From an uncultured Prevotella sp. (GTDB taxonomy: Bacteria > Bacteroidota > Bacteroidia > Bacteroidales > Bacteroidaceae), in assembly GCA_947165435.1 (NCBI GenBank), contig CAMVAI010000001.1:1-64000 (forward strand): a stretch of 64,000 nucleotides of DNA. The letters are read 5' to 3'. The notes under the pieces are model-generated. The model saw only the letters and a program-made list of their open reading frames with translations. It searched no databases and was not told the origin of the DNA. This document shows positions 1 to 64,000 of this stretch, one piece after another. The position numbers and the translations under genes were made by a program. Within the stretch, counting starts at the first letter, position 1; each line of letters begins with the position of its first letter.

Positions 1-13
1 CACTTAAACAATG

Positions 14-202
14 CTAAAGTATGAACCAATTATTTGGTTTGCAACATAGAGGGGGACCCCCTGTGAGATTTATGAAGGGCCGGTCGGTGCGGTTCAGCGT
101 GTTGATGCTGTCGAGGGCGTGGCGCATGGCGGTGTACCTGCCCCGGCTGGTGCAGGCGCAGACAATCAGGAATGCGGCAATATAGATGGCGATTTGTTTC
201 AT
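14..202 (-). pseudogene. Truncated lipoprotein N-terminus (signal peptide plus start of a Bacteroidales lipoprotein), disrupted near the left edge
   Basis: MKQIAIYIAAFLIVCACTSRGRYTAMRHALDSINTLNRTDRPF: signal peptide with lipobox Cys, followed by an unrelated-looking tail INLTGGPPLCCKPNNWFIL and a stop. Confidence 0.45.
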
Positions 203-232
203 TCGGTCGAAATGATGATGCTGAAAGGTGCA

Positions 233-2620
233 TCAGAAGCTGACGGCCAGCGTTCCCATGAGGGTGCGTCCGCGCTGGTATTGCGGGTACATATTGAAGG
301 CGGGGCCGGTGATGAACCGCGTGGTGTTGGTCACGTTCTCGCAGTCTGCCGACAGCTGCAGCCAGCTGTTGTAGGTGTACTTCATGCCGAGGTCGATGAC
401 AAACTGGGGCTTGAGTTCATCGCCTTTTTCTATCCATTGACCGTAGAGTTCCAAGTCGTTGTACATGAATATCTTCTTGCCCGTGAAGTTGGCGTTGCCG
501 TACAGCTTCAGCTGGTGGCGGCGTGTGTCGATGGCCTTCCACGCCATGTTCAGGTTGGCGGTGAAGTGGGGCACGGCAGCCACTTTCCGCTCGTCTTCCA
601 GGTAGTAGTACGACTCGGCCTTGATGTCCTTGCACCAGTAGAGCGTCAGCCCGCCCGACAGCCGCTTGTAGCTGTAGGAAGCCGTAGCCTCAATGCCCCA
701 ATTCTCGTAGTGCCCCTCGTTCATGACTTTCATTTCGCTGAAGTTAGTGTATTCGAATCGGTACAGATTCTGGAACTTGTTGTAGAACACGTTCAGCTCG
801 TAGTTGAGGTGGAGCGGCATGATGCGGCCCATCACCGAATACTGGATGGCGGTGAGGTATTGCGGCAGGTAGCTTTGCTCGTCGTTGAAAGAGGACGTGC
901 TTCGGTAGGAGAGCGCCATGTCCACAAACGACTTCGAGTAGCCCAGTTTCATGCTGAACCGCTCGGAGGGCATGTAGATGAGTGCCAGACGCGGCGAGAA
1001 GGCCTTCAGCCTTTCGCCGTCGTAGCGGTACTTGATGTCGTAGCGCGCTCCGGCATTGACGATGAAGTGCTTGCTGAACATGTGCTTGGCCTGACCGTAG
1101 AACGACAGGCTGCTCTCATGGTCGAAATCGCCCGCTATGTCTTCGAACTTTGAGACGCGGGTAATCTGGTCGTAGCTTTCGCCATCTTGTGAATATACAT
1201 CGTTCGCCTTGCAGTACTCGTACTGTGTTCCCAGTAGCAGGTTGCCGCTCATGCCGCCCAGTTTGTAGTCGGTGCTGGCCCTGACGTTGCCCCCCATGGT
1301 GTGCTCCTGCAGGCTGGTCATGCTGAATATACCGTAGGAATACCAGCGGTCTTCGGGGTCGGGCTTCAGCTCGTTGGCCAAGTTCTCGCCGCCTTCGGTT
1401 TCGTAATAGTTCACCTTGTACCAGTCGCTATAGATGGATGCCGACAGGTTGACGGGGCCCAGCTGGTGGGTATAGTTGGCTTCGAGCAGTGTCGCCGTGA
1501 CGCCATAGCCCGGCTTTTGTCCGTCTATGTTTCTGTAGCGGTGGTAGTCGTAGTAGCCAAAGTCGTTGTATTGCGGCACCTTCTTGCCGCTTTTGCGGCT
1601 GAAGTAGAGGTTGAGGCCCTTGTATCGGAAGGTCATGCCGAGGTCGTAGCTGGGCTTGTCGCGATAGGCATCGACGATGGCTCCGAAGCGCGAGTCTGGC
1701 ACAATGTAGAATTGGTTCAAATACTCTTCGGAGTCGCGGCACGCCCGCAACTCGCCGTCCGACTTGTATATCGATGCCCACAGCAGCACGTCGGCATCCA
1801 TGAACCGTTTGCCGGCGGTCAGTTCGGCCTTGATGGTCTTGTGGCTGCCGTAGCCCGCCTGCACCTTGACGCCGTCTTGGTCGGCACCGTCCTTGGTGAT
1901 GATGTTCACCACAGCCGAGAGGGCCACATTGCCGTAGAGCGACGAGGCCGGTCCGCGCAGCACCTCGATATGGTCTATCTTCGATAGGGACAGGTCGTAG
2001 CCCATCGAGCACGAGTTGGTGGTCCGCATGTTCAGCCGGTGTCCGTTCTCCATGACGAGTATGAGCTCCTGCTCTTCGGCGTAGGCGCCGTGCATGGCGA
2101 TGTTGTCGCTGTAGAACGACTGTATCTCGGCCATGCCCGGCACGTAGGTGGCCAGAATCTGGTTCAGGTTTCTGTTGTTGCCCAGGTTTTCTATCATTTC
2201 TGCGGTGATGATGGTCACCGGCACGGGGGCCTCGTGAATGCTCTCCGACACGCTGGAGGCCGTGGTCACTTTCTGCGTCAGGCCCGACTTGATGCGCGCC
2301 ACCATGTCCTGAAAGCGTATGGGGTCATCGACGTTGGTATAGTAGTTGTTCTGCTCTATCAGCTGGCGGGCATACTGCTCGGCCTGCTTGTCCTCGTCTT
2401 GCGCCAGCGCACAGAGTGCCAGCAGGCGTAGTGCTTTCTGGCGGTCGTTGCCGTCGAGCGCACCCAGCGTTCTGGAAAGACTGGCCTGTGCCGCCTCGAA
2501 GCGCCCCAGACGGTAGTCCTCTTCTGCCTGCCCCAGCAGCTCGGTGTGGTTGACGGTCTGCGCACAGAGCGTGCCGATGCCGGCCATGAGCAATAGAATG
2601 AAAAGATGTAGTGTTCTCAT
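233..2620 (-). CDS. TonB-dependent receptor with N-terminal TPR-like extension
   Basis: Signal peptide, TPR-like helices, plug motif (SESIHEAPVPVTIITAEMIENLG...VLRGPASSLYGNVALSAVVNIIT), beta-barrel, C-terminal aromatic (LAVSF). Confidence 0.9.
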   Translation of the reverse strand: MRTLHLFILLLMAGIGTLCAQTVNHTELLGQAEEDYRLGRFEAAQASLSRTLGALDGNDRQKALRLLALCALAQDEDKQAEQYARQLIEQNNYYTNVDDPIRFQDMVARIKSGLTQKVTTASSVSESIHEAPVPVTIITAEMIENLGNNRNLNQILATYVPGMAEIQSFYSDNIAMHGAYAEEQELILVMENGHRLNMRTTNSCSMGYDLSLSKIDHIEVLRGPASSLYGNVALSAVVNIITKDGADQDGVKVQAGYGSHKTIKAELTAGKRFMDADVLLWASIYKSDGELRACRDSEEYLNQFYIVPDSRFGAIVDAYRDKPSYDLGMTFRYKGLNLYFSRKSGKKVPQYNDFGYYDYHRYRNIDGQKPGYGVTATLLEANYTHQLGPVNLSASIYSDWYKVNYYETEGGENLANELKPDPEDRWYSYGIFSMTSLQEHTMGGNVRASTDYKLGGMSGNLLLGTQYEYCKANDVYSQDGESYDQITRVSKFEDIAGDFDHESSLSFYGQAKHMFSKHFIVNAGARYDIKYRYDGERLKAFSPRLALIYMPSERFSMKLGYSKSFVDMALSYRSTSSFNDEQSYLPQYLTAIQYSVMGRIMPLHLNYELNVFYNKFQNLYRFEYTNFSEMKVMNEGHYENWGIEATASYSYKRLSGGLTLYWCKDIKAESYYYLEDERKVAAVPHFTANLNMAWKAIDTRRHQLKLYGNANFTGKKIFMYNDLELYGQWIEKGDELKPQFVIDLGMKYTYNSWLQLSADCENVTNTTRFITGPAFNMYPQYQRGRTLMGTLAVSF

Positions 2621-3438
2621 TGCTTTTGGATGGGGAAAGTCATGGTGAAGCAGGTGCCTTCGCCGGCCTGCGTCTCAAAGGTCAGCCGGCCGTGGTGCTT
2701 GTTCTCGATGATGTCGCGGGTGATGGCCATGCCCAGTCCGGTGCCTTGGCCTACGGGCTTGGTGGTGAAGAAGTTGTCGTAGAGCCGCTGGCTCACCTCG
2801 TCGGTCATGCCCTCGCCGTTGTCGGCAATGCGTACCACGATGTCGCTGCCCTGCTGGCTCACGCTCACGTCGATGCGCGGCGTGTAGCCCTCGGGCTGCT
2901 GCTGCGACTTGTGCCACAGCGTGTAGTAGGCATTGTTCATCAGGTTCAGCACGGCCCGGCTGATGTCTTGCGGCACCACCACGGCCTTGGCGGTGTCGGC
3001 GTAGTCCTCGTGGATGCTGGCGTTGAACCCCTTGTGGCTGGCACGCATGGCATGGTACGACAGCCACACATACTCGTGGACGATGGCGGCGATGTCGGCA
3101 GCGACGAACTCGTCTTCCCTGCCGCGCGACACCAGCAAGATGCCCTGTATGATGCTGATGGCACGCTCGCCGTGTTCCACGATTTTCGCCAGGTTCTCTT
3201 TCAGGTCATCGACTATCTCGCCCACTTCGTCGCTGTCCTCTTGGGGCATGCGCTCTCGGTTGTCGTCAACGATGTCGGTCAGGTCGTCGAGCAGCTTCGA
3301 CGACATCTTGCTGAAATTGATGACGAAGTTCAGCGGGTTCTGTATCTCGTGGGCTATTCCGGCACTCAGCATGCCCAGCGAGGCCAGCTTCTCCTGCTCT
3401 TTCAGTTGCTGTTGCAGCGTTTCTACTTGTTCTGTCAT
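2617..3438 (-). CDS. Soluble sensor-less histidine kinase (HisKA/HATPase_c) with N-terminal coiled coil
   Basis: H-box GIAHEIQNPLNFV, N-box LMNNAYYTL, G boxes DNGEGM and GTGLGMA. Start MTEQVETLQQQL placed at 3438; the longer ORF 2617..4305 is an out-of-frame extension through the upstream gene. Confidence 0.88.
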   Translation of the reverse strand: MTEQVETLQQQLKEQEKLASLGMLSAGIAHEIQNPLNFVINFSKMSSKLLDDLTDIVDDNRERMPQEDSDEVGEIVDDLKENLAKIVEHGERAISIIQGILLVSRGREDEFVAADIAAIVHEYVWLSYHAMRASHKGFNASIHEDYADTAKAVVVPQDISRAVLNLMNNAYYTLWHKSQQQPEGYTPRIDVSVSQQGSDIVVRIADNGEGMTDEVSQRLYDNFFTTKPVGQGTGLGMAITRDIIENKHHGRLTFETQAGEGTCFTMTFPIQKQ

Positions 3439-6248
3439 AGCTTCGGTGAATGAGGTAGTGTAATGGTAAACTCGGTATAGACGTTCTTCTCTGAATCGAC
3501 GGTGATGTCGCCGCCGTGGTCCTGTATGATTTCCTTGCTCAGATATAGGCCTACGCCCGATGCTTCGCTCGTGGTCTTGGTGGTGAAGAAGGGGTCGAAG
3601 ACCTTGTCGATGATGGTATGCTCGATGCCTATTCCGTTGTCGCGGATGCGTATCTCGGCGGTGGGCCCGCTGTACCTTATGCTCACGTTGACCTCGGGGT
3701 GATAGGCCTCGTGTTGCTCGGTCTTGCGGATGTGTTGTTTGCGCACGGCATAGACGGCGTTGGCCAGCAGGCTCATGAAGGTCTTGCTCAGCTGTTCGCC
3801 GTTGCCCTCGACAGGCACCGCGTCGGCCCCGTAGCTGAAGGTCACCTGGATGTGGTGCTCGCTGATTTCCCGCTCGTAGTAGGTGTGGACCATCTTCTCG
3901 TTCTGCCTCAGCAAGATGACGAGGTCTATCTGTGTCTTGCCGCCGGAGCGGTCTTTGAGCATCTCTTCCATGGCTTTCAGCGTGCGCGTGGTGTTGGCGC
4001 CGTGCTCGCCGACCTTTGCCAGGTTGCCTTTCAGCATGTCGAGCACGTCGAGGGTGTCCTCGTAGTTCTCGGGGTCCATGCGGTCTTTTTCGTCTTCCAC
4101 GTTGGCCCGCACGTCTTTCACCAGCCCTTCCGACAGCTTGGAAAAGTTGTTGATGTAGTTCAGCGGGTTCAGGATGCGGTCTATCAGGCCCTGCGTCAGT
4201 TTGGCCACGGTGGCCACCTTCTCCAGTTTCACCACCTCGGCGGTGCGCTCCTTGACGATGCGCTCCAGTCGCATCTTTTCGTGCTCCAGCCGGTTGAGGC
4301 GCCACTTGACGAGGACGAGGATGAGGGCCGTGGCGATGAGCACATAGAGCACTAACATGTACCAGCGGAGGTAGAGCGGCGGGTCGATGGTGAAGCGGAT
4401 GCCGACAACGTCGGACAGCCGTCCGTAGGCATCGCGCGCCTGTACCTCAAAATAGTACGTGCCGTAGCTCTGGTGGTTGTACTCCTCGTAGGTGTTGGTG
4501 TCCCATGCGCTCCAATAGCCGCCGTTCATGCGTGTGCGGTACTGTGTGCGCAGCAGCAGTGACGGGTATGCTACCGAGAAGTTGAACTGGATGTGCCGCT
4601 CGTCGCTCGACAGGCTGGGCAGTTTGGCAGGCTGCCGGCCGCTGCCGCCCCACAGTATGCTGTCGCCGCGCAGCAGGATGGAGCGGATGTAGAGCTGGGG
4701 CTTCACCTGCGTCATGATGTCTTTGTGGGTATAGTCCACCACGTTGAGCCCACGGTCGCCGCCCATCCAGAGCTGGCGCTTGTCGCGGAGCATGGCACGT
4801 GTGGAGAAATCCATTAGCGGATATACCAGCTGCGAGAGGGTATGCTGGCGTATGTGGTTGTCGAAGGCATACAGCGACTTCCCCTTGTTGTTGGTGAGCC
4901 AGCTGATGCCGTCTTCGTCGGTATAGGAATACTGGGGATAGGGGAACGGGCGGGTGGCACTGGCCGTGATGACGTTGACATGGCCGTTGGACATGACTAT
5001 CGTGGCCGGCTCGCGGTGGGTATCGACGGGCTGGAAGCGGGTGCCGTCGCCTTTCCATACGTAGCCGTAGATGTTCTGAAGCCAGAGCGTGCCGTTGGCA
5101 TCGCGCAGGATCTTGGTGACGCGCTCGGCTTCGCATACCTTCTGTTCTTGGCCGTCGTAGGGATGGTAGTAGAAGCCGTCCATCTCGCCGGTGTAGTAGC
5201 CGTCCTTGGCATCGGTGACGGCTGTCGTGCTGGCGGTGGTCAGCTGGCGCGTGCCTTGCTGGCCGACGAGATAGACACCGTTGGTGGTGGCTGCCAGGAG
5301 GCGGTCGGCCGTGGGGGTCAGGCACCAGCAGGCATGGCTGATGTCGGCCACCTGACGGAACGTCTGCCCCTCCAGCCGGTACAGGCCGTTCAGCGTGCCG
5401 GCATAGATGGTGCCGTTGAACTTGGCCAGCGAGAGCACCTCGCCGTGCAGCCCCTCGCTTTGCGTGAAGTGTGTGTAGGCGGTAGGCAGCGCGATGGCGA
5501 AGATGCCGTTGTCGGTGGCTCCCCAGAGCAGTCCGTTGCCATTATACGACACGTGGCTCACGTTGTTGGAGCACAGCCCGTTGGCCTCGTTGATGTGCAT
5601 GAGCGGTTGACCGTTCTTGTGGCGCACCAGCAGTCCGTTGCCGTTGGTGGCCACCACCTCGGTGTTGTCGTCTATCGTCTGTATCTGGTTGATGTGCTGT
5701 CCGCTGCCAAGCACCGACCAGCCGCTGGTGGGCACCTGGCCGTTGGGCTGCACTTGGATGTTGTCGCCGGTGATGTCGTAAACCTTGCCGTCGCTCACCA
5801 GAAACGACACCCGGCCGTCGCGCTCCCATATCCATGTCACCTCGCCGCGGATGTTGGTGCCGTTGCCTGTCGGATGCAGGGCGAGGATTCCGCGTGAACC
5901 GGTCTTGAGGTAGCCCATGAAGTTGTAGCCACCGGTCCAGATGCGCCCCTTCGAGTCGCGGAAGAGTGCCGTGACGCGGCTGTTGCCCGGGGTGTGAATC
6001 ATGCGCCATGTGGACTGGTCGTAATACAGCAGGCCTTCGAAGTTGGCTACATACACCAGGCCCTCGTCGCCGCAGATGATGTCGAAGTTCTGGTTGTGGC
6101 CGTTATACTCGGTGGCTTTATAGTTGCGGATGAAGGGCATGCCCTGTGCGCTGAGGCGTAGGGGAGTCAGGACGAGAAGGGCAAACAGGCCGGCAAGCAG
6201 GATGCCTGTCGCCTTCGTTGTCGTGCTATGTCGTGTCCCGGTAGTCAT
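3435..6248 (-). CDS. Two-component-regulator-propeller / Y_Y_Y domain membrane sensor with degenerate histidine kinase core (pseudo-kinase by H-box)
   Basis: Signal peptide MTTGTRHSTTTKATGILLAGLFALLVL; propeller repeats (GLVYVANFEGLLYYD, GRIWTGGYN, GLLWGATDNGIFAI); Y_Y_Y-type region; TM LYVLIATALILVLV; HATPase_c boxes NAVYAV, DNGIGIE, GVGLYLSKEII. No REC or HTH domain. Confidence 0.85.
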   Translation of the reverse strand: MTTGTRHSTTTKATGILLAGLFALLVLTPLRLSAQGMPFIRNYKATEYNGHNQNFDIICGDEGLVYVANFEGLLYYDQSTWRMIHTPGNSRVTALFRDSKGRIWTGGYNFMGYLKTGSRGILALHPTGNGTNIRGEVTWIWERDGRVSFLVSDGKVYDITGDNIQVQPNGQVPTSGWSVLGSGQHINQIQTIDDNTEVVATNGNGLLVRHKNGQPLMHINEANGLCSNNVSHVSYNGNGLLWGATDNGIFAIALPTAYTHFTQSEGLHGEVLSLAKFNGTIYAGTLNGLYRLEGQTFRQVADISHACWCLTPTADRLLAATTNGVYLVGQQGTRQLTTASTTAVTDAKDGYYTGEMDGFYYHPYDGQEQKVCEAERVTKILRDANGTLWLQNIYGYVWKGDGTRFQPVDTHREPATIVMSNGHVNVITASATRPFPYPQYSYTDEDGISWLTNNKGKSLYAFDNHIRQHTLSQLVYPLMDFSTRAMLRDKRQLWMGGDRGLNVVDYTHKDIMTQVKPQLYIRSILLRGDSILWGGSGRQPAKLPSLSSDERHIQFNFSVAYPSLLLRTQYRTRMNGGYWSAWDTNTYEEYNHQSYGTYYFEVQARDAYGRLSDVVGIRFTIDPPLYLRWYMLVLYVLIATALILVLVKWRLNRLEHEKMRLERIVKERTAEVVKLEKVATVAKLTQGLIDRILNPLNYINNFSKLSEGLVKDVRANVEDEKDRMDPENYEDTLDVLDMLKGNLAKVGEHGANTTRTLKAMEEMLKDRSGGKTQIDLVILLRQNEKMVHTYYEREISEHHIQVTFSYGADAVPVEGNGEQLSKTFMSLLANAVYAVRKQHIRKTEQHEAYHPEVNVSIRYSGPTAEIRIRDNGIGIEHTIIDKVFDPFFTTKTTSEASGVGLYLSKEIIQDHGGDITVDSEKNVYTEFTITLPHSPKL

Positions 6249-6295
6249 AGTGCTTATGCTAAGTTGCTTCGTAAGGGTTTCTGCGGTGCTGAGTT

Positions 6296-7849
6296 TTACT
6301 TCGTGAAGGTTTCGTACGGTATGTTGCGCCCTATGTAGTAGCTCCACTCGTCGTGCGTCAGGTTGCGCTTCAGCTGTTTCTGGAGCTTGCTGGTCATGAG
6401 CGGCACCGAGATGAAGGCCTCGGTGAGGGTGCCTTTCTGGTCGCCGCACCAGAGGTTATGCTTCTTTTCGTCGAAGGTGAAGCAGCGCAGCCAGCCGTTC
6501 GTGCGGATGATGGACATGGGCTCTATCTTCTCCTTGTTCGACATCCACAGATTCACCGTGCCGTCGTAGCTGGCAGAGTAGATGCGCGCACCGTTGATCT
6601 TGATGCGCGACACACGCGACCGATGGCCCAGCAGCTTCTGCATCTTGCCTTGGGCATCCTCCATCCAGATGGTGCCGTCGGCCATGCCGTAGGTCTTCAC
6701 ATGTGTGTTCTTCGAACTGGCGAAGGCTGTCACCTGGCCGCTGACCGGTACTCGCTGGACGGGGATGTCGTCTATACTGTTCAGGCGTAGCATCTGGCGG
6801 TGGTCGTCGAAGAGCAGCGGTCTGCCGTCGAACAGGCTGATGGCCATGATCTTGTGTGACAGTCGGCGTGTCTTGTCGGGATGCCAGCTGTGGGGCGTCA
6901 GCTGTGTCAGGCCCTCCTCGCCTATGACGATGAATTGGCCTCCCACGGGTTCGATGCCCATCAGGCGACCGATGCCTTCGACAGTCCGTATGGTGGTTCG
7001 CCCGTCCTTGCGTATCAGCAGGTGGCCCGTGCGGCTGACGGCGAAGAGCGTGCCGGAGGGATGGTCAATGAAGAGGTCGCGGAAGTCGAAGCTCTTGTTG
7101 GCATACAGGGTGTCGGTCAAGAGCTGTTGCTTGCTGTCAAACCGGTGGGCCAGCAGTTCGCCATACGTGCTGGTGGACGCGAGGTTGTATGGGCCTTTCT
7201 TGAAAAAGGCAATGTCGGTGACGGTGCCTTGGTGGCGCGTCCACTGGTGCTTGCTCTGACTGGTCATGACCAGTGCCTGATAGACAGAGGGGGTATAGAT
7301 GTCGCCGCCATAGCGCTTGGTGTACTGATAGGCGGCGTAGGCCAGCAGATTGGCCAGTACGATATTGCCATCATGATATTGGGTGATGGCGTAGTTGCCT
7401 ATCTGGCGCGACAGGGTGAGATAGCTCAGCGTGTCGGCAACACGCTTCGAATGCTCGGCGGCGGCACGCTGGTCTTCGGCTATCCGGCGCTGGCTCTCGG
7501 CTGTTTGCGAGGCTTGTACGGCACGGTGCTCGGCTTCCAGGGCGTTCTGCCGCTCCTGCTCGGCATGCTGGCGCATGCGCTCGGCCACGACGGTCTGTCT
7601 TTCTGCTGCCTCGCGCTGCTCGTCGCTGATGCGGCGCTCCTGGAGGGCTATCTCCTCCATCTGGGCATTGACGCTCTGCATGACGGCCGACTGCTTCTCC
7701 TGCCGCTCAAGGTCTTTCACTTGCGTCTGCAGGCTTTCTACCTGTCTGCTCTTCTCGTCGTACTTGTGGTACAGATGGTAGAGGGCTGCAGACAGTCCGA
7801 CGATAGCCGTTGAGACCAATATTCCGAATAGTATGTTCCGCGTCCGCAT
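6296..7849 (-). CDS. Membrane-anchored coiled-coil WD40-like repeat protein
   Basis: N-terminal TM (ILFGILVSTAIVGLSAAL), long Glu/Arg/Gln coiled coil, C-terminal WD-type repeats (HRSRVSRIKINGARIYSASYDGTVNLW) and tail LTHDEWSYYIG. Confidence 0.7.
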   Translation of the reverse strand: MRTRNILFGILVSTAIVGLSAALYHLYHKYDEKSRQVESLQTQVKDLERQEKQSAVMQSVNAQMEEIALQERRISDEQREAAERQTVVAERMRQHAEQERQNALEAEHRAVQASQTAESQRRIAEDQRAAAEHSKRVADTLSYLTLSRQIGNYAITQYHDGNIVLANLLAYAAYQYTKRYGGDIYTPSVYQALVMTSQSKHQWTRHQGTVTDIAFFKKGPYNLASTSTYGELLAHRFDSKQQLLTDTLYANKSFDFRDLFIDHPSGTLFAVSRTGHLLIRKDGRTTIRTVEGIGRLMGIEPVGGQFIVIGEEGLTQLTPHSWHPDKTRRLSHKIMAISLFDGRPLLFDDHRQMLRLNSIDDIPVQRVPVSGQVTAFASSKNTHVKTYGMADGTIWMEDAQGKMQKLLGHRSRVSRIKINGARIYSASYDGTVNLWMSNKEKIEPMSIIRTNGWLRCFTFDEKKHNLWCGDQKGTLTEAFISVPLMTSKLQKQLKRNLTHDEWSYYIGRNIPYETFTK

Positions 7850-7851
7850 GC

Positions 7852-7925
7852 TATATACTGATGCTTCTTTCTTATGCTCTGCGCTTCATATATACTGATG
7901 CTTCTTTCTTATGCTCTGCGCTTCA
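7852..7925. repeat. Perfect 37-bp tandem duplication spanning the 3' end of the REC-PP2C gene
   Basis: TATATACTGATGCTTCTTTCTTATGCTCTGCGCTTCA at 7852-7888 and again at 7889-7925, identical. Confidence 0.95.
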
Positions 7926-9078
7926 AGGCCATGATGGTGATGTCGTCGCTTTGGGGGGCCGAGCCGGCAAAGGCTCGAACGTCGGCCAGCTGTGCGTCGA
8001 TGATTTCCTGGCATGTCTTGTCATACACCGTGCCCAGGACGTGCTCCATACGGGACTCGCCGTATTCCTCGAAATCGGTATTGAAGGCTTCGTTCACGCC
8101 GTCGGTGTACAGTAGCAGCGTGTCGCCGGGGGCCAGGTGTGCCTCACCGTCGCTGTACGTCATGTCGGGCATGATGCCCAGAACGCAGTTGGTGCTTTGG
8201 GGCAGTTGCTCCACACGCCCGTTGGCACGCAGGATATAGGGCGCGTTGTGGCCTCCGTTGCAGTAGGTCAGCTGACCGGTGGAGATGGTGTAGATGGCAT
8301 AGAACACGGTGACGAACATCTGGTCAACCGACTCCCTGCACAGCAGCTCGTTCGACAGGGTCAGCGTGCTGCCGGCAGTGTCGCCCTGCAGGCCTACGGT
8401 ACGTATCAGCGTGCGGCTGACGGCCATGAAGATGGCGGCAGGAACACCCTTGCCGCTGACGTCGGCCATGACGAGGCCGATGTGGTCGGCATCGATTCGG
8501 AAGAAGTCGTAGAAGTCGCCGCCGACATCCTTGGCAGGGGTCATCAGCGCAGCCAGGTCGAGCTGTGACTCGTTCTCGGGGAATGGGGGGAAGATGCGGG
8601 GCAGGATGGCATGCTGTATCTCCGACGCCACGGCCAGGTCGGTCTTCAGCGACTCCAGCTGGCTGTGCTCTTCCTGGGCTTGCTTGATGTATTCTATTTG
8701 CTTGATGGCCTTCTCGATGGTTACGCTGAGGTCTTCCAGGTCGATGGGCTTCGTGGCAAAGTCGAAGGCACCGCCGTTCATGGCCTGGCGGATGTTGCTC
8801 ATGTCGCCATAGGCACTCACCATGATGCACTTCAAGGATGGATTCTGCATCTCGTTCACCTTGGCGAGCAGCGTCAGACCGTCCATTTCAGGCATGTTGA
8901 TGTCTGACAGGATGATGTCGAAGTCTTTCTCCTTCAACAGCATGGTAAGTGCCTCCAAACCGTTGTGGGCAAAGTGGAATTCGTATTCGCCCTTGCGGAT
9001 TTTGCGGCGGAAAAACTGTGTCAGAAGCGACTCGAGGTCTGCCTCGTCATCGACACTGAGTATCTTTGCTGGTTTCAT
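7909..9078 (-). CDS. Response regulator (REC) fused to SpoIIE/RsbU-type PP2C phosphatase
   Basis: REC: KILSVDDEADLESLL...DIILSDINMPEMDG...TKPID; PP2C: MTPAKDVGGDFYDFFRID...VMADVSGKGVPAAIFMA...YCNGGHNAPYI...DDITIMALKRR. Confidence 0.92.
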   Translation of the reverse strand: MKPAKILSVDDEADLESLLTQFFRRKIRKGEYEFHFAHNGLEALTMLLKEKDFDIILSDINMPEMDGLTLLAKVNEMQNPSLKCIMVSAYGDMSNIRQAMNGGAFDFATKPIDLEDLSVTIEKAIKQIEYIKQAQEEHSQLESLKTDLAVASEIQHAILPRIFPPFPENESQLDLAALMTPAKDVGGDFYDFFRIDADHIGLVMADVSGKGVPAAIFMAVSRTLIRTVGLQGDTAGSTLTLSNELLCRESVDQMFVTVFYAIYTISTGQLTYCNGGHNAPYILRANGRVEQLPQSTNCVLGIMPDMTYSDGEAHLAPGDTLLLYTDGVNEAFNTDFEEYGESRMEHVLGTVYDKTCQEIIDAQLADVRAFAGSAPQSDDITIMALKRRA

Positions 9079-9118
9079 TGTCTATGGGTCTTTTGGAATT
9101 ACTTGTGTTATCAGCCTG

Positions 9119-9126
9119 CAAATTTA
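9119..9126 (-). promoter_or_regulatory. Putative Bacteroidetes -7 box (TAAATTTG) upstream of the REC-PP2C gene
   Basis: CAAATTTA on the plus strand gives TAnnTTTG on the minus strand, about 40 nt upstream of the ATG at 9078. Confidence 0.35.
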
Positions 9127-9216
9127 ATAAAAAATTATGAATCAGCAATATGTATCGCCTTAAAATAAACTTTATTTAAGTAGAACAAGCCAAATATCTG
9201 GCCGAAGCGCATCAGA

Positions 9217-12177
<2,961 letters not shown>

Positions 12178-15100
12178 CTATTGTACTTTCAGTTCTTTAA
12201 ACTCGATGGCATCGGTGGCAATGTGTAGGCGGTAGGTGCCGGCATTGATCTGCGTACCGGTGGTGGTGGAGAGCATCTTGAATTTCGGTGGCGTGGGCGG
12301 GAATGTCACGTCGCGGTCAACGAGCACGATGTTCTTGGCATCGGTGATGGTCATGCGCGCGGTGACGGGCTGGCCCGTCGTGTTCTTGTAACGGAAACGG
12401 AGGGCGTATTCCTGACCGAGGCCGGGGGTGATGACGAAGGTGGTGCCAGAAGGGGAGCCTTTTGGAGCAGCTGACTGCTTCTTTCCTTTGCTGGCCTGTT
12501 TTCCGTTAATAGGCTGATAGACGGTGGCGGGGCGCGCCTCGGTGTCCTGGGGCAATTCTGCTTTGGGCAGCTTGGCAATGGTGTCGGTGTCCAGGGCGTG
12601 CCAGTCGATGGCATCCTGCTGCACTTGCGGCCACTCTGGAACAATCGCTCTGGCAACCGCTACGGCAATGCCACAGATGACGGCCTGGCCGGCCTTCACT
12701 TCGGGGAAGGCGATGCGCAGGCGTCCGTTCTGGGCCTTGGCATATACCACGCGCTTCAGGGCTCCGCAGTAGCCGGCTTCTGCCCACGGGTCGAGGTCGT
12801 CGATGACGGTCTGCCCGTTGACGGCCACGTCGAAGATGCGCAGACCTTCGTAGTCGGCGGTCTCTGAGGCTTCACGGCCGTGCCACGGTTCAGTGAAGTA
12901 GAGCTCGATGCGGTAGAGGGTGGTGTCAGCGGATGAACCGCTGACCGCTGTGACTGGCAGGTCGTACCACAGACGGTGGCGACCGAAGCGGAAGCGCTGG
13001 AAAAGTTCGTCGCTCTGTGTGCCGCGAATGTCGGCGGTGATGTGGCGCTGCGAGGCCTGCAGGGCATGGATGCCAGGGAAGTCCTGACCCCATGAGTGGC
13101 TATGCAGGGTGTCGTCGGCCTGCCACTGTTGGCCGAACTCATCGCGGAAGGCATCGCCGCCGCAGTTGATGCGGTAGAGGTAGTGGTAGCCGGGGGCGGC
13201 TTTCACGAGGTCACGGTTGCGGTCGGCAGCGGTGGGGAGGGCGGTTGCGGTGGGGAGGGCGCCCGACGATGAATCGTCGGAAACGGGGGCAGCGTAGCGG
13301 TGGCGGTACATATAGTAGGCTGGGGTAGGCTCTTCCCAGGCAGTGACGAGACCCTTGTAGTTGATGGGACCTATCTTGTCGATGCGGCGCAGGGCACCGT
13401 CGGGCTGGATGCGTCCGGGGTTGTCGTGAGAATTGAAGATCCATTGGAAATGGCCGCAAACGCCGTGGTGGCCCGATGGGAAACCATCGGATACAGCGGC
13501 ATGGGGCACGGTATCGGCGAAAGCCTTCTCGGCCAGACGGGCCTTGGTTTCAAGTAGGTGGGTGAACGACTCCTCGCTGTATTTCGCGTCGCCGTGCAGG
13601 TCGATGGTGCGCCAGGCACCGTATTCACCGTTCAACAGCTGCTCGGGCTGCGAGAGCTCGCGGTCGTAGTTGTCGGCCGTGCCGCCGTAGGTGCCGCTCC
13701 AGTTCTGGATGACGTTCCAGTCGGTGCCCTCGCCGCCGTTGCAGGTGGTGATGGCACGCTGGTCACGGCAGGTGGGGTCGAGACTGCGGATGATGTCGGA
13801 ACACTCCTCGGCGAAGGCCTTGGGCAGCACACTCTCGTTCTGCAGTCCCCAGAGGATGATGCTGGGTGAGTTGCGGCGTTCCTTGATCCAGCGTATGAGC
13901 AGCCGTTTGAAGTTGTCGCGGAACTGTGGCGTGTCGTACCAGATGTGTGCCGAGAACTGGCTCCAGAAGAGCACGCCCTGCTCGTCGCATAGCTGTTGGT
14001 AGAGCAGGTTGTGGGGCTGGTGGGCCTCGCGCAGGGCATTGAAACCGGCATTGGTAATCTGCTTCATGCGCGAGCGAATCTGCTCGGGCGAGAAGGCATG
14101 GCTATTGCCAAGGAGGTGTTCATATTCGCAGGTGCCGTTGATAAATACGGGCGTGCCGTTGAGGCAGAAGCGGTGGTCGCCGTCTTTGCGGTGGACGGGC
14201 CACGAGATGCTTCGGATGCCGAAGGGCGTGCGCACCTCGTCGGTGGTGACCGTACCGGTGGCAAAACCATTGGACACACTGGATGCGGCCGGAGTGGTAG
14301 CAGATGCGGAAGATGCGGTAGATGCGGCCGGGCGTTTAATCATGGTGGAGAGGGTGTAGAGGTAGGGGTCACCGATGCTCCATCGGTGGGCATTGCTGAC
14401 AGCCTCGGCATGGCGGAGCGTGCGGGTCTCGCCGGGCTGGAGCGTGACGGGCTGTACATGGCGGAACACCTGCTTGCCCGAGGCCAGCGTAAACTTGTTC
14501 ACCAACTCAATCTGCTGGGGATGGTTGGTGTAGTTCTTCACCTCGGTGTCAATGAATACGGAGTCGCAGGCGGCATTGTTCCAGATGTGGACACCGAACG
14601 GCTCGATGCGCACTGCGTCGGTCTCGATGAGGCTGACGGGCCGGAAGATGCCGAAGGGCTGCGAGCCTTCGCTGAATCCCCACTCCGACGAGCATCCGCC
14701 ACAGACCCACGGCGAGGCCGTCTGCATGGCGGGGTGGTCCACAGCGACGGTCAGCGTGTTCTGGCCGCTGTGTAGGTGGTCGGTGACATCGAGCGTCCAT
14801 ACCGTGCGGCCTACCAGCTCTTTGGGATAGCGGTGGCCGTTGAGCGTGACGGTGGCGTAGGTGCCGACACCCTCGAACTGGAGGAAGTAGCGGCGCCCCT
14901 CGCGCTTGTCGCTGTCGAATGTCTTGCTATATATTGCCGAGCCGTGGAGATTGCCATGGCGGAGCTGGCGGTAGCCGTAGTAGTCGTCGAAATTATGGGG
15001 GAGGTTGATGGTTGTAGCGATAAAATCGCTACCAATTGACGAAGGCTGCGAGACGTGAGAGGCAATAGATGAAGGCTGCGAGCTGTGAGGGGCAAGGCAG

Positions 15101-16329
15101 CGGGCCGTCCAGCCCTCGTTGAGGGGCGTGACGGTGCGGCGGCCTTTGCGCTCGGGGGCGGGAAAGCGCACGGCAGAGCGGCCCATGGGGACGCTGGTGG
15201 CTACGGCGATGCCGCGCTGCTGGTCGTTGTTGACGGCGCAGTAGAAATGATACACCACGCCGTCGTGCTTCACCACGTAGCTCTTGTGGGCAAACAGCTC
15301 GTCGTAGGGCTTAGAGGGGATGATGAGGTCGGGACCGTCCCAGTCTTGCCAGTGGATGAGGTCGCGCGAGACGGCGAAGGTGTTGTAGGCGGCATACTTT
15401 CGGGCGGGGTTGTAGGCCGAGAAGTAGAACATGACGTAGAGAGCCTCCCCCCTGCCCCCTCCCAAAGAGGGGATGTTCATGCGCACTATCTGGGCATCGC
15501 CGGTGATGGTGCCGTCGCTGTCGTGGGCGAAGACGGGATTGCCGCTGTAGCGTCGCCAGTGCTTCATGTCGTTGGAGAGGGCGATGCCGATGCGCTCGCC
15601 CTTGGGGTGGGTGCTGTCCTTGCCACCGGCATTGTAGAACATGAGGAAGCGGTACTTCTGCAGTTCGGGCGGCAGTAAATGATTCGCTTTCCCCGTTCCG
15701 CTGTTCACTTCGTAGATGGTGCTCTTGTACTGCGTCATGTATTCCCACCACTGGGCGTCCTTGTCGTTGTAGCTCATGAGCGGACGGTCCTGCGTCTGCC
15801 ACTGGTGCGCCTTTGTGACATCCCCCTTGGTCGAGGCGATGCCGATGCTCAGCGGTGCATTCACGGCCTCATAGCCTGTGCCGGGTCCGCCAATATAGGT
15901 CATGTAGTAGCGACCTTTATAGGTTCCGATGTCATAACTGCCGCCCCATTCGTAGTCGATGAGTGCCGGGAAACCGCCCCGCTGGTTCTGGTCCCAGAGG
16001 TTGGCACCGTCGGCGGGATAGGCCAGCAGGCGCCCCTCGGTCTGCCAGTGCAGCAGGTCGTCGCTCGTCGCCAGCCATGTCTCGTAGCCGCGCCCGTCGG
16101 TGCCGTCCTTGCCGTTATATACCACGTAGGTCATCAGCCACCGTCCGTCTTTGCGGAACACGGTGGGACAGTCTATCTTATGGTAGTTGTCTGTTGGAGC
16201 CACCACCATTCCGTATTTATAGGGTGTGCGCACCTCCTGGTAGATGCGCCGCATCTGCTGTTCGCTGATGTTTTGTGCCGTGACGGCGAGGCTGACGAAA
16301 ACAAATAGCGCGGTCAGTTTTATTTTCAT
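12178..16329 (-). CDS. Multimodular CAZyme: N-terminal GH43/GH137-like beta-propeller, GH2 module, malectin-like C-terminal domain
   Basis: N-term APTDNYHKIDCPTVFRKDGRWLMTYVVYNG...GIALSNDMKHWRRYSGNPVF; GH2 NLPHNFDDYYG...FLQFEGVGTYATVTLNGH...REAHQPHNLLYQQLCDEQGVLFWSQ...SIILWGLQNES; malectin-like YRINCGGDAFRDEFGQQWQADD. Confidence 0.8.
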   Translation of the reverse strand: MKIKLTALFVFVSLAVTAQNISEQQMRRIYQEVRTPYKYGMVVAPTDNYHKIDCPTVFRKDGRWLMTYVVYNGKDGTDGRGYETWLATSDDLLHWQTEGRLLAYPADGANLWDQNQRGGFPALIDYEWGGSYDIGTYKGRYYMTYIGGPGTGYEAVNAPLSIGIASTKGDVTKAHQWQTQDRPLMSYNDKDAQWWEYMTQYKSTIYEVNSGTGKANHLLPPELQKYRFLMFYNAGGKDSTHPKGERIGIALSNDMKHWRRYSGNPVFAHDSDGTITGDAQIVRMNIPSLGGGRGEALYVMFYFSAYNPARKYAAYNTFAVSRDLIHWQDWDGPDLIIPSKPYDELFAHKSYVVKHDGVVYHFYCAVNNDQQRGIAVATSVPMGRSAVRFPAPERKGRRTVTPLNEGWTARCLAPHSSQPSSIASHVSQPSSIGSDFIATTINLPHNFDDYYGYRQLRHGNLHGSAIYSKTFDSDKREGRRYFLQFEGVGTYATVTLNGHRYPKELVGRTVWTLDVTDHLHSGQNTLTVAVDHPAMQTASPWVCGGCSSEWGFSEGSQPFGIFRPVSLIETDAVRIEPFGVHIWNNAACDSVFIDTEVKNYTNHPQQIELVNKFTLASGKQVFRHVQPVTLQPGETRTLRHAEAVSNAHRWSIGDPYLYTLSTMIKRPAASTASSASATTPAASSVSNGFATGTVTTDEVRTPFGIRSISWPVHRKDGDHRFCLNGTPVFINGTCEYEHLLGNSHAFSPEQIRSRMKQITNAGFNALREAHQPHNLLYQQLCDEQGVLFWSQFSAHIWYDTPQFRDNFKRLLIRWIKERRNSPSIILWGLQNESVLPKAFAEECSDIIRSLDPTCRDQRAITTCNGGEGTDWNVIQNWSGTYGGTADNYDRELSQPEQLLNGEYGAWRTIDLHGDAKYSEESFTHLLETKARLAEKAFADTVPHAAVSDGFPSGHHGVCGHFQWIFNSHDNPGRIQPDGALRRIDKIGPINYKGLVTAWEEPTPAYYMYRHRYAAPVSDDSSSGALPTATALPTAADRNRDLVKAAPGYHYLYRINCGGDAFRDEFGQQWQADDTLHSHSWGQDFPGIHALQASQRHITADIRGTQSDELFQRFRFGRHRLWYDLPVTAVSGSSADTTLYRIELYFTEPWHGREASETADYEGLRIFDVAVNGQTVIDDLDPWAEAGYCGALKRVVYAKAQNGRLRIAFPEVKAGQAVICGIAVAVARAIVPEWPQVQQDAIDWHALDTDTIAKLPKAELPQDTEARPATVYQPINGKQASKGKKQSAAPKGSPSGTTFVITPGLGQEYALRFRYKNTTGQPVTARMTITDAKNIVLVDRDVTFPPTPPKFKMLSTTTGTQINAGTYRLHIATDAIEFKELKVQ
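14255..14287. repeat. Hairpin element (family 2, diverged copy) inside the propeller-GH2 gene
   Basis: CCGGTGG CAAAA CCATTGG then ACACACTGGATGCGG; encodes ASSVSNGFATG. Confidence 0.5.
15014..15041. repeat. Hairpin element (family 2, diverged copy) inside the propeller-GH2 gene
   Basis: GTAGCGAT AAA ATCGCTAC, 8-bp perfect stem; encodes SSIGSDFIAT. Confidence 0.55.
15444..15472. repeat. GC-rich palindromic element (family 1) in frame within the propeller domain
   Basis: CCTCCCCCCTG CCCCTC CCAAA GAGGGG; encodes the extra peptide NIPSLGGGRGEA. Confidence 0.65.
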
Positions 16330-16352
16330 CGTTTATTATTGTTTTATTATTT

Positions 16353-19196
16353 TTATTTTTGGAACAGCCAGTCAACCTCGCCCGACGGACCGTTGAGTCC
16401 GCAGTCGCGCGGCTTGATGTCGCTGGTGGTGAAACCGGCCACCATCAGGATGCCCTTGGGCAGGCGTAGCGTCTGGCGACCGGCGGGGAGCGTGTATTGA
16501 TGGATATTCACTTTTGGCATCTGTACGATGCTGATGGCATTGGTCAGTAGCGGCTCGGCCTGGCCGTACTCATTGCCCGTGGCATCAATCTCCAATTTGG
16601 GAGCCTTGGCCCATTTCGGGTCGTCGTCTTTGAACAGGCCGACGAGCAGCTTGACGGGCGTGTCGCTCTCATACTCGATGGTGGTGCCTATGATGCGGGT
16701 GGTGTCGCGGTTGAGCACGAGGGCCTGCAGGTTGGCGAGCTCCGGGGCGATGGAGTCAACGGGGGTGTCGGGGCGGTTCTCGAAGAGGATGGCACCCTTC
16801 TTCAGCGTTTGAAGTTTGAAGTTTGAAGTTTGAAGTTTATGAATTGTTACTTCGGCGGGCTGGGCGGGCAGGATCTTGACATCGGCGAGGGCTGCGGGGT
16901 GCTTCAGCTTCTCGATGTTGGCGCGGAAGGCATCCAGCTCTTCCTGATAGACGGTGGCCAGCTCCGACCATGTCTTCATCTTGCCACCGTCGCCGCCTAC
17001 GGGGATACGGCGCTGGGCCGTCTGCATGCTGTTGGCATAGAGATACCAGTCGTCGGTCATGCGGCTAAGGTCATACCAGATGCTCAGGCTCTGTTCGAGC
17101 CATACGACGGCTGTCTCCAGGTGGGCGATGTCCTGTGTCCACTTGTAGCGTAGCACCTCGGCGGCAGCACGCACCTTCAGCTGGAAGGCTTTGGCGAACG
17201 AGGCATAGCAAAGCATGTCGTTCCACACGCGCTGGTATTCGTCGGCATGGCGGGTGGGCTTGGCGGCAGCGGCTCCCATTTCGACCAGCGCACGGTCGCC
17301 GTGGTTGACACACTGGTCGATGATGTCGAGCGGCAGTTCGCCCTGATGGGGCAAACCCTTGTGCTCTTTCTCGATATACTCGATGAGCTTTTCGCCCTCC
17401 GGGCCGCAGCTCTCGTAGAAGCCGGGGTAGATGGTGTACTTATACGGATTGACCAGTTCGCCCATGGTCATGCCGAGAAGTAGCGTCTGGCGGTTGCCCT
17501 CGGTGATGCCGAAGCGGCGCAGCAGCTTGGGGGCTATCTCGCCGGCCTCGTCGTAGGCGTTGAGCAGATGGCCGGCGGCGATGGTGTCGATGCCGTAGTA
17601 ATCGGCCAGCACGCGCTGCCAGTAGGAACGCTCGGTGGCAGCGGCAAAACCGCTGCCCACAGTGGAGGCGGAAGGACCGCTGCCCACAGTGGAGGCGAGA
17701 GGACCGCTGCCCACAGTGGAGGCGGGGGACATGGAGCCGGTGCGGTCGTTCCAGGCGTAGCGCCCCCAGGCCTGATACCACATCCAGTCGCGGTCGAGCT
17801 GCTTCAGGCGCTGACCGTCGGGCAGCTTGTCGGCGGTGTAAGGCCAGTCCCAGTAGGAGGCTTGGGGGTAGAGGTGCAGTCCTCGGGAGTGGTGTACGCG
17901 GTGCATGGCCTGGACGGTCTTCTGGATGAAGGCAGGACTGGACCAGCGCCACGGTTCCAGATTGGCGAGGATGTGTACGTTGTCGATATGCACGGGAGCG
18001 GCAGCAGCCAGCTGGCGGTGGGTCTCGCCCCAAGGCCCTCCGGGGGTATAGGTGGTCAGGCTCTCGCCCGTGTACTTCGACATCGTATATATATTAGGAT
18101 AGAGCGGCAGGCTCTCCTTCAGCACCAGCGGCCCGTCGGTATCATGCGAGCGCAGCACGATGGGTGGCAGTTTACCCCCTCCTGTCCCCCCCCTGGGGGA
18201 GGCTTTCTGCGCGTCGGCTCCCCTCCCTACTGGGGAGGGGGTGGGGGTGGGGCTGCCCAGTCCGTCCTTGATACCGGGAATGATGGTCTCCTTCATCCAT
18301 TTCACGTCGTCGTCGATGGTGGCCATTGCCTCGCCGAGACATACCAGCAGGCCGACGTTGGGGTAGTTCTTGATGAAGGCTGCTATCGACTTGCGGGTGT
18401 AGTCGCTGATGAGCGGGGTGATGGGGCGGTGGCGGTCTTGCGTCTTCAGACCATAGTGGTCGGCAAAGGGCTTGCTCAGGATGATGTTATAGAACATCTG
18501 GATGACCCAGATGCCGCGACGGTCGGCCTCGTGGGTAAGGAATGAGAACATGTCCACGTTCTTCTGGAACGTCGCCTCGTCCACCTCCAGGGCGAAGGGA
18601 TAGTCCTTCAGCTTGACGAGCGAAGCGAAGGGGTGGCCGTTCCAGAGATACAGCGAGTTGTACTTGTTCTCGACCATCATGTCGAGGTATTTCACCCACT
18701 CCGCCTTGTCATAGAACCAGGGGAAGTTCTCAGGAGTATAGGGATACTCATAGACCCCATGACCGGGCAGATAGACCGTCTTCTGCAGTCCGATACATGT
18801 GCCACGCATCACCATCTGCGGCTGTTCCGTGATGGATTGTTGAAGCCCTGTCGCAGCGAAATGCTCAATGCTGCCAGCCTGCCGGATGCGGTCGGCCAGC
18901 TCCACGCATCCGTAGATGACCCCCGTGGCATCGTTGCCGCTCACGGTGATGCCCTGCTTGCCCTTGGCGATGGTGTAGCCCTCGGCAGGTCCGTTGCCCG
19001 CCACCGACAGCGTAATCTTGTAGTCGGCTTTTTTCTGGGCAACATGATGCCCCATCTCTGTCAACTTCTTCTGCAGATATTCTGCTGCATATTGTTCACG
19101 TGCCGAAGCATGTCTTTCTACTACAATGCTGATGCTCTTGGCCGTTGCCGTTACAGCCATAGAGACCATGATAACGATGGCGATAATCTTCTTCAT
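16353..19196 (-). CDS. Alpha-glucuronidase-like glycoside hydrolase (GH67/GH115/GH20-type N-terminal domain plus barrel)
   Basis: ITVSGNDATGVIYGCVELADRIR N-terminal domain; barrel motifs YLDMMVENKYNSLYLWNGHPF, LVCLGEAM, PIVLRSHDTDGP, HILANLEPWRWSSP, YPQASYWDWPYT. Confidence 0.6.
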   Translation of the reverse strand: MKKIIAIVIMVSMAVTATAKSISIVVERHASAREQYAAEYLQKKLTEMGHHVAQKKADYKITLSVAGNGPAEGYTIAKGKQGITVSGNDATGVIYGCVELADRIRQAGSIEHFAATGLQQSITEQPQMVMRGTCIGLQKTVYLPGHGVYEYPYTPENFPWFYDKAEWVKYLDMMVENKYNSLYLWNGHPFASLVKLKDYPFALEVDEATFQKNVDMFSFLTHEADRRGIWVIQMFYNIILSKPFADHYGLKTQDRHRPITPLISDYTRKSIAAFIKNYPNVGLLVCLGEAMATIDDDVKWMKETIIPGIKDGLGSPTPTPSPVGRGADAQKASPRGGTGGGKLPPIVLRSHDTDGPLVLKESLPLYPNIYTMSKYTGESLTTYTPGGPWGETHRQLAAAAPVHIDNVHILANLEPWRWSSPAFIQKTVQAMHRVHHSRGLHLYPQASYWDWPYTADKLPDGQRLKQLDRDWMWYQAWGRYAWNDRTGSMSPASTVGSGPLASTVGSGPSASTVGSGFAAATERSYWQRVLADYYGIDTIAAGHLLNAYDEAGEIAPKLLRRFGITEGNRQTLLLGMTMGELVNPYKYTIYPGFYESCGPEGEKLIEYIEKEHKGLPHQGELPLDIIDQCVNHGDRALVEMGAAAAKPTRHADEYQRVWNDMLCYASFAKAFQLKVRAAAEVLRYKWTQDIAHLETAVVWLEQSLSIWYDLSRMTDDWYLYANSMQTAQRRIPVGGDGGKMKTWSELATVYQEELDAFRANIEKLKHPAALADVKILPAQPAEVTIHKLQTSNFKLQTLKKGAILFENRPDTPVDSIAPELANLQALVLNRDTTRIIGTTIEYESDTPVKLLVGLFKDDDPKWAKAPKLEIDATGNEYGQAEPLLTNAISIVQMPKVNIHQYTLPAGRQTLRLPKGILMVAGFTTSDIKPRDCGLNGPSGEVDWLFQK
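17637..17724. repeat. Family 2 hairpin plus three 27-bp tandem units, in frame in the alpha-glucuronidase-like gene
   Basis: GGCAGCGG CAAAA CCGCTGCC hairpin 17637-17657; ACCGCTGCCCACAGTGGAGGCG at 17649, 17676 and 17703; encodes (ASTVGSGxx)3. Confidence 0.85.
18175..18250. repeat. Inverted pair of family 1 palindromic elements (BIME-like) in frame
   Basis: CCCCCTCCTGTCCCCCCCCTGGGGGAGG followed by CTCCCCTCCCTACTGGGGAGGGGGTGGGGG; encodes SPTPTPSPVGRGADAQKASPRGGTGGGKL. Confidence 0.75.
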
Positions 19197-19439
19197 AATA
19201 TTATGCAGTATCTATATTATATAGATAATGACTGACGAAAAGGCAAAATGTCATCATACCCAATGGTCATCATGTAGTAGGGTGGGCAGATATTTTTTTC
19301 TACGAAAATCATCATTGTTAGCTCTTTTCCTACAAAACAGTGCGGACTGTTAGAGGAATAATGTGTATTTTTGCAGCTGATACGGGGAAATCCGTTTTTT
19401 GGGGTGCTATCCTTTCCAAAAAAACTGCATAATACTGGA

Positions 19440-19643
19440 TATGCAGGCGGCAAGGAGCTTACCGTGTACAATGCCTATTACCTCGATTTCCAGAGTAAGT
19501 GGACGGAATACTATCCGCAGATCGCTGTCGGAGACGATGTGCTCGTTTATGGCAGGGTGGTCAATTATCATGGCACCGCGCCAGAATTTGCTGACAGGAA
19601 ATGTTACGTTATTCCGCTTCCGGTTCCTCAATATGGGAAATGA
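19440..19643 (+). pseudogene. Orphan C-terminal fragment of an exported OB-fold-type domain protein
   Basis: GGKELTVYNAYYLDFQSKWTEYYPQIAVGDDVLVYGRVVNYHGTAPEFADRKCYVI resembles the VYGKLxNYxGTPEFA OB-fold-like domain; no signal peptide or upstream domain remains. Confidence 0.45.
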
Positions 19644-19677
19644 GGTGAGATAATGGCACTGACCCTGACCGCTTGCG

Positions 19678-22600
19678 CTATAGCTTAGCAGGGTCGATTT
19701 CCTTGTAGGCTATGCGCAGGCGGCGCCAAGTGTAGGCGACATGCAGCTTGCCATCGCGGCCCTGTATGATGCAGGGGTAGGAATATTGGCTGATGGGCGA
19801 GTCTTCGAGTGTCAAGGCGTGGCGCCAGTGAGTACCGTCGTCGCTGACGGCGAGGGAGAGGGGGGTGCGCACCCCCTTTTTGGTGGCGGGCAGCGTCTCG
19901 AAGTTGTTATAGACGAGCACATGACGACCGTCGCTGAGGGTGACGGCATCGGTGCCCGACTGGTTGTTGGGCACATCGAGCAGGGTGACCTTCGACCATG
20001 TGTCGCCGTTGTCAGAGGAGAAAGAGGTGCCTATCTTTCCGTTGCGGGTGCGCATGAGCACCTGTAGGCGGCCGTCGTTCAGCTTGAGGATGGAGGGCTG
20101 GATGCAGTCGATGGGGTGCATGCCGTTGGCAGCGGCGGTGCCGCCGGCATCGGGGGCTTCGGGGTCTTCGCTTTTGGCAGCGGCAAAACCGCTGCCCACA
20201 CTGGAGGCGGGGGAAGCGGAAGAGGCGGGGGAAGCCTTCATGTCCTCGGTGCGCATGGCGAGGGAGGCGGCGATGGGGCCGACGTAGCGCCATTGCTTTT
20301 TGGCAATGTCGTAGATTTCCATGTGGAACTTCCAGCCGTTGTCTTCCGTGCTGGAGGGACAGAGCAGACGGCCATTGATGATTTCGGGCTTGTTCTTGAT
20401 GGGGCCGAGGAAGCCCTTGGGCAGGGGTTCCTTGTTGCTCCAGGTCTTGCCGCCGTCCTTTGATTTGCAGAGCCAGCCTGTCCAGTCGCTGACCTTCAGT
20501 CCTATCTTGAAGAACAGCCACAGCTCGCCGTTGGGCATCTCGCAGATGACAGGATTCCAGCAGGCCTTGCGACGCTGGTTGGTCGAGGCGAGGCCTCGGC
20601 ATACAGGACCGTCTGAGGCGGGGGTGCTCTCGGCGGTAATGCCGGCGATGTTGCCATTGGTGGTGCCGAGCTCGAAGACACCGTCGGCGGCGAGGATGGG
20701 GGCCGTCCATGTGTTGCTGCCTTTCTTCTTGATGCTCACCCAGATGCAGACGTCGGGGTTGCGCTCATGCTTGCCGCCGAAGTAGGTGCAGACAAGGTCG
20801 CCCTTCTTCGTCTCGACGATGCTGGCCGAGTGGCACTGTGGGAAGGAGGCCTGGGTGTAGAGGAATTCGTCCTTCACGATGGCTTCTGAGGCGGTAGGCA
20901 TGTCGCAGGAGAAGTCGTAGGTGCCCGAGCCGATGTTTTTTACTGTTCCGTCGGGCAGGTGGACGTCGGCTGTCGTGTTGCAGGGGATGATGACGTGCCA
21001 GTTGATGTGGCACTGTGAACGACTGGTGCTCACCGTCGTTTTTCTCCATTCGCTATGGATGATTCCGTAGGGGGAATGGAAGATGGCCTTTGCGCTTTCG
21101 CAACCCTGGATGCCGAAGTCGGGACGAAGCACAATGTGCTTGTAAGCCGTAGCCCCCGAAGTCCCCGAAGCCCCCCCTACGGCCCCCGAGGGGGCTTCAT
21201 GTGCCAATGCACCGGGCTTGCCAGCATTTACAGTCCCTTCGGGGGCTGAAGAGTGGAATTCGGCTTGGCGGATGCCGCCAAGATACTGGTAGCACCAGGT
21301 GAGCAGGTCGCCGAGCAGCATGACGTGGTTGCCGCTGTTCATGCGGGGACTGGCCTTGTCGCCGTTCCATAGTTCCCACGTCGTGGTGGCACCGTTCTCT
21401 GCCATGTAGCCCCATGAGGGGTAGCTCTTCTGCGTGGCTATCATGTAGGCGATGTCGCTGAAGCCGTTGTCGCTGAGACCGCGCAGCAGCCATGATATGC
21501 CGATGACACCACATGGCACGTGGGCGTTGTTCTTGATGATGATGTTTTCCACCACGTTCTTTACCACCTCTTCGCGGCAGTCATCCGGCACGATGCCGAA
21601 CGAGAGTGCTAGGAGGTTGGCCGTGGCGGTGTTGTTGCCATAAAAGACGCTGTCGGGATAGAGCACATGACCCGGGCGGGGCGACGTGCCGCGACGGACG
21701 GTCAGGAAGTGGCGGTTGAAACTGGCGGTCATCTGTTCGCGGAGGGGTCGCCATAGGTCGGCCTCGCAGCCCCACTGTTCCATGAGCTGCATGGTGCGGA
21801 TGATGTATGCCGTGGAGATGAGCGACACGTCGGTCTTGCGTGCCGGGTCCTGCGAGTGGATGAGCTCCAGTTTCTCGGGTGGCACGCACCAGTCGCCATA
21901 CTTGCCGCAGCGGATGATGCCGTCGTCGCTGTACTCCTCGATGATATGATTGACCCACTTCTTGATATAGGGATAGGAGCGGTCGATGGCCTCGCGGTTG
22001 CCGAACTGCCGCCACAGCATGTCGCAGCCGAAGGGCAGGGCAGCAGCCCAAGTGACGTCGTCGCTGTAGTAGTTCCAGAAGGCCGGTGCCACATCGGGTA
22101 TGCAGCCGTCGGAGCGCTGTGCCTCGCAGATGTCGCGCATCCACTTGGTGTAGAGCCGCTCGTTCTGTGCCACGAAGCTCTCGCCGAGACTGCCCACGGT
22201 GCGGTCGCCCAGCCAGGGCTGTCGCTCGTCGCGCTGCGGGCAATCGACGGGCATGCCTTTGTAGTTGGCGGCAATACCCATACAGGCATTCCGCACCACC
22301 TTATTTAATATAGTGTCGCTGCAGCTGAAACTATTCGGATAGACGGCAATGCCGTCATACACCTCCTCGGCTACGAGCTGGCGGGCGTCGAGGTCTTTCA
22401 TGCCCGACACCTCGACGTAGCGGAATCCGTGATAGACAAACGTCGGTCGCCAGGCGCGGTCTTTGTCCCATTCTTTGACAACAGGCTCCTGCCCGTTGCA
22501 GACATAGGTGTCAGTAGAGCGGGCGTTACGCAGGTTTTCCGTATAGAGCGTGCCGTCAGCGTTCAGCTTCTCGGCATAGCGCACGCGGATGGTGTCGCCT

Positions 22601-23850
22601 GCCTTGCCGTGGGGCATCAGCGACACCCATCCCGCCATGTTCTGTCCGAAGTCGATGACGTAAGTGTCAGGCTTGCCGGGCAGGGGTTTTATTTTTTTCC
22701 ACCCTGTAGGGCCGGGGATGGTCTTGGCAGGCTTCCACAGTTCGTGACAGCGTTGTACCATCATGCCCGGTGTCATCTGTGCGCGCAGCTGGCCAGTGGG
22801 GATGTCGGTGCGCTCGGCCTTGAGCCACCGGCTGTCGTCGTAGCCCACCTTGGCCCAACCGGTCATCTCCTTGCGGGCATCATACTGCTCGCCATCGTAC
22901 TCGTTGTTCGAACGGATGGGGCCGTTGGCCGTCACACGCCAGCCCTTGTCGTCGGTCTGCAGGCGCTGGGTGGTACCGTCGTCATACTCTACGATGACGT
23001 TGATACGGCACTTGGGCAGTCCGAAGACGGGAATCTTATAGGGCTTGTGCTGCTGCATGGGGAAGTAGCGGCCGTTGCCGAGGATGATGCCAAGGCAGAC
23101 AGCCCGACTCCCGGCAGACCCTCCCCCGGTCCCTGCCTGTGAGGAAGGGGAGTAGGTAGTGAGAGCCTTGGTGGCGTCGTAGGTATTGTAGTAGATGGTC
23201 TTGCGGTAGTCCGAGGGCACGGGGGTGAGCACATCGCGGCCGATGCGCTGGCCATTGACGTAGAACTCGTAGAGACCCAGTCCGGCCACGAAGGCGGTGG
23301 CACGCTTGATGGGCTTCTGCTTCAGCTCGAACTCCTTGCGCAGATAGCGGGCAGCCAGCCGTGTGTGGAAGCCGCGCTCCTCGCCGGGCTGCAGGCTCTC
23401 CAGTCCTATCCAGTAGCCCTTCCACTTGGATTCGTTGAACAGGCCCGTGCTGAAGTGCGCCTCTTGGCTCCATGCCGACTCGCCAGCGGTAGTCCATACC
23501 TTCACCTTCCACGTGCAGGCCGTATTGCTCGCCAGTGGCTTGCCGGCATAGCGTATCCACAGCTGCTGGTCGCTCTCCACGCGGCCAGTATTCCATACTT
23601 CACCCTTGTCGTCGCTGACTATCAGCTGGTAGGCCGTCTGGTACACGTTCTGTTTGTCGCTTTCAATCTGCCATGAGAAGCGAGGTTCTGCCGTGTCGAT
23701 GCCTAACGGATTGTCGAGGTTTTCCACGCGCAGCATGCTGACGCAGGCCGACCCTCCAGAGGCGGCCCCACCCCCCTGCCCCTCCCTTGCAGAGAGGGGA
23801 GTAGTTAGTAGGAGCGTGAGAATTACTATGATATAATTAATTCCTCTCAT
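19678..23850 (-). CDS. GH78 alpha-L-rhamnosidase fused to C-terminal BNR/sialidase-like beta-propeller
   Basis: GH78: VENLDNPLGIDTAEPRFSWQIES...GMPVDCPQRDERQPWLGDRTV...GATTTWELWNGD; C-term SASIVETKKGDLVCTYFGGKHERNPDVCIWVSIKKKGSNTW...QPSILKLNDGRLQVLMRTRNGKIGTSFSSDNGDTWS. Confidence 0.87.
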   Translation of the reverse strand: MRGINYIIVILTLLLTTPLSAREGQGGGAASGGSACVSMLRVENLDNPLGIDTAEPRFSWQIESDKQNVYQTAYQLIVSDDKGEVWNTGRVESDQQLWIRYAGKPLASNTACTWKVKVWTTAGESAWSQEAHFSTGLFNESKWKGYWIGLESLQPGEERGFHTRLAARYLRKEFELKQKPIKRATAFVAGLGLYEFYVNGQRIGRDVLTPVPSDYRKTIYYNTYDATKALTTYSPSSQAGTGGGSAGSRAVCLGIILGNGRYFPMQQHKPYKIPVFGLPKCRINVIVEYDDGTTQRLQTDDKGWRVTANGPIRSNNEYDGEQYDARKEMTGWAKVGYDDSRWLKAERTDIPTGQLRAQMTPGMMVQRCHELWKPAKTIPGPTGWKKIKPLPGKPDTYVIDFGQNMAGWVSLMPHGKAGDTIRVRYAEKLNADGTLYTENLRNARSTDTYVCNGQEPVVKEWDKDRAWRPTFVYHGFRYVEVSGMKDLDARQLVAEEVYDGIAVYPNSFSCSDTILNKVVRNACMGIAANYKGMPVDCPQRDERQPWLGDRTVGSLGESFVAQNERLYTKWMRDICEAQRSDGCIPDVAPAFWNYYSDDVTWAAALPFGCDMLWRQFGNREAIDRSYPYIKKWVNHIIEEYSDDGIIRCGKYGDWCVPPEKLELIHSQDPARKTDVSLISTAYIIRTMQLMEQWGCEADLWRPLREQMTASFNRHFLTVRRGTSPRPGHVLYPDSVFYGNNTATANLLALSFGIVPDDCREEVVKNVVENIIIKNNAHVPCGVIGISWLLRGLSDNGFSDIAYMIATQKSYPSWGYMAENGATTTWELWNGDKASPRMNSGNHVMLLGDLLTWCYQYLGGIRQAEFHSSAPEGTVNAGKPGALAHEAPSGAVGGASGTSGATAYKHIVLRPDFGIQGCESAKAIFHSPYGIIHSEWRKTTVSTSRSQCHINWHVIIPCNTTADVHLPDGTVKNIGSGTYDFSCDMPTASEAIVKDEFLYTQASFPQCHSASIVETKKGDLVCTYFGGKHERNPDVCIWVSIKKKGSNTWTAPILAADGVFELGTTNGNIAGITAESTPASDGPVCRGLASTNQRRKACWNPVICEMPNGELWLFFKIGLKVSDWTGWLCKSKDGGKTWSNKEPLPKGFLGPIKNKPEIINGRLLCPSSTEDNGWKFHMEIYDIAKKQWRYVGPIAASLAMRTEDMKASPASSASPASSVGSGFAAAKSEDPEAPDAGGTAAANGMHPIDCIQPSILKLNDGRLQVLMRTRNGKIGTSFSSDNGDTWSKVTLLDVPNNQSGTDAVTLSDGRHVLVYNNFETLPATKKGVRTPLSLAVSDDGTHWRHALTLEDSPISQYSYPCIIQGRDGKLHVAYTWRRLRIAYKEIDPAKL
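20176..20213. repeat. Family 2 hairpin element in frame in the GH78-BNR gene
   Basis: GGCAGCGG CAAAA CCGCTGCC CACACTGGAGGCGG; encodes ASSVGSGFAAA. Confidence 0.8.
21151..21248. repeat. Family 1-type palindromic element pair in frame in the GH78-BNR gene
   Basis: GAAGCCCCCCCTACGGCCCCCGAGGGGGCTTC and a nearby inverted AGTCCCTTCGGGGGCTGAAG; encodes SAPEGTVNAGKPGALAHEAPSGAVGGASGTSGA. Confidence 0.6.
23117..23153. repeat. Family 1 element in frame in the GH78 module
   Basis: ACCCTCCCCCGGTCCCTGCCTGTGAGGAAGGGGAGT; encodes TYSPSSQAGTGGGSAG. Confidence 0.55.
23766..23803. repeat. Family 1 element immediately after the GH78 signal peptide, in frame
   Basis: CCCCACCCCCCTG CCCCTC CCTTGCAGA GAGGGG AGTAG; encodes TTPLSAREGQGGGAA. 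Confidence 0.6.
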
Positions 23851-23901
23851 CTTTATATATTGCTGTGTTTTATTACAATCTATTGTGTTTTATTACTATC
23901 T

Positions 23902-23938
23902 ACTCCCCTCCCTACGGGGGAGGGGCGGTGGGAGAGGC
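23902..23938. repeat. Intergenic family 1 element
   Basis: CTCCCCTCCCTACGGGGGAGGGGCGGTGGGAGAGG between the GH140-like and GH78 genes. Confidence 0.75.
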
Positions 23939-23944
23939 TATTGT

Positions 23945-25450
23945 TTACTCGTTTAAGTCGCGTTCCTTACTCTTGTATCCGTCTGGCGACAGCTCGGTCT
24001 GGTCTTTCTTCAGGTAGTCTTTGGTGCTATCGATGGCAATGAGCACGCCGTCCTCGACACGCGCCGACTGCGGGTGGTAGCGGAAGGTGAGCACCTTCGA
24101 GTCGTACTCGCCCAGGTACTTCAGCTTGCCGGTGGCTGCCGTCATCCACCAGACGTGCTTCTTCGTGCCGCTGATCTTCGTGAGGTCCACGCGCATCGAG
24201 TTGCCGTTGTAGTTATAGACCAAGAGGTAGTCGCTGCCACGTGTGGCGATGAGGCGGTTATACTTCTCACCATTGTCTTGGTTGATGCTCTGGTCGGGCA
24301 CACGCTCGAAGTAGGGGAACGACAGGATGAGACGCTTCAGGTATTGCATCTGCGAGAATCCCGGGTCGTGCAGGGCCTGATACCACGCCTTCACGTCACC
24401 GGCATCGCCGTAGCTCGTCGGGTAGCCGGGTTTTAGCATCTGCATGATGGCGTTGTGGCCGTAGGTGTGACCGCACGAGCCGGCAAAGACGCTCCAATAG
24501 GCATAGCGGCGCACGTCGTAGTCCTGCCAGCGTCCCTCGTTGGGGTCGTGCAGTCCGATGGGGATGTCCTCGTAGGAGGGCTCGGCGTCGAGCACGGGCT
24601 TGATGGGGTTGTACTTCCACGTGGAATCGACGTACATCCAGTTGTCTTCCTCGGTGTTGTCGGGGATGGGGTAGTCGGCATTGCCCATGCGCTGGCCGTA
24701 GCGGCGGTGGCCGCTCTGGAAGGTGTGGAAGTCCATCCATGCAGCCTTCGACCACCAGCGTGCCGACGTGTAGCGGCCTCGCGGGTGGTAGGTCATGAGG
24801 TGGTTCTTGTCTATCTGCTTAATGGTGGTGGCCAGTGCCTCCCATACCTCGGGCTTGATGTCGCCCTGGATGTCGCCACCCATGAACCAGATGATGTTGG
24901 GCTTCGACTTGTAGCGGTTGGCGAGGAAGGCACCGTACTTCTTGGCATCCTCTACGGAGAGTTTGCCGTCCTTTACCAGTCCGCCCCAGATGCACACCAT
25001 GCCGATGTAGATGCCGTGGTCGGCAGCACGGTCGATGATGTAGTCCAAGTGGTCCCAGTAGGTGTAGGCACCAGCCCCCCTTGCTCCCCCCTTGGGGGGA
25101 TATTGGTAGGCCGAGAAGCTCCAGTCCATCTGCATCTTTCCTCCCCCCAGGGGGAGGTGGGAGGGGGCTCCGTAGATGTTATAGGCCGGCACGCCGTCGA
25201 TGGTCTGCACCTGCACCACGTTGTAGCCCGCCTTGGCCACGCTCTGCAGATACCACTCCGCCTCGGCCCTGTCGAGCCGCTCGGGCAGCAGCCATCCCGT
25301 CTCGCCCAGCCAGAAGAAGGGCTCGCCGTTTTCAAACTGCAGATAACGCTGGTTATCCGACACGCGTAGCTTGCCGTTGTCCCACGGCTTGGCGGCCTGC
25401 ACCGACAGGGTCAGCAGCATCAGGCCTATGATCATCAGGGTCTTTTTCAT
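23945..25450 (-). CDS. GH140-like / DUF4038 family glycoside hydrolase (apiosidase-like)
   Basis: Signal peptide; LRVSDNQRYLQFENGEPFFWLGETGWLLPERLDRAEAEWYL...IIWFMGGDIQGD...VLDAEPSYEDIPIG; C-terminal collagen-binding-like domain. Confidence 0.85.
   Translation of the reverse strand: MKKTLMIIGLMLLTLSVQAAKPWDNGKLRVSDNQRYLQFENGEPFFWLGETGWLLPERLDRAEAEWYLQSVAKAGYNVVQVQTIDGVPAYNIYGAPSHLPLGGGKMQMDWSFSAYQYPPKGGARGAGAYTYWDHLDYIIDRAADHGIYIGMVCIWGGLVKDGKLSVEDAKKYGAFLANRYKSKPNIIWFMGGDIQGDIKPEVWEALATTIKQIDKNHLMTYHPRGRYTSARWWSKAAWMDFHTFQSGHRRYGQRMGNADYPIPDNTEEDNWMYVDSTWKYNPIKPVLDAEPSYEDIPIGLHDPNEGRWQDYDVRRYAYWSVFAGSCGHTYGHNAIMQMLKPGYPTSYGDAGDVKAWYQALHDPGFSQMQYLKRLILSFPYFERVPDQSINQDNGEKYNRLIATRGSDYLLVYNYNGNSMRVDLTKISGTKKHVWWMTAATGKLKYLGEYDSKVLTFRYHPQSARVEDGVLIAIDSTKDYLKKDQTELSPDGYKSKERDLNE
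25071..25172. repeat. Inverted pair of family 1 palindromic elements (BIME-like) in frame in the GH140-like gene
   Basis: AGCCCCCCTTGCTCCCCCCTTGGGGGGA and CCTCCCCCCAGGGGGAGGTGGGAGGGGG flank ~40 bp; encodes SHLPLGGGKMQMDWSFSAYQYPPKGGARGAG. Confidence 0.75.
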
Positions 25451-25475
25451 TGTTTCGTATGGTTAGTCTATAATA

Positions 25476-25513
25476 AGAAGACTGACGAGCAAGCATTTTG
25501 TCGCCAGTCTTCT
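25476..25513. other. Inverted repeat (AGAAGACTG...CAGTCTTCT) in the GH51/GH140 intergenic region
   Basis: 9-bp perfect arms at 25476-25484 and 25505-25513; weak T-run, terminator or operator unclear. Confidence 0.4.
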
Positions 25514-25539
25514 GTTGTTATTGTCTTTTCCGCTATCTC

Positions 25540-27552
25540 TTACAGCTGGTATTCCAGCATCACCATCGAGTAGGGAGGCAGGTCGATGTCAAACTTCTTC
25601 TGGGCCTTGACGGTCTCCTTCTTGGGGGCAATGGGCTGCTCCTTGTAGTTGTTCTCCTGGTCGGCAGCACCGGCCAGTACCGTTTTCACGCAGTTCTTCT
25701 TGATGGGGAAGCGGCTGAGGTTGATGTCGGCCTCTTTCTCCTTGTCGGTGGCGTTCACCAGCTTGACGTAGAGCTTGCGGGTCTTCACGTTCAGCACCAC
25801 CGACTGTCCATAGTGTACGTCCTCCTGTGGCTGCTGGATGCCGGCGGCGTCACCCTCGAAGCGTACGCAGTCGCCGTAGTAGTACTGTCCGCTCGACAGT
25901 CCGAAGAGCTGCTGCACGTAGTAGCTGCACGTCGGGTAGATACGCTCGTTGTCGAAGTATATCAGGTCGGGATTCCAGTTGGTGGCATCCTTCTTGGCAA
26001 ACAGCGGGGCATAGCTCGTCATGCACACCACGTCGGCGTTGCGCTCCACATGCAACAGGTACAGCCCCTCGGCCAGGGCGTCGATGAGCTTCTTGTCCTT
26101 GGCGGCATATTCGCCTAAATAGACCTTCGTCTTGCGGTCGCGCGGGTAGCTGTCGTACTGGCGGCTCTTCAGGAAGTAGTCGCGCTTCTCATAGTAGTGC
26201 TCGTCGATGATGGGCATTGCCAGTTCGTCGGCCAGTTTCCATCCGGCCTCATAGTCGGGGTTCTCGGGGTGCGAGCCCGGTCCGGCCGTACCCACGATGA
26301 CGATTTCGGGATGCGCCTTCTGCACCCGCTCGTACATATAGCGGAAACGCTCTGCAAACTCAGGCGTGATTTTCTCTTCGTTGCCGATGCCGAGGTATTT
26401 CAGCCCGAAGGGCTTGGGGTGTCCCTGGTCGGCACGCATCTTCGCCCACTTCGAGGTGGCAGGGTCGCCGTTGGCCCATTCTATCAGGTCGAGGGCATCC
26501 TGCACCCACTCGTCCATCTCCGACATGGGGCATACCTCCTGAGCCTGGGTGGGCCACATGTTCCATCCGCCATTCGTGCCTTGGCACGACACACCGCAGG
26601 GGAGGATAGGCAGCGGGGCCATGCCCAAGTCTTCGCAGAACTGGAAATACTCATAGTAGCCTAAGCCCATCGACTGGTGGTAGCCCCACGTGTTCTTCAG
26701 CTGTCGGCGCTGTTCCTTCGGTCCGATGGTGGTCTTCCAGCGGTAGGTGTTCCAGAATCCGTCGCCGCCGCCATGTACCACACACCCGCCGGGGAAACGC
26801 AGGAACTTCGGCTGCAGGTCGGCCAATGCCTGTGCCATGTCCTTGCGCAGCCCATGACCTTTATACGTGTCTTGCGGCATGAGCGACACCATATCGACGT
26901 CTATCACGCCGGTATTCATCACCAATACCTGCACGACGGCATTCGTGCAGTCCTCCGAAGGAGTCAGCACGGCCTCGTACTTCTTCCATGCCTTGTTGTC
27001 GGCAGTAATCATGGCATCGGCCAGCAGTTTCAAGTCTTTGCCCTTGCCTTGCGGGGCACCCAACACGATGCGAACCTGCTTGGCACTTCCAACGTTACGC
27101 AGGAATACGGAGAAGTCGTACTTGGCTCCCCCCTTGACGGAGATGCCTTTGAAGCCACCGTTCTCCAGTCCGTAGCCCTTCCATCCCTTGTAGTCGTAAA
27201 ACTCCTTTACACGCTCCACGTGCAGCCGCATGTAGGTGGGGTTGTTGGGGTGTATGCCTTCAGTCTTGCACACCTCCAGCATGCCTAACGAGTGGCCCGG
27301 GCGCACCTGTTTCCAGGCTGTTCCGGCTCCCCAGCCGTCGTGTTCCACCGGACTGTATTCAAACGACCCGTTTTGTATCAGTTCTGCATACAGGCCACCG
27401 TCGGCACTGGAACTGATGTCTTCGAAGAAGATGCCGATGAGTTCGTCGCTAATAGCTTTTCCGCCTTTCGGCGCATTTATGGGTTTCTGGGCTTGTAGTC
27501 CCGTAGTGGCTGCCAGCAGCATGGCAGCAAGCATAGTCTTTCTAATGTTCAT
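25540..27552 (-). CDS. GH51 alpha-L-arabinofuranosidase
   Basis: ISDELIGIFFEDISSSADGGLYAELIQNGSFEY...LRFPGGCVVHGG...KYLGIGNEEKITPEFAERF...DEHYYEKRDYFL...YLGEYAAKD. Confidence 0.93.
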   Translation of the reverse strand: MNIRKTMLAAMLLAATTGLQAQKPINAPKGGKAISDELIGIFFEDISSSADGGLYAELIQNGSFEYSPVEHDGWGAGTAWKQVRPGHSLGMLEVCKTEGIHPNNPTYMRLHVERVKEFYDYKGWKGYGLENGGFKGISVKGGAKYDFSVFLRNVGSAKQVRIVLGAPQGKGKDLKLLADAMITADNKAWKKYEAVLTPSEDCTNAVVQVLVMNTGVIDVDMVSLMPQDTYKGHGLRKDMAQALADLQPKFLRFPGGCVVHGGGDGFWNTYRWKTTIGPKEQRRQLKNTWGYHQSMGLGYYEYFQFCEDLGMAPLPILPCGVSCQGTNGGWNMWPTQAQEVCPMSEMDEWVQDALDLIEWANGDPATSKWAKMRADQGHPKPFGLKYLGIGNEEKITPEFAERFRYMYERVQKAHPEIVIVGTAGPGSHPENPDYEAGWKLADELAMPIIDEHYYEKRDYFLKSRQYDSYPRDRKTKVYLGEYAAKDKKLIDALAEGLYLLHVERNADVVCMTSYAPLFAKKDATNWNPDLIYFDNERIYPTCSYYVQQLFGLSSGQYYYGDCVRFEGDAAGIQQPQEDVHYGQSVVLNVKTRKLYVKLVNATDKEKEADINLSRFPIKKNCVKTVLAGAADQENNYKEQPIAPKKETVKAQKKFDIDLPPYSMVMLEYQL

Positions 27553-27609
27553 ATTTCTTTTTTAGTTGTTATTGATGTCGTGTACATATTTATAGGTGGG
27601 TGGTTGCTG

Positions 27610-29985
27610 TTATCTTTTCAGCACATATTCGCCGCCAGCCCGTGTAGCCAGCGTATAGACATGGCTTTCCTTGGTCTTTTTCAAGCCCTTCCCTTTTAGG
27701 GGTGTCAGACTGCGGATGCGGCATGTGCCACCGTTGCGCGAGCGTACGACGGCTTGTGTCAGCAGTCCGTCTTTCCAGTCGATGTCTATCTCAAAACCGC
27801 CACGAGCCACCAGCCCTTTCACGCTGCCGTCTTTCCATACGGAGGGCAGGGCGGGCAACAGGTATATGAATCCGTCGTGGCTCTGCATGAGCATCTCGGC
27901 GATGCCCGCCGTGCAGCCGAAGTTGCCGTCAATCTGGAAGGGCGGATGGGCATCGAACAGGTTCGGATAGGTGCCGCCGCGCTGCTTGACGGTGCCGAAG
28001 ATGAGGAACGTGTCGGCCGTCAGCGTCAGCTGGTCTTTGATGAGCTTGTAGGCATGCTCACCGTCGAGCAACCGCGCCCACGAGCACACCTTCCACCCCA
28101 TGCTCCACCCTGTAGAGACGTCGCCGCGAGCCTGCAGCGAGACGCGGGCGGCTTTCCATAGGTCGGGGGTGCGGAAGGGCGAAATCTGGTACGACGGATA
28201 GAGTCCGTAGAGGTGTGAGAAGTGGCGGTGGTCGTCTTTCGGGTCGTCCACGTCGTCCAGCCATTCCTGCAGCTGTCCCCAGCGGCCAATCTGCATGGGT
28301 GGCAACTGCGGCAGCTGTCCGGCAATGGTGGCCAGCAGCGGGTCGTTGTTGCCCAGCACCTTGGCGGCCGCCAGTACGTTGGAATATAGTTCGGCGACTA
28401 TCTGGTTGTCCATCGTCACGCCCGCATCCAGCGGCGACGGGCGCCCCTTGCCGCCATGCTCGGGCGACTCCCCCGGACATACCACCAGATAGCCCTTCGT
28501 GGGGTGCTTGACCAGTGTCTGCGTGTAGAAGCGGGCCGCTTCGAGCATGATGGGGAAGTATTGCCGTAGGAAGTCGTTGTCGCCGGTGTAGAGATAGTGC
28601 TCCCACAGATGGCGGCATATCCATGCCGAGCCGGTGGGCCACAGGCCTGTCTGTGCATGATCCACGGGTCCGGTGATGCGCCATTGGTCGGTGTTGTGGT
28701 GCAGCACCCATCCGTCGGCCCCGTACATGTCGCGGGCCGTCTGCCTGCCGGTCTGGCTGATTTCGCGAATCAGTTTGAACAGCGGCTCGTTCAGCTCGGT
28801 CAGGTTGGTGACTTCCGACGGCCAGTAGTTCATTTCCAGGTTGATATTGGTGGTGTATTTCGAGTCCCACGAGGGGAGCATCTTCTCGTTCCAGATGCCC
28901 TGCAGGTTGGCGGGGTTCATATTGTCAGGCTGCGACGAGCAGATGAGCAGGTAGCGGCCGAATTGGAAATAGGTGGCGACGAGGTGATTGTCGGCAGCCT
29001 GTCCGAACCGCTCTATGCGCTTGTTCATGGGCATGCGGGGCAGGGTGTTCTCACCCAGGTTGAGTGCCACACGGTCGTAGTATTGCTTGTAAGTCTTGGT
29101 GTGCTGCTCCTTGAGGGCTGCATACCCCAGCCGCGTGGCCTTGTGCAGCCGCTCTTTGGATTGTGCTGCCTCGTCGCCCGTGATGTCGTTGTAGCTCTTG
29201 ACGTTGGTGCCGATGGCGACGTAGAGCGTCGCCTCGTCGGCACCCACCACACTCAGGTTGCCATTGCTCTGGCTGACCTTGCCGCCCTTGGCCCGAACGG
29301 CCATGCGCCCCATGAAGCGCACCTTCCCCTTCAGTCCCTCATGCTTGCTGGACACGCCCAGCAGCGTGGTCTCCAGTCCGTCGCTGCCAATGAGCACATT
29401 CTCGTGCGGCGAGGTGAGGTTGGCGGTAAACGTGAGCATCCCCTTCCTGTCGGCTGTCATTCTGACGACTATCACATGGTGGCCGCCCAGGGGGGCGATG
29501 ACTTCCCGCTCGTAGCCCACGCCGCCAGCCTGATAGCGCACCACGGTCTTGCCGTTGTCCAAGTCGAGCCATCGCTCATAATGGCTGTAGTCGGCATGGC
29601 CGGGCATGGCGATGTAGAGGTCGCCGAACGGCTGGTAGGGCATGCCGCTGTTCTTGCCGGCACTGTAGGGCATCACCTTGTCGTTGGCCAACTGCTGCGC
29701 CTCTTTGTACTTCCCGTCGAAGATGAGCTGGCGCACCTTCGGCAGGTTCTCTTTGGCATTGGGGTTGATGACGTTGTTCGGCTGTCCGGCCCAGAGCGTC
29801 TCTTCGTTCAGCTGGATATGCTCTACGGCGGGAGTGCCGAACACCATGCCGCCTATGACGCCGTCGCCCACGGGCAGCGCCTGTGTCCACGTCATGGCTG
29901 GTTGGTTGTACCATAGCTTGTACTCACGGGCCGTCGCCGTGACGACCGCTAATAGGACTATTGATAGAATGGCAGTTTTTTTCAT
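27610..29985 (-). CDS. GH95 family alpha-L-fucosidase / alpha-L-galactosidase
   Basis: [97 protein letters not shown]. Confidence 0.93.
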
Positions 29986-30050
29986 AACTTGAAGTATGGG
30001 TCTATTTATATAGACTAAGAAGGCCGGTTTTTGTCATCGTGCAAGATTCA

Positions 30051-30094
30051 AAACCCCGCCTATCTGCATGCGTTCTGTCCAACAGATAGGCGGG
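30051..30094 (-). terminator. Intrinsic terminator-like hairpin downstream of the Lys-rich repeat gene
   Basis: CCCGCCTATCTG (30055-30066) / CAGATAGGCGGG (30083-30094) 12-bp stem, followed on the minus strand by GTTTTG. Confidence 0.65.
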
Positions 30095-30122
30095 ATTGGT
30101 AATGCTGTGGAAGGCTACAGCC

Positions 30123-30683
30123 TTATGCAGCCTTCTTGGTAGTCTTCTTTTCGGCAGCCTTTTTCTCGGCAGCCTTCTTGGTGGTGGTCTTCTTAGCCTC
30201 CTTCTTCTCGGTGTCGGCCTTCTTCACGAAGCGGCCCTTCTCGTCGCGCTCGGGAGCCGACTTCTTGGCCGTGGTAGTGGTGGTCTTCTTCTCGGCAGCC
30301 TTCTTGGTGGTGGTCTTCTTAGCCTCCTTCTTCTCGGTGTCGGCCTTCTTCACGAAGCGGCCCTTCTCGTCGCGCTCGGGAGCCGACTTCTTGGCCGTGG
30401 TAGTGGTGGCCTTCTTCTCGGTCGTTGCGGGCTTCTTGGTTACGGTCTTCTTCGATGCGGCAGAAGCCTCCGAGCCGTAGCACCGCGAGCAGGCGTGGCG
30501 TCCCAAGTTCTTGGCCTCGGTGGTTGACACGCTCTTCACGTTGGCCGAGTTGGCCAGATAGCTACAGTCCTTACTCTTGTGATAGGCCACGGCTCCGCTG
30601 CCGGTGGCGATGTAAACGGTTTGTGCGCTGGCCGTGACGGCCATGACCATCAGGGTGATGAGTGTGAAAAGAAATTTCTTCAT
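30123..30683 (-). CDS. Secreted protein with Cys/His motif and histone-H1-like Lys/Ala/Thr-rich tandem-repeat tail
   Basis: Signal peptide MKKFLFTLITLMVMAVTASAQ; HKSKDCSYLANSANVKSVSTTEAKNLGRHACSRCYG; two 42-aa repeats containing AKKSAPERDEKGRFVKKADTEKKEAKKTTTKKAAEKK. Confidence 0.75.
   Translation of the reverse strand: MKKFLFTLITLMVMAVTASAQTVYIATGSGAVAYHKSKDCSYLANSANVKSVSTTEAKNLGRHACSRCYGSEASAASKKTVTKKPATTEKKATTTTAKKSAPERDEKGRFVKKADTEKKEAKKTTTKKAAEKKTTTTTAKKSAPERDEKGRFVKKADTEKKEAKKTTTKKAAEKKAAEKKTTKKAA
30163..30414. repeat. 126-bp tandem duplication within the Lys-rich protein gene
   Basis: 30163-30288 and 30289-30414 identical except one base (30284 T vs 30410 C). Confidence 0.9.
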
Positions 30684-30773
30684 AATGTGTTTGTTTTAAT
30701 GGATGAATTGTCTATTTGAGCGCAAAGATAGAAAAAATTTTTGGAATATGTATCTTTTTTTCTGTTTTTTTCG

Positions 30774-30781
30774 TACCTTTG
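30774..30781 (+). promoter_or_regulatory. Bacteroidetes -7 promoter box TACCTTTG upstream of dnaG
   Basis: TAnnTTTG, 8 nt upstream of the chosen dnaG ATG at 30790. Confidence 0.5.
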
Positions 30782-30789
30782 CCGTAATT

Positions 30790-32796
30790 ATGATAGACAG
30801 AGCGACAGTAGATAAAATCATGGACGCCGTGAACATCGTAGATGTGGTAGGCGAGTTTGTCACGCTCCGCAAGTCGGGGGTGAACTACAAAGGACTGTGC
30901 CCTTTCCACGACGACAAGACGCCGTCGTTCATGGTGTCGCCTACCCGCCAGATATGCAAGTGCTTCTCGTGCGGCGAGGGCGGCAATGCCGTCAACTTCC
31001 TGATGAAGCACGAGCAGATTACCTATCCCGAGGCCCTGCGGTGGCTGGCCAAGAAATATAACATCGAGATTCACGAGCGCGAACTGACCGACGACGAGAA
31101 GCGCGAGCAGTCGGAGCGCGAGTCGATGTTTGTGGTCAACGAGTGGGCTTGCGAGTATTTCCACGAGATACTGAAAAACAACGTGGACGGCATGGCCATC
31201 GGCAAGCAATACTTCCGCAGCCGAGGTATCCGCGACGACATCATCGAGAAATTCCGCTTAGGCTTTGCGCTCACCAAGCGCGATGCCCTCAGCAACGAGG
31301 CCCGCCGCAAGGGATACCAAGAGCAGTTTCTGGTAAAGACGGGCTTGTGCTATGTGCGCGATGCCAACAGCCAACCGTCGTCCTCTGCCTCTTCCAGTCC
31401 AGCCTCCACGCCCCAGCTGATAGACCGCTTTGCTGGCCGCGCCATCTTCCCTTGGCTGAACGTCAGCGGCAAGGTGGTAGCCTTTGGCGGGCGCAAGCTC
31501 GATGCCGCCACGAAGGGCGTGCAGCAGAAGTATGTCAACTCGCCCGACTCAGAAATATACCATAAGGAACGCGAGCTGTACGGCATCTACCAGGCCAAGA
31601 AAGCCATCGCCAAGGAAGACTGCGTGTATATGGTGGAGGGCTATACCGACGTGATAGCCATGCACCAGTGCGGCATCGAGAATGTGGTGGCCAATTCGGG
31701 TACGGCACTCTCCATCTACCAGATTCGCCTGCTGCACCGCTTCACGCAGAACATCGTGCTGCTCTACGACGGCGACGAGGCTGGTATCCATGCTGCCATG
31801 CGCGGCACCGACATGCTCTTGCAGGAAGGCATGAACATCAAGGTGCTGCTGCTGCCCGACGGCGACGACCCCGACTCGTTTGCCCGCAAGCATACCGCCG
31901 ACCAGTTCAGGGAATATATCCGGGAGCATCAGACCGACTTCATGCAGTTCAAGTCTGACGTGATGGTGAAGGGCGTGAAAGACCCCATCAAGCGTGCCGA
32001 GGCCATCAACTCCATTGTGCGCTCCATCAGCGTCATACCCGACCCGGTGGTGCGCGCCACCTATATCAGCGAGTGCTCCCACCGCCTTGGGGTGGACGAG
32101 CAGGTGCTGATTACGCAGACGAACAAGTTTATAGCTGAAGGGAAGGGCGCGACATCCACCGCTACCCCCGCCCCCGCCGCCGATGGCCAGCCCGCCGCCC
32201 CAAGCGCTGCCCCTGCCGGAAGTACGCCCGCGAGCCTGGCCGCCACCAGCCAGTACAGCTCCGAGCTGGAAGACATGCTCATCCAGGCCGTCATCCGTCA
32301 TGGCGACGAGATCATCTACGAAGGACTGCAAGACGAAAAGGGCAACGAAGTGAGCCTGAACGTGGCACAGTATATCAACTTCGACCTCGGGCAAGACCAG
32401 CTCACCTTCTCCAACCCGCTCTACAACCGCATCCTGCGCGAGGCCGTCGAGCATGCTGCCGATCCCGGCTTCAAGGCCGACCGCTACTTCATGCAGCACC
32501 CCGACCCCGAGGTGAGCGGACTGGCCGCCTCGCTGGGCATCGACAAGCACCCGCTGAGCAAGAGCTTCCAGATGCACCAGACGGAGCAGCAGCTGCGCCA
32601 GCGTGTGGTCCACCTCATCATGGACTACCGCATGGACATCGTGCAGACCCGTCTGAAGGACATCCAGCGGCAGTTGCGAGAGGTAGGCTCGAACATGGAG
32701 CGCATGAAGGAGCTGATGGACGACTATCGCGAAACCCAGGAGTTGCGCAACATGCTGGCCCGGCAGTTAGGGTCGGATGTCATCGTGTCGAAATGA
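30790..32796 (+). CDS. dnaG: DNA primase
   Basis: MIDRATVDKIMDAVNIVDVVGEFVTLRKSGVNYKGLCPFHDDKTPSFMVSPTRQICKCFSCGEGGNAVNFLMK zinc domain; Toprim VEGYTDVIAMHQCGIENVVANSGTAL. Confidence 0.96.
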   Translation: MIDRATVDKIMDAVNIVDVVGEFVTLRKSGVNYKGLCPFHDDKTPSFMVSPTRQICKCFSCGEGGNAVNFLMKHEQITYPEALRWLAKKYNIEIHERELTDDEKREQSERESMFVVNEWACEYFHEILKNNVDGMAIGKQYFRSRGIRDDIIEKFRLGFALTKRDALSNEARRKGYQEQFLVKTGLCYVRDANSQPSSSASSSPASTPQLIDRFAGRAIFPWLNVSGKVVAFGGRKLDAATKGVQQKYVNSPDSEIYHKERELYGIYQAKKAIAKEDCVYMVEGYTDVIAMHQCGIENVVANSGTALSIYQIRLLHRFTQNIVLLYDGDEAGIHAAMRGTDMLLQEGMNIKVLLLPDGDDPDSFARKHTADQFREYIREHQTDFMQFKSDVMVKGVKDPIKRAEAINSIVRSISVIPDPVVRATYISECSHRLGVDEQVLITQTNKFIAEGKGATSTATPAPAADGQPAAPSAAPAGSTPASLAATSQYSSELEDMLIQAVIRHGDEIIYEGLQDEKGNEVSLNVAQYINFDLGQDQLTFSNPLYNRILREAVEHAADPGFKADRYFMQHPDPEVSGLAASLGIDKHPLSKSFQMHQTEQQLRQRVVHLIMDYRMDIVQTRLKDIQRQLREVGSNMERMKELMDDYRETQELRNMLARQLGSDVIVSK

Positions 32797-32832
32797 CCGC
32801 TGCCCGAACCTACAAACACCCGCCTACACACG

Positions 32833-34260
32833 ATGCAGCATTACATATATATAATAGGTGTAGCCCTCACATGGATACTGATAGCCACCGCCATCGTCCA
32901 TGTGGTGATGGACAACCGGCAGCCCTCCAAGACCATGGCCTGGGTGCTGGTCATCTTCTTCGTACCCGTGGTCGGCATCGTGTTCTATCTCTTCTTCGGG
33001 CTGAACCACCGCCGGCAGCGGCTCGTTGACCAGCGCTCGCTCGACCAGTTGTCGCGGCGCACCATGCTCAACTTCGTGGAACAGCAGCACCTGCGGGTGC
33101 CCGAGAGCCACAAACAGCTGGTTGACCTGTTTGTCAACCAGAGCCTGTCGCTGCCCTTCCGCGTGGACCAGACCGACCTGATGACCGACGGCTATGCGTT
33201 CTTTCCCGAACTGCTGAAAGACATCGCGCGGGCGCAGCACCACATCCACATCAGCATGTATATCATCGACGACGACGCTCTGGGCCGCCTGGTGGCCGAC
33301 GCGCTGATTGGCAAGGCCCAGCAGGGTGTCGAGGTGCGCTTCATCTACGACGACGTAGGCTGTTGGCAGACTTCCCACTCCTTCATCGAGCGGTTGCGCG
33401 AGGGGGGTGTCGAGATGGTGCCCTTCCTGCCCGTCCGCTTCCCGTCGTTTACGTCGAAGGTGAACTACCGCAACCACCGCAAGCTGATTGTCGTTGACGG
33501 CGCGGTGGGCTACATCGGCGGCATGAACATCGCCCTGCGCTACGTCAAGGGCACCGCCCAACAGCCGTGGCGCGACACCATGCTGCGCCTGACGGGCTCC
33601 ATCGTCTATGCCCTGCAGCGCACGTTCCTCATCGACTGGTATTTCGTGGACCGCACGCTCATCACCGGCCGGAAATACTATCCCGTCCCTACGCATACAC
33701 AGGAAAACGGTGCCCTGGCGCAGATAGTCACCAGCGGCCCCGACACCCCCTATCCTGAAATCATGCAAGGCTTCGTGCGCACCATCCTGGCCGCCCGTCG
33801 CTATGTGTATATCGAGACGCCCTATTTCCTGCCCAGCGACCCGGTGCTCTTTGCCCTGAAGGCGGCTGCCGTAGGGGGTGTCGATGTGCGCATCATCTGT
33901 CCGCTGCACTCCGATGCCCGCTTCACCGACTGGGCGTCGCGGTCTTACCTGCGCGAGTTGTACAAGGCCGGGGCGAAGATATACCTTTACCGCACCGGTT
34001 TCCTGCACTCGAAGATGATGGTCTGCGACGACTCGCTGTGTACCTGCGGCTCGACGAACATCGACTTCCGCTCGTTCGAGAACAATTTCGAGGCCAACAT
34101 CTTCGTCTATGACCAAGGCACCGCCCTGCGTCTGAAGAAGGTATTCATGGACGACCAGCAGCAGAGCGTACCCTTCGGCGAATTGTCCGACCGCGTGTCG
34201 CCCCGGTTCTTTGCCCGCCTGTGGGAGTCGCTCACGCGCCTGGTGTCTCCCCTGCTGTAG
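32833..34260 (+). CDS. cls: Cardiolipin synthase (two PLD motifs)
   Basis: N-terminal TMs; NHRKLIVVDGAVGYIGGMNIA and HSKMMVCDDSLCTCGSTNIDFRSFENNFE. Confidence 0.93.
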   Translation: MQHYIYIIGVALTWILIATAIVHVVMDNRQPSKTMAWVLVIFFVPVVGIVFYLFFGLNHRRQRLVDQRSLDQLSRRTMLNFVEQQHLRVPESHKQLVDLFVNQSLSLPFRVDQTDLMTDGYAFFPELLKDIARAQHHIHISMYIIDDDALGRLVADALIGKAQQGVEVRFIYDDVGCWQTSHSFIERLREGGVEMVPFLPVRFPSFTSKVNYRNHRKLIVVDGAVGYIGGMNIALRYVKGTAQQPWRDTMLRLTGSIVYALQRTFLIDWYFVDRTLITGRKYYPVPTHTQENGALAQIVTSGPDTPYPEIMQGFVRTILAARRYVYIETPYFLPSDPVLFALKAAAVGGVDVRIICPLHSDARFTDWASRSYLRELYKAGAKIYLYRTGFLHSKMMVCDDSLCTCGSTNIDFRSFENNFEANIFVYDQGTALRLKKVFMDDQQQSVPFGELSDRVSPRFFARLWESLTRLVSPLL

Positions 34261-34291
34261 TCCGCTTTATTTTCCAACGAGCTGCCTGGCT

Positions 34292-35293
34292 CTATTCCCC
34301 AACGAACTGCCTGATGGCGGCTGTGAGCAGCATGTTCTCGTCGCGCCGTTGCGTGGAAATGCGGAAGTGATGGGGTGTCAGGCCTTCGAAGTTGGAAGCA
34401 TCGCGCACGAGCAGACCGTGACGCGTTGCCAGCCATTCTTTCAGCTCGCATGCCGTAGCCTGCTCGATGCTTGCCGTCATGAAGCTGGTGTGGGTCGCCC
34501 CCACCTTTATGCCGGGAATCAGATTCAGCTGTTGGCGTAGCCAGCTGGCTTCTGCCAGGTATGCTTCAAGGTCGGGTATCGCTTTCGTGTCGTGTGCCGT
34601 CAGCCATTTTGCAGCAGCAATAGCCATCGCGTTGACAGCCCAGGGACGTACGTAGTGTCGCAATTCACGGATGATTGTGGGCGATGCTGTGATGTATCCG
34701 ATGCGCAAGCCCGGAATGGCATACGTCTTCGTCAGCGAGTGGATGAGCACGTAGCGTTCATCCTGTACGGCATCCTGTGCTGCCATCAGTGGCTTGAATG
34801 TGTAGTCTTCGTACGACTGGTCGATGACGGTGAGCCGGTATCCGTGACGCATCCTTTTCACCGCCGCGCTGTCTAAGGCGATGCCCGTGGGGTTGTTGGG
34901 ATTGCAGAGCCAGAGTAGCGCGTCGTCAGTATGTGAACGGTCGTCACGGCGTGTCATTCCAAACATTTCACAGGCATCAGCATACTCGCTGAACGTAGGC
35001 AGGCATCCTATGGCGTAATGACGGAAGCGGTGTGCGAACGTCTGTGCCATCAGGTAGATGGCCTCTGTGGCACCGCTGGTGACCAGCACACACGCCGCTG
35101 GTATGTCCATCCGCTGTGCTATCATTGCCTCCAGCGAGTATGGCTCCGGTTCGGGGTAGTTCTCTATGACGCCGATGTGTTTGCAAAGGTAAGCCTTCAG
35201 CTCCGACAGGTCTGCATGTGTGTAGATGTTTGAGCTGAAGTTCACCCTGATGTGGGGGTAGCGGTGTATGTCGTCGCCGTGTCCTTGTGTCAT
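34292..35293 (-). CDS. cobD: L-threonine-O-3-phosphate decarboxylase-like PLP enzyme (CobD/HisC fold)
   Basis: NFSSNIYTHADLSELKAYL, NYPEPEPYSLEAMIA, VTSGATEAIYLMAQ, LCNPNNPTG, SLTKTYAIPGLRIGY; located in a cobalamin operon. Confidence 0.82.
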   Translation of the reverse strand: MTQGHGDDIHRYPHIRVNFSSNIYTHADLSELKAYLCKHIGVIENYPEPEPYSLEAMIAQRMDIPAACVLVTSGATEAIYLMAQTFAHRFRHYAIGCLPTFSEYADACEMFGMTRRDDRSHTDDALLWLCNPNNPTGIALDSAAVKRMRHGYRLTVIDQSYEDYTFKPLMAAQDAVQDERYVLIHSLTKTYAIPGLRIGYITASPTIIRELRHYVRPWAVNAMAIAAAKWLTAHDTKAIPDLEAYLAEASWLRQQLNLIPGIKVGATHTSFMTASIEQATACELKEWLATRHGLLVRDASNFEGLTPHHFRISTQRRDENMLLTAAIRQFVGE

Positions 35294-35299
35294 GATGGC

Positions 35300-37375
35300 T
35301 TATTTGTTTAGTTTCACCCTCATTCCGACCACCAGCATCCGCCCGGGGCTGTACAGCGCATATTTGCGGTTGGCCGAGTCGATGCGCCGGTCAATGCGGT
35401 TGAAGATGTTGTCGATGCCGATGCTGGGTTCCAGCACAGCCCACCGTGCCACACGAAACGTATGTACGGTGTTCAGGTTCCAGACGCCGAAGCCCGGTGC
35501 GTCCTCGTAGCCGGTATAGTAGGTCTTCGACTGCAGTTTCCCGCTCACGCTGGCATGTAGTGTGTAGCCGCGCCAGCTGTGGTGGTAGTTGGCGGCAAGG
35601 GTAGCTGCATGGCGTATGCTGCGTTCCAAAGGCTGCCATTCCCCGTCGCTCATGCTTCGGGCGTATGTGTAGGCATAGTTGGCAGAAAGGTTTAGACCGG
35701 GCAGAAGATTGACCGACGCGTTCAGCAGCAGACCCTTCACGTCGCCTTTGTCGCTGTTCTGATACCGCGAATAGCGCTCCAGTTTCGCAGCCTGGTCGTC
35801 GGTCATTTCGGGGAACTCGCCCCGCAGCATCTGCAACTGGGCCGGATCCACGGTGATGTCCTGTCGCACTACCATGTCGTTGATGCGGTTGAGGTATCCT
35901 GTGATGCTGACCGCCACCTGCTCTGTGCGGTATTCGGCGTTCAGCGATACGTAATGGCTGCGCTCAGCCTTCAGTTCGTGGTTGCCGAAGATGATTTGCG
36001 GCTTTCCACGGTTGACCGCAAAGTAATGGTAGAAAATCTCGTCCAGACCGGGGGCACGGAATCCCTGCGAGTAGGTGGCCCGCAGGCGGAAGTGGCCCGG
36101 TGCATACATCACGACGGCCTTGGGCGACAGCTGGTTGCCGAATGTCTCGTGGTGCGTGTAGCGCAGTCCTATGGTAGCCGTCAGCCCGGCGGCCAGTCGC
36201 TGCTCGTGCTGTGCGTATGCGGCCAGTGTGTTGGCATGCCGGTCGATGTTGCCCGATGTGGCTGCCAGCATGTCCTGCCGCCAGTTGGCACCTGCTATGG
36301 TGGTGCTGCCCTTGGCCAGACACAGTATGGCCTTCAGCTCGCCCTCCAGACTGCGTTGCCTCTTCGACTCGACGTAGTGTCCCGTCGCGATGCCTTCTTT
36401 CTCTTTGGCTACATCGTATTCCTTGCCATAACGGAAGTGGTCGGCTGTGAAGCTGGCCTGTAGCGAGTGCTTGTTAGTGAACTTGTAGATTCCACCCACG
36501 TTCCAGCGCAGCCCCTTGTAGTGCATCTCGTAGTCGGTGCCTCCCGTGACGTCGCTGCGGGTCTCCGGGCGGTCGGTGATTTTGTCTGAGTAGTCAAGAC
36601 CGGCATTCAGCGCTAGGTGCTCGTTGGCACTAAAGGTGAACTTCTGGCCTACCACGTTGGAGCGGTAGCCCGTGAATAAGGGTGCTATGGTGGGTCTTGT
36701 CTCCGTGTCTGAGCCTTTGACAAACTCTAGCGAGTTGTTCTGGTAGCTGTCTGCACGGTCGTGGACGAAGGAAGTGTACGAACCGAATCCGCCGGTGAAT
36801 ACGTCGAGGTTGACGCTCTGTGTCCGTTTGCCGTATTCGCTGACCCGTGTCATGCTGCTGCCGCTGACCATCGAGCCGGTAGGCTGGTCGGTGATGATGT
36901 TGATGACGCCGGCGATGGCATCCGACCCGTAGAGCGACGATGCCGCTCCGTCGAGTATCTCGATGCGTTTCACGCGTGCCATGTTGATACGCGTCAGGTC
37001 CACGTTGTTAGAGATGTCGCCGGTCAGCCTTTGCCCGTTGACAAGTATGAGGATATACTTGTTGCCCAACCCGTTCATCCGCAGGAAGCTGCCCATCGAG
37101 TTGGGGGCCATCGATACCTGTGGCAGCATGCGCGTCAGTGCCTCGTCGAAGGTGGCTACACCCTGCTCCCTGATTTCCTGTGCCGAGAGCACGCGCACGG
37201 GTGTGGCCGTCGATTTCAGTCGCTGGTGGTGGCCAGACCCTGTCACCACTACCGGGTTCAGGTTGTGAGCGTAGTCCACGCTGTCGGCACGCTCCATCTT
37301 GTGAATTTGCGCAAAGGCAGCACTCCCGCATGAGAGTGCTGCCACGCATGTGATTGCTATTCTTCTCTTTCTCAC
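35300..37375 (-). CDS. TonB-dependent receptor (BtuB-like)
   Basis: NPVVVTGSGHHQRLKSTATPVRVLSAQEIREQG plug, ILDGAASSLYGSDAIAGVINIIT, barrel. Confidence 0.88.
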   Translation of the reverse strand: MRKRRIAITCVAALSCGSAAFAQIHKMERADSVDYAHNLNPVVVTGSGHHQRLKSTATPVRVLSAQEIREQGVATFDEALTRMLPQVSMAPNSMGSFLRMNGLGNKYILILVNGQRLTGDISNNVDLTRINMARVKRIEILDGAASSLYGSDAIAGVINIITDQPTGSMVSGSSMTRVSEYGKRTQSVNLDVFTGGFGSYTSFVHDRADSYQNNSLEFVKGSDTETRPTIAPLFTGYRSNVVGQKFTFSANEHLALNAGLDYSDKITDRPETRSDVTGGTDYEMHYKGLRWNVGGIYKFTNKHSLQASFTADHFRYGKEYDVAKEKEGIATGHYVESKRQRSLEGELKAILCLAKGSTTIAGANWRQDMLAATSGNIDRHANTLAAYAQHEQRLAAGLTATIGLRYTHHETFGNQLSPKAVVMYAPGHFRLRATYSQGFRAPGLDEIFYHYFAVNRGKPQIIFGNHELKAERSHYVSLNAEYRTEQVAVSITGYLNRINDMVVRQDITVDPAQLQMLRGEFPEMTDDQAAKLERYSRYQNSDKGDVKGLLLNASVNLLPGLNLSANYAYTYARSMSDGEWQPLERSIRHAATLAANYHHSWRGYTLHASVSGKLQSKTYYTGYEDAPGFGVWNLNTVHTFRVARWAVLEPSIGIDNIFNRIDRRIDSANRKYALYSPGRMLVVGMRVKLNK

Positions 37376-37409
37376 GTGTCAGGTGTGTGTTATAGTCTGC
37401 CGTACTTTC

Positions 37410-38537
37410 TTATTCGGCAGCCGTTGTGGGGGTAGATAGGGCCTCGTCTGTGCCCAGCTTGGCAATAGCCTCGCGGGTGTGCTGCATCCAGAGGGCGCGC
37501 ACCTTCGAACGCTCGGCCAGGGCGGGGATATAGCCCTCGTCGGCGTTGTACTTCTTCCAGCAGGGCTCGCTGAAGTTCTTTTCGTAGGCCTTGGTCTGGT
37601 ATCCGGCAGTGGTCATCATGCTGATCCAGCTTTCTGCATCCCCGTCGTCAGCCATGTCGTTGTGGGCGTGGTCGCCGGCGATGGACATCAGCGGGTAGAG
37701 CTGCACGGTGCCGCTGGTGATGCCCCCGGCCTGCATGCGGGCGATGACGTCCTCCACAAAGTTGTCTTCCATGTCCACTGTGCCCACGAAGTAGTGCGGA
37801 TTCAGTGCCTGCAGCTCCGTCTCCAGCTCGGTATAGCGGATGTTAGCACCGTAGTAGTCGTAGTTCTCGGGGTTGCCGTGGCCCATGAAGGCCACCGTAC
37901 CTCCGGCATCGATGATGGCCTTGATGTCGCTCTCGCTGTGCAGCACGGCAGCCAGTTCGGCAACATCGTCGTCTTCGCCCATCAAGGGCACACCCACAGC
38001 CACCTGCTTGTCGATGCTCTTCATATAGGCCGTCGTGAAGTCGCTGTTGCGGTTGTTCATGAAGTCCTTCACGTAGTTGTCGCGCACACGACGGTACTCC
38101 TCGCCGGGAATCACCTGCAGCGACTGCACCACAATCTGCTTGTATCCGGCCAGTCCGATAGCCGTCAGGAAGTGCTCGGGGTCGTAGAAGTCGCGCGATG
38201 CTACATTCTCGCCGGCACGGGCGTTGTTGATGCAGATGGCACTGGAGAAGGAGAGGAACACGTCCCATCCCGTGAACTGTGCCTTGTAGTCGCTCACCAC
38301 CTTGTCGAAGGTGTCGTAGGCTTGTTCCCAGGTAGAGCCGAAGGCAACCACGAGAATCACCTTGTCGCTCTTCTTCTGTGTGTTCACGATGTTGTTCACG
38401 GCCTGCTGGTAGCGGTCGTAGTTCGACTGGTTGCCCAGTGTGTTGATGGTGTTGTTGTCGTCGTCGCTGCTGCAGGCAGTGAATGCTGCGCCGGCCATCA
38501 CCATCATGGCCAGCATCAGGGTTTTAATCTTGTTCAT
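37410..38537 (-). CDS. cbiK: CbiK-type anaerobic cobaltochelatase homologue with lipoprotein signal
   Basis: Lipobox MAGAAFTACSSDDD; VILVVAFGSTWEQAYDTFDKV, QSLQVIPGEEYRRV, VAFMGHGNP, PLMSIAGDHAHNDMADD. Confidence 0.85.
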   Translation of the reverse strand: MNKIKTLMLAMMVMAGAAFTACSSDDDNNTINTLGNQSNYDRYQQAVNNIVNTQKKSDKVILVVAFGSTWEQAYDTFDKVVSDYKAQFTGWDVFLSFSSAICINNARAGENVASRDFYDPEHFLTAIGLAGYKQIVVQSLQVIPGEEYRRVRDNYVKDFMNNRNSDFTTAYMKSIDKQVAVGVPLMGEDDDVAELAAVLHSESDIKAIIDAGGTVAFMGHGNPENYDYYGANIRYTELETELQALNPHYFVGTVDMEDNFVEDVIARMQAGGITSGTVQLYPLMSIAGDHAHNDMADDGDAESWISMMTTAGYQTKAYEKNFSEPCWKKYNADEGYIPALAERSKVRALWMQHTREAIAKLGTDEALSTPTTAAE

Positions 38538-40662
38538 TGTTTTGTTGTGAATTAAAATTAGACTTGTATTTGTTTGACAGTTTCTTGCCTTGGTTCAGCC
38601 GCACGGTCAGCGAGGCAAAGACGGTGCGGCCGGGTGTCGTGGTGCCTAAGTGCAGGCCGTGTGGGGCGCGGTCCACGTAGTCGAAGATGTTGTCCATGCC
38701 GGCCTCTATGCGCAGTGCCTTGCCTATCTGGTGCGACGTGGAGAGCCGCCAGAGCTGGTATCCCTTGCCGTCGCCGTCCATCTGGTAGTATCGCTTGCTG
38801 CTCATGCGTCCGTACGCCCCTATCCCCAGCTGGTAGGCCTTGGAGAACTGGTGGTGCCATGTCACATATACGTTTGCTTTATGGTGTGCCATGCCGTCGA
38901 TGGTGACGCGCTGCATCATGTCGTGGTCGCTGTCATACTGGTTGGCATGCGTGTCTAAGTAGCTGTACGAGCCGCCTGCCGTCAGGTGGCGCCCCTGGTA
39001 GCGTACGGTGACGTCTATTCCGTATGTCTTTGCGTCTTCTATGTTCTGATACTGGCGCACGCGCCGGGGGTCGTACTGCACGATGAGGTCGCCGGGTGCT
39101 TGGCTGTATGGGATGGTAACCAGGGCTATCATGTCGCTCACCTTATTATAATATAGTGAAGCCGTCATCGTGAAGCGGCCTATGCTGTACTCGGCACTCA
39201 TCCCTAAGTAGTTGGAGGCTTGTGCCTTGAGGTCGGTATTGCCCAAGTAGAGATAGACACCGCTCATGTTGCGCACATACTGGTAGTGCAGCTCCTTGGG
39301 TGTTGGCGTCTTGTAGCCCTGGCTCCAGGTGGCGCGCAGCCGCAGCTCTCCCAGCTGGCAGCTGGCCGATAGCTTGGGCGTCAGGCGGGTGCCGAATCCC
39401 CCGTTGCGTGTCAGCCTCAGACCAGCGGTAAGACATACCGAGGCAGAGGCACCGTTGATGGCTCTCCATTCGTCCTGCACGTACAGAGCCTGTGTGTTGT
39501 CTGTGGCTGTGCCGCCTTTCACGCGCATGGGAGCCTTGAGCCAGTCGTAGCGGTAGTCGAAGCCTGCCGACAGTGTCTGCCGGTAGGGCAGTGTGAAGAT
39601 GCCCTTCAGCGACACTTGCGTGAGCTGTTGCTCGCTCTGCAGTTCGCGGTCGCCGGGGAAGTAGGGGAAGTAGTTGGTGAACCGTCCCCTCACATAGCCG
39701 TCGGTCAGTGTGGTGTCGGTATAGGCGTAATAGTATGCGTGGCGCTTCCAGTCGGCATCCAGCGTGATGGCGTTGCCGTCGCCGAACTGCCATTTCCCGC
39801 CTCCCGACAGCGAGGCGTTGTTGTATTGCAGGTCGTAGGTCTTCACATCTACGCCGGGGTGATGGCCGCTGGGCCGGTAGATGCGCTTCCAGTAGATGGT
39901 GCCGCCGGCATACAGCTCGGTGTTGGCCGTCGGCTGGAAGGCCAGCCGCTCGGCCAACTGCCAGTTGGTGTGCCGGTTGACGGTCTTGTTCTGCGAGTCG
40001 GTGATGTGGTATTCCGTCGCCGAGGGGTTCTCCTCGCTGGTGTTCTGCCATCCGTCGGAGTGCTGTAGCTGGAAGTTGGTATAGCTCGTCAGCCTGCCAT
40101 ACCGCACGGCTATGCCGTTGTGCTGGCGAATGTCGCCATACGAGCCTACGCGGCTGGTGTTCTCGACCATCAGTCCCTGCTCGGTGTGCTTGCGGGTGAT
40201 GATGTTGATGACGCCGGCTATGGCATCCGAGCCGTAGAGCGCCGACGATGCTCCCTTCACTATCTCGATGCGCTCGATGTTGTGCGGGTCGATGAGCGAG
40301 AGGTCGTTCTCGCCGCCGTTGTCGCCATGCAGGCGCCTGCCGTCAATGAGTATGAGCACGTAGGCGTTGCCCAGTCCGTTCATCTGCAGGTGCGACCCCA
40401 TGTCGTTCTCGCTGAAGTCGAAGCTGGCCGTCAGTCCCGAGAGGATGTCCTCTATGCAGCGCCCTGCATACTGCTGTAGCTGGCGGCGGCTGATTACTTC
40501 CGTCTGCACGGGGGCGTCTTTCAGCAGATGTTGTGTGCCCGTGCCGGTCACCACCACCTCCTGCACGCTGTCAGTGCGCCATACGTCATTCTGCGCCCTG
40601 CCAGCCACGACTGCGCATAGTGCTAACAGTCCTGCTGTCAATCTTGATTTCTTTTCCATCAT
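38524..40662 (-). CDS. TonB-dependent receptor (BtuB-like)
   Basis: QEVVVTGTGTQHLLKDAPVQTEVISRRQLQQYAGRCIEDILSGL plug, IVKGASSALYGSDAIAGVINIIT, barrel. Confidence 0.9.
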   Translation of the reverse strand: MMEKKSRLTAGLLALCAVVAGRAQNDVWRTDSVQEVVVTGTGTQHLLKDAPVQTEVISRRQLQQYAGRCIEDILSGLTASFDFSENDMGSHLQMNGLGNAYVLILIDGRRLHGDNGGENDLSLIDPHNIERIEIVKGASSALYGSDAIAGVINIITRKHTEQGLMVENTSRVGSYGDIRQHNGIAVRYGRLTSYTNFQLQHSDGWQNTSEENPSATEYHITDSQNKTVNRHTNWQLAERLAFQPTANTELYAGGTIYWKRIYRPSGHHPGVDVKTYDLQYNNASLSGGGKWQFGDGNAITLDADWKRHAYYYAYTDTTLTDGYVRGRFTNYFPYFPGDRELQSEQQLTQVSLKGIFTLPYRQTLSAGFDYRYDWLKAPMRVKGGTATDNTQALYVQDEWRAINGASASVCLTAGLRLTRNGGFGTRLTPKLSASCQLGELRLRATWSQGYKTPTPKELHYQYVRNMSGVYLYLGNTDLKAQASNYLGMSAEYSIGRFTMTASLYYNKVSDMIALVTIPYSQAPGDLIVQYDPRRVRQYQNIEDAKTYGIDVTVRYQGRHLTAGGSYSYLDTHANQYDSDHDMMQRVTIDGMAHHKANVYVTWHHQFSKAYQLGIGAYGRMSSKRYYQMDGDGKGYQLWRLSTSHQIGKALRIEAGMDNIFDYVDRAPHGLHLGTTTPGRTVFASLTVRLNQGKKLSNKYKSNFNSQQNNEQD

Positions 40663-40709
40663 GTCTTGCTTTCCGCTGGCGCATCTTCCTGTACGCGGCG
40701 TACTTTTCT

Positions 40710-40890
40710 TGTCGTTGGCAGGTCTTCTGACTTTCCCCAGTCTGCTCTGCCTTCCCGCCCCTCCGTGGGGCAGTGGCGTTATACAAGCAGACCTCTTAAA
40801 CGAGGATTACAGCAGCAGGAACTGTTCAGGACTTCCACCTGATTCCCTTGCATCGAGGCCCTCCTTCGGGGCCTGATTACCAATATTGCG
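40710..40890 (-). promoter_or_regulatory. Cobalamin (B12) riboswitch
   Basis: Minus strand reads GGGAATCAGGTGGAAGTCCTGAACAGTTCCTGCTGCTGTAA...GCCACTGCCCC...GGGAAGGCAGAGCAGACTGGGGAAAGTCAGAAGACCTGCC, with B12-box GCCACTG and GTCAGAAGACCTGCC. Confidence 0.92.
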
Positions 40891-40894
40891 GGTG

Positions 40895-40902
40895 CAAAGG
40901 TA
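40895..40902 (-). promoter_or_regulatory. Bacteroidetes -7 box (TACCTTTG) driving the B12 riboswitch leader
   Basis: CAAAGGTA on the plus strand just upstream of the aptamer. Confidence 0.6.
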
Positions 40903-41155
40903 CGAAATGTTTTTGACATACGAAAAAGATTCTGGAAATTTTGCAAAAAAAAGAGAGCTTGTCAAAAAGCTTGTCACAAACAAACGGGAAAATGCCGTTA
41001 ACGAGCTTGCATGGTCAAAAACAAACGGGAAAATGGCGTTAATGAGCAACCATCCCCACCAAGACGTATTATGCCTGTGCGGGTTTCTTCTTACCTTTTC
41101 CCCTGGAAAATTCCTGAGGCGGCGAAGAAAACAAGCAGTTTTTCCGTGCTCACCG

Positions 41156-41186
41156 TTTGGCGTTTGCAAAAATCTTCGTAACTTTG
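41156..41186 (+). promoter_or_regulatory. Bacteroidetes promoter: TTTG (41156-41159), N19, TAACTTTG (41179-41186)
   Basis: Matches the -33 TTTG / -7 TAnnTTTG consensus with 19-nt spacing, upstream of the Rpn-like pseudogene. Confidence 0.65.
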
Positions 41187-41213
41187 CGGCATCAACTCAC
41201 AACGACAACGATT

Positions 41214-41612
41214 ATGGGAAAGTATTTGAACCCGAAAGCCGACCTGACTTTCAAGAAGATATTCGGCGAGCACCCGCACCTGGTCATCAGTCTGCTCAAC
41301 GCCATGCTGCCGCTGGCCGACGGCGAGCGCGTGGAGAGCATCGAGTACTGGCCTGCGGAGAAGATACCCCGCCGCACGGCGGCCGAGAAGGACAGCATCG
41401 TGGACGTGTGCTGCCGCGACAACAAGAAGCGCGAGTTCATCGTGGAGATGCAGATGACGTGGACGGAGTCGTTCAAGAAGCGCGTGCTGCTGAACGCCTC
41501 GAAGGCCTACGTGGCGCAGACGGAGGCCGGCGAGCCTTACCATGAGCATCATGACTATAGAACAAATTGCGAAAACTATCGACCTCGATGTTGAGCTGGT
41601 CCGTAAGTTGTA
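41214..41612 (+). pseudogene. Rpn/PD-(D/E)XK nuclease family (transposase-like) gene with internal deletion
   Basis: N-term MGKYLNPKADLTFKKIFGEHPHLVISLLNAMLPL...KREFIVEMQMTWTESFKKRVLLNASKAYV, then an abrupt +1 frame change to what looks like the family C-terminus (MSIMTIEQIAKTIDLDVELVRKL stop). Confidence 0.75.
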
Positions 41613-41653
41613 AGCCACCTTGCCGATTGGCGATAAGACAGCGTGTATTTTTG

Positions 41654-41661
41654 TACCTTTG
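41654..41661 (+). promoter_or_regulatory. Bacteroidetes -7 box TACCTTTG upstream of cbiA
   Basis: TAnnTTTG, 6 nt before the ATG at 41668. Confidence 0.45.
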
Positions 41662-41667
41662 CACGTC

Positions 41668-42954
41668 ATGAAATGTCAGTTTCTTATAGCAGCGCCTTTC
41701 AGCGGCTCGGGCAAGACTACCGTTGCCCGGGGGCTGATGGCTCTTTTTGCGCAGCAGGGCTGCCGGGTGCAGCCTTTCAAGTGCGGGCCGGACTATATCG
41801 ACACCAAGTTCCACGCAGCAGTGTGCGGGCGGCCCAGCGTCAACCTCGACACATTCATGGCATCGCCAGCACATGTGCAGGCCCTGTTTGGCCGTTATGG
41901 TGCCGATGCAGATGCCTGTGTGGTCGAGGGCATGATGGGTCTGTTCGACGGGTATGACCGCGAGCGTGGCTCGTCGTACGAGATAGCCCGTGTGCTTGCC
42001 TTGCCTGTCGTGCTGGTGGTCGATGCCCGGTCGGCGGCCTATTCCATGGCGGCACTGCTTTCCGGCTTTATCCGCTTCCGTGACGATATTTGTATTGCCG
42101 GTGTCATCTTCAACAAGGTGGGGTCGGAGCGTCACTGCCGCATGCTGCGCCAGGTATGCAACGACTTGCACCTCACTTGCTACGGCTGTCTGCCCAAGCA
42201 TGCTGCCTTGGAGCAGGAATCACGCTATTTAGGCTTGGACTACTCTGGGGAAAACGTAGGGTGTGCAGAATTACTCCGGTTGATAGACACGCATGTGAGG
42301 TGGCGCGACTTGGCGCGGCTGTCTGTCGGCGGCGTGTCAGCCGCTGTCTCGGCATTGGCGGGTGCTTCTTCCGGAACGCCGGGGCATGATGCCTGCGAAC
42401 GGGAAAGATTGCGGGTTTGCTGCGCCCGGAGTGCCGACAGCTTTTCTTTCTTCTATCAGGAGGTGCTCGATGGCTTCGGACAGGTGTGCTTTTTCAATCC
42501 GGAGCACGAGGTGCCTCGCTTGGACGGCATCGACCTGCTCTATCTGCCGGGCGGCTATCCTGAGAAACACGCGGCGGCACTGACAAATAACGAGGCCTGC
42601 CGACAAGCCATCCGCCGTTATGCCGACGCCGGCGGCCGCATCCATGCTGAGTGTGGCGGCATGATGTATCTTTGCCAGAGCATTCTGACCGACGGCGGCG
42701 AATATGAGATGTGCGGCGTGCTGCCCTACAAGATTACGGCACGGCGGTCCGACCGGCGGCTCTCGTTAGGCTACCGCCGCTTTCAGCTGGACGGGAAGGA
42801 GTATCGCGGGCACGAGTTCCATTATACACAATTCCTTGGCGCACCGCCTGCATCGGTCGCCACGGTCTATAATGCCAGGGGCGAGGAGGTCGCATCGCCC
42901 GTATTGAGATATAAGAACGTATTAGCCAGTTATACCCATTTGTATCAGTTATGA
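41668..42954 (+). CDS. cbiA: Cobyrinic acid a,c-diamide synthase
   Basis: MKCQFLIAAPFSGSGKTTVARGLMALFAQQG, PFKCGPDYIDTKFH, VVEGMMGLFDGYD, LYLPGGYPE, IHAECGGMMYL. Confidence 0.95.
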   Translation: MKCQFLIAAPFSGSGKTTVARGLMALFAQQGCRVQPFKCGPDYIDTKFHAAVCGRPSVNLDTFMASPAHVQALFGRYGADADACVVEGMMGLFDGYDRERGSSYEIARVLALPVVLVVDARSAAYSMAALLSGFIRFRDDICIAGVIFNKVGSERHCRMLRQVCNDLHLTCYGCLPKHAALEQESRYLGLDYSGENVGCAELLRLIDTHVRWRDLARLSVGGVSAAVSALAGASSGTPGHDACERERLRVCCARSADSFSFFYQEVLDGFGQVCFFNPEHEVPRLDGIDLLYLPGGYPEKHAAALTNNEACRQAIRRYADAGGRIHAECGGMMYLCQSILTDGGEYEMCGVLPYKITARRSDRRLSLGYRRFQLDGKEYRGHEFHYTQFLGAPPASVATVYNARGEEVASPVLRYKNVLASYTHLYQL

Positions 42955-44384
42955 AACGATTGCATCCCGTGATGTTGGCAGGCACAGGCAGCGATGTCGG
43001 CAAGAGTGTGGTGGCGGCAGCCTTCTGCCGCATCTTCCGGCAAGACGGCTATCACCCTGCTCCCTTCAAGGCACAGAACATGGCATTGAACTCATACGCC
43101 ACGCCCGACGGCCTGGAGATAGGCCGTGCCCAGGCCGTACAGGCCGAGGCGGCCAGCGTGGCTTGCCATACGGACATGAACCCCCTGCTGCTGAAGCCGC
43201 AGAGCGACCACAGCTCGCAGGTGGTGCTGCACGGCAAGCCCATAGGCAGCAAGTCGGCCTACGACTACTGGCGCCGCGGCTCTTCGGAAATAGATTTCCG
43301 GGCAGAGGTGTGTGCGGCCTTCGACCGTCTGGCCAGTCGCTACAACCCGATAGTGATGGAGGGGGCAGGAAGCATCTCCGAACTGAATCTGCGCGATACC
43401 GACTTGGTGAACCTGCCCATGGCGCGGCACGCCAAGGCCGACGTGCTGCTGGTGGGCGACATCGACCGTGGAGGCGTGTTCGCCTCCGTGTATGGCAGCA
43501 TAGCCCTACAGTCGGCAGCCGACCGTAGGCTCATCAAGGGCATCATCATCAACAAGTTCCGGGGCGACATGAGCCTGTTTGCCGAGGGGCGTAAGATGCT
43601 GGAGGATATTTGCCGCGTCCCCGTGCTGGGTGTCATACCCTATTACCATGACATCCATATCGAAGAGGAAGACAGCGTCAGCCTGCAGCAGAAGCAGCGC
43701 CAGATGGCCGAGGGGAAGGTGAACGTGGCGGTGGTGCTGTTGCGCCACATCAGTAACTTCACCGACTTCGACGTGCTGGAGCGCGACCCGCGTGTCAACC
43801 TCTTTTATACCAGCAACACCACCGACATCAGTCAGGCCGACATCATTATACTTCCCGGCACCAAGACAACATTGGACGACCTGCTGGAATTGCGGCGCAA
43901 CGGCTGTGCGCAGGCCATTCAGCGTGCCCACCGCGAAGGGCGCATGGTGGTAGGCATCTGTGGCGGCTACCAGATGTTGGGGCAGAGCATTGACGACCCG
44001 GAGGGCATCGAAGGCACGGTAGCCCGTCTGCCCGGACTGGGGCTGCTGCCCATCCATACCACGATGACAGCAACCAAGCAGACCCGGCAGGTAACCTTCC
44101 GGTTCGACGGCAAGGAGTGTCGTGGCTATGAGATTCACCAGGGTGTGAGCGATACCTCCGAGGCCGTTCTGCAGGCCGGCCATTGCATAGGCACCTATAT
44201 CCACGGGTTCCTTGACAATGCCCCGGTCATTGACTATCTGCTCGGGGGACTTTGTGCCGAGAAGTGCCAGCCGGTCGCTTTCGACTATCAAGCCTACAAG
44301 GAAGAACAGTACAACCGCCTGGCAGACCATGTGCGCCGCTATGTGGATATGGACAGGATTTACCAGATATTGACCGATGAATAA
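42951..44384 (+). CDS. cbiP: Cobyric acid synthase
   Basis: MLAGTGSDVGKSVVAAAFCRIFRQDGY, PFKAQNMALNSY, VMEGAGSISELNL, LPGTKTTLDDL, GICGGYQMLG. Confidence 0.96.
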   Translation: MKRLHPVMLAGTGSDVGKSVVAAAFCRIFRQDGYHPAPFKAQNMALNSYATPDGLEIGRAQAVQAEAASVACHTDMNPLLLKPQSDHSSQVVLHGKPIGSKSAYDYWRRGSSEIDFRAEVCAAFDRLASRYNPIVMEGAGSISELNLRDTDLVNLPMARHAKADVLLVGDIDRGGVFASVYGSIALQSAADRRLIKGIIINKFRGDMSLFAEGRKMLEDICRVPVLGVIPYYHDIHIEEEDSVSLQQKQRQMAEGKVNVAVVLLRHISNFTDFDVLERDPRVNLFYTSNTTDISQADIIILPGTKTTLDDLLELRRNGCAQAIQRAHREGRMVVGICGGYQMLGQSIDDPEGIEGTVARLPGLGLLPIHTTMTATKQTRQVTFRFDGKECRGYEIHQGVSDTSEAVLQAGHCIGTYIHGFLDNAPVIDYLLGGLCAEKCQPVAFDYQAYKEEQYNRLADHVRRYVDMDRIYQILTDE

Positions 44385-45294
44385 CTTCATGTCCCTGCTG
44401 CTTGGATGGCTGCTCGACCTCCTGCTTGGCGACCCTCAGCGACTGCCGCACCCGGTGGTGTGGTTCGGGCGGGCGATAGCCTTTGGCGAGCGACACCTGA
44501 ACCGGGGCGACAGCCGGAAACTGAAGGGGGCCGCAATGGCTGTGGTTCTGATAGCCGCCGTGTTCGGCTTGGCCAGTGCCATGCGCAGTCTCTGTGGCCT
44601 GTTCTCGGGCTGGATGCTCATGATGCTCGACGCCATCATCGTGTTCTATTGCCTGGCCGGGACAACGCTTGTCCGCGAGGTGCGACAGGTGTTCCTGGCT
44701 TTAGACCGCTCCATAGAGGAGGGCCGGCAGCAGGTGGCCCGCATCGTGGGGCGCGACACTTCCGGGCTTACGGCGCAGGAGGTGCGCACGGCAGCACTCG
44801 AAACGCTGGCCGAAAACCTGAGCGACGGGGTGATAGCACCCCTCTTCTGGCTGGCACTGTTGGCCCCCCCCGGTATGCTGGCTTATAAAATGGTAAATAC
44901 GCTCGACTCGATGATAGGCTACCGGACAGACCGTTATCGCGACTTCGGCTGCTGGGCGGCACGGATAGACGATGTGGCCAACTACATTCCCGCACGGCTG
45001 ACGGCACTGCTCATGGTCGTAGCTGCCGGCCGGCCGGGGCTGATAGCCTTTGTCTGGCGAAACGGCAGGAGGCATGCCTCGCCCAACAGCGGCTATCCCG
45101 AGGCGGCACTTGCCGGGCTGCTCGACTGTAGGTTCGGCGGTCCGCACACTTATTTTGGCATGGTCGTGGAAAAGCCCTTTATTGGCGACAACGACCGCAT
45201 ACTTACTACTGCCGACATGCAGCGAGCCGTTCGTGTGAACCGTATGGCCGAGGTGTTGGCGGTCACGCTGGTGTCGCTTAGATTTCTATGCTGA
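44377..45294 (+). CDS. cbiB: Adenosylcobinamide-phosphate synthase
   Basis: GWLLDLLLGDPQRLPHPVVWFGRAI, ENLSDGVIAPLFWL, YKMVNTLDSMIGYR, NSGYPEAALAGLL. Confidence 0.95.
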   Translation: MNNFMSLLLGWLLDLLLGDPQRLPHPVVWFGRAIAFGERHLNRGDSRKLKGAAMAVVLIAAVFGLASAMRSLCGLFSGWMLMMLDAIIVFYCLAGTTLVREVRQVFLALDRSIEEGRQQVARIVGRDTSGLTAQEVRTAALETLAENLSDGVIAPLFWLALLAPPGMLAYKMVNTLDSMIGYRTDRYRDFGCWAARIDDVANYIPARLTALLMVVAAGRPGLIAFVWRNGRRHASPNSGYPEAALAGLLDCRFGGPHTYFGMVVEKPFIGDNDRILTTADMQRAVRVNRMAEVLAVTLVSLRFLC

Positions 45295-45808
45295 TGATGC
45301 CGCCGTATGGCACCAAGTGTTGCCATACTGTTTCCAAAGTGTAAATCCCGGCATAGACGGAAGCCGAGGCCAGTACGCCACCATGCGCGAAAACGGCTAC
45401 CCTGCGGTAGGGCGTGGTGCGCAGTGCGTCTAAGAATTGCGACACACGTGCCAGTTGCTGTATGAAACTCTCGCCGTTGGGGGTGGGCAGGTGCAGATAG
45501 TCGGCGTACCACTGTTGCAGATAGGGGTCGCTGATGTCGTCGTAGCGTCGCATCTCCCAGTCGCCCATAGCCATCTCCAGCAGTCGCCGGTCGGCCTCGG
45601 CATGCGGGTATCCGCAATAGGTTGCCAGCATCCGTGCCCGGGTCAGCGGCGAGGTGTAGGCCTTGTCGATGGGTCCATATTGTGCTAAGTGCTGCTTGGT
45701 GGCGGCAGCCTCTGTAGCGAAGGTGTCGGCTACGGGTACGTCCGACTGTCCGTAGCAGGTGCCGGGGGCGACGGCAACGCTGGTATGTCTAATCAATATG
45801 ACTTCCAT
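45278..45808 (-). CDS. cobC: Alpha-ribazole phosphatase (histidine phosphatase superfamily)
   Basis: MEVILIRHTSVAVAPGTCYGQSDVPV, SPLTRARMLA, LLEMAMGDWE, VAVFAHGGVL. Confidence 0.9.
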   Translation of the reverse strand: MEVILIRHTSVAVAPGTCYGQSDVPVADTFATEAAATKQHLAQYGPIDKAYTSPLTRARMLATYCGYPHAEADRRLLEMAMGDWEMRRYDDISDPYLQQWYADYLHLPTPNGESFIQQLARVSQFLDALRTTPYRRVAVFAHGGVLASASVYAGIYTLETVWQHLVPYGGIISIEI

Positions 45809-46607
45809 AAGCGGCAGCAAGGCAAAGATAAAATGTCAGCTCCGCCAACAGGCAGGCGGCTCCGCAGCAGTCGCCTGTATAGCCCTTGATGCGGCTGAAC
45901 ATCAGCCGGCAGAGGAACAACGTGACGAGCAGGGGGGCGAATGCCAACAGTGCCCATCGGCCGACGGCCATAGGCGCTGTGCCCGCTGACAGGACGTAGA
46001 AGACAGCCAGTAGAGGCAGCCCCTGCACGGCCAGCCTGATCATGGCCGTGACGCTCGGCTTGCGATAGACGGTGCGGTTCTTGGCCGTGTCCTCGGTGCG
46101 TGCGTATGGCAGTCGCAGGATGAACAGCGCGGCCACCATCCTGGCATAGGGGTCGGCCGCCAGTATGGCCATCGGGGCCAGCTTGCTTGGAATGTAGAGC
46201 AAGGCAGCAAACAGTAGGGCAAAATAGGCCACGAGGGCGATGACCCCGTAGGTGCCGATGTGCGAGTCTTTCATGATGGCCAGTATGCGTTCGCGGTTGG
46301 TTCCGCCGCCTCCGAAACCGTCGAAGAAGTCGGCAAGCCCGTCTTCGTGCAGTACACCTGTGACGAGTAGCCTGGCGATGATGGCCAGCAGCAGGGCGAT
46401 GCCGTAGGGCATCAGCATGCTGCAGGCCCAGAGTGTGGCCGCCATCAGGCCGCCGGTGAGCCATCCCGTCACGGGCCACCACTCTACGACGGCGGCGTAG
46501 GCCTCGCGGGGCGGCTGTCGTAGCCGCCAGAAGGGCAGCCGGGTGAAGAAGATAAGGGCTGCCCACAGCGTGTCGTGCCATTTAGAAGTATTTGGTGATT
46601 GCTGCAT
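45789..46607 (-). CDS. cobS: Adenosylcobinamide-GDP ribazoletransferase
   Basis: FFTRLPFWRL, WWPVTGWLTGGLMAA, LHEDGLADFFDGFGGG, ILAIMKDSHIGTYG, GDCCGAACLLAEL. Confidence 0.94.
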   Translation of the reverse strand: MQQSPNTSKWHDTLWAALIFFTRLPFWRLRQPPREAYAAVVEWWPVTGWLTGGLMAATLWACSMLMPYGIALLLAIIARLLVTGVLHEDGLADFFDGFGGGGTNRERILAIMKDSHIGTYGVIALVAYFALLFAALLYIPSKLAPMAILAADPYARMVAALFILRLPYARTEDTAKNRTVYRKPSVTAMIRLAVQGLPLLAVFYVLSAGTAPMAVGRWALLAFAPLLVTLFLCRLMFSRIKGYTGDCCGAACLLAELTFYLCLAAAYGSHID

Positions 46608-47631
46608 CTTTGAAGTTGCCCATTTCGTTCATCATCCGTACCGCACTGTCGATAATGGGAAAGGCACAGAGAGCCCCCGTGCCTTCGCCCAGACGCAGCT
46701 GTAGGCTAAGCAGCGGCTCTGCCTGCATGGCTTTCAGCAGCAGGGCGTGGCCCGTCTCGTCGCCGCTGTGGGTGAATATCATGTAGTCGCGGCAGCATTC
46801 CTCTATCTGGATGGCTGCCAAGGCACAGGCGGTCATGATGAATCCGTCTATTAATATAACAAGGTGTCGCTCGGCGGCGCGAAGCATGGCTCCCACTGCT
46901 GCCACCATCTCGAAGCCGCCGAAATAGGCTATGGGGATGCTCGGGTGGGCGGGTGACGGCACGTTTTCGCGGTAGCGCGCTACTGCCTGCTGCAGCACGT
47001 GGCACTTATGGCGTATGCCCTCGCTGTCGAGCCCGGCTCCGGCTCCGACGCACTGCTCTAAGGGAATATGGCAGAAGAGGTGCATCCAGATGCTCGACGG
47101 CGAGGTGTTGGCGATGCCCATCTCGCCGATACAGAGCACACGGCAGCCCTCTGTCGCGCAGGCATCGGCCATCTCTATGCCCACGTTGAGTGCTTGCTCG
47201 AACTGCTCTTGCGTCATGGCCGGCTCGTAGAGGAAGTTGCGGGTGCCACGGGCAATCTTTCTGTCGATGATGCCGGCATTCCGGCTGAGGTCGTAATCTA
47301 CCCCTACATCTACGATGCGCAGCTGAAAACCGTGCTGTCTGCAGAACATGTTCACGCCGCCACCGCCCCGGGTGAAATTGAGCATCTGCTGCCACGTGAC
47401 CTCACGCGGCGACACGCTGACCCCCTCGCGCTCTATGCCGTGGTCGCCGCCCAACAGCAGGTGGCAGGGGTGAGCCAGGCTGGGCGACAGCGTCTGTTGT
47501 ATCAGGCACACCTGCATGGCAATCTGTTCCAGTCGGCCCAGCGAGCCTCTGGGCTTGTTCAGGTTGTCTGTCTTCTCTTGAATGGCGGGGCGCAGGGCCT
47601 CGTCGGGGTGCTCTATCTTGAATTTTTTCAT
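46582..47631 (-). CDS. cobT: Nicotinate-nucleotide-dimethylbenzimidazole phosphoribosyltransferase
   Basis: NKPRGSLGRLEQIAMQVCLIQ, GGDHGIEREGVSVSPREVTWQQM, IGEMGIANTS, YFGGFEMVAAVGAML, LRLGEGTGAL. Confidence 0.95.
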   Translation of the reverse strand: MKKFKIEHPDEALRPAIQEKTDNLNKPRGSLGRLEQIAMQVCLIQQTLSPSLAHPCHLLLGGDHGIEREGVSVSPREVTWQQMLNFTRGGGGVNMFCRQHGFQLRIVDVGVDYDLSRNAGIIDRKIARGTRNFLYEPAMTQEQFEQALNVGIEMADACATEGCRVLCIGEMGIANTSPSSIWMHLFCHIPLEQCVGAGAGLDSEGIRHKCHVLQQAVARYRENVPSPAHPSIPIAYFGGFEMVAAVGAMLRAAERHLVILIDGFIMTACALAAIQIEECCRDYMIFTHSGDETGHALLLKAMQAEPLLSLQLRLGEGTGALCAFPIIDSAVRMMNEMGNFKDAAITKYF

Positions 47632-47668
47632 GCTTTGGTATGGCTTGTTCCTGCACGCTCTGTGCGTG

Positions 47669-48229
47669 TCATTTTATCTTGACGGCTATTCCGCTCACCA
47701 TGAGTGTCACTTCGTCGGCACAGGCGGCAACGTATTGGTTCATCCATCCTTGCAGGTCGGTGAACCGTCGTTGTATGGCACTGACGCTCACCCCGCCGCA
47801 GCCTATCTCGTTGGTGACGAAGATGTAGGTGGCATCCTGGCGGGTGAAAAGGTCGAATTCGCGCTTGGCTGCCTGTAGCGTGCCGTCAACGTCGGGCGCA
47901 GATGCTGTCGATGTGTCGTGGGTGGCTGTCGTCTCACACTCGTCGGTGGCGACCGGCGTGAAGAGATTGGTCAGCCATAGCGTGATGCAGTCTATTACCA
48001 CCACGCGCCCCGTCAGGTCGTGACGGCTCAAATGTCTCTCTTCCTCGATGTTCGTCCACTGCGGGCCGCGCCGCTCCTGGTGACGGCGCACCCGCTGGCG
48101 GAACTCGTCGTCCCAGACGTGGGCCGTAGCCAGATAGACGGGCCGGTCGGTAAGCGACAGCGCCATCTGTTCTGCATAGCGGCTCTTGCCAGACCGCTGT
48201 CCACCGGTGATAAGAATGATTCGCTTCAT
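47669..48229 (-). CDS. cobU: Adenosylcobinamide kinase / adenosylcobinamide-phosphate guanylyltransferase
   Basis: MKRIILITGGQRSGKSRYAEQMAL, VYLATAHVWDDEFRQRVRRHQERR, VVIDCITLWLTN, FVTNEIGCGGV. Confidence 0.95.
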   Translation of the reverse strand: MKRIILITGGQRSGKSRYAEQMALSLTDRPVYLATAHVWDDEFRQRVRRHQERRGPQWTNIEEERHLSRHDLTGRVVVIDCITLWLTNLFTPVATDECETTATHDTSTASAPDVDGTLQAAKREFDLFTRQDATYIFVTNEIGCGGVSVSAIQRRFTDLQGWMNQYVAACADEVTLMVSGIAVKIK

Positions 48230-48550
48230 GCCTTTTTCGTAGTCTTTGCCGAATTTTGCTGCAAAATTAAACAATTGTGCTGAAATAGAAAAGCATTTTT
48301 GGATGATTAACGCAGTTCGCCCCATAAATAAAGGCGATACGAGGAAAATTTGGGAAAGTCCGTGGGAAAACCATAAATTTTCAGTAAAGTAATGCGGTTT
48401 AAGGCAGAAAATGCAAGAATACTTGCAAATGATTATCCGCATTGTTCTCATTCGTTTCCTAAACACAATCCTCTATCTTCCACACCGCCTTTATTTACAA
48501 AAGTTTTGCGATTTTACCCAAAAACTACAAAATATTTGTGTATTATTTGC

Positions 48551-48558
48551 TATCTTTG
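48551..48558 (+). promoter_or_regulatory. Bacteroidetes -7 box TATCTTTG upstream of cobJ-cbiC
   Basis: TAnnTTTG, 8 nt upstream of the ATG at 48567. Confidence 0.45.
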
Positions 48559-48566
48559 CAGCCAAT

Positions 48567-49964
48567 ATGAAGAAAATTATTGTTGCGGGCATTGGGCCGG
48601 GCAGCGCTGCCGACATCACACCTGCCGTGCTGGAGGCCGTCAGAGAGGCCGATGCCATTGTGGGATACAAGTACTACTTCCGCTTTGTCGAGCCTTACCT
48701 CATGCCGGGCTGTGAGTGCGTTGATACTGGCATGAAGCGGGAACGGGAGCGGGCCGAGCAGGCTTTCCGGCTCTCCGAGCAGGGCAAGACGGTAGTGGTT
48801 ATTTCCTCTGGCGATGCCGGTATCTATGGCATGGCTCCGCTGATTTATGAAATGAAGCGCGAGCGACAGTCGCCCGTCGAGGTGGTGGTGCTGCCGGGCA
48901 TTTCTGCCTTTCAGAAGGCTGCCTCGCTGCTGGGAGCCCCCGTCGGCCATGATGTCTGTCTGGTGTCGCTGTCTGACCTGATGACCCCCTGGGAGTTGAT
49001 AGAGCGCAGGATAGAGGCAGCGGCAGCGGGCGACTTCGTGACGGCCGTCTATAACCCCAAGTCGCACGGGCGCTACTGGCAGCTCTATCGGCTGCAGGAG
49101 ATTTTCCTGAATCAGCGCTCGCCCGACACTCCCGTGGGCTACGTCAGGCAGGCGGGGCGCGACGAGCAGCAGGTGGTGACCACCACCCTGGGAGCCTTCG
49201 ACCCGGAGGATGTGGATATGTTCACCGTGGTCTTGATAGGCAATTCGCAGACCTACGTCTCTGACGGAAAGATGATAACGCCGCGCGGATACTACCGCGA
49301 GATGGCTGCTGGCGGCAGTGTGGGGCAGCAAATCATGATGGAGTCGTTTCGTACCATCAGGGGCGAGCTGAAACGGAAAGACTACCCGCTGGGCCACCTC
49401 TGGGCACTGCTGCATGCCATCCATACCACGGCCGACTTCGACATGGAGCAGATACTGCATACCGACGAACAGGCCGTGGAGAACATATACAACAAGGTAA
49501 TCGGCGGAACGCTGAAAACCATCGTGACAGACGTGACGATGGTGGCTACCGGCATACGAAAGGCCGCACTGGCGCGACTGGGCATCGAGGTGAAGTGCTA
49601 TCTCGGCGACCCACGGGTGGCCGCGATGGCTGCTGCCGGGGGTACGACGCGAACCCAGGCCGGCATGCGACTGGCTGTCGAGGAGCATCCCGACGCGCTC
49701 TTTGCCGTGGGCAATGCCCCTACGGCGCTGATGGAGCTGTGCGAGCTGGTGCGTAGCGGCAAGGCACGTCCGGCGGGCATCATTGCTGCCCCTGTAGGCT
49801 TTGTGCATGTCAAGGAGTCGAAACACATGGTGAAGCCTTTCCGCCAGATTCCCAAGATTATTGTCGAGGGGCGCAAGGGGGGCTCGAACCTTGCAGCCAC
49901 CCTGTGCAATGCCGTTCTCACTTTCGACGACGCTGCACAGCTGAAGCCCGGTCGCGATTTGTAG
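48567..49964 (+). CDS. cobJ-cbiC: Fused precorrin-3B C17-methyltransferase (CobJ/CbiH) and precorrin-8X methylmutase (CobH/CbiC)
   Basis: KKIIVAGIGPGSAADITPAVLEAV...SSGDAGIYGMA...TAVYNPKS; C-terminal RTIRGEL...GGTLKTIVTDVTMVATGI...GNAPTALMEL...KESK. Confidence 0.93.
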   Translation: MKKIIVAGIGPGSAADITPAVLEAVREADAIVGYKYYFRFVEPYLMPGCECVDTGMKRERERAEQAFRLSEQGKTVVVISSGDAGIYGMAPLIYEMKRERQSPVEVVVLPGISAFQKAASLLGAPVGHDVCLVSLSDLMTPWELIERRIEAAAAGDFVTAVYNPKSHGRYWQLYRLQEIFLNQRSPDTPVGYVRQAGRDEQQVVTTTLGAFDPEDVDMFTVVLIGNSQTYVSDGKMITPRGYYREMAAGGSVGQQIMMESFRTIRGELKRKDYPLGHLWALLHAIHTTADFDMEQILHTDEQAVENIYNKVIGGTLKTIVTDVTMVATGIRKAALARLGIEVKCYLGDPRVAAMAAAGGTTRTQAGMRLAVEEHPDALFAVGNAPTALMELCELVRSGKARPAGIIAAPVGFVHVKESKHMVKPFRQIPKIIVEGRKGGSNLAATLCNAVLTFDDAAQLKPGRDL

Positions 49965-49995
49965 ATTCCACACACCATCAGTACGTCTTTTGGAT

Positions 49996-51228
49996 ATGCG
50001 ATTTGTCGTTATTGGTATTACAGACAGCCCACGGCCGTTCTTCCCGCCAGAGGTACACGATGCCATTCGTGGCGGGCGGGTGTTCAGTGGCGGGCGGAGG
50101 CATCATGAGATAGTGGCCCGCTTGCTGCCAGCAGGTGCAGAGTGGATAGACATTTCAGTTCCCTTGGATGACGTATTCAGGCGATACCGGGCGATAGCGC
50201 AAACGCTGACACCCGATACTCCGGTGGTGGTGTTTGCTTCGGGCGACCCGCTGTTCTTCGGCTTTGCCAACACCATCCGGCGAAAGATGCCTGAGGCCGA
50301 AATCATCGTCTATCCCGCTTTCAATTCGCTGCAGATGCTGGCCCACCGCCTGTTGATGCCCTACCACGACATGCACATCGTGTCGCTGACGGGGAGACCG
50401 TGGCCGGCGTTCGACCGTGCGCTGATAGAGGGGTATGGCAAGATAGGCGTGCTGACCGACCGCGAGCATACCCCGGCGGCTATTGCCCGGCGCATGCTGG
50501 AGTATGGCTATATGGATTATGACATGAGCATAGGCGAGCACTTAGGCCATCCTGAGTATGAGCAAGTGAGAACGCTGAGCCTTGACGAGGCTGCCAGCCA
50601 AACCTTCAGCCACCCCAACTGTGTCATCGTCCATACGCATGGGAACCAGATGTCTGCAAAGAGGCAGCGGCGCTTCGGCATTCCCGACACACAGTTTGCC
50701 CTGCTGGACGGCAGGGAGAGAATGATTACGAAGATGCCCATCCGGCTGCTGACGCTTCAGGCTTTGGACTTGCCCCGGTCGCAGGTGCTGTGGGACATCG
50801 GCTTCTGCACGGGCAGCGTGTCCGTCGAGGCACGGCTGCAATTCCCCCATCTCACCATCGAAGCCTTCGAAGTCAGGCCCGATTGCGAGGCAATCATGCA
50901 CAAAAACATGCGGAGGCACGGCGCACCGGGCATTGGCGTGCATATCGGCGACTTCCTGACGGCCAACCTGGCTGCGCTCCCCGCTCCCGATGCTGTGTTC
51001 ATAGGTGGGCATGGCGGCAGGCTGGCCGACATCATGCGGCGCGTGCTGACCGTGCTCACCCCCGACGGCTGCATGGTGATGAACAGCGTGAAAGCCCCGA
51101 AGGTGACGACAGACAGCCTGCAGCTCTGGAACGATGCCTGTCGCGAGCTGGGCCTCCGTCAGGAATCCCCCTTATATATTCAATGCAACGAACATCACCC
51201 CATAACTATTCTGAAATGCAAAAGATAG
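49996..51228 (+). CDS. cobL: Precorrin-6Y C5,15-methyltransferase (CbiE-CbiT fusion)
   Basis: N-terminal tetrapyrrole methylase FASGDPLFFGFANTI, YPAFNSLQMLAHRL; C-terminal CbiT LWDIGFCTGSVSVEARLQFPHL, VFIGGHGGRLADIM. Confidence 0.93.
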   Translation: MRFVVIGITDSPRPFFPPEVHDAIRGGRVFSGGRRHHEIVARLLPAGAEWIDISVPLDDVFRRYRAIAQTLTPDTPVVVFASGDPLFFGFANTIRRKMPEAEIIVYPAFNSLQMLAHRLLMPYHDMHIVSLTGRPWPAFDRALIEGYGKIGVLTDREHTPAAIARRMLEYGYMDYDMSIGEHLGHPEYEQVRTLSLDEAASQTFSHPNCVIVHTHGNQMSAKRQRRFGIPDTQFALLDGRERMITKMPIRLLTLQALDLPRSQVLWDIGFCTGSVSVEARLQFPHLTIEAFEVRPDCEAIMHKNMRRHGAPGIGVHIGDFLTANLAALPAPDAVFIGGHGGRLADIMRRVLTVLTPDGCMVMNSVKAPKVTTDSLQLWNDACRELGLRQESPLYIQCNEHHPITILKCKR

Positions 51229-52994
51229 CCATCATACCCATTAGCGAAACTGGCCGCGAGATAGCCGACACGCTGCGAAAAGAGCTCGGTGGAACCATTA
51301 TTCAGCGAACAGAGGCCGGACCGCGCTGGCAGCAGTTCGACGGCTTCGTGTTCATAGGTGCCTTGGGCATCTGCGTGCGAACCATTGCGCCATACGTGAG
51401 AGACAAGCATGACGACCCGGCAGTGGTCTGTGTGGATAGCCTCGGACAGCATGCCGTATCGGTGCTGTCGGGCCATGTGGGCGGTGCCAACCTCTTGACA
51501 GACCGAGTGGCGGGCATCCTGGGAGCTAATGCCGTCGTCACGACACAGAGCGACAACGCCGGATTGTGGGCCCTTGACACCTTCGAGCAGCGTTTCGGGT
51601 GGCCCGTGGCCAGCGACATCTACGACATGAACGACTGCATCTTTGCCTTCGTCAGTCGCCAGCCTACGGCCTTGCTGCTTGAGGCTCGCGATGCAGGCAC
51701 CGACTATTTGGAGCGGACGCTGCCCGCACACGTCACCATCATCAGCGACATCAGAGAGGCCGACCCACGGAAATATCGCCTGCTGATCATCGTGTCGCCG
51801 TTCATCCGCTATGCACCCGACGGCATGCTGAATCTGCATTTCGTGCCGATGGTGGGTACGGTGGGTTTCGGACTGGCGAACCATCCGGAAGACTACGAGA
51901 CGATTTACGACGAGATAGACGAGGCTTTTGCCCGCAAGGGCGTGCTGCCCTGCAGCTGCCGCTATTGCACGATTGACGTGAAGCAAGACGAGGAATTTGT
52001 GGAACTGCTGGAGGACGAGTACGACATGCGGGTGGAGTTCTTCACCGCCGAGGAACTGTCGCAGGTAGAGGTGCCTCATCCCAGTTCTGTCGTGGAAAAG
52101 CATGTGGGCACCCCGAGTGTCTGCGAGGCGGCCGCCATCTTGGGTTCAGGCCACGGCAAGCTTGTCGTACCCAAGGTGAAGGGCAAGAACTGGACGGCGG
52201 CCCTGGCCATCGGTCGTGAGCATCTGCGCAGCCAGGAAGGGTTCGTCGAGATAGTAGGAGCCGGACCGGGCGACCCGGACCTCATTTCCGTGCGTGGGCG
52301 GAGGATGCTGGAGCAGGCCGACCTGATACTCTATGCCGGCAGTCTGGTGCCGGAGGCACTGACGCGCTGCCATAAGCGGGGAGCCGTGGTGCGAAGCAGT
52401 GCCGGCATGACGCTGGAAGAACAATGCGCACTGATGAAGCAGCACTACGACCGGGGGCACTTCATCGTCAGACTGCATACTGGCGACCCATGCATCTTCG
52501 GCGCTGTCCAGGAGCAGATGGCTTATTTCGACAGACAGGGCATGCACTACCACATCACGCCGGGCATCTCGTCGTTCCAGGCTGCTGCTGCCGAGCTGCA
52601 GAGCCAGTTCACCATTCCCGAGCGCACGCAGACCATCATACTGACTCGCGGCGAGGGGCGAACCCCCATGCCCGACCGCGAAAAACTGCACCTGCTGGCA
52701 CGGAGCCAATCTACCATGTGCATATTCCTTTCGGCAGCCATTGTAGATGACGTGCAGCGGGAGTTGCTGCAGGAATATCCGGAGGATACGCCGGTGGCTG
52801 CTTGCTACCACCTGACGTGGCCCGACCAGCAGATATTCCGTGGGCAGCTGAAAGACCTGGCCCGCATCGTACGTGACAATCATCTGACGCTGACCACCAT
52901 GATCGTGGTGGGCGAGGCCATCGGCAACAGGCAGGGCCTATCCGAACTGTACTCCAAGCATTTCACCCATCTCTTCAGACAAGGCGAGGCATGA
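51216..52994 (+). CDS. cbiG-cbiF: Fused cobalt-precorrin-5A hydrolase (CbiG) and precorrin-4 C11-methyltransferase (CobM/CbiF)
   Basis: GALGICVRTIAPYVRDKHDDPAVVCVDSLGQHAVSVLSGHVGGANLL; then VEIVGAGPGDPDLISVRGRRMLEQADLILYAGSLVP...LHTGDPCIFGAVQEQM...ILTRGEGRTPMPDREKL. Confidence 0.93.
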   Translation: MQKIAIIPISETGREIADTLRKELGGTIIQRTEAGPRWQQFDGFVFIGALGICVRTIAPYVRDKHDDPAVVCVDSLGQHAVSVLSGHVGGANLLTDRVAGILGANAVVTTQSDNAGLWALDTFEQRFGWPVASDIYDMNDCIFAFVSRQPTALLLEARDAGTDYLERTLPAHVTIISDIREADPRKYRLLIIVSPFIRYAPDGMLNLHFVPMVGTVGFGLANHPEDYETIYDEIDEAFARKGVLPCSCRYCTIDVKQDEEFVELLEDEYDMRVEFFTAEELSQVEVPHPSSVVEKHVGTPSVCEAAAILGSGHGKLVVPKVKGKNWTAALAIGREHLRSQEGFVEIVGAGPGDPDLISVRGRRMLEQADLILYAGSLVPEALTRCHKRGAVVRSSAGMTLEEQCALMKQHYDRGHFIVRLHTGDPCIFGAVQEQMAYFDRQGMHYHITPGISSFQAAAAELQSQFTIPERTQTIILTRGEGRTPMPDREKLHLLARSQSTMCIFLSAAIVDDVQRELLQEYPEDTPVAACYHLTWPDQQIFRGQLKDLARIVRDNHLTLTTMIVVGEAIGNRQGLSELYSKHFTHLFRQGEA

Positions 52995-54790
52995 TACTGC
53001 TTTTCGGAGGTACGACGGAGGGGCGCAAGGCCGTGGAGGTGCTGGAGGAGGCCGGCACACCGTATTATTATAGTACCAAGACGGGCGAACAGGCCGTTGC
53101 CTTGCACTACGGGCAGCGCGTGGACGGAGCCATGGATGCTGACATGATGCAGCATTTCTGCAGTCAGCATGGCATCCGTCTCCTGGTTGATGCCGCCCAT
53201 CCCTTTGCCGCCGGTCTGCACCAGACGGTCATCATGGTGGCCGGACGACTGTCGATTCCCGTCGTGCGCTATGAGCGCATCTATCCGCCCCGTTCTGCCG
53301 ACATACTATGGATTGACGACTATAGCCAGATTCCACGCGACATCCACACCTTGCTGGCTACTACCGGCGTGCAGAGTATTCGGAAACTGCGACCTCTTGA
53401 AGCCTATGGGATGACGATATACTACCGCATCCTGAAGCGGCAGTCGTCCATCCGCCTGGCACATGAACAGGGCGTACCGGACAGCAGAATCTGCTACTAC
53501 GAGGATGCCGACAGCATGAATCTGCATGCCGATGCCGTCTTGCTGAAAGAGAGCGGACTGTCGGGGGGATTCGCTGAAAAGGTGGATGCCGCCAGGGCAA
53601 GAGGAATGCGCATCATCGCCATCAAGCGTCCGGAAAGTATGGCTCATGATGCTGTGGTGGACGGCCCCTACGGTCTGCGGAGGGCGGTGGAGCGGCTGTT
53701 GCCGGCATTCTTCCCCTTGCATAGCGGATTGACTACGGGCACGTGTGCCACGGCGGCTGCGGTGGCTGCCATGCTGCAGCTGCGTGGCAAGAGACCATCG
53801 GAAGTGCCGGTCTTGCTGCCTGACGGCGAGACGCTTCAGGTGGCGGTGGGCTATGGCGGCGGCCATGCCTATTGCATGAAGGAGGCTGGCGACGATCCGG
53901 ATGTGACGCAAGGCCTGGAGATTCGTGCGACGGTTTGCCAAACCTCGGCTCCGGCAGACCATATTGTGTCGGCTCCGGTAGAAGGCGAACGGGTGATCAT
54001 TGCCGGTGGCGAGGGTGTCGGACGCTTCACGCTGCCGGGCTTCGACTATCCTCCTGGTGAACCGGCCATCAACAAAGTACCGCGTGAGATGATTCGCAGG
54101 AATCTGGACATGCTCATCGGCGATGCCGACAGCAGGCAGGCTGACGGTAGTAAGCAATGGATTTGTACCATCTCCGTTCCCCACGGAGCCGAGGTGGCCC
54201 GCCGCACGTTCAATCCACGGTTGGGCATAGAGGGGGGTATCTCGATTCTCGGCGTGTCAGGCATAGTGAAACCTTTCTCAGAGGAGGCTTTCGTCGGCAG
54301 CATCCGCAAGTGCATGCAGGTAGCGAAGGCCAGCGGTTCGCAGCGGGTGGTGCTGAACAGCGGTGCCAAGAGCGAAGGGTTCTTGCGGCAGGCCTATCCT
54401 GACCTGCCTCCGCAGGCTTTCGTGCAATATGGCAACTATATAGGCGAGACGCTGCGTATGGCTGACAGTCTTCATTTCCCTCGTGTCACGCTTGGGGTCA
54501 TGCTGGGCAAGGCGGTAAAACTGGCCGAAGGGCAGTTGGACACGCACAGCAGGAAGAGCGTGATGAACCGTGACTTCGTGGCTGGTCTGCTCGACGAGGC
54601 GCATTGCGCAACAGACCTGAGCAGCGTCACCTTGGCCCGTGAGCTGTGGGAGAAGATACCGGCCGAGAGGCTTGACGACTTCTGCCGGGCGGTAATTGGC
54701 CATTGCCTGAAGCACTGCCGGTCCTTAGTGCCCCGAAGCAGTCTCACTATTCTGCTGATTGCCGACGACGGAACAATACACTCGCTATGA
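52991..54790 (+). CDS. cobK-cbiD: Fused precorrin-6A reductase (CobK/CbiJ) and cobalt-precorrin-5B C1-methyltransferase (CbiD)
   Basis: ILLFGGTTEGRKAVEVLEEAG...VDAAHPFA; then LHSGLTTGTCATAAAVAAMLQ...EGVGRFTLPGF...PGEPAINKVPREMI...GIEGGISILGVSGIVKPFS. Confidence 0.93.
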   Translation: MILLFGGTTEGRKAVEVLEEAGTPYYYSTKTGEQAVALHYGQRVDGAMDADMMQHFCSQHGIRLLVDAAHPFAAGLHQTVIMVAGRLSIPVVRYERIYPPRSADILWIDDYSQIPRDIHTLLATTGVQSIRKLRPLEAYGMTIYYRILKRQSSIRLAHEQGVPDSRICYYEDADSMNLHADAVLLKESGLSGGFAEKVDAARARGMRIIAIKRPESMAHDAVVDGPYGLRRAVERLLPAFFPLHSGLTTGTCATAAAVAAMLQLRGKRPSEVPVLLPDGETLQVAVGYGGGHAYCMKEAGDDPDVTQGLEIRATVCQTSAPADHIVSAPVEGERVIIAGGEGVGRFTLPGFDYPPGEPAINKVPREMIRRNLDMLIGDADSRQADGSKQWICTISVPHGAEVARRTFNPRLGIEGGISILGVSGIVKPFSEEAFVGSIRKCMQVAKASGSQRVVLNSGAKSEGFLRQAYPDLPPQAFVQYGNYIGETLRMADSLHFPRVTLGVMLGKAVKLAEGQLDTHSRKSVMNRDFVAGLLDEAHCATDLSSVTLARELWEKIPAERLDDFCRAVIGHCLKHCRSLVPRSSLTILLIADDGTIHSL

Positions 54791-55772
54791 CGGGAGCCCC
54801 CACCAAGGCGGTGACCGAGTTGACGGGCAGCGCCCCCTCAAAACCCGGCATGCGGGCAATGAAATTGCACAGCAGGGCCAAGACGGCGCCGCAAAGGGCC
54901 GTGGTGGGCATCAAGATGCGGTGGTCGCTGGTTCGGAAGATGGCTCGTGCCAGATGGGGCACCGCCAGACCGACGAACATGATGGGGCCGCAGTAGGCTG
55001 TCACGATAGCCACCAACACGCCCGACGAGACGATGACCAGCATGCGGCTGCGGCGGATGTTCAGCCCCAGGTTGGCGGCATAGTGGTCGCCAAGCAGCAG
55101 CAGGTTCATGGTTTTCGCCAGCAGGCAGCTCAGCGGAATGAGCACGGCCATGACGACCACGAACAGCACCATCTCATCGCCGCTTACCCGAGAGAACGAC
55201 CCTAACCCCCACACCACGAAGGCTTTGACATCTTCTTCGGGTGACAGGAACTTCAGCACACCGATGATGGCATTGGCCAGATAGCCTATCATGACGCCAA
55301 TGATTAGCAGCGTGACATTGCCCTTCACCCGCTGGCCTATCCATACGATGAGCAGCAGCACGGCCAGGGCGCCCACAATGGCTGCCACCGACATGGCTGC
55401 GTCGCCCAAATAGCCCAGTCGCGATAGAGCCACACCGCCGATTCGGCCCGACAGCAGCACGACAAAGGCCACACCGAGTGCCGACCCGTTGCTGATGCCT
55501 AATACCGACGGACCGGCCAGCGGATTGTGGAAGACGGTCTGCATCTGCAGTCCGCTGACGGCCAGTCCTGCTCCGGCGGCTATGGCGGTCAGCACCTGGG
55601 GCAGGCGCGACTTCCAGATGATGTTCTGCCAGATCTCGTTCACCTCCTCGCCGGCCAGTATGCGGCAGATGTCAGCGACGGGTATGACTACCGAGCCGAT
55701 GAGCAGGTTGACAATCGTCAGCACGGCGATGGAAACCAGCAGCGTCAGTGTCAGGGGTAGCGTATGCTTCAT
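54747..55772 (-). CDS. FecCD-family ABC transporter permease (BtuC-like)
   Basis: WKSRLPQVLTAIAAGAGLAVSGLQMQTVFHNPLAGPSVLGISNGSALG...GPIMFVGLAVPHLARAIF. Confidence 0.93.
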   Translation of the reverse strand: MKHTLPLTLTLLVSIAVLTIVNLLIGSVVIPVADICRILAGEEVNEIWQNIIWKSRLPQVLTAIAAGAGLAVSGLQMQTVFHNPLAGPSVLGISNGSALGVAFVVLLSGRIGGVALSRLGYLGDAAMSVAAIVGALAVLLLIVWIGQRVKGNVTLLIIGVMIGYLANAIIGVLKFLSPEEDVKAFVVWGLGSFSRVSGDEMVLFVVVMAVLIPLSCLLAKTMNLLLLGDHYAANLGLNIRRSRMLVIVSSGVLVAIVTAYCGPIMFVGLAVPHLARAIFRTSDHRILMPTTALCGAVLALLCNFIARMPGFEGALPVNSVTALVGAPVIASVLFRRRQSAE

Positions 55773-56902
55773 TGCAGCAGTCTGTAGAACGTGGGCTGAT
55801 AGTCGGCTTCTACCAGTTCAGGATGGAAAATGGCCACTAAGTCCTTCAGCAGCACGTCGGGCTGCACGGGCGAAATCTCGTAGTAGGGAGTTTGCTTCAT
55901 GTTGCAGTAAATGACCTTCCGCTCTTTGAAAGCCTTGAACAACTCGTTGCGGGGTTCGCTGCTCTTCAGCGCGTCGTACGAGAAGTCGCCGGGATAGCTG
56001 TTCAGTATGCGCCAGTAGTCGGCATGGGCTGCCAAGGCATACATCTTCTCAAACTCCAGGTTCTCGCCGGCCGTCTCGTCGTCGTTGACCACGTAGTCGG
56101 CGCCGGCGTCACGGAAAATCTGTGCCAGATAGTTGCGCCCGCCCACAGCGTGCCAGGTGCCGTAGTGCATCTCGCCGCTTGTCACCGTGGGGCGATTACC
56201 GACATGCTGCGTCTTGGCCTTCAGCTCGTTGTAGCGCTGCTCGATGCCGGCGAACACCCGGCAGGCCTCTCTCTCCTTGCCGATGAACATGCCCACCAGC
56301 TTGACCCATTCGGCCTGGCCCAACGGGTCGAGTTCCTTGTAGCCCAAGTGGGGCACCAGGGTGATGCCTGTCTCGCGAATGGCATCGTAGCCGCCGCGCT
56401 TGAAGGGCGATATGAAGATGACATCGGGATTGGCGGCCAGCACCATTTCCGTGTCGAAGTTGCCCTCCATGCCAATCTTCACTATGCGGCCGTCCTTTAC
56501 CCGCTGCAGAATGTCCTTGTTGAAAAGATTCTTCGTGCCCGTCAGGCCCTTGACGATGTCGTGGGCATCAAGGGCCGTGAAGTTCGACAGCTGAAGGGCG
56601 GTCATACAGATGGTGCTCCGAATGGGCACTACCACCTTCGTATAGCCTTCTGGAGCAGTAGCGTCTTGTTGGGATACCAGCGCAAAGTGGTAGTCGTCGC
56701 CTATGTCAACGAGCCTGACGCCCGCACTGTCTTTCACTTGGTATCCCTTGGCATACCGTGGGGCCGCCAGGCTGTCGGCCGTTTCAGCGTCGCTTGCTGC
56801 CTTGCTCTTTTTTGGCTGGCACGATGTCAACGGGAGTAGTGCCATACATGCCATGCAAGCAACAAAAAGTCGTTTCGTGATGGGTTTGATGTTAACAGTC
56901 AT
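55769..56902 (-). CDS. Periplasmic binding lipoprotein of a FecB/BtuF-type ABC transporter
   Basis: Lipobox LLPLTSCQPKKSK; VVVPIRSTICMTALQLSNFTALDAHDIVKGLTGTKNLF...MEGNFDTEMVLAANPDVIFISPF...HLGYKELDPLGQAEWVKLVGMF. Confidence 0.88.
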   Translation of the reverse strand: MTVNIKPITKRLFVACMACMALLPLTSCQPKKSKAASDAETADSLAAPRYAKGYQVKDSAGVRLVDIGDDYHFALVSQQDATAPEGYTKVVVPIRSTICMTALQLSNFTALDAHDIVKGLTGTKNLFNKDILQRVKDGRIVKIGMEGNFDTEMVLAANPDVIFISPFKRGGYDAIRETGITLVPHLGYKELDPLGQAEWVKLVGMFIGKEREACRVFAGIEQRYNELKAKTQHVGNRPTVTSGEMHYGTWHAVGGRNYLAQIFRDAGADYVVNDDETAGENLEFEKMYALAAHADYWRILNSYPGDFSYDALKSSEPRNELFKAFKERKVIYCNMKQTPYYEISPVQPDVLLKDLVAIFHPELVEADYQPTFYRLLQ

Positions 56903-56911
56903 ATTAAATTA

Positions 56912-56955
56912 ATGTGTGTCTGATGTTTTGAATATGTGCGTCTGATGTTTTGAAT
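56912..56955. repeat. 22-bp tandem repeat (one mismatch) upstream of the btuF-like gene
   Basis: ATGTGTGTCTGATGTTTTGAAT (56912-56933) and ATGTGCGTCTGATGTTTTGAAT (56934-56955). Confidence 0.9.
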
Positions 56956-56977
56956 GTTTCCTTTGTCCCCGGGAGTG

Positions 56978-58873
56978 CTAATCAACGGGTATCACGCGAA
57001 TGCACAGCATCGTCAGGTCGTCGTTGGCTTCGGCACCGTTGCGGTGGTGCTCCACCTCGGCGGTCATGCGGTCTATGAGCTGGCGCGCCGTGTCGTTGGG
57101 GTAGCAGCGCAGGATGTCTTGCAGACGGTCGTCGCCAAACTGCTGCTGTTCTTGGTTCTCGGCCTCGTTCAGCCCGTCGGTATAGACGAACAGCCGGTGG
57201 CCACGGATGTCAGTCATCTCTTCGCCGACATACTGTAGGTCGGGGAAGATGCCGATGGGGGCGTTGGTCTCCATCTGCATAAATTCGCTGTCGAGCAGGG
57301 GAGGATTGTGACCGGCATTGCAGAACGAGAGGTGGCCGGTGGCGAGATCGACCAGCCCGAGGAAGAAGGTGACGAACATGCCGCTCTTGTTGTCGTCGCC
57401 GGAGAGGGCCTGGTTCATGCGCGTGCAGATGTCGGCAGGCTGCATGCCCTGGCTGGCCATGGTCTGGAAGAGGCGGGTGGCCTGTGCCATGAAGAGCGAC
57501 GCGGGCACGCCCTTGCCCGACACGTCGCCCACGGCGAAATAGAGCTTGCCGTCGCGCAGCAGGTAGCCGTAGAGGTCGCCGCCCACGGCGCGTGCCGGTG
57601 TCATGGCGGCATACATGTCCAAGCCCTCGCAATGCGGGAACTGGTTGGGCACCATCGACATCTGTATGTCGCGGGCGATGCGCAGCTCCGACTCGATGCG
57701 CTCCTTGGCCGTGGTGGTCTCTTCTAATTGTTCGTAGGCTTCAACCAGTTTTGCGTGGGCCTGCTTCAGCTTCTTGCCGGCGATGTAGCGGAAAATGTTG
57801 AACACCAGCAGGCCGCAGATGACGATGAGCGCCACGATGACCGCCCACCAGAAATGGCTCTTCTGCTCGTGGATGCGCAGCTCGTCCATCTGGTATTGTG
57901 CGTCCATCTCGCTCAGCTGGCGGCGCAGCTGGCTGATGTTGGCCGTGTTGCGGCGGTCCATCATCCGGCTCAGCGTGTCGTAGGCCTCGTCGCTACGCCC
58001 CAGTCGGCGCAATATTTCGGAGCGCAGCAGGTTCAGCCCCCATTGCAGGCCGGCGTTGTGACTGCCGTGCAGCTGTCGCTCCATGTCGGCGGTGGCTGCC
58101 AGGGCACCGTGGTAGTCGCCCGTGGCCAGACGGTATTCGGCGATGGCGCGGTAGGCTTCATAGACGGAGTGCTCGGTGCCCGAGGCCAGCTTCTGCTCGA
58201 TGGTGCCGATGATGGGGGCGGCCTGTCGGGGCTTGCCGCGGTGTATCAGCATCAGGGCCTCGGTGTTCTGCAGCTGGTCGGTCAGCAGTTTGCAGACCTG
58301 CGGCGACTGCTTGTCGAGGTTCAGCCGCCGGGCTATTCGCTTGGACTCGTCGATGATGCGCTGCTGTTCATCGTAGTTGCCGGTCAGTTCGAGCATGTAG
58401 GCATAGATGTAATAGAAGGTGAGCACGTCGCGGTTCTCCTTCTTCAGGCGGCGCATGGTGTCGATGCTCTGGCGCAGTTGGCGCACGGCCTCCTGGTGGT
58501 CGCCGATGTAGCCGTATATCCAGCCCGTCTGGGCCTGCACCATGGCGCGCCCGTAGGCATGGTAGTGGTCGGTGGCGAAGCGGTACAGCTGCTGGCACTC
58601 GCGCAGGCAGGCGCTGGGATTGTTGTCGAGCATGAGGCGCATCTGTATGGCCAGGCTGGCCACGTAGTAGTAGTGCTCCCACTGGCGGTTGTCGGCCAGC
58701 AGGCGCAGGGCCTCGGCCTTGTGCGTGAGCACGCTGTCGGTCTTTTGCTCGTAGCCCCAGTGGGCAAACTGCTCGTAGATAGAGTCTCCTTGCTCGTGGC
58801 TGGCGGCTTGTGCCGTGAGGGGCATCAGCATGATGACGGCCAGTATGGTCAATATCTTTCTGAGTGTCAGCAT
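56978..58873 (-). CDS. Exported TPR sensor, TM segment and SpoIIE/RsbU-type PP2C phosphatase
   Basis: Signal peptide, helical TPR-like region, TM WWAVIVALIVICGLLVFNIF, coiled coil, PP2C MTPARAVGGDLYGYLLRDGKLYFAVGDVSGKGVPASLFMAQ...FCNAGHNPPLL...NDDLTMLCIRV. Confidence 0.9.
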   Translation of the reverse strand: MLTLRKILTILAVIMLMPLTAQAASHEQGDSIYEQFAHWGYEQKTDSVLTHKAEALRLLADNRQWEHYYYVASLAIQMRLMLDNNPSACLRECQQLYRFATDHYHAYGRAMVQAQTGWIYGYIGDHQEAVRQLRQSIDTMRRLKKENRDVLTFYYIYAYMLELTGNYDEQQRIIDESKRIARRLNLDKQSPQVCKLLTDQLQNTEALMLIHRGKPRQAAPIIGTIEQKLASGTEHSVYEAYRAIAEYRLATGDYHGALAATADMERQLHGSHNAGLQWGLNLLRSEILRRLGRSDEAYDTLSRMMDRRNTANISQLRRQLSEMDAQYQMDELRIHEQKSHFWWAVIVALIVICGLLVFNIFRYIAGKKLKQAHAKLVEAYEQLEETTTAKERIESELRIARDIQMSMVPNQFPHCEGLDMYAAMTPARAVGGDLYGYLLRDGKLYFAVGDVSGKGVPASLFMAQATRLFQTMASQGMQPADICTRMNQALSGDDNKSGMFVTFFLGLVDLATGHLSFCNAGHNPPLLDSEFMQMETNAPIGIFPDLQYVGEEMTDIRGHRLFVYTDGLNEAENQEQQQFGDDRLQDILRCYPNDTARQLIDRMTAEVEHHRNGAEANDDLTMLCIRVIPVD

Positions 58874-58913
58874 ATCGTGTTAATAGCGTTGAGACCACCC
58901 TTCGGCAGTCGTG

Positions 58914-59933
58914 TTAATCGAGTTCGGGCCACCCGTCGGGGGTCCAGCGGATGGGGCGTTGTATGAGGATGGACGCTCCGTTGTGGGCGGTGCTGTAGCC
59001 GTGGCAGATGAAGATGTCCTGCCCGTCAATATGGTAGGCGGCACAGTGGCCGGCGGCTTCGTAGTTGGTCTTGTCGCCCTCAAGGAAGATGGTGCCGCCA
59101 CCCTTGAGCATGTCTTTGCCGTTGCGGTCGAGATAGGGGCCTGCTACGTGGCGGCTGCGCCCTACGGCCACGCGGTAGTTGCTTTTCGGTCCGCGGCAGC
59201 AGTAGTCCCACGACACGAAGAGGTAGTAGTAGCCGTCGTGGCGGAACACGAAGGGCGCCTCGATGGCGTTGCGCCCGGCATATTTCGAGGTGGGGTTGGG
59301 GGCCATGGTCTTGCAGGCAGGGTCGTAGCGGCGGGCGATGGTGCGGGGCCGCTCGCCAGGGGCGATGTGCATGGTGGTGTCCAGCCGGGCTATCTGTATG
59401 CCGTCCCAGAACGAGCCCCACAGCATCCACGGCTGGTCGTTGTCGTCGATGACGAAGCAGGGGTCGATGGCGTTCCAGTTGTCGCGCTTGGCGCGTGACG
59501 CCACGATGCAGCCCTCGTCGCTCCATACGGCGTTGCGCAGCGAGCCGGTGCTGAGCAGTCCGATAGCTGATGTGTTCTTGCCGAACGTGGAGCAGCTGTA
59601 GGCCAGCCACCAGCGGTTGTGCCACCGGATGACGTCGGGGGCCCACACATGGTTGGTGAAGCCCGGCACGGAGTCGGTGGCCCAGCGGGGGATGACGGTC
59701 ATCAGCGGCTGTCGGCTGACGGTCCACATCTTGCGGTCGCGCGATGTCAGGTGCTGCAGACCGTGGCCGGTGGCAAAGAGGTGGTATGTGCTGTCTTCGT
59801 AGGCCATCACGGGGTCGTGAACCATGGGCGTCTCGGTCTGGAAGTTGCGCCATGAGCGGCGCTGCGGTTGCTGGCCCTGTGCAGCGAGCGTGACCGTCAG
59901 CAGGACGGTCAGGGCGATGAGGCTTTTCTTCAT
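58914..59933 (-). CDS. GH43-family arabinanase/xylosidase-like glycoside hydrolase
   Basis: VHDPVMAYEDSTYHLFATGHGLQHLTSRDRKMW, HVWAPDVIRWHNRWWLAYSCSTFG, AIDPCFVIDDNDQPWMLWGSFWDGI, AIEAPFVFRHDGYYYLFVSWDYCCRG. Confidence 0.92.
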   Translation of the reverse strand: MKKSLIALTVLLTVTLAAQGQQPQRRSWRNFQTETPMVHDPVMAYEDSTYHLFATGHGLQHLTSRDRKMWTVSRQPLMTVIPRWATDSVPGFTNHVWAPDVIRWHNRWWLAYSCSTFGKNTSAIGLLSTGSLRNAVWSDEGCIVASRAKRDNWNAIDPCFVIDDNDQPWMLWGSFWDGIQIARLDTTMHIAPGERPRTIARRYDPACKTMAPNPTSKYAGRNAIEAPFVFRHDGYYYLFVSWDYCCRGPKSNYRVAVGRSRHVAGPYLDRNGKDMLKGGGTIFLEGDKTNYEAAGHCAAYHIDGQDIFICHGYSTAHNGASILIQRPIRWTPDGWPELD

Positions 59934-59963
59934 GTTCGGGTGTAGATTCTTTTTAAAAGAGGG

Positions 59964-60020
59964 CTACCTGCCTGACCTGTCCCGGCGGCATGCTCCGTGT
60001 ATGACAGGTCGGACAGGTAG
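59964..60020 (-). terminator. Terminator-like hairpin downstream of the tandem-domain secreted protein
   Basis: CTACCTGCCTGACCTGTC / GACAGGTCGGACAGGTAG ~18-bp stem with wobbles; minus strand continues CCCTCTTTTAAAAAG. Confidence 0.6.
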
Positions 60021-60056
60021 CATCTCTTATTGGGTTTTGCTATTTTGTAGCGTGGC

Positions 60057-61352
60057 TTACTTCACCAGCATCTTCTTGCCGTTCTCGATGACCACTCCCT
60101 TGTAGGCAGCATCTACCTGCTGTCCGGCCAGGTTGTAGCGCACACTGGCGGCGGCACCGTTGGCAACCTTCACGGTCTGGATGGCGGTGGTAGTAGTGTC
60201 GATAATCTCGGTGCCCTTGATAATGAGGTGGCCGCCTTCGACAGTTAGAAAAGCACTGATGTTCTCTGCTACAGCGGGCGTGAAGTTAGCCTGCTTCTTG
60301 ACGAAGGTCATCTCGTAAGGGGTTGCACCGTCAGCGGCGGGAGTAACGGTGGCCTTGGCGACAATCTGATTGTTGTCTTTGTCGTTGCTCACTTCCAGTA
60401 GCACGTTGGCCCCGTCCATATCATTCTTGAAGGTGTCCCAGTTGTAGTTGCTCGCCAGTGTGAAGTTTTCCGTGCCCCAGAAGTTGGCATTGCTCGGGTC
60501 GTTCCATGTGTTCTTGCCGTCGCCCCAGGCGTAGTTGTCGGAGCGCAGCACGAAGTATTCGTAGTAGCCGTCGCCGTTGCGTGCTGCATCGGTAGTGGCT
60601 ACCAGAATCCAGTTGTGGTAATTCTCTTTCTTGTCGCTGTAGTTGGTGAACTCAATCTTCAGCGTCTTGCCGGCAGGTATCTTGTAGTAGTCGGAGAAAG
60701 CCGTCCACCAGGCGGTGGTGTTGTCCTCCAGGCCTACCAATCCTTCAACGGTGGGCTCAGCGGGGATTTCGGTATCGGTGATGGCGGTGGCGTCGTTGTC
60801 GATGACCAGGTGGCCGAGCTCAGTGGTCAGGAAGGCACGGATGTTCTGATTGCCGTCGCCGCAGTTAATGACAAACTCCTCGTAGTAGGTTGCCGAGCTG
60901 CTGGTGGTAATGTCGGCATGGATGGTCACCACAGCTTTCTTGCGCTCAATGGTCATCTCTACCGTCGAAGCGTCCATGTCGTTCTTGAAGGTTTCCCAGT
61001 TGTAATTGCTGGTAAGTGACGTGAACCAGTCGTGCGACGAGTCGGGGCCGGTATTCAGCGCGTACTGCCAAGCATAGTTGTCGGCACGCAGTGCGACATA
61101 CTCCGAGTAGCCGTCGGCACCACGGTTGGCATCGGTGGTGACCACGGCCACCCAGTTGTGCCAGTTTTCTGCTTTGCCAGTGTAGTTTGTAAACTTCAGT
61201 TTCAGTGTTTTGTTCGGAGCCAGCGTGTAGTAGTCAGAGAATGCCGCCCAGAACGTGGAGGTGTTGTCTTCTGCTCCTACAGTGGTCGTTCCGGCCACGG
61301 CGGCAGCACTGCTCAGCATGGCGGCCGCAATAAGCGTAAAGATTTTTTTCAT
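60057..61352 (-). CDS. Secreted protein with two tandem ~190-aa beta-rich domains (putative carbohydrate-binding) and Prevotella-type C-terminal tail
   Basis: Repeated EDNT..WWAFSDYY.....K.LK.(E/K)FTNY..K.ENWHNW..V.TTDA.R..DGY.EY..LR(A/S)DNYAW; C-terminal ASVRYNLAGQQVDAAYKGVVIENGKKMLVK. Confidence 0.75.
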   Translation of the reverse strand: MKKIFTLIAAAMLSSAAAVAGTTTVGAEDNTSTFWAAFSDYYTLAPNKTLKLKFTNYTGKAENWHNWVAVVTTDANRGADGYSEYVALRADNYAWQYALNTGPDSSHDWFTSLTSNYNWETFKNDMDASTVEMTIERKKAVVTIHADITTSSSATYYEEFVINCGDGNQNIRAFLTTELGHLVIDNDATAITDTEIPAEPTVEGLVGLEDNTTAWWTAFSDYYKIPAGKTLKIEFTNYSDKKENYHNWILVATTDAARNGDGYYEYFVLRSDNYAWGDGKNTWNDPSNANFWGTENFTLASNYNWDTFKNDMDGANVLLEVSNDKDNNQIVAKATVTPAADGATPYEMTFVKKQANFTPAVAENISAFLTVEGGHLIIKGTEIIDTTTTAIQTVKVANGAAASVRYNLAGQQVDAAYKGVVIENGKKMLVK

Positions 61353-61412
61353 AATGTGTAATGTTAGTTCGTTAATAATGAGAATAATTCGTGAAATTCG
61401 TGGTTGTAAAAG

Positions 61413-61454
61413 CATCCGTCAGGAGAGGCCATTGTTGCCTCCCCCTGACGGATG
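61413..61454 (-). terminator. Terminator-like hairpin downstream of the GH43 lipoprotein
   Basis: CATCCGTCAGG (61413-61423) / CCTGACGGATG (61444-61454), minus strand followed by CTTTTAC. Confidence 0.6.
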
Positions 61455-61461
61455 AAATGGT

Positions 61462-63411
61462 TTAGCGTTTCTTGCCCCAGTAGGTCTTGATGCCGTTGAT
61501 GCCGGCATAGACCAGGGTGTGGCGGCGCGGCGAAGCCTCCCAGTCGCACTCACGCGATACCTTCAGCTTGACATTACTCCCGTTGATAGTCATCGTCAGC
61601 GTGTTATTTTTCGGGTCAAAACTCCATTTTTCTTCTTTACTGGTGCCTATGCTACCATCAGCATTGAGTACCTTGTCGCTCGACGACTTCTGGTTGCCTT
61701 GGCTGTAGCCCAGGTCGATGTGCTCCCAGACGCCGATGATGTCGTCGGCAGTAATCTCAGCCTGCGGTACGGCGGCATAGCGCTCGGGCATGACGAGGGG
61801 CCATCCGTTGTCGTCCCACACGATGCGGCGCACACCGCCCAGCATGACGGCGTTCGATGCGTTGCCGGGATAGTTGCCGGGGAAGCGCTGCTGCGAGCAG
61901 TAGTACCAGTTGCCGTTGCCGTCTTCCCATACGGCGCAGTGGGAGATACCTACCCAGCCGTAGTCGCCATAGAACTTGTAGGGGTGGGTGACGATGGGGA
62001 AGGCATTGGCACCGTTGGTGACGTTGGCTCCGTCGATGCCGGAGTACGGGCCGTCAACGCGGGTGGAGCGTACCACGCGGGTGTTGTACGGAATGTCCAG
62101 ACCGTCGTAGGCCATGAACAAATAGTAGTAGCCGTCGTGATAGACAATCTCCGGACCCTCGGAACCCTGCCAGCGTGCCCATGTTCCAGAGGCCACGCGG
62201 GTGTTGATGCGCTTGCCGTAGCCGTTGGCTTCCAGCTCGGTGGCGTTAGCTGCCCAGGGCTTGCCTAAGGGCTGCAGCGTCTTACCCGTTTCGGGGTTGA
62301 GTTGTACGATAGCAAAGCCACTGTGCCAAGAGCCGTAGGCCAGCCAGTGTTCGCCCTCGGGGGTGATGATGAACGTCGGGTCGATGGCGTTGTAGCGGAA
62401 GTAGGCAGAGCCGTAGTCGCCGTCAATCTTGGAGCGGTTCCAGTTGGTGCCACGGTCGGAGGCAGAGCAGATGACCATGCCCTTGTCTTCCCACTGGCCG
62501 GAGGCGGGGTCGGCGGTCTCCATCATGCCGATGAAGGCACGCTCGGTCCATGAGCCGTCGAAGTTGGCGGCATCGCGGCTTGACTTACCGGTCTTGATGA
62601 AGTTGTCGAGTCCGATGGCGTAGTACATGCGGTACAGGCCGTTGCGCACCTTGCGGGCGCACGGTGCCCAGTAGAGGTACTGCGGGTCGGTGATGGCGGG
62701 CAGTCCTAACTCAGCGCGGTAGGCGTTGGCCTGCTCCAGCACCCATGCCGGGGTCTCCATCATGCAGCTCGGCGCACCGAGGTACTCCCAGTCGATGAGG
62801 TTCTTCGAGCGGCGGCCGTGGAAGTGGCCCTTGCCGGCACCCATGCTGGCATTGCCGTAGGAAGCGTCGGTCTGGTACATGTAGTAGTAGCCGTCTTCAG
62901 CCAGGAATACCGTCGGGTCGTGAACGTTGGCCAGGTTCCACTGGTCGCGGTAGTTCCATCCGGAGATGCTGCGATAGTCGTCAGCATAGGTGGGAGCCTT
63001 CCACTCGTCCAGCTCGTCCAGTCCGCTGCGGGCCTTGGTGGTAAACGAGATCTCGTTGGCTGAATAGAGTGTCTGTGCCTCGGTCATGGCGTAAGCACGG
63101 GCATAATAGGTGGTGGCGGGAGCCAGACCGGTCAGACTCAGCGTGAAGTCGTTGCCGGTGGCCATGGCGTCGTGGTCGTTGATGGTGGGCATGCTGTGCG
63201 TGGCATAGCAGATACCCTTGCGGAAGATGCCGCCGCCGCTCACCGATGCCGAAACGCTGACGGAACTGGAGGTGATGTTGGTGATGGTGACCGTGGGGGC
63301 GATGACGACGGGTGTGCCGTCGCCTGCCGATGTGTTGGTCACGTCGTCGCTACAGGCCGTCATCAGCAGGCCTGCAACACCGGCGAAGAGAATATGAAAT
63401 AGTTTCTTCAT
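61462..63411 (-). CDS. GH43-family endo-arabinanase-like lipoprotein with N-terminal Fn3-like and C-terminal lipocalin-like domain
   Basis: Lipobox VAGLLMTACSDD; LAPATTYYARAYA; NVHDPTVFLAEDGYYYMYQTD, LYWAPCARKVRNGLYRMYYAIG, AIDPTFIITPEGEHWLAYGSWHSGF, GSEGPEIVYHDGYYYLFMAYDGL. Confidence 0.9.
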   Translation of the reverse strand: MKKLFHILFAGVAGLLMTACSDDVTNTSAGDGTPVVIAPTVTITNITSSSVSVSASVSGGGIFRKGICYATHSMPTINDHDAMATGNDFTLSLTGLAPATTYYARAYAMTEAQTLYSANEISFTTKARSGLDELDEWKAPTYADDYRSISGWNYRDQWNLANVHDPTVFLAEDGYYYMYQTDASYGNASMGAGKGHFHGRRSKNLIDWEYLGAPSCMMETPAWVLEQANAYRAELGLPAITDPQYLYWAPCARKVRNGLYRMYYAIGLDNFIKTGKSSRDAANFDGSWTERAFIGMMETADPASGQWEDKGMVICSASDRGTNWNRSKIDGDYGSAYFRYNAIDPTFIITPEGEHWLAYGSWHSGFAIVQLNPETGKTLQPLGKPWAANATELEANGYGKRINTRVASGTWARWQGSEGPEIVYHDGYYYLFMAYDGLDIPYNTRVVRSTRVDGPYSGIDGANVTNGANAFPIVTHPYKFYGDYGWVGISHCAVWEDGNGNWYYCSQQRFPGNYPGNASNAVMLGGVRRIVWDDNGWPLVMPERYAAVPQAEITADDIIGVWEHIDLGYSQGNQKSSSDKVLNADGSIGTSKEEKWSFDPKNNTLTMTINGSNVKLKVSRECDWEASPRRHTLVYAGINGIKTYWGKKR

Positions 63412-63467
63412 TATCTTGATGTTTGATGGTTCGTATGTGTGTGTACTAACTCATAGTATGTACGTGT

Positions 63468-64000
63468 TTACCAGCCGGGGTTCTGGCCCAGGTTGGGGGC
63501 ACGCTTCACCTCGTTGTTGGGGATGGGGAAGAGGTAGTTCTTCGGCGAGTTGAACACGCGGGTGTTCACCGTCTCGGCAGGACCGTATGTGAAGGTCGGG
63601 GCGGCCTGTACGTCGGTACCGGTAATCTTCACACCGTAGAGGTTGAGCAGCTGCTGGTAGCGGGGCTTCGCGGCCTCGTTGGCCAGGGTGACACCCTCGT
63701 AGGCCTTCCAGCGGCGCAGGTCCCACATGCGGTGGTCTTCGAACGCGAGCTCGATGCGGCGCTCGTTGCGGATGCGGTCGCGCAGCTGTTCCTTGCTAAG
63801 ACCGGCGAAGTCGGGCATGCCGGCACGCTGGCGAATCTGGTTGATGTACTGGTAGGCAGCCGTCGGACCCTCGGCCTCGTTGATGGCCTCGGCAGCGTTG
63901 AGCAGTATCTCGGTGTAGCGGAAGACGGGCCATCCGTGGGGATAGATCTCGCCCTGCTTACAAGAGATGTTGTTCACCCATTTCTTCAGGTAGTAGCCCG
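63468..64000 (-). CDS. SusD/RagB family outer-membrane lipoprotein (C-terminal part, truncated by window edge)
   Basis: PVFRYTEILLNAAEAINEAEGPTAAYQYINQIRQRAGMPD...LRDRIRNERRIELAFEDHRMWDLRRWK...YLFPIPNNEVKRAPNLGQNPGW. Confidence 0.93.
   Translation of the reverse strand, partial: GYYLKKWVNNISCKQGEIYPHGWPVFRYTEILLNAAEAINEAEGPTAAYQYINQIRQRAGMPDFAGLSKEQLRDRIRNERRIELAFEDHRMWDLRRWKAYEGVTLANEAAKPRYQQLLNLYGVKITGTDVQAAPTFTYGPAETVNTRVFNSPKNYLFPIPNNEVKRAPNLGQNPGW

Follow-up and report, generated by a model that had tools for sequence, protein, structure and literature searches.

The window, i.e., the whole stretch of 64,000 nucleotides analyzed here, carries an operon of five genes on its minus strand. 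In order, these genes encode a response regulator composed of a REC and a SpoIIE/PP2C phosphatase domain (REC-PP2C, 7909..9078), a membrane-anchored coiled-coil protein with a seven-bladed WD40-like propeller (6296..7849), a sensor built like a histidine kinase (3435..6248), a soluble, sensorless histidine kinase of 273 amino acids (2617..3438), and a TonB-dependent outer-membrane receptor with an N-terminal TPR-like segment (233..2620). The ATG of the soluble kinase overlaps the stop codon of the sensor gene (ATGA), and the start of the receptor gene overlaps the stop of the kinase gene in the same manner (ATGA). This gene order is conserved in 35 loci. It is possible that the receptor has a signaling role as well. 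The coiled coil of the second gene product gives a weak TolA-like match, and a tandem direct repeat of 37 nt, the copies of which are 92% identical, is located at 7845-7918 between the REC-PP2C and WD genes.

The sensor gene is an intact open reading frame of 937 residues with its ATG at position 6248. Based on the translation, Pfam matches, hydrophobicity, an AlphaFold2 model and a PDB fold search, its product consists of a signal peptide, a periplasmic beta-propeller with Y_Y_Y domain, one transmembrane helix, a DHp and a CA domain. In the sensor half, Reg_prop scored above and Y_Y_Y below the Pfam cut-off, and the top PDB fold match of this half was the periplasmic domain of BT4663 (E 5.5e-28), a hybrid two-component system (HTCS) protein of Bacteroides, with which the sensor shares this periplasmic organization. 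In the AlphaFold2 model, built with 11 homologs, the transmembrane helix is followed by two long helices of the DHp domain (676-719 and 726-768), and the CA domain, as in kinases of the HisKA family, matches HATPase_c (Pfam E 5.7e-20). In contrast to the HTCS, however, the sensor possesses neither an acceptor His nor a REC or AraC-type HTH domain, for both of which Pfam gave no match, its reading frame ends after the CA domain, and its output apparently proceeds to a separate kinase and to REC-PP2C. In place of the acceptor His and the Glu next to it, the sensor carries Asp690 (GAC, 4181-4179) and Arg691 (CGC, 4178-4176), together 4176..4181 on the minus strand. The DHp helix of the sensor reads LTQGLIDRILNPLNYINNFSKLS, that of the overlapping small kinase at the same place LSAGIAHEIQNPLNFVINFSKMS, and Asp690-Arg691 aligns with His30-Glu31 of the latter (His30 encoded by CAC, 3351-3349). 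An acceptor His followed by an acidic residue, as found in orthodox members of the HisKA family, is absent from the sensor, and Pfam found HisKA in the small kinase only and HATPase_c in both proteins. Both the exchange of His-Glu for Asp-Arg and the intact reading frame devoid of REC and HTH domains had been proposed in the sequence-only reading and were confirmed.

In 11 Prevotella loci of the genome collection, the same sensor is encoded with an invariant Asp-Arg (DR) dipeptide, which is likewise present in all 57 sensors examined at the genus level, down to about 40% identity. After addition of family- and order-level relatives as well as matches of a degenerate DNA pattern for the motif, 310 transmitter domains were available, 159 with DR and 151 with His-Glu (HE) and none with any other dipeptide; once identical sequences were removed, 99 DR-type domains remained, with Asp-Arg throughout, together with 119 related kinase domains, with His-Glu throughout. 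The degenerate pattern matched 5 of 396 genomes across the phylum and 11 of 294 across the order, while a reversed control pattern yielded no match in the same scans. Together with the conservation in 99 out of 99 domains, this indicates that the dipeptide is not a product of chance. A single match of the phylum scan (L192) had no kinase in its vicinity and was regarded as accidental. The sequence-only reading had suggested examining the D-R state in homologs across Bacteroidales, and it proved to be kept in every homolog found, in several families of this order and outside of it. Since this applies to all homologs, Asp-Arg is neither a sequencing error nor the result of decay in a single genome, and the sensor belongs to an ancient family in Bacteroidota that has lost the phospho-acceptor His. 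Internal TGA stops in the matches from four genomes were only apparent, as these matches had crossed the end of the sensor gene into the overlapping kinase gene.

In a tree of 189 non-redundant domains, all 87 DR domains were separated from all 102 HE domains with a support of 0.988, and this split persisted when the H-box was masked (0.786) or when the CA domain only was used (0.806). The tree is unrooted; given that histidine kinases as a rule carry His-Glu, it is most simply explained by one replacement of His-Glu by Asp-Arg.

The soluble kinase has almost nothing in front of its DHp domain, which begins at about residue 14; it contains no transmembrane segment, and its HATPase_c domain has complete canonical boxes. 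An adjoining soluble HE kinase was present in 52 of the 65 DR loci with enough flanking DNA, or in 53 when L002 is counted, whereas such a companion was found beside none of 25 HE sensors, i.e., His-bearing kinases with a sensor of their own. The corresponding Fisher p of about 1.6e-13 assumes independent loci and is only indicative, because the loci are related and were collected with a DR query. The soluble kinase of L002 (9739-10584 of that locus) lacks about 27 DHp residues directly after HEI, due either to a real deletion or to an assembly error.

Across 80 Prevotella genomes, 94 DR sites and 77 kinases were counted, with 76 of the sites adjoining a soluble His-bearing kinase. Sensor and kinase occurred at a ratio of 1:1 in 61 genomes, 2:1 in 14, 1:0 in four and 1:2 in one, the last of these containing a second sensor truncated at a contig start. 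Among the four genomes that show one sensor but no kinase, two are interrupted by contig ends; the other two, G131 and G341, contain the sensor operon without the kinase, none was detected elsewhere in the genome, and one of them is rated 99% complete. Where a second operon copy lacks the kinase, it still includes a WD protein and a TonB receptor of its own, and often also a REC-PP2C; two loci (L132 and L159) each combine two DR sensors with one kinase. The linkage to the small His-bearing kinase, the constancy of which the sequence-only reading had suggested checking, is therefore strong, though not without exceptions, G131 and G341 being without detectable partner. As most exceptions are second copies with a kinase elsewhere in the genome, they still fit signaling through a partner. 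The partnership of sensor and soluble kinase is usual, not universal.

REC-PP2C is likely to be the output of the system. Its Asp59 and Lys110 and the acidic residues of its PP2C domain are invariant in 65 aligned sequences, and outside of Bacteroidaceae the core of the operon consists of sensor, kinase and REC-PP2C (six loci). Four DR sensors outside of this family do not adjoin a soluble kinase. In six other loci, single-protein HE kinases lie beside REC-PP2C, and these look like an unsplit version of the system. Two of these, encoded in L133 and L134, are propeller kinases of 1283-1285 amino acids that have kept His-Glu, adjoin REC-PP2C and have no soluble kinase next to them; they are likely unsplit relatives. 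The source genome also carries genes for STAS and anti-sigma HATPase_c_2 proteins, with two pairs being adjacent, and their products are possible targets of REC-PP2C.

The ATP-binding boxes are retained as stated in the sequence-only reading, apart from two deviations. Among 98-99 homologs, conservation reaches 99-100% for Asn830 of the N-box, for D870-x-G-x-G of the G1 box and for TTK of the F-box, and the G2 glycines G898 and G900 do not vary in DR domains. In 89%, however, Ala takes the place of the first G2 glycine, and the N-box has lost the Arg and the first Asn present in active HE relatives. Judged from these residues, ATP binding by the sensor is plausible. All DR domains share N694, the counterpart of the phosphatase position (His+4) in H-E-x-x-N kinases. 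Within the sensor, mean identity is highest in the DHp domain (75%), followed by the CA domain (54%) and the propeller (43%); although there is no acceptor, the DHp value nearly equals that of the active kinase (78%), whereas the CA domain is less conserved than the one of the partner kinase. When the two sensors of one genome were compared (five genomes), the propeller was the most and the DHp domain the least divergent part. This pattern would be expected if different signals entered through one conserved contact surface. DR transmitters are joined to propellers, TPR arrays, a multi-transmembrane input or only one or two transmembrane helices, all of them without HisKA, and such varied input modules are as expected of putative input subunits.

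With the His lost from the sensor and kept in the adjoining sensorless kinase, sensing and phosphorylation seem to be split between two proteins. We consider it probable that the sensor is a conserved sensory pseudokinase which controls the soluble kinase through the DHp helices, with output via REC-PP2C. According to this model, the propeller would read a periplasmic signal and relay it across the membrane to the DHp helices. As it lacks the usual phosphorylation site, the sensor is proposed to act on the adjacent sensorless kinase, presumably by DHp-DHp contact in a heterodimer or hetero-oligomer. His30 of this kinase would serve as phospho-donor for Asp59 of REC-PP2C, which in turn would dephosphorylate a partner-switching anti-sigma antagonist as the probable output. 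Physical interaction, phosphotransfer and output are what we infer from the fixed residue states, the separation in the tree, gene order, copy numbers and the intact receiver and phosphatase residues, all of which speak for the model and support signaling of the sensor through a soluble partner. Since all genes of an operon co-evolve, however, the conserved order is no proof of contact. Against the model stand the two genomes with sensor and without soluble kinase (G131 and G341) and the DR sensors outside of Bacteroidaceae that are not located beside one; moreover, judging by its complete catalytic boxes, the soluble kinase might act without the sensor.

A catalytic version of the same model, in which pseudokinase and partner form a heterodimer and the ATP-bound CA domain of the former phosphorylates His30 of the latter, can be entertained only tentatively. 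The conserved N-, G1 and F-boxes agree with it, the loss of His and the following Glu affects the reaction on its substrate side only, and a kinase acting on the His of a partner is proven for CheA4, which phosphorylates CheA3 (PMC3591291). The altered G2 box, the missing N-box Arg and first Asn and the lower conservation of the CA domain in comparison to that of the partner, which itself owns a complete one, nevertheless argue against catalysis, as does DivL, which has all boxes and still binds ATP weakly and shows no kinase activity (PMC4211667). Control of a self-phosphorylating kinase by allosteric means is therefore favored over catalysis by the pseudokinase. Also rather doubtful is the farther-reaching idea of ancient, Bacteroidota-wide and catalytically active trans-kinases, with several non-phosphorylatable sensors, two in 14 of the 80 genomes, feeding one shared soluble kinase that would act as a hub integrating membrane inputs on a single phospho-donor.

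The sensor could instead act on the response regulator: independently of the soluble kinase, its DHp helices would bind the REC domain, and the sensor would serve REC-PP2C as a dedicated phosphatase or phospho-sensor. The invariant Asn694 would suit such a role, REC-PP2C accompanies the sensor in kinase-less loci (L056, L204-L206, L238 and L239, the last two from the genomes without any kinase), and DivL is known to bind a phosphorylated regulator (PMC4211667). This reading, however, leaves unexplained that a soluble kinase is found beside DR sensors and, in our sample, never beside HE sensors, and that one kinase is kept in two-sensor genomes; it would also leave this kinase without input, and we regard it as unlikely. 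Phosphorylation of another residue of the pseudokinase, for instance His749 in DHp helix 2 or Asp690 itself, is very improbable. Asp690 is invariant and H749, part of an 'HG' motif, reaches at least 90% conservation among DR domains, but this motif sits in helix 2, away from the catalytic H-box, and is not specific to the DR type, as it also occurs in the HE family. For a degenerate kinase on its way to loss, or a sequencing error, nothing speaks beyond the loss of the His in this genome, and with intact reading frames, Asp-Arg in 99 distinct homologs and the DHp domain as the most conserved region this reading is practically ruled out.

Several systems resemble the proposed pair of pseudokinase and soluble kinase. 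RocA is a streptococcal accessory protein and a pseudokinase that acts with CovR/S; to our knowledge, it has neither an Asp-Arg dipeptide nor a REC-PP2C output. With an acceptor His that is replaced, and a replacement that is conserved in orthologs, the sensor is a candidate member of the functional class of DivL-like sensory pseudo-histidine kinases, which lack autokinase activity. DivL of Caulobacter is likewise a membrane sensor with complete-looking DHp-CA part, in which the acceptor His is replaced in all orthologs and which controls another kinase, and it shows no phosphatase activity either (PMC4211667). The sensor lies outside of the DivL family proper, however, which is characterized by Tyr at the acceptor site and PAS sensors: the DR proteins have Asp at this site and propeller, TPR or transmembrane inputs, His is exchanged together with Glu, and the partner, encoded alongside, is a kinase without sensor, whereas the partner of DivL, CckA, is itself a hybrid kinase. 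CheA3 and CheA4 of Rhodobacter sphaeroides similarly distribute kinase and phospho-acceptor parts over two proteins (PMC3591291), but they are built from chemotaxis CheA domains and CheA3, the acceptor partner, lacks a catalytic domain; the soluble kinase described here is complete, with HATPase_c and canonical boxes. RcsD is also a membrane protein with an inactive kinase domain that works with a related active kinase, RcsC (PMC13317618); in contrast to the sensor, it carries an HPt domain, belongs to a phosphorelay and forms homodimers. A pseudokinase form of ChrS acts on a related kinase, with ChrS-HrrS heterodimers detected by two-hybrid analysis (PMC9491836), but this mutant arose by evolution in the laboratory, its CA domain is broken, and it has neither Asp-Arg dipeptide nor REC-PP2C output. 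DivL, RcsD, RocA, the ChrS mutant and CheA3/CheA4 are thus the nearest systems, and none is the same: they differ in the dipeptide, in the sensorless yet complete partner and in the output through REC-PP2C.

A published description of the DR sensor family was not found in the open-licence literature on Bacteroidetes, Prevotella or SpoIIE, and among the matches listed no NCBIfam model reaches its cut-off for these proteins. Pseudo-histidine kinases known so far are mostly single, lineage-specific cases. Here, a conserved family is found in several families of Bacteroidota, with a fixed Asp-Arg, a usual sensorless His kinase companion, a usual receiver-phosphatase and exchangeable inputs. Labeling DR sensors as histidine kinases on the basis of their ATPase domain would consequently be a mislabel. 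The natural pairs and the genomes with two sensors and one kinase offer a direct test ground for heterodimer signaling and trans-phosphorylation.

A link between the operon and the adjoining carbohydrate-degradation genes was considered and rejected, as no GH2 homolog lies beside the operon in 19 other loci. In the window, these genes occupy 9217..29985 and encode GH2 enzymes, one of them with malectin, a GH20-like domain, an alpha-L-rhamnosidase with BNR, an apiosidase-like enzyme, an alpha-L-arabinofuranosidase and a GH95 enzyme; the cluster looks like one for pectin degradation.
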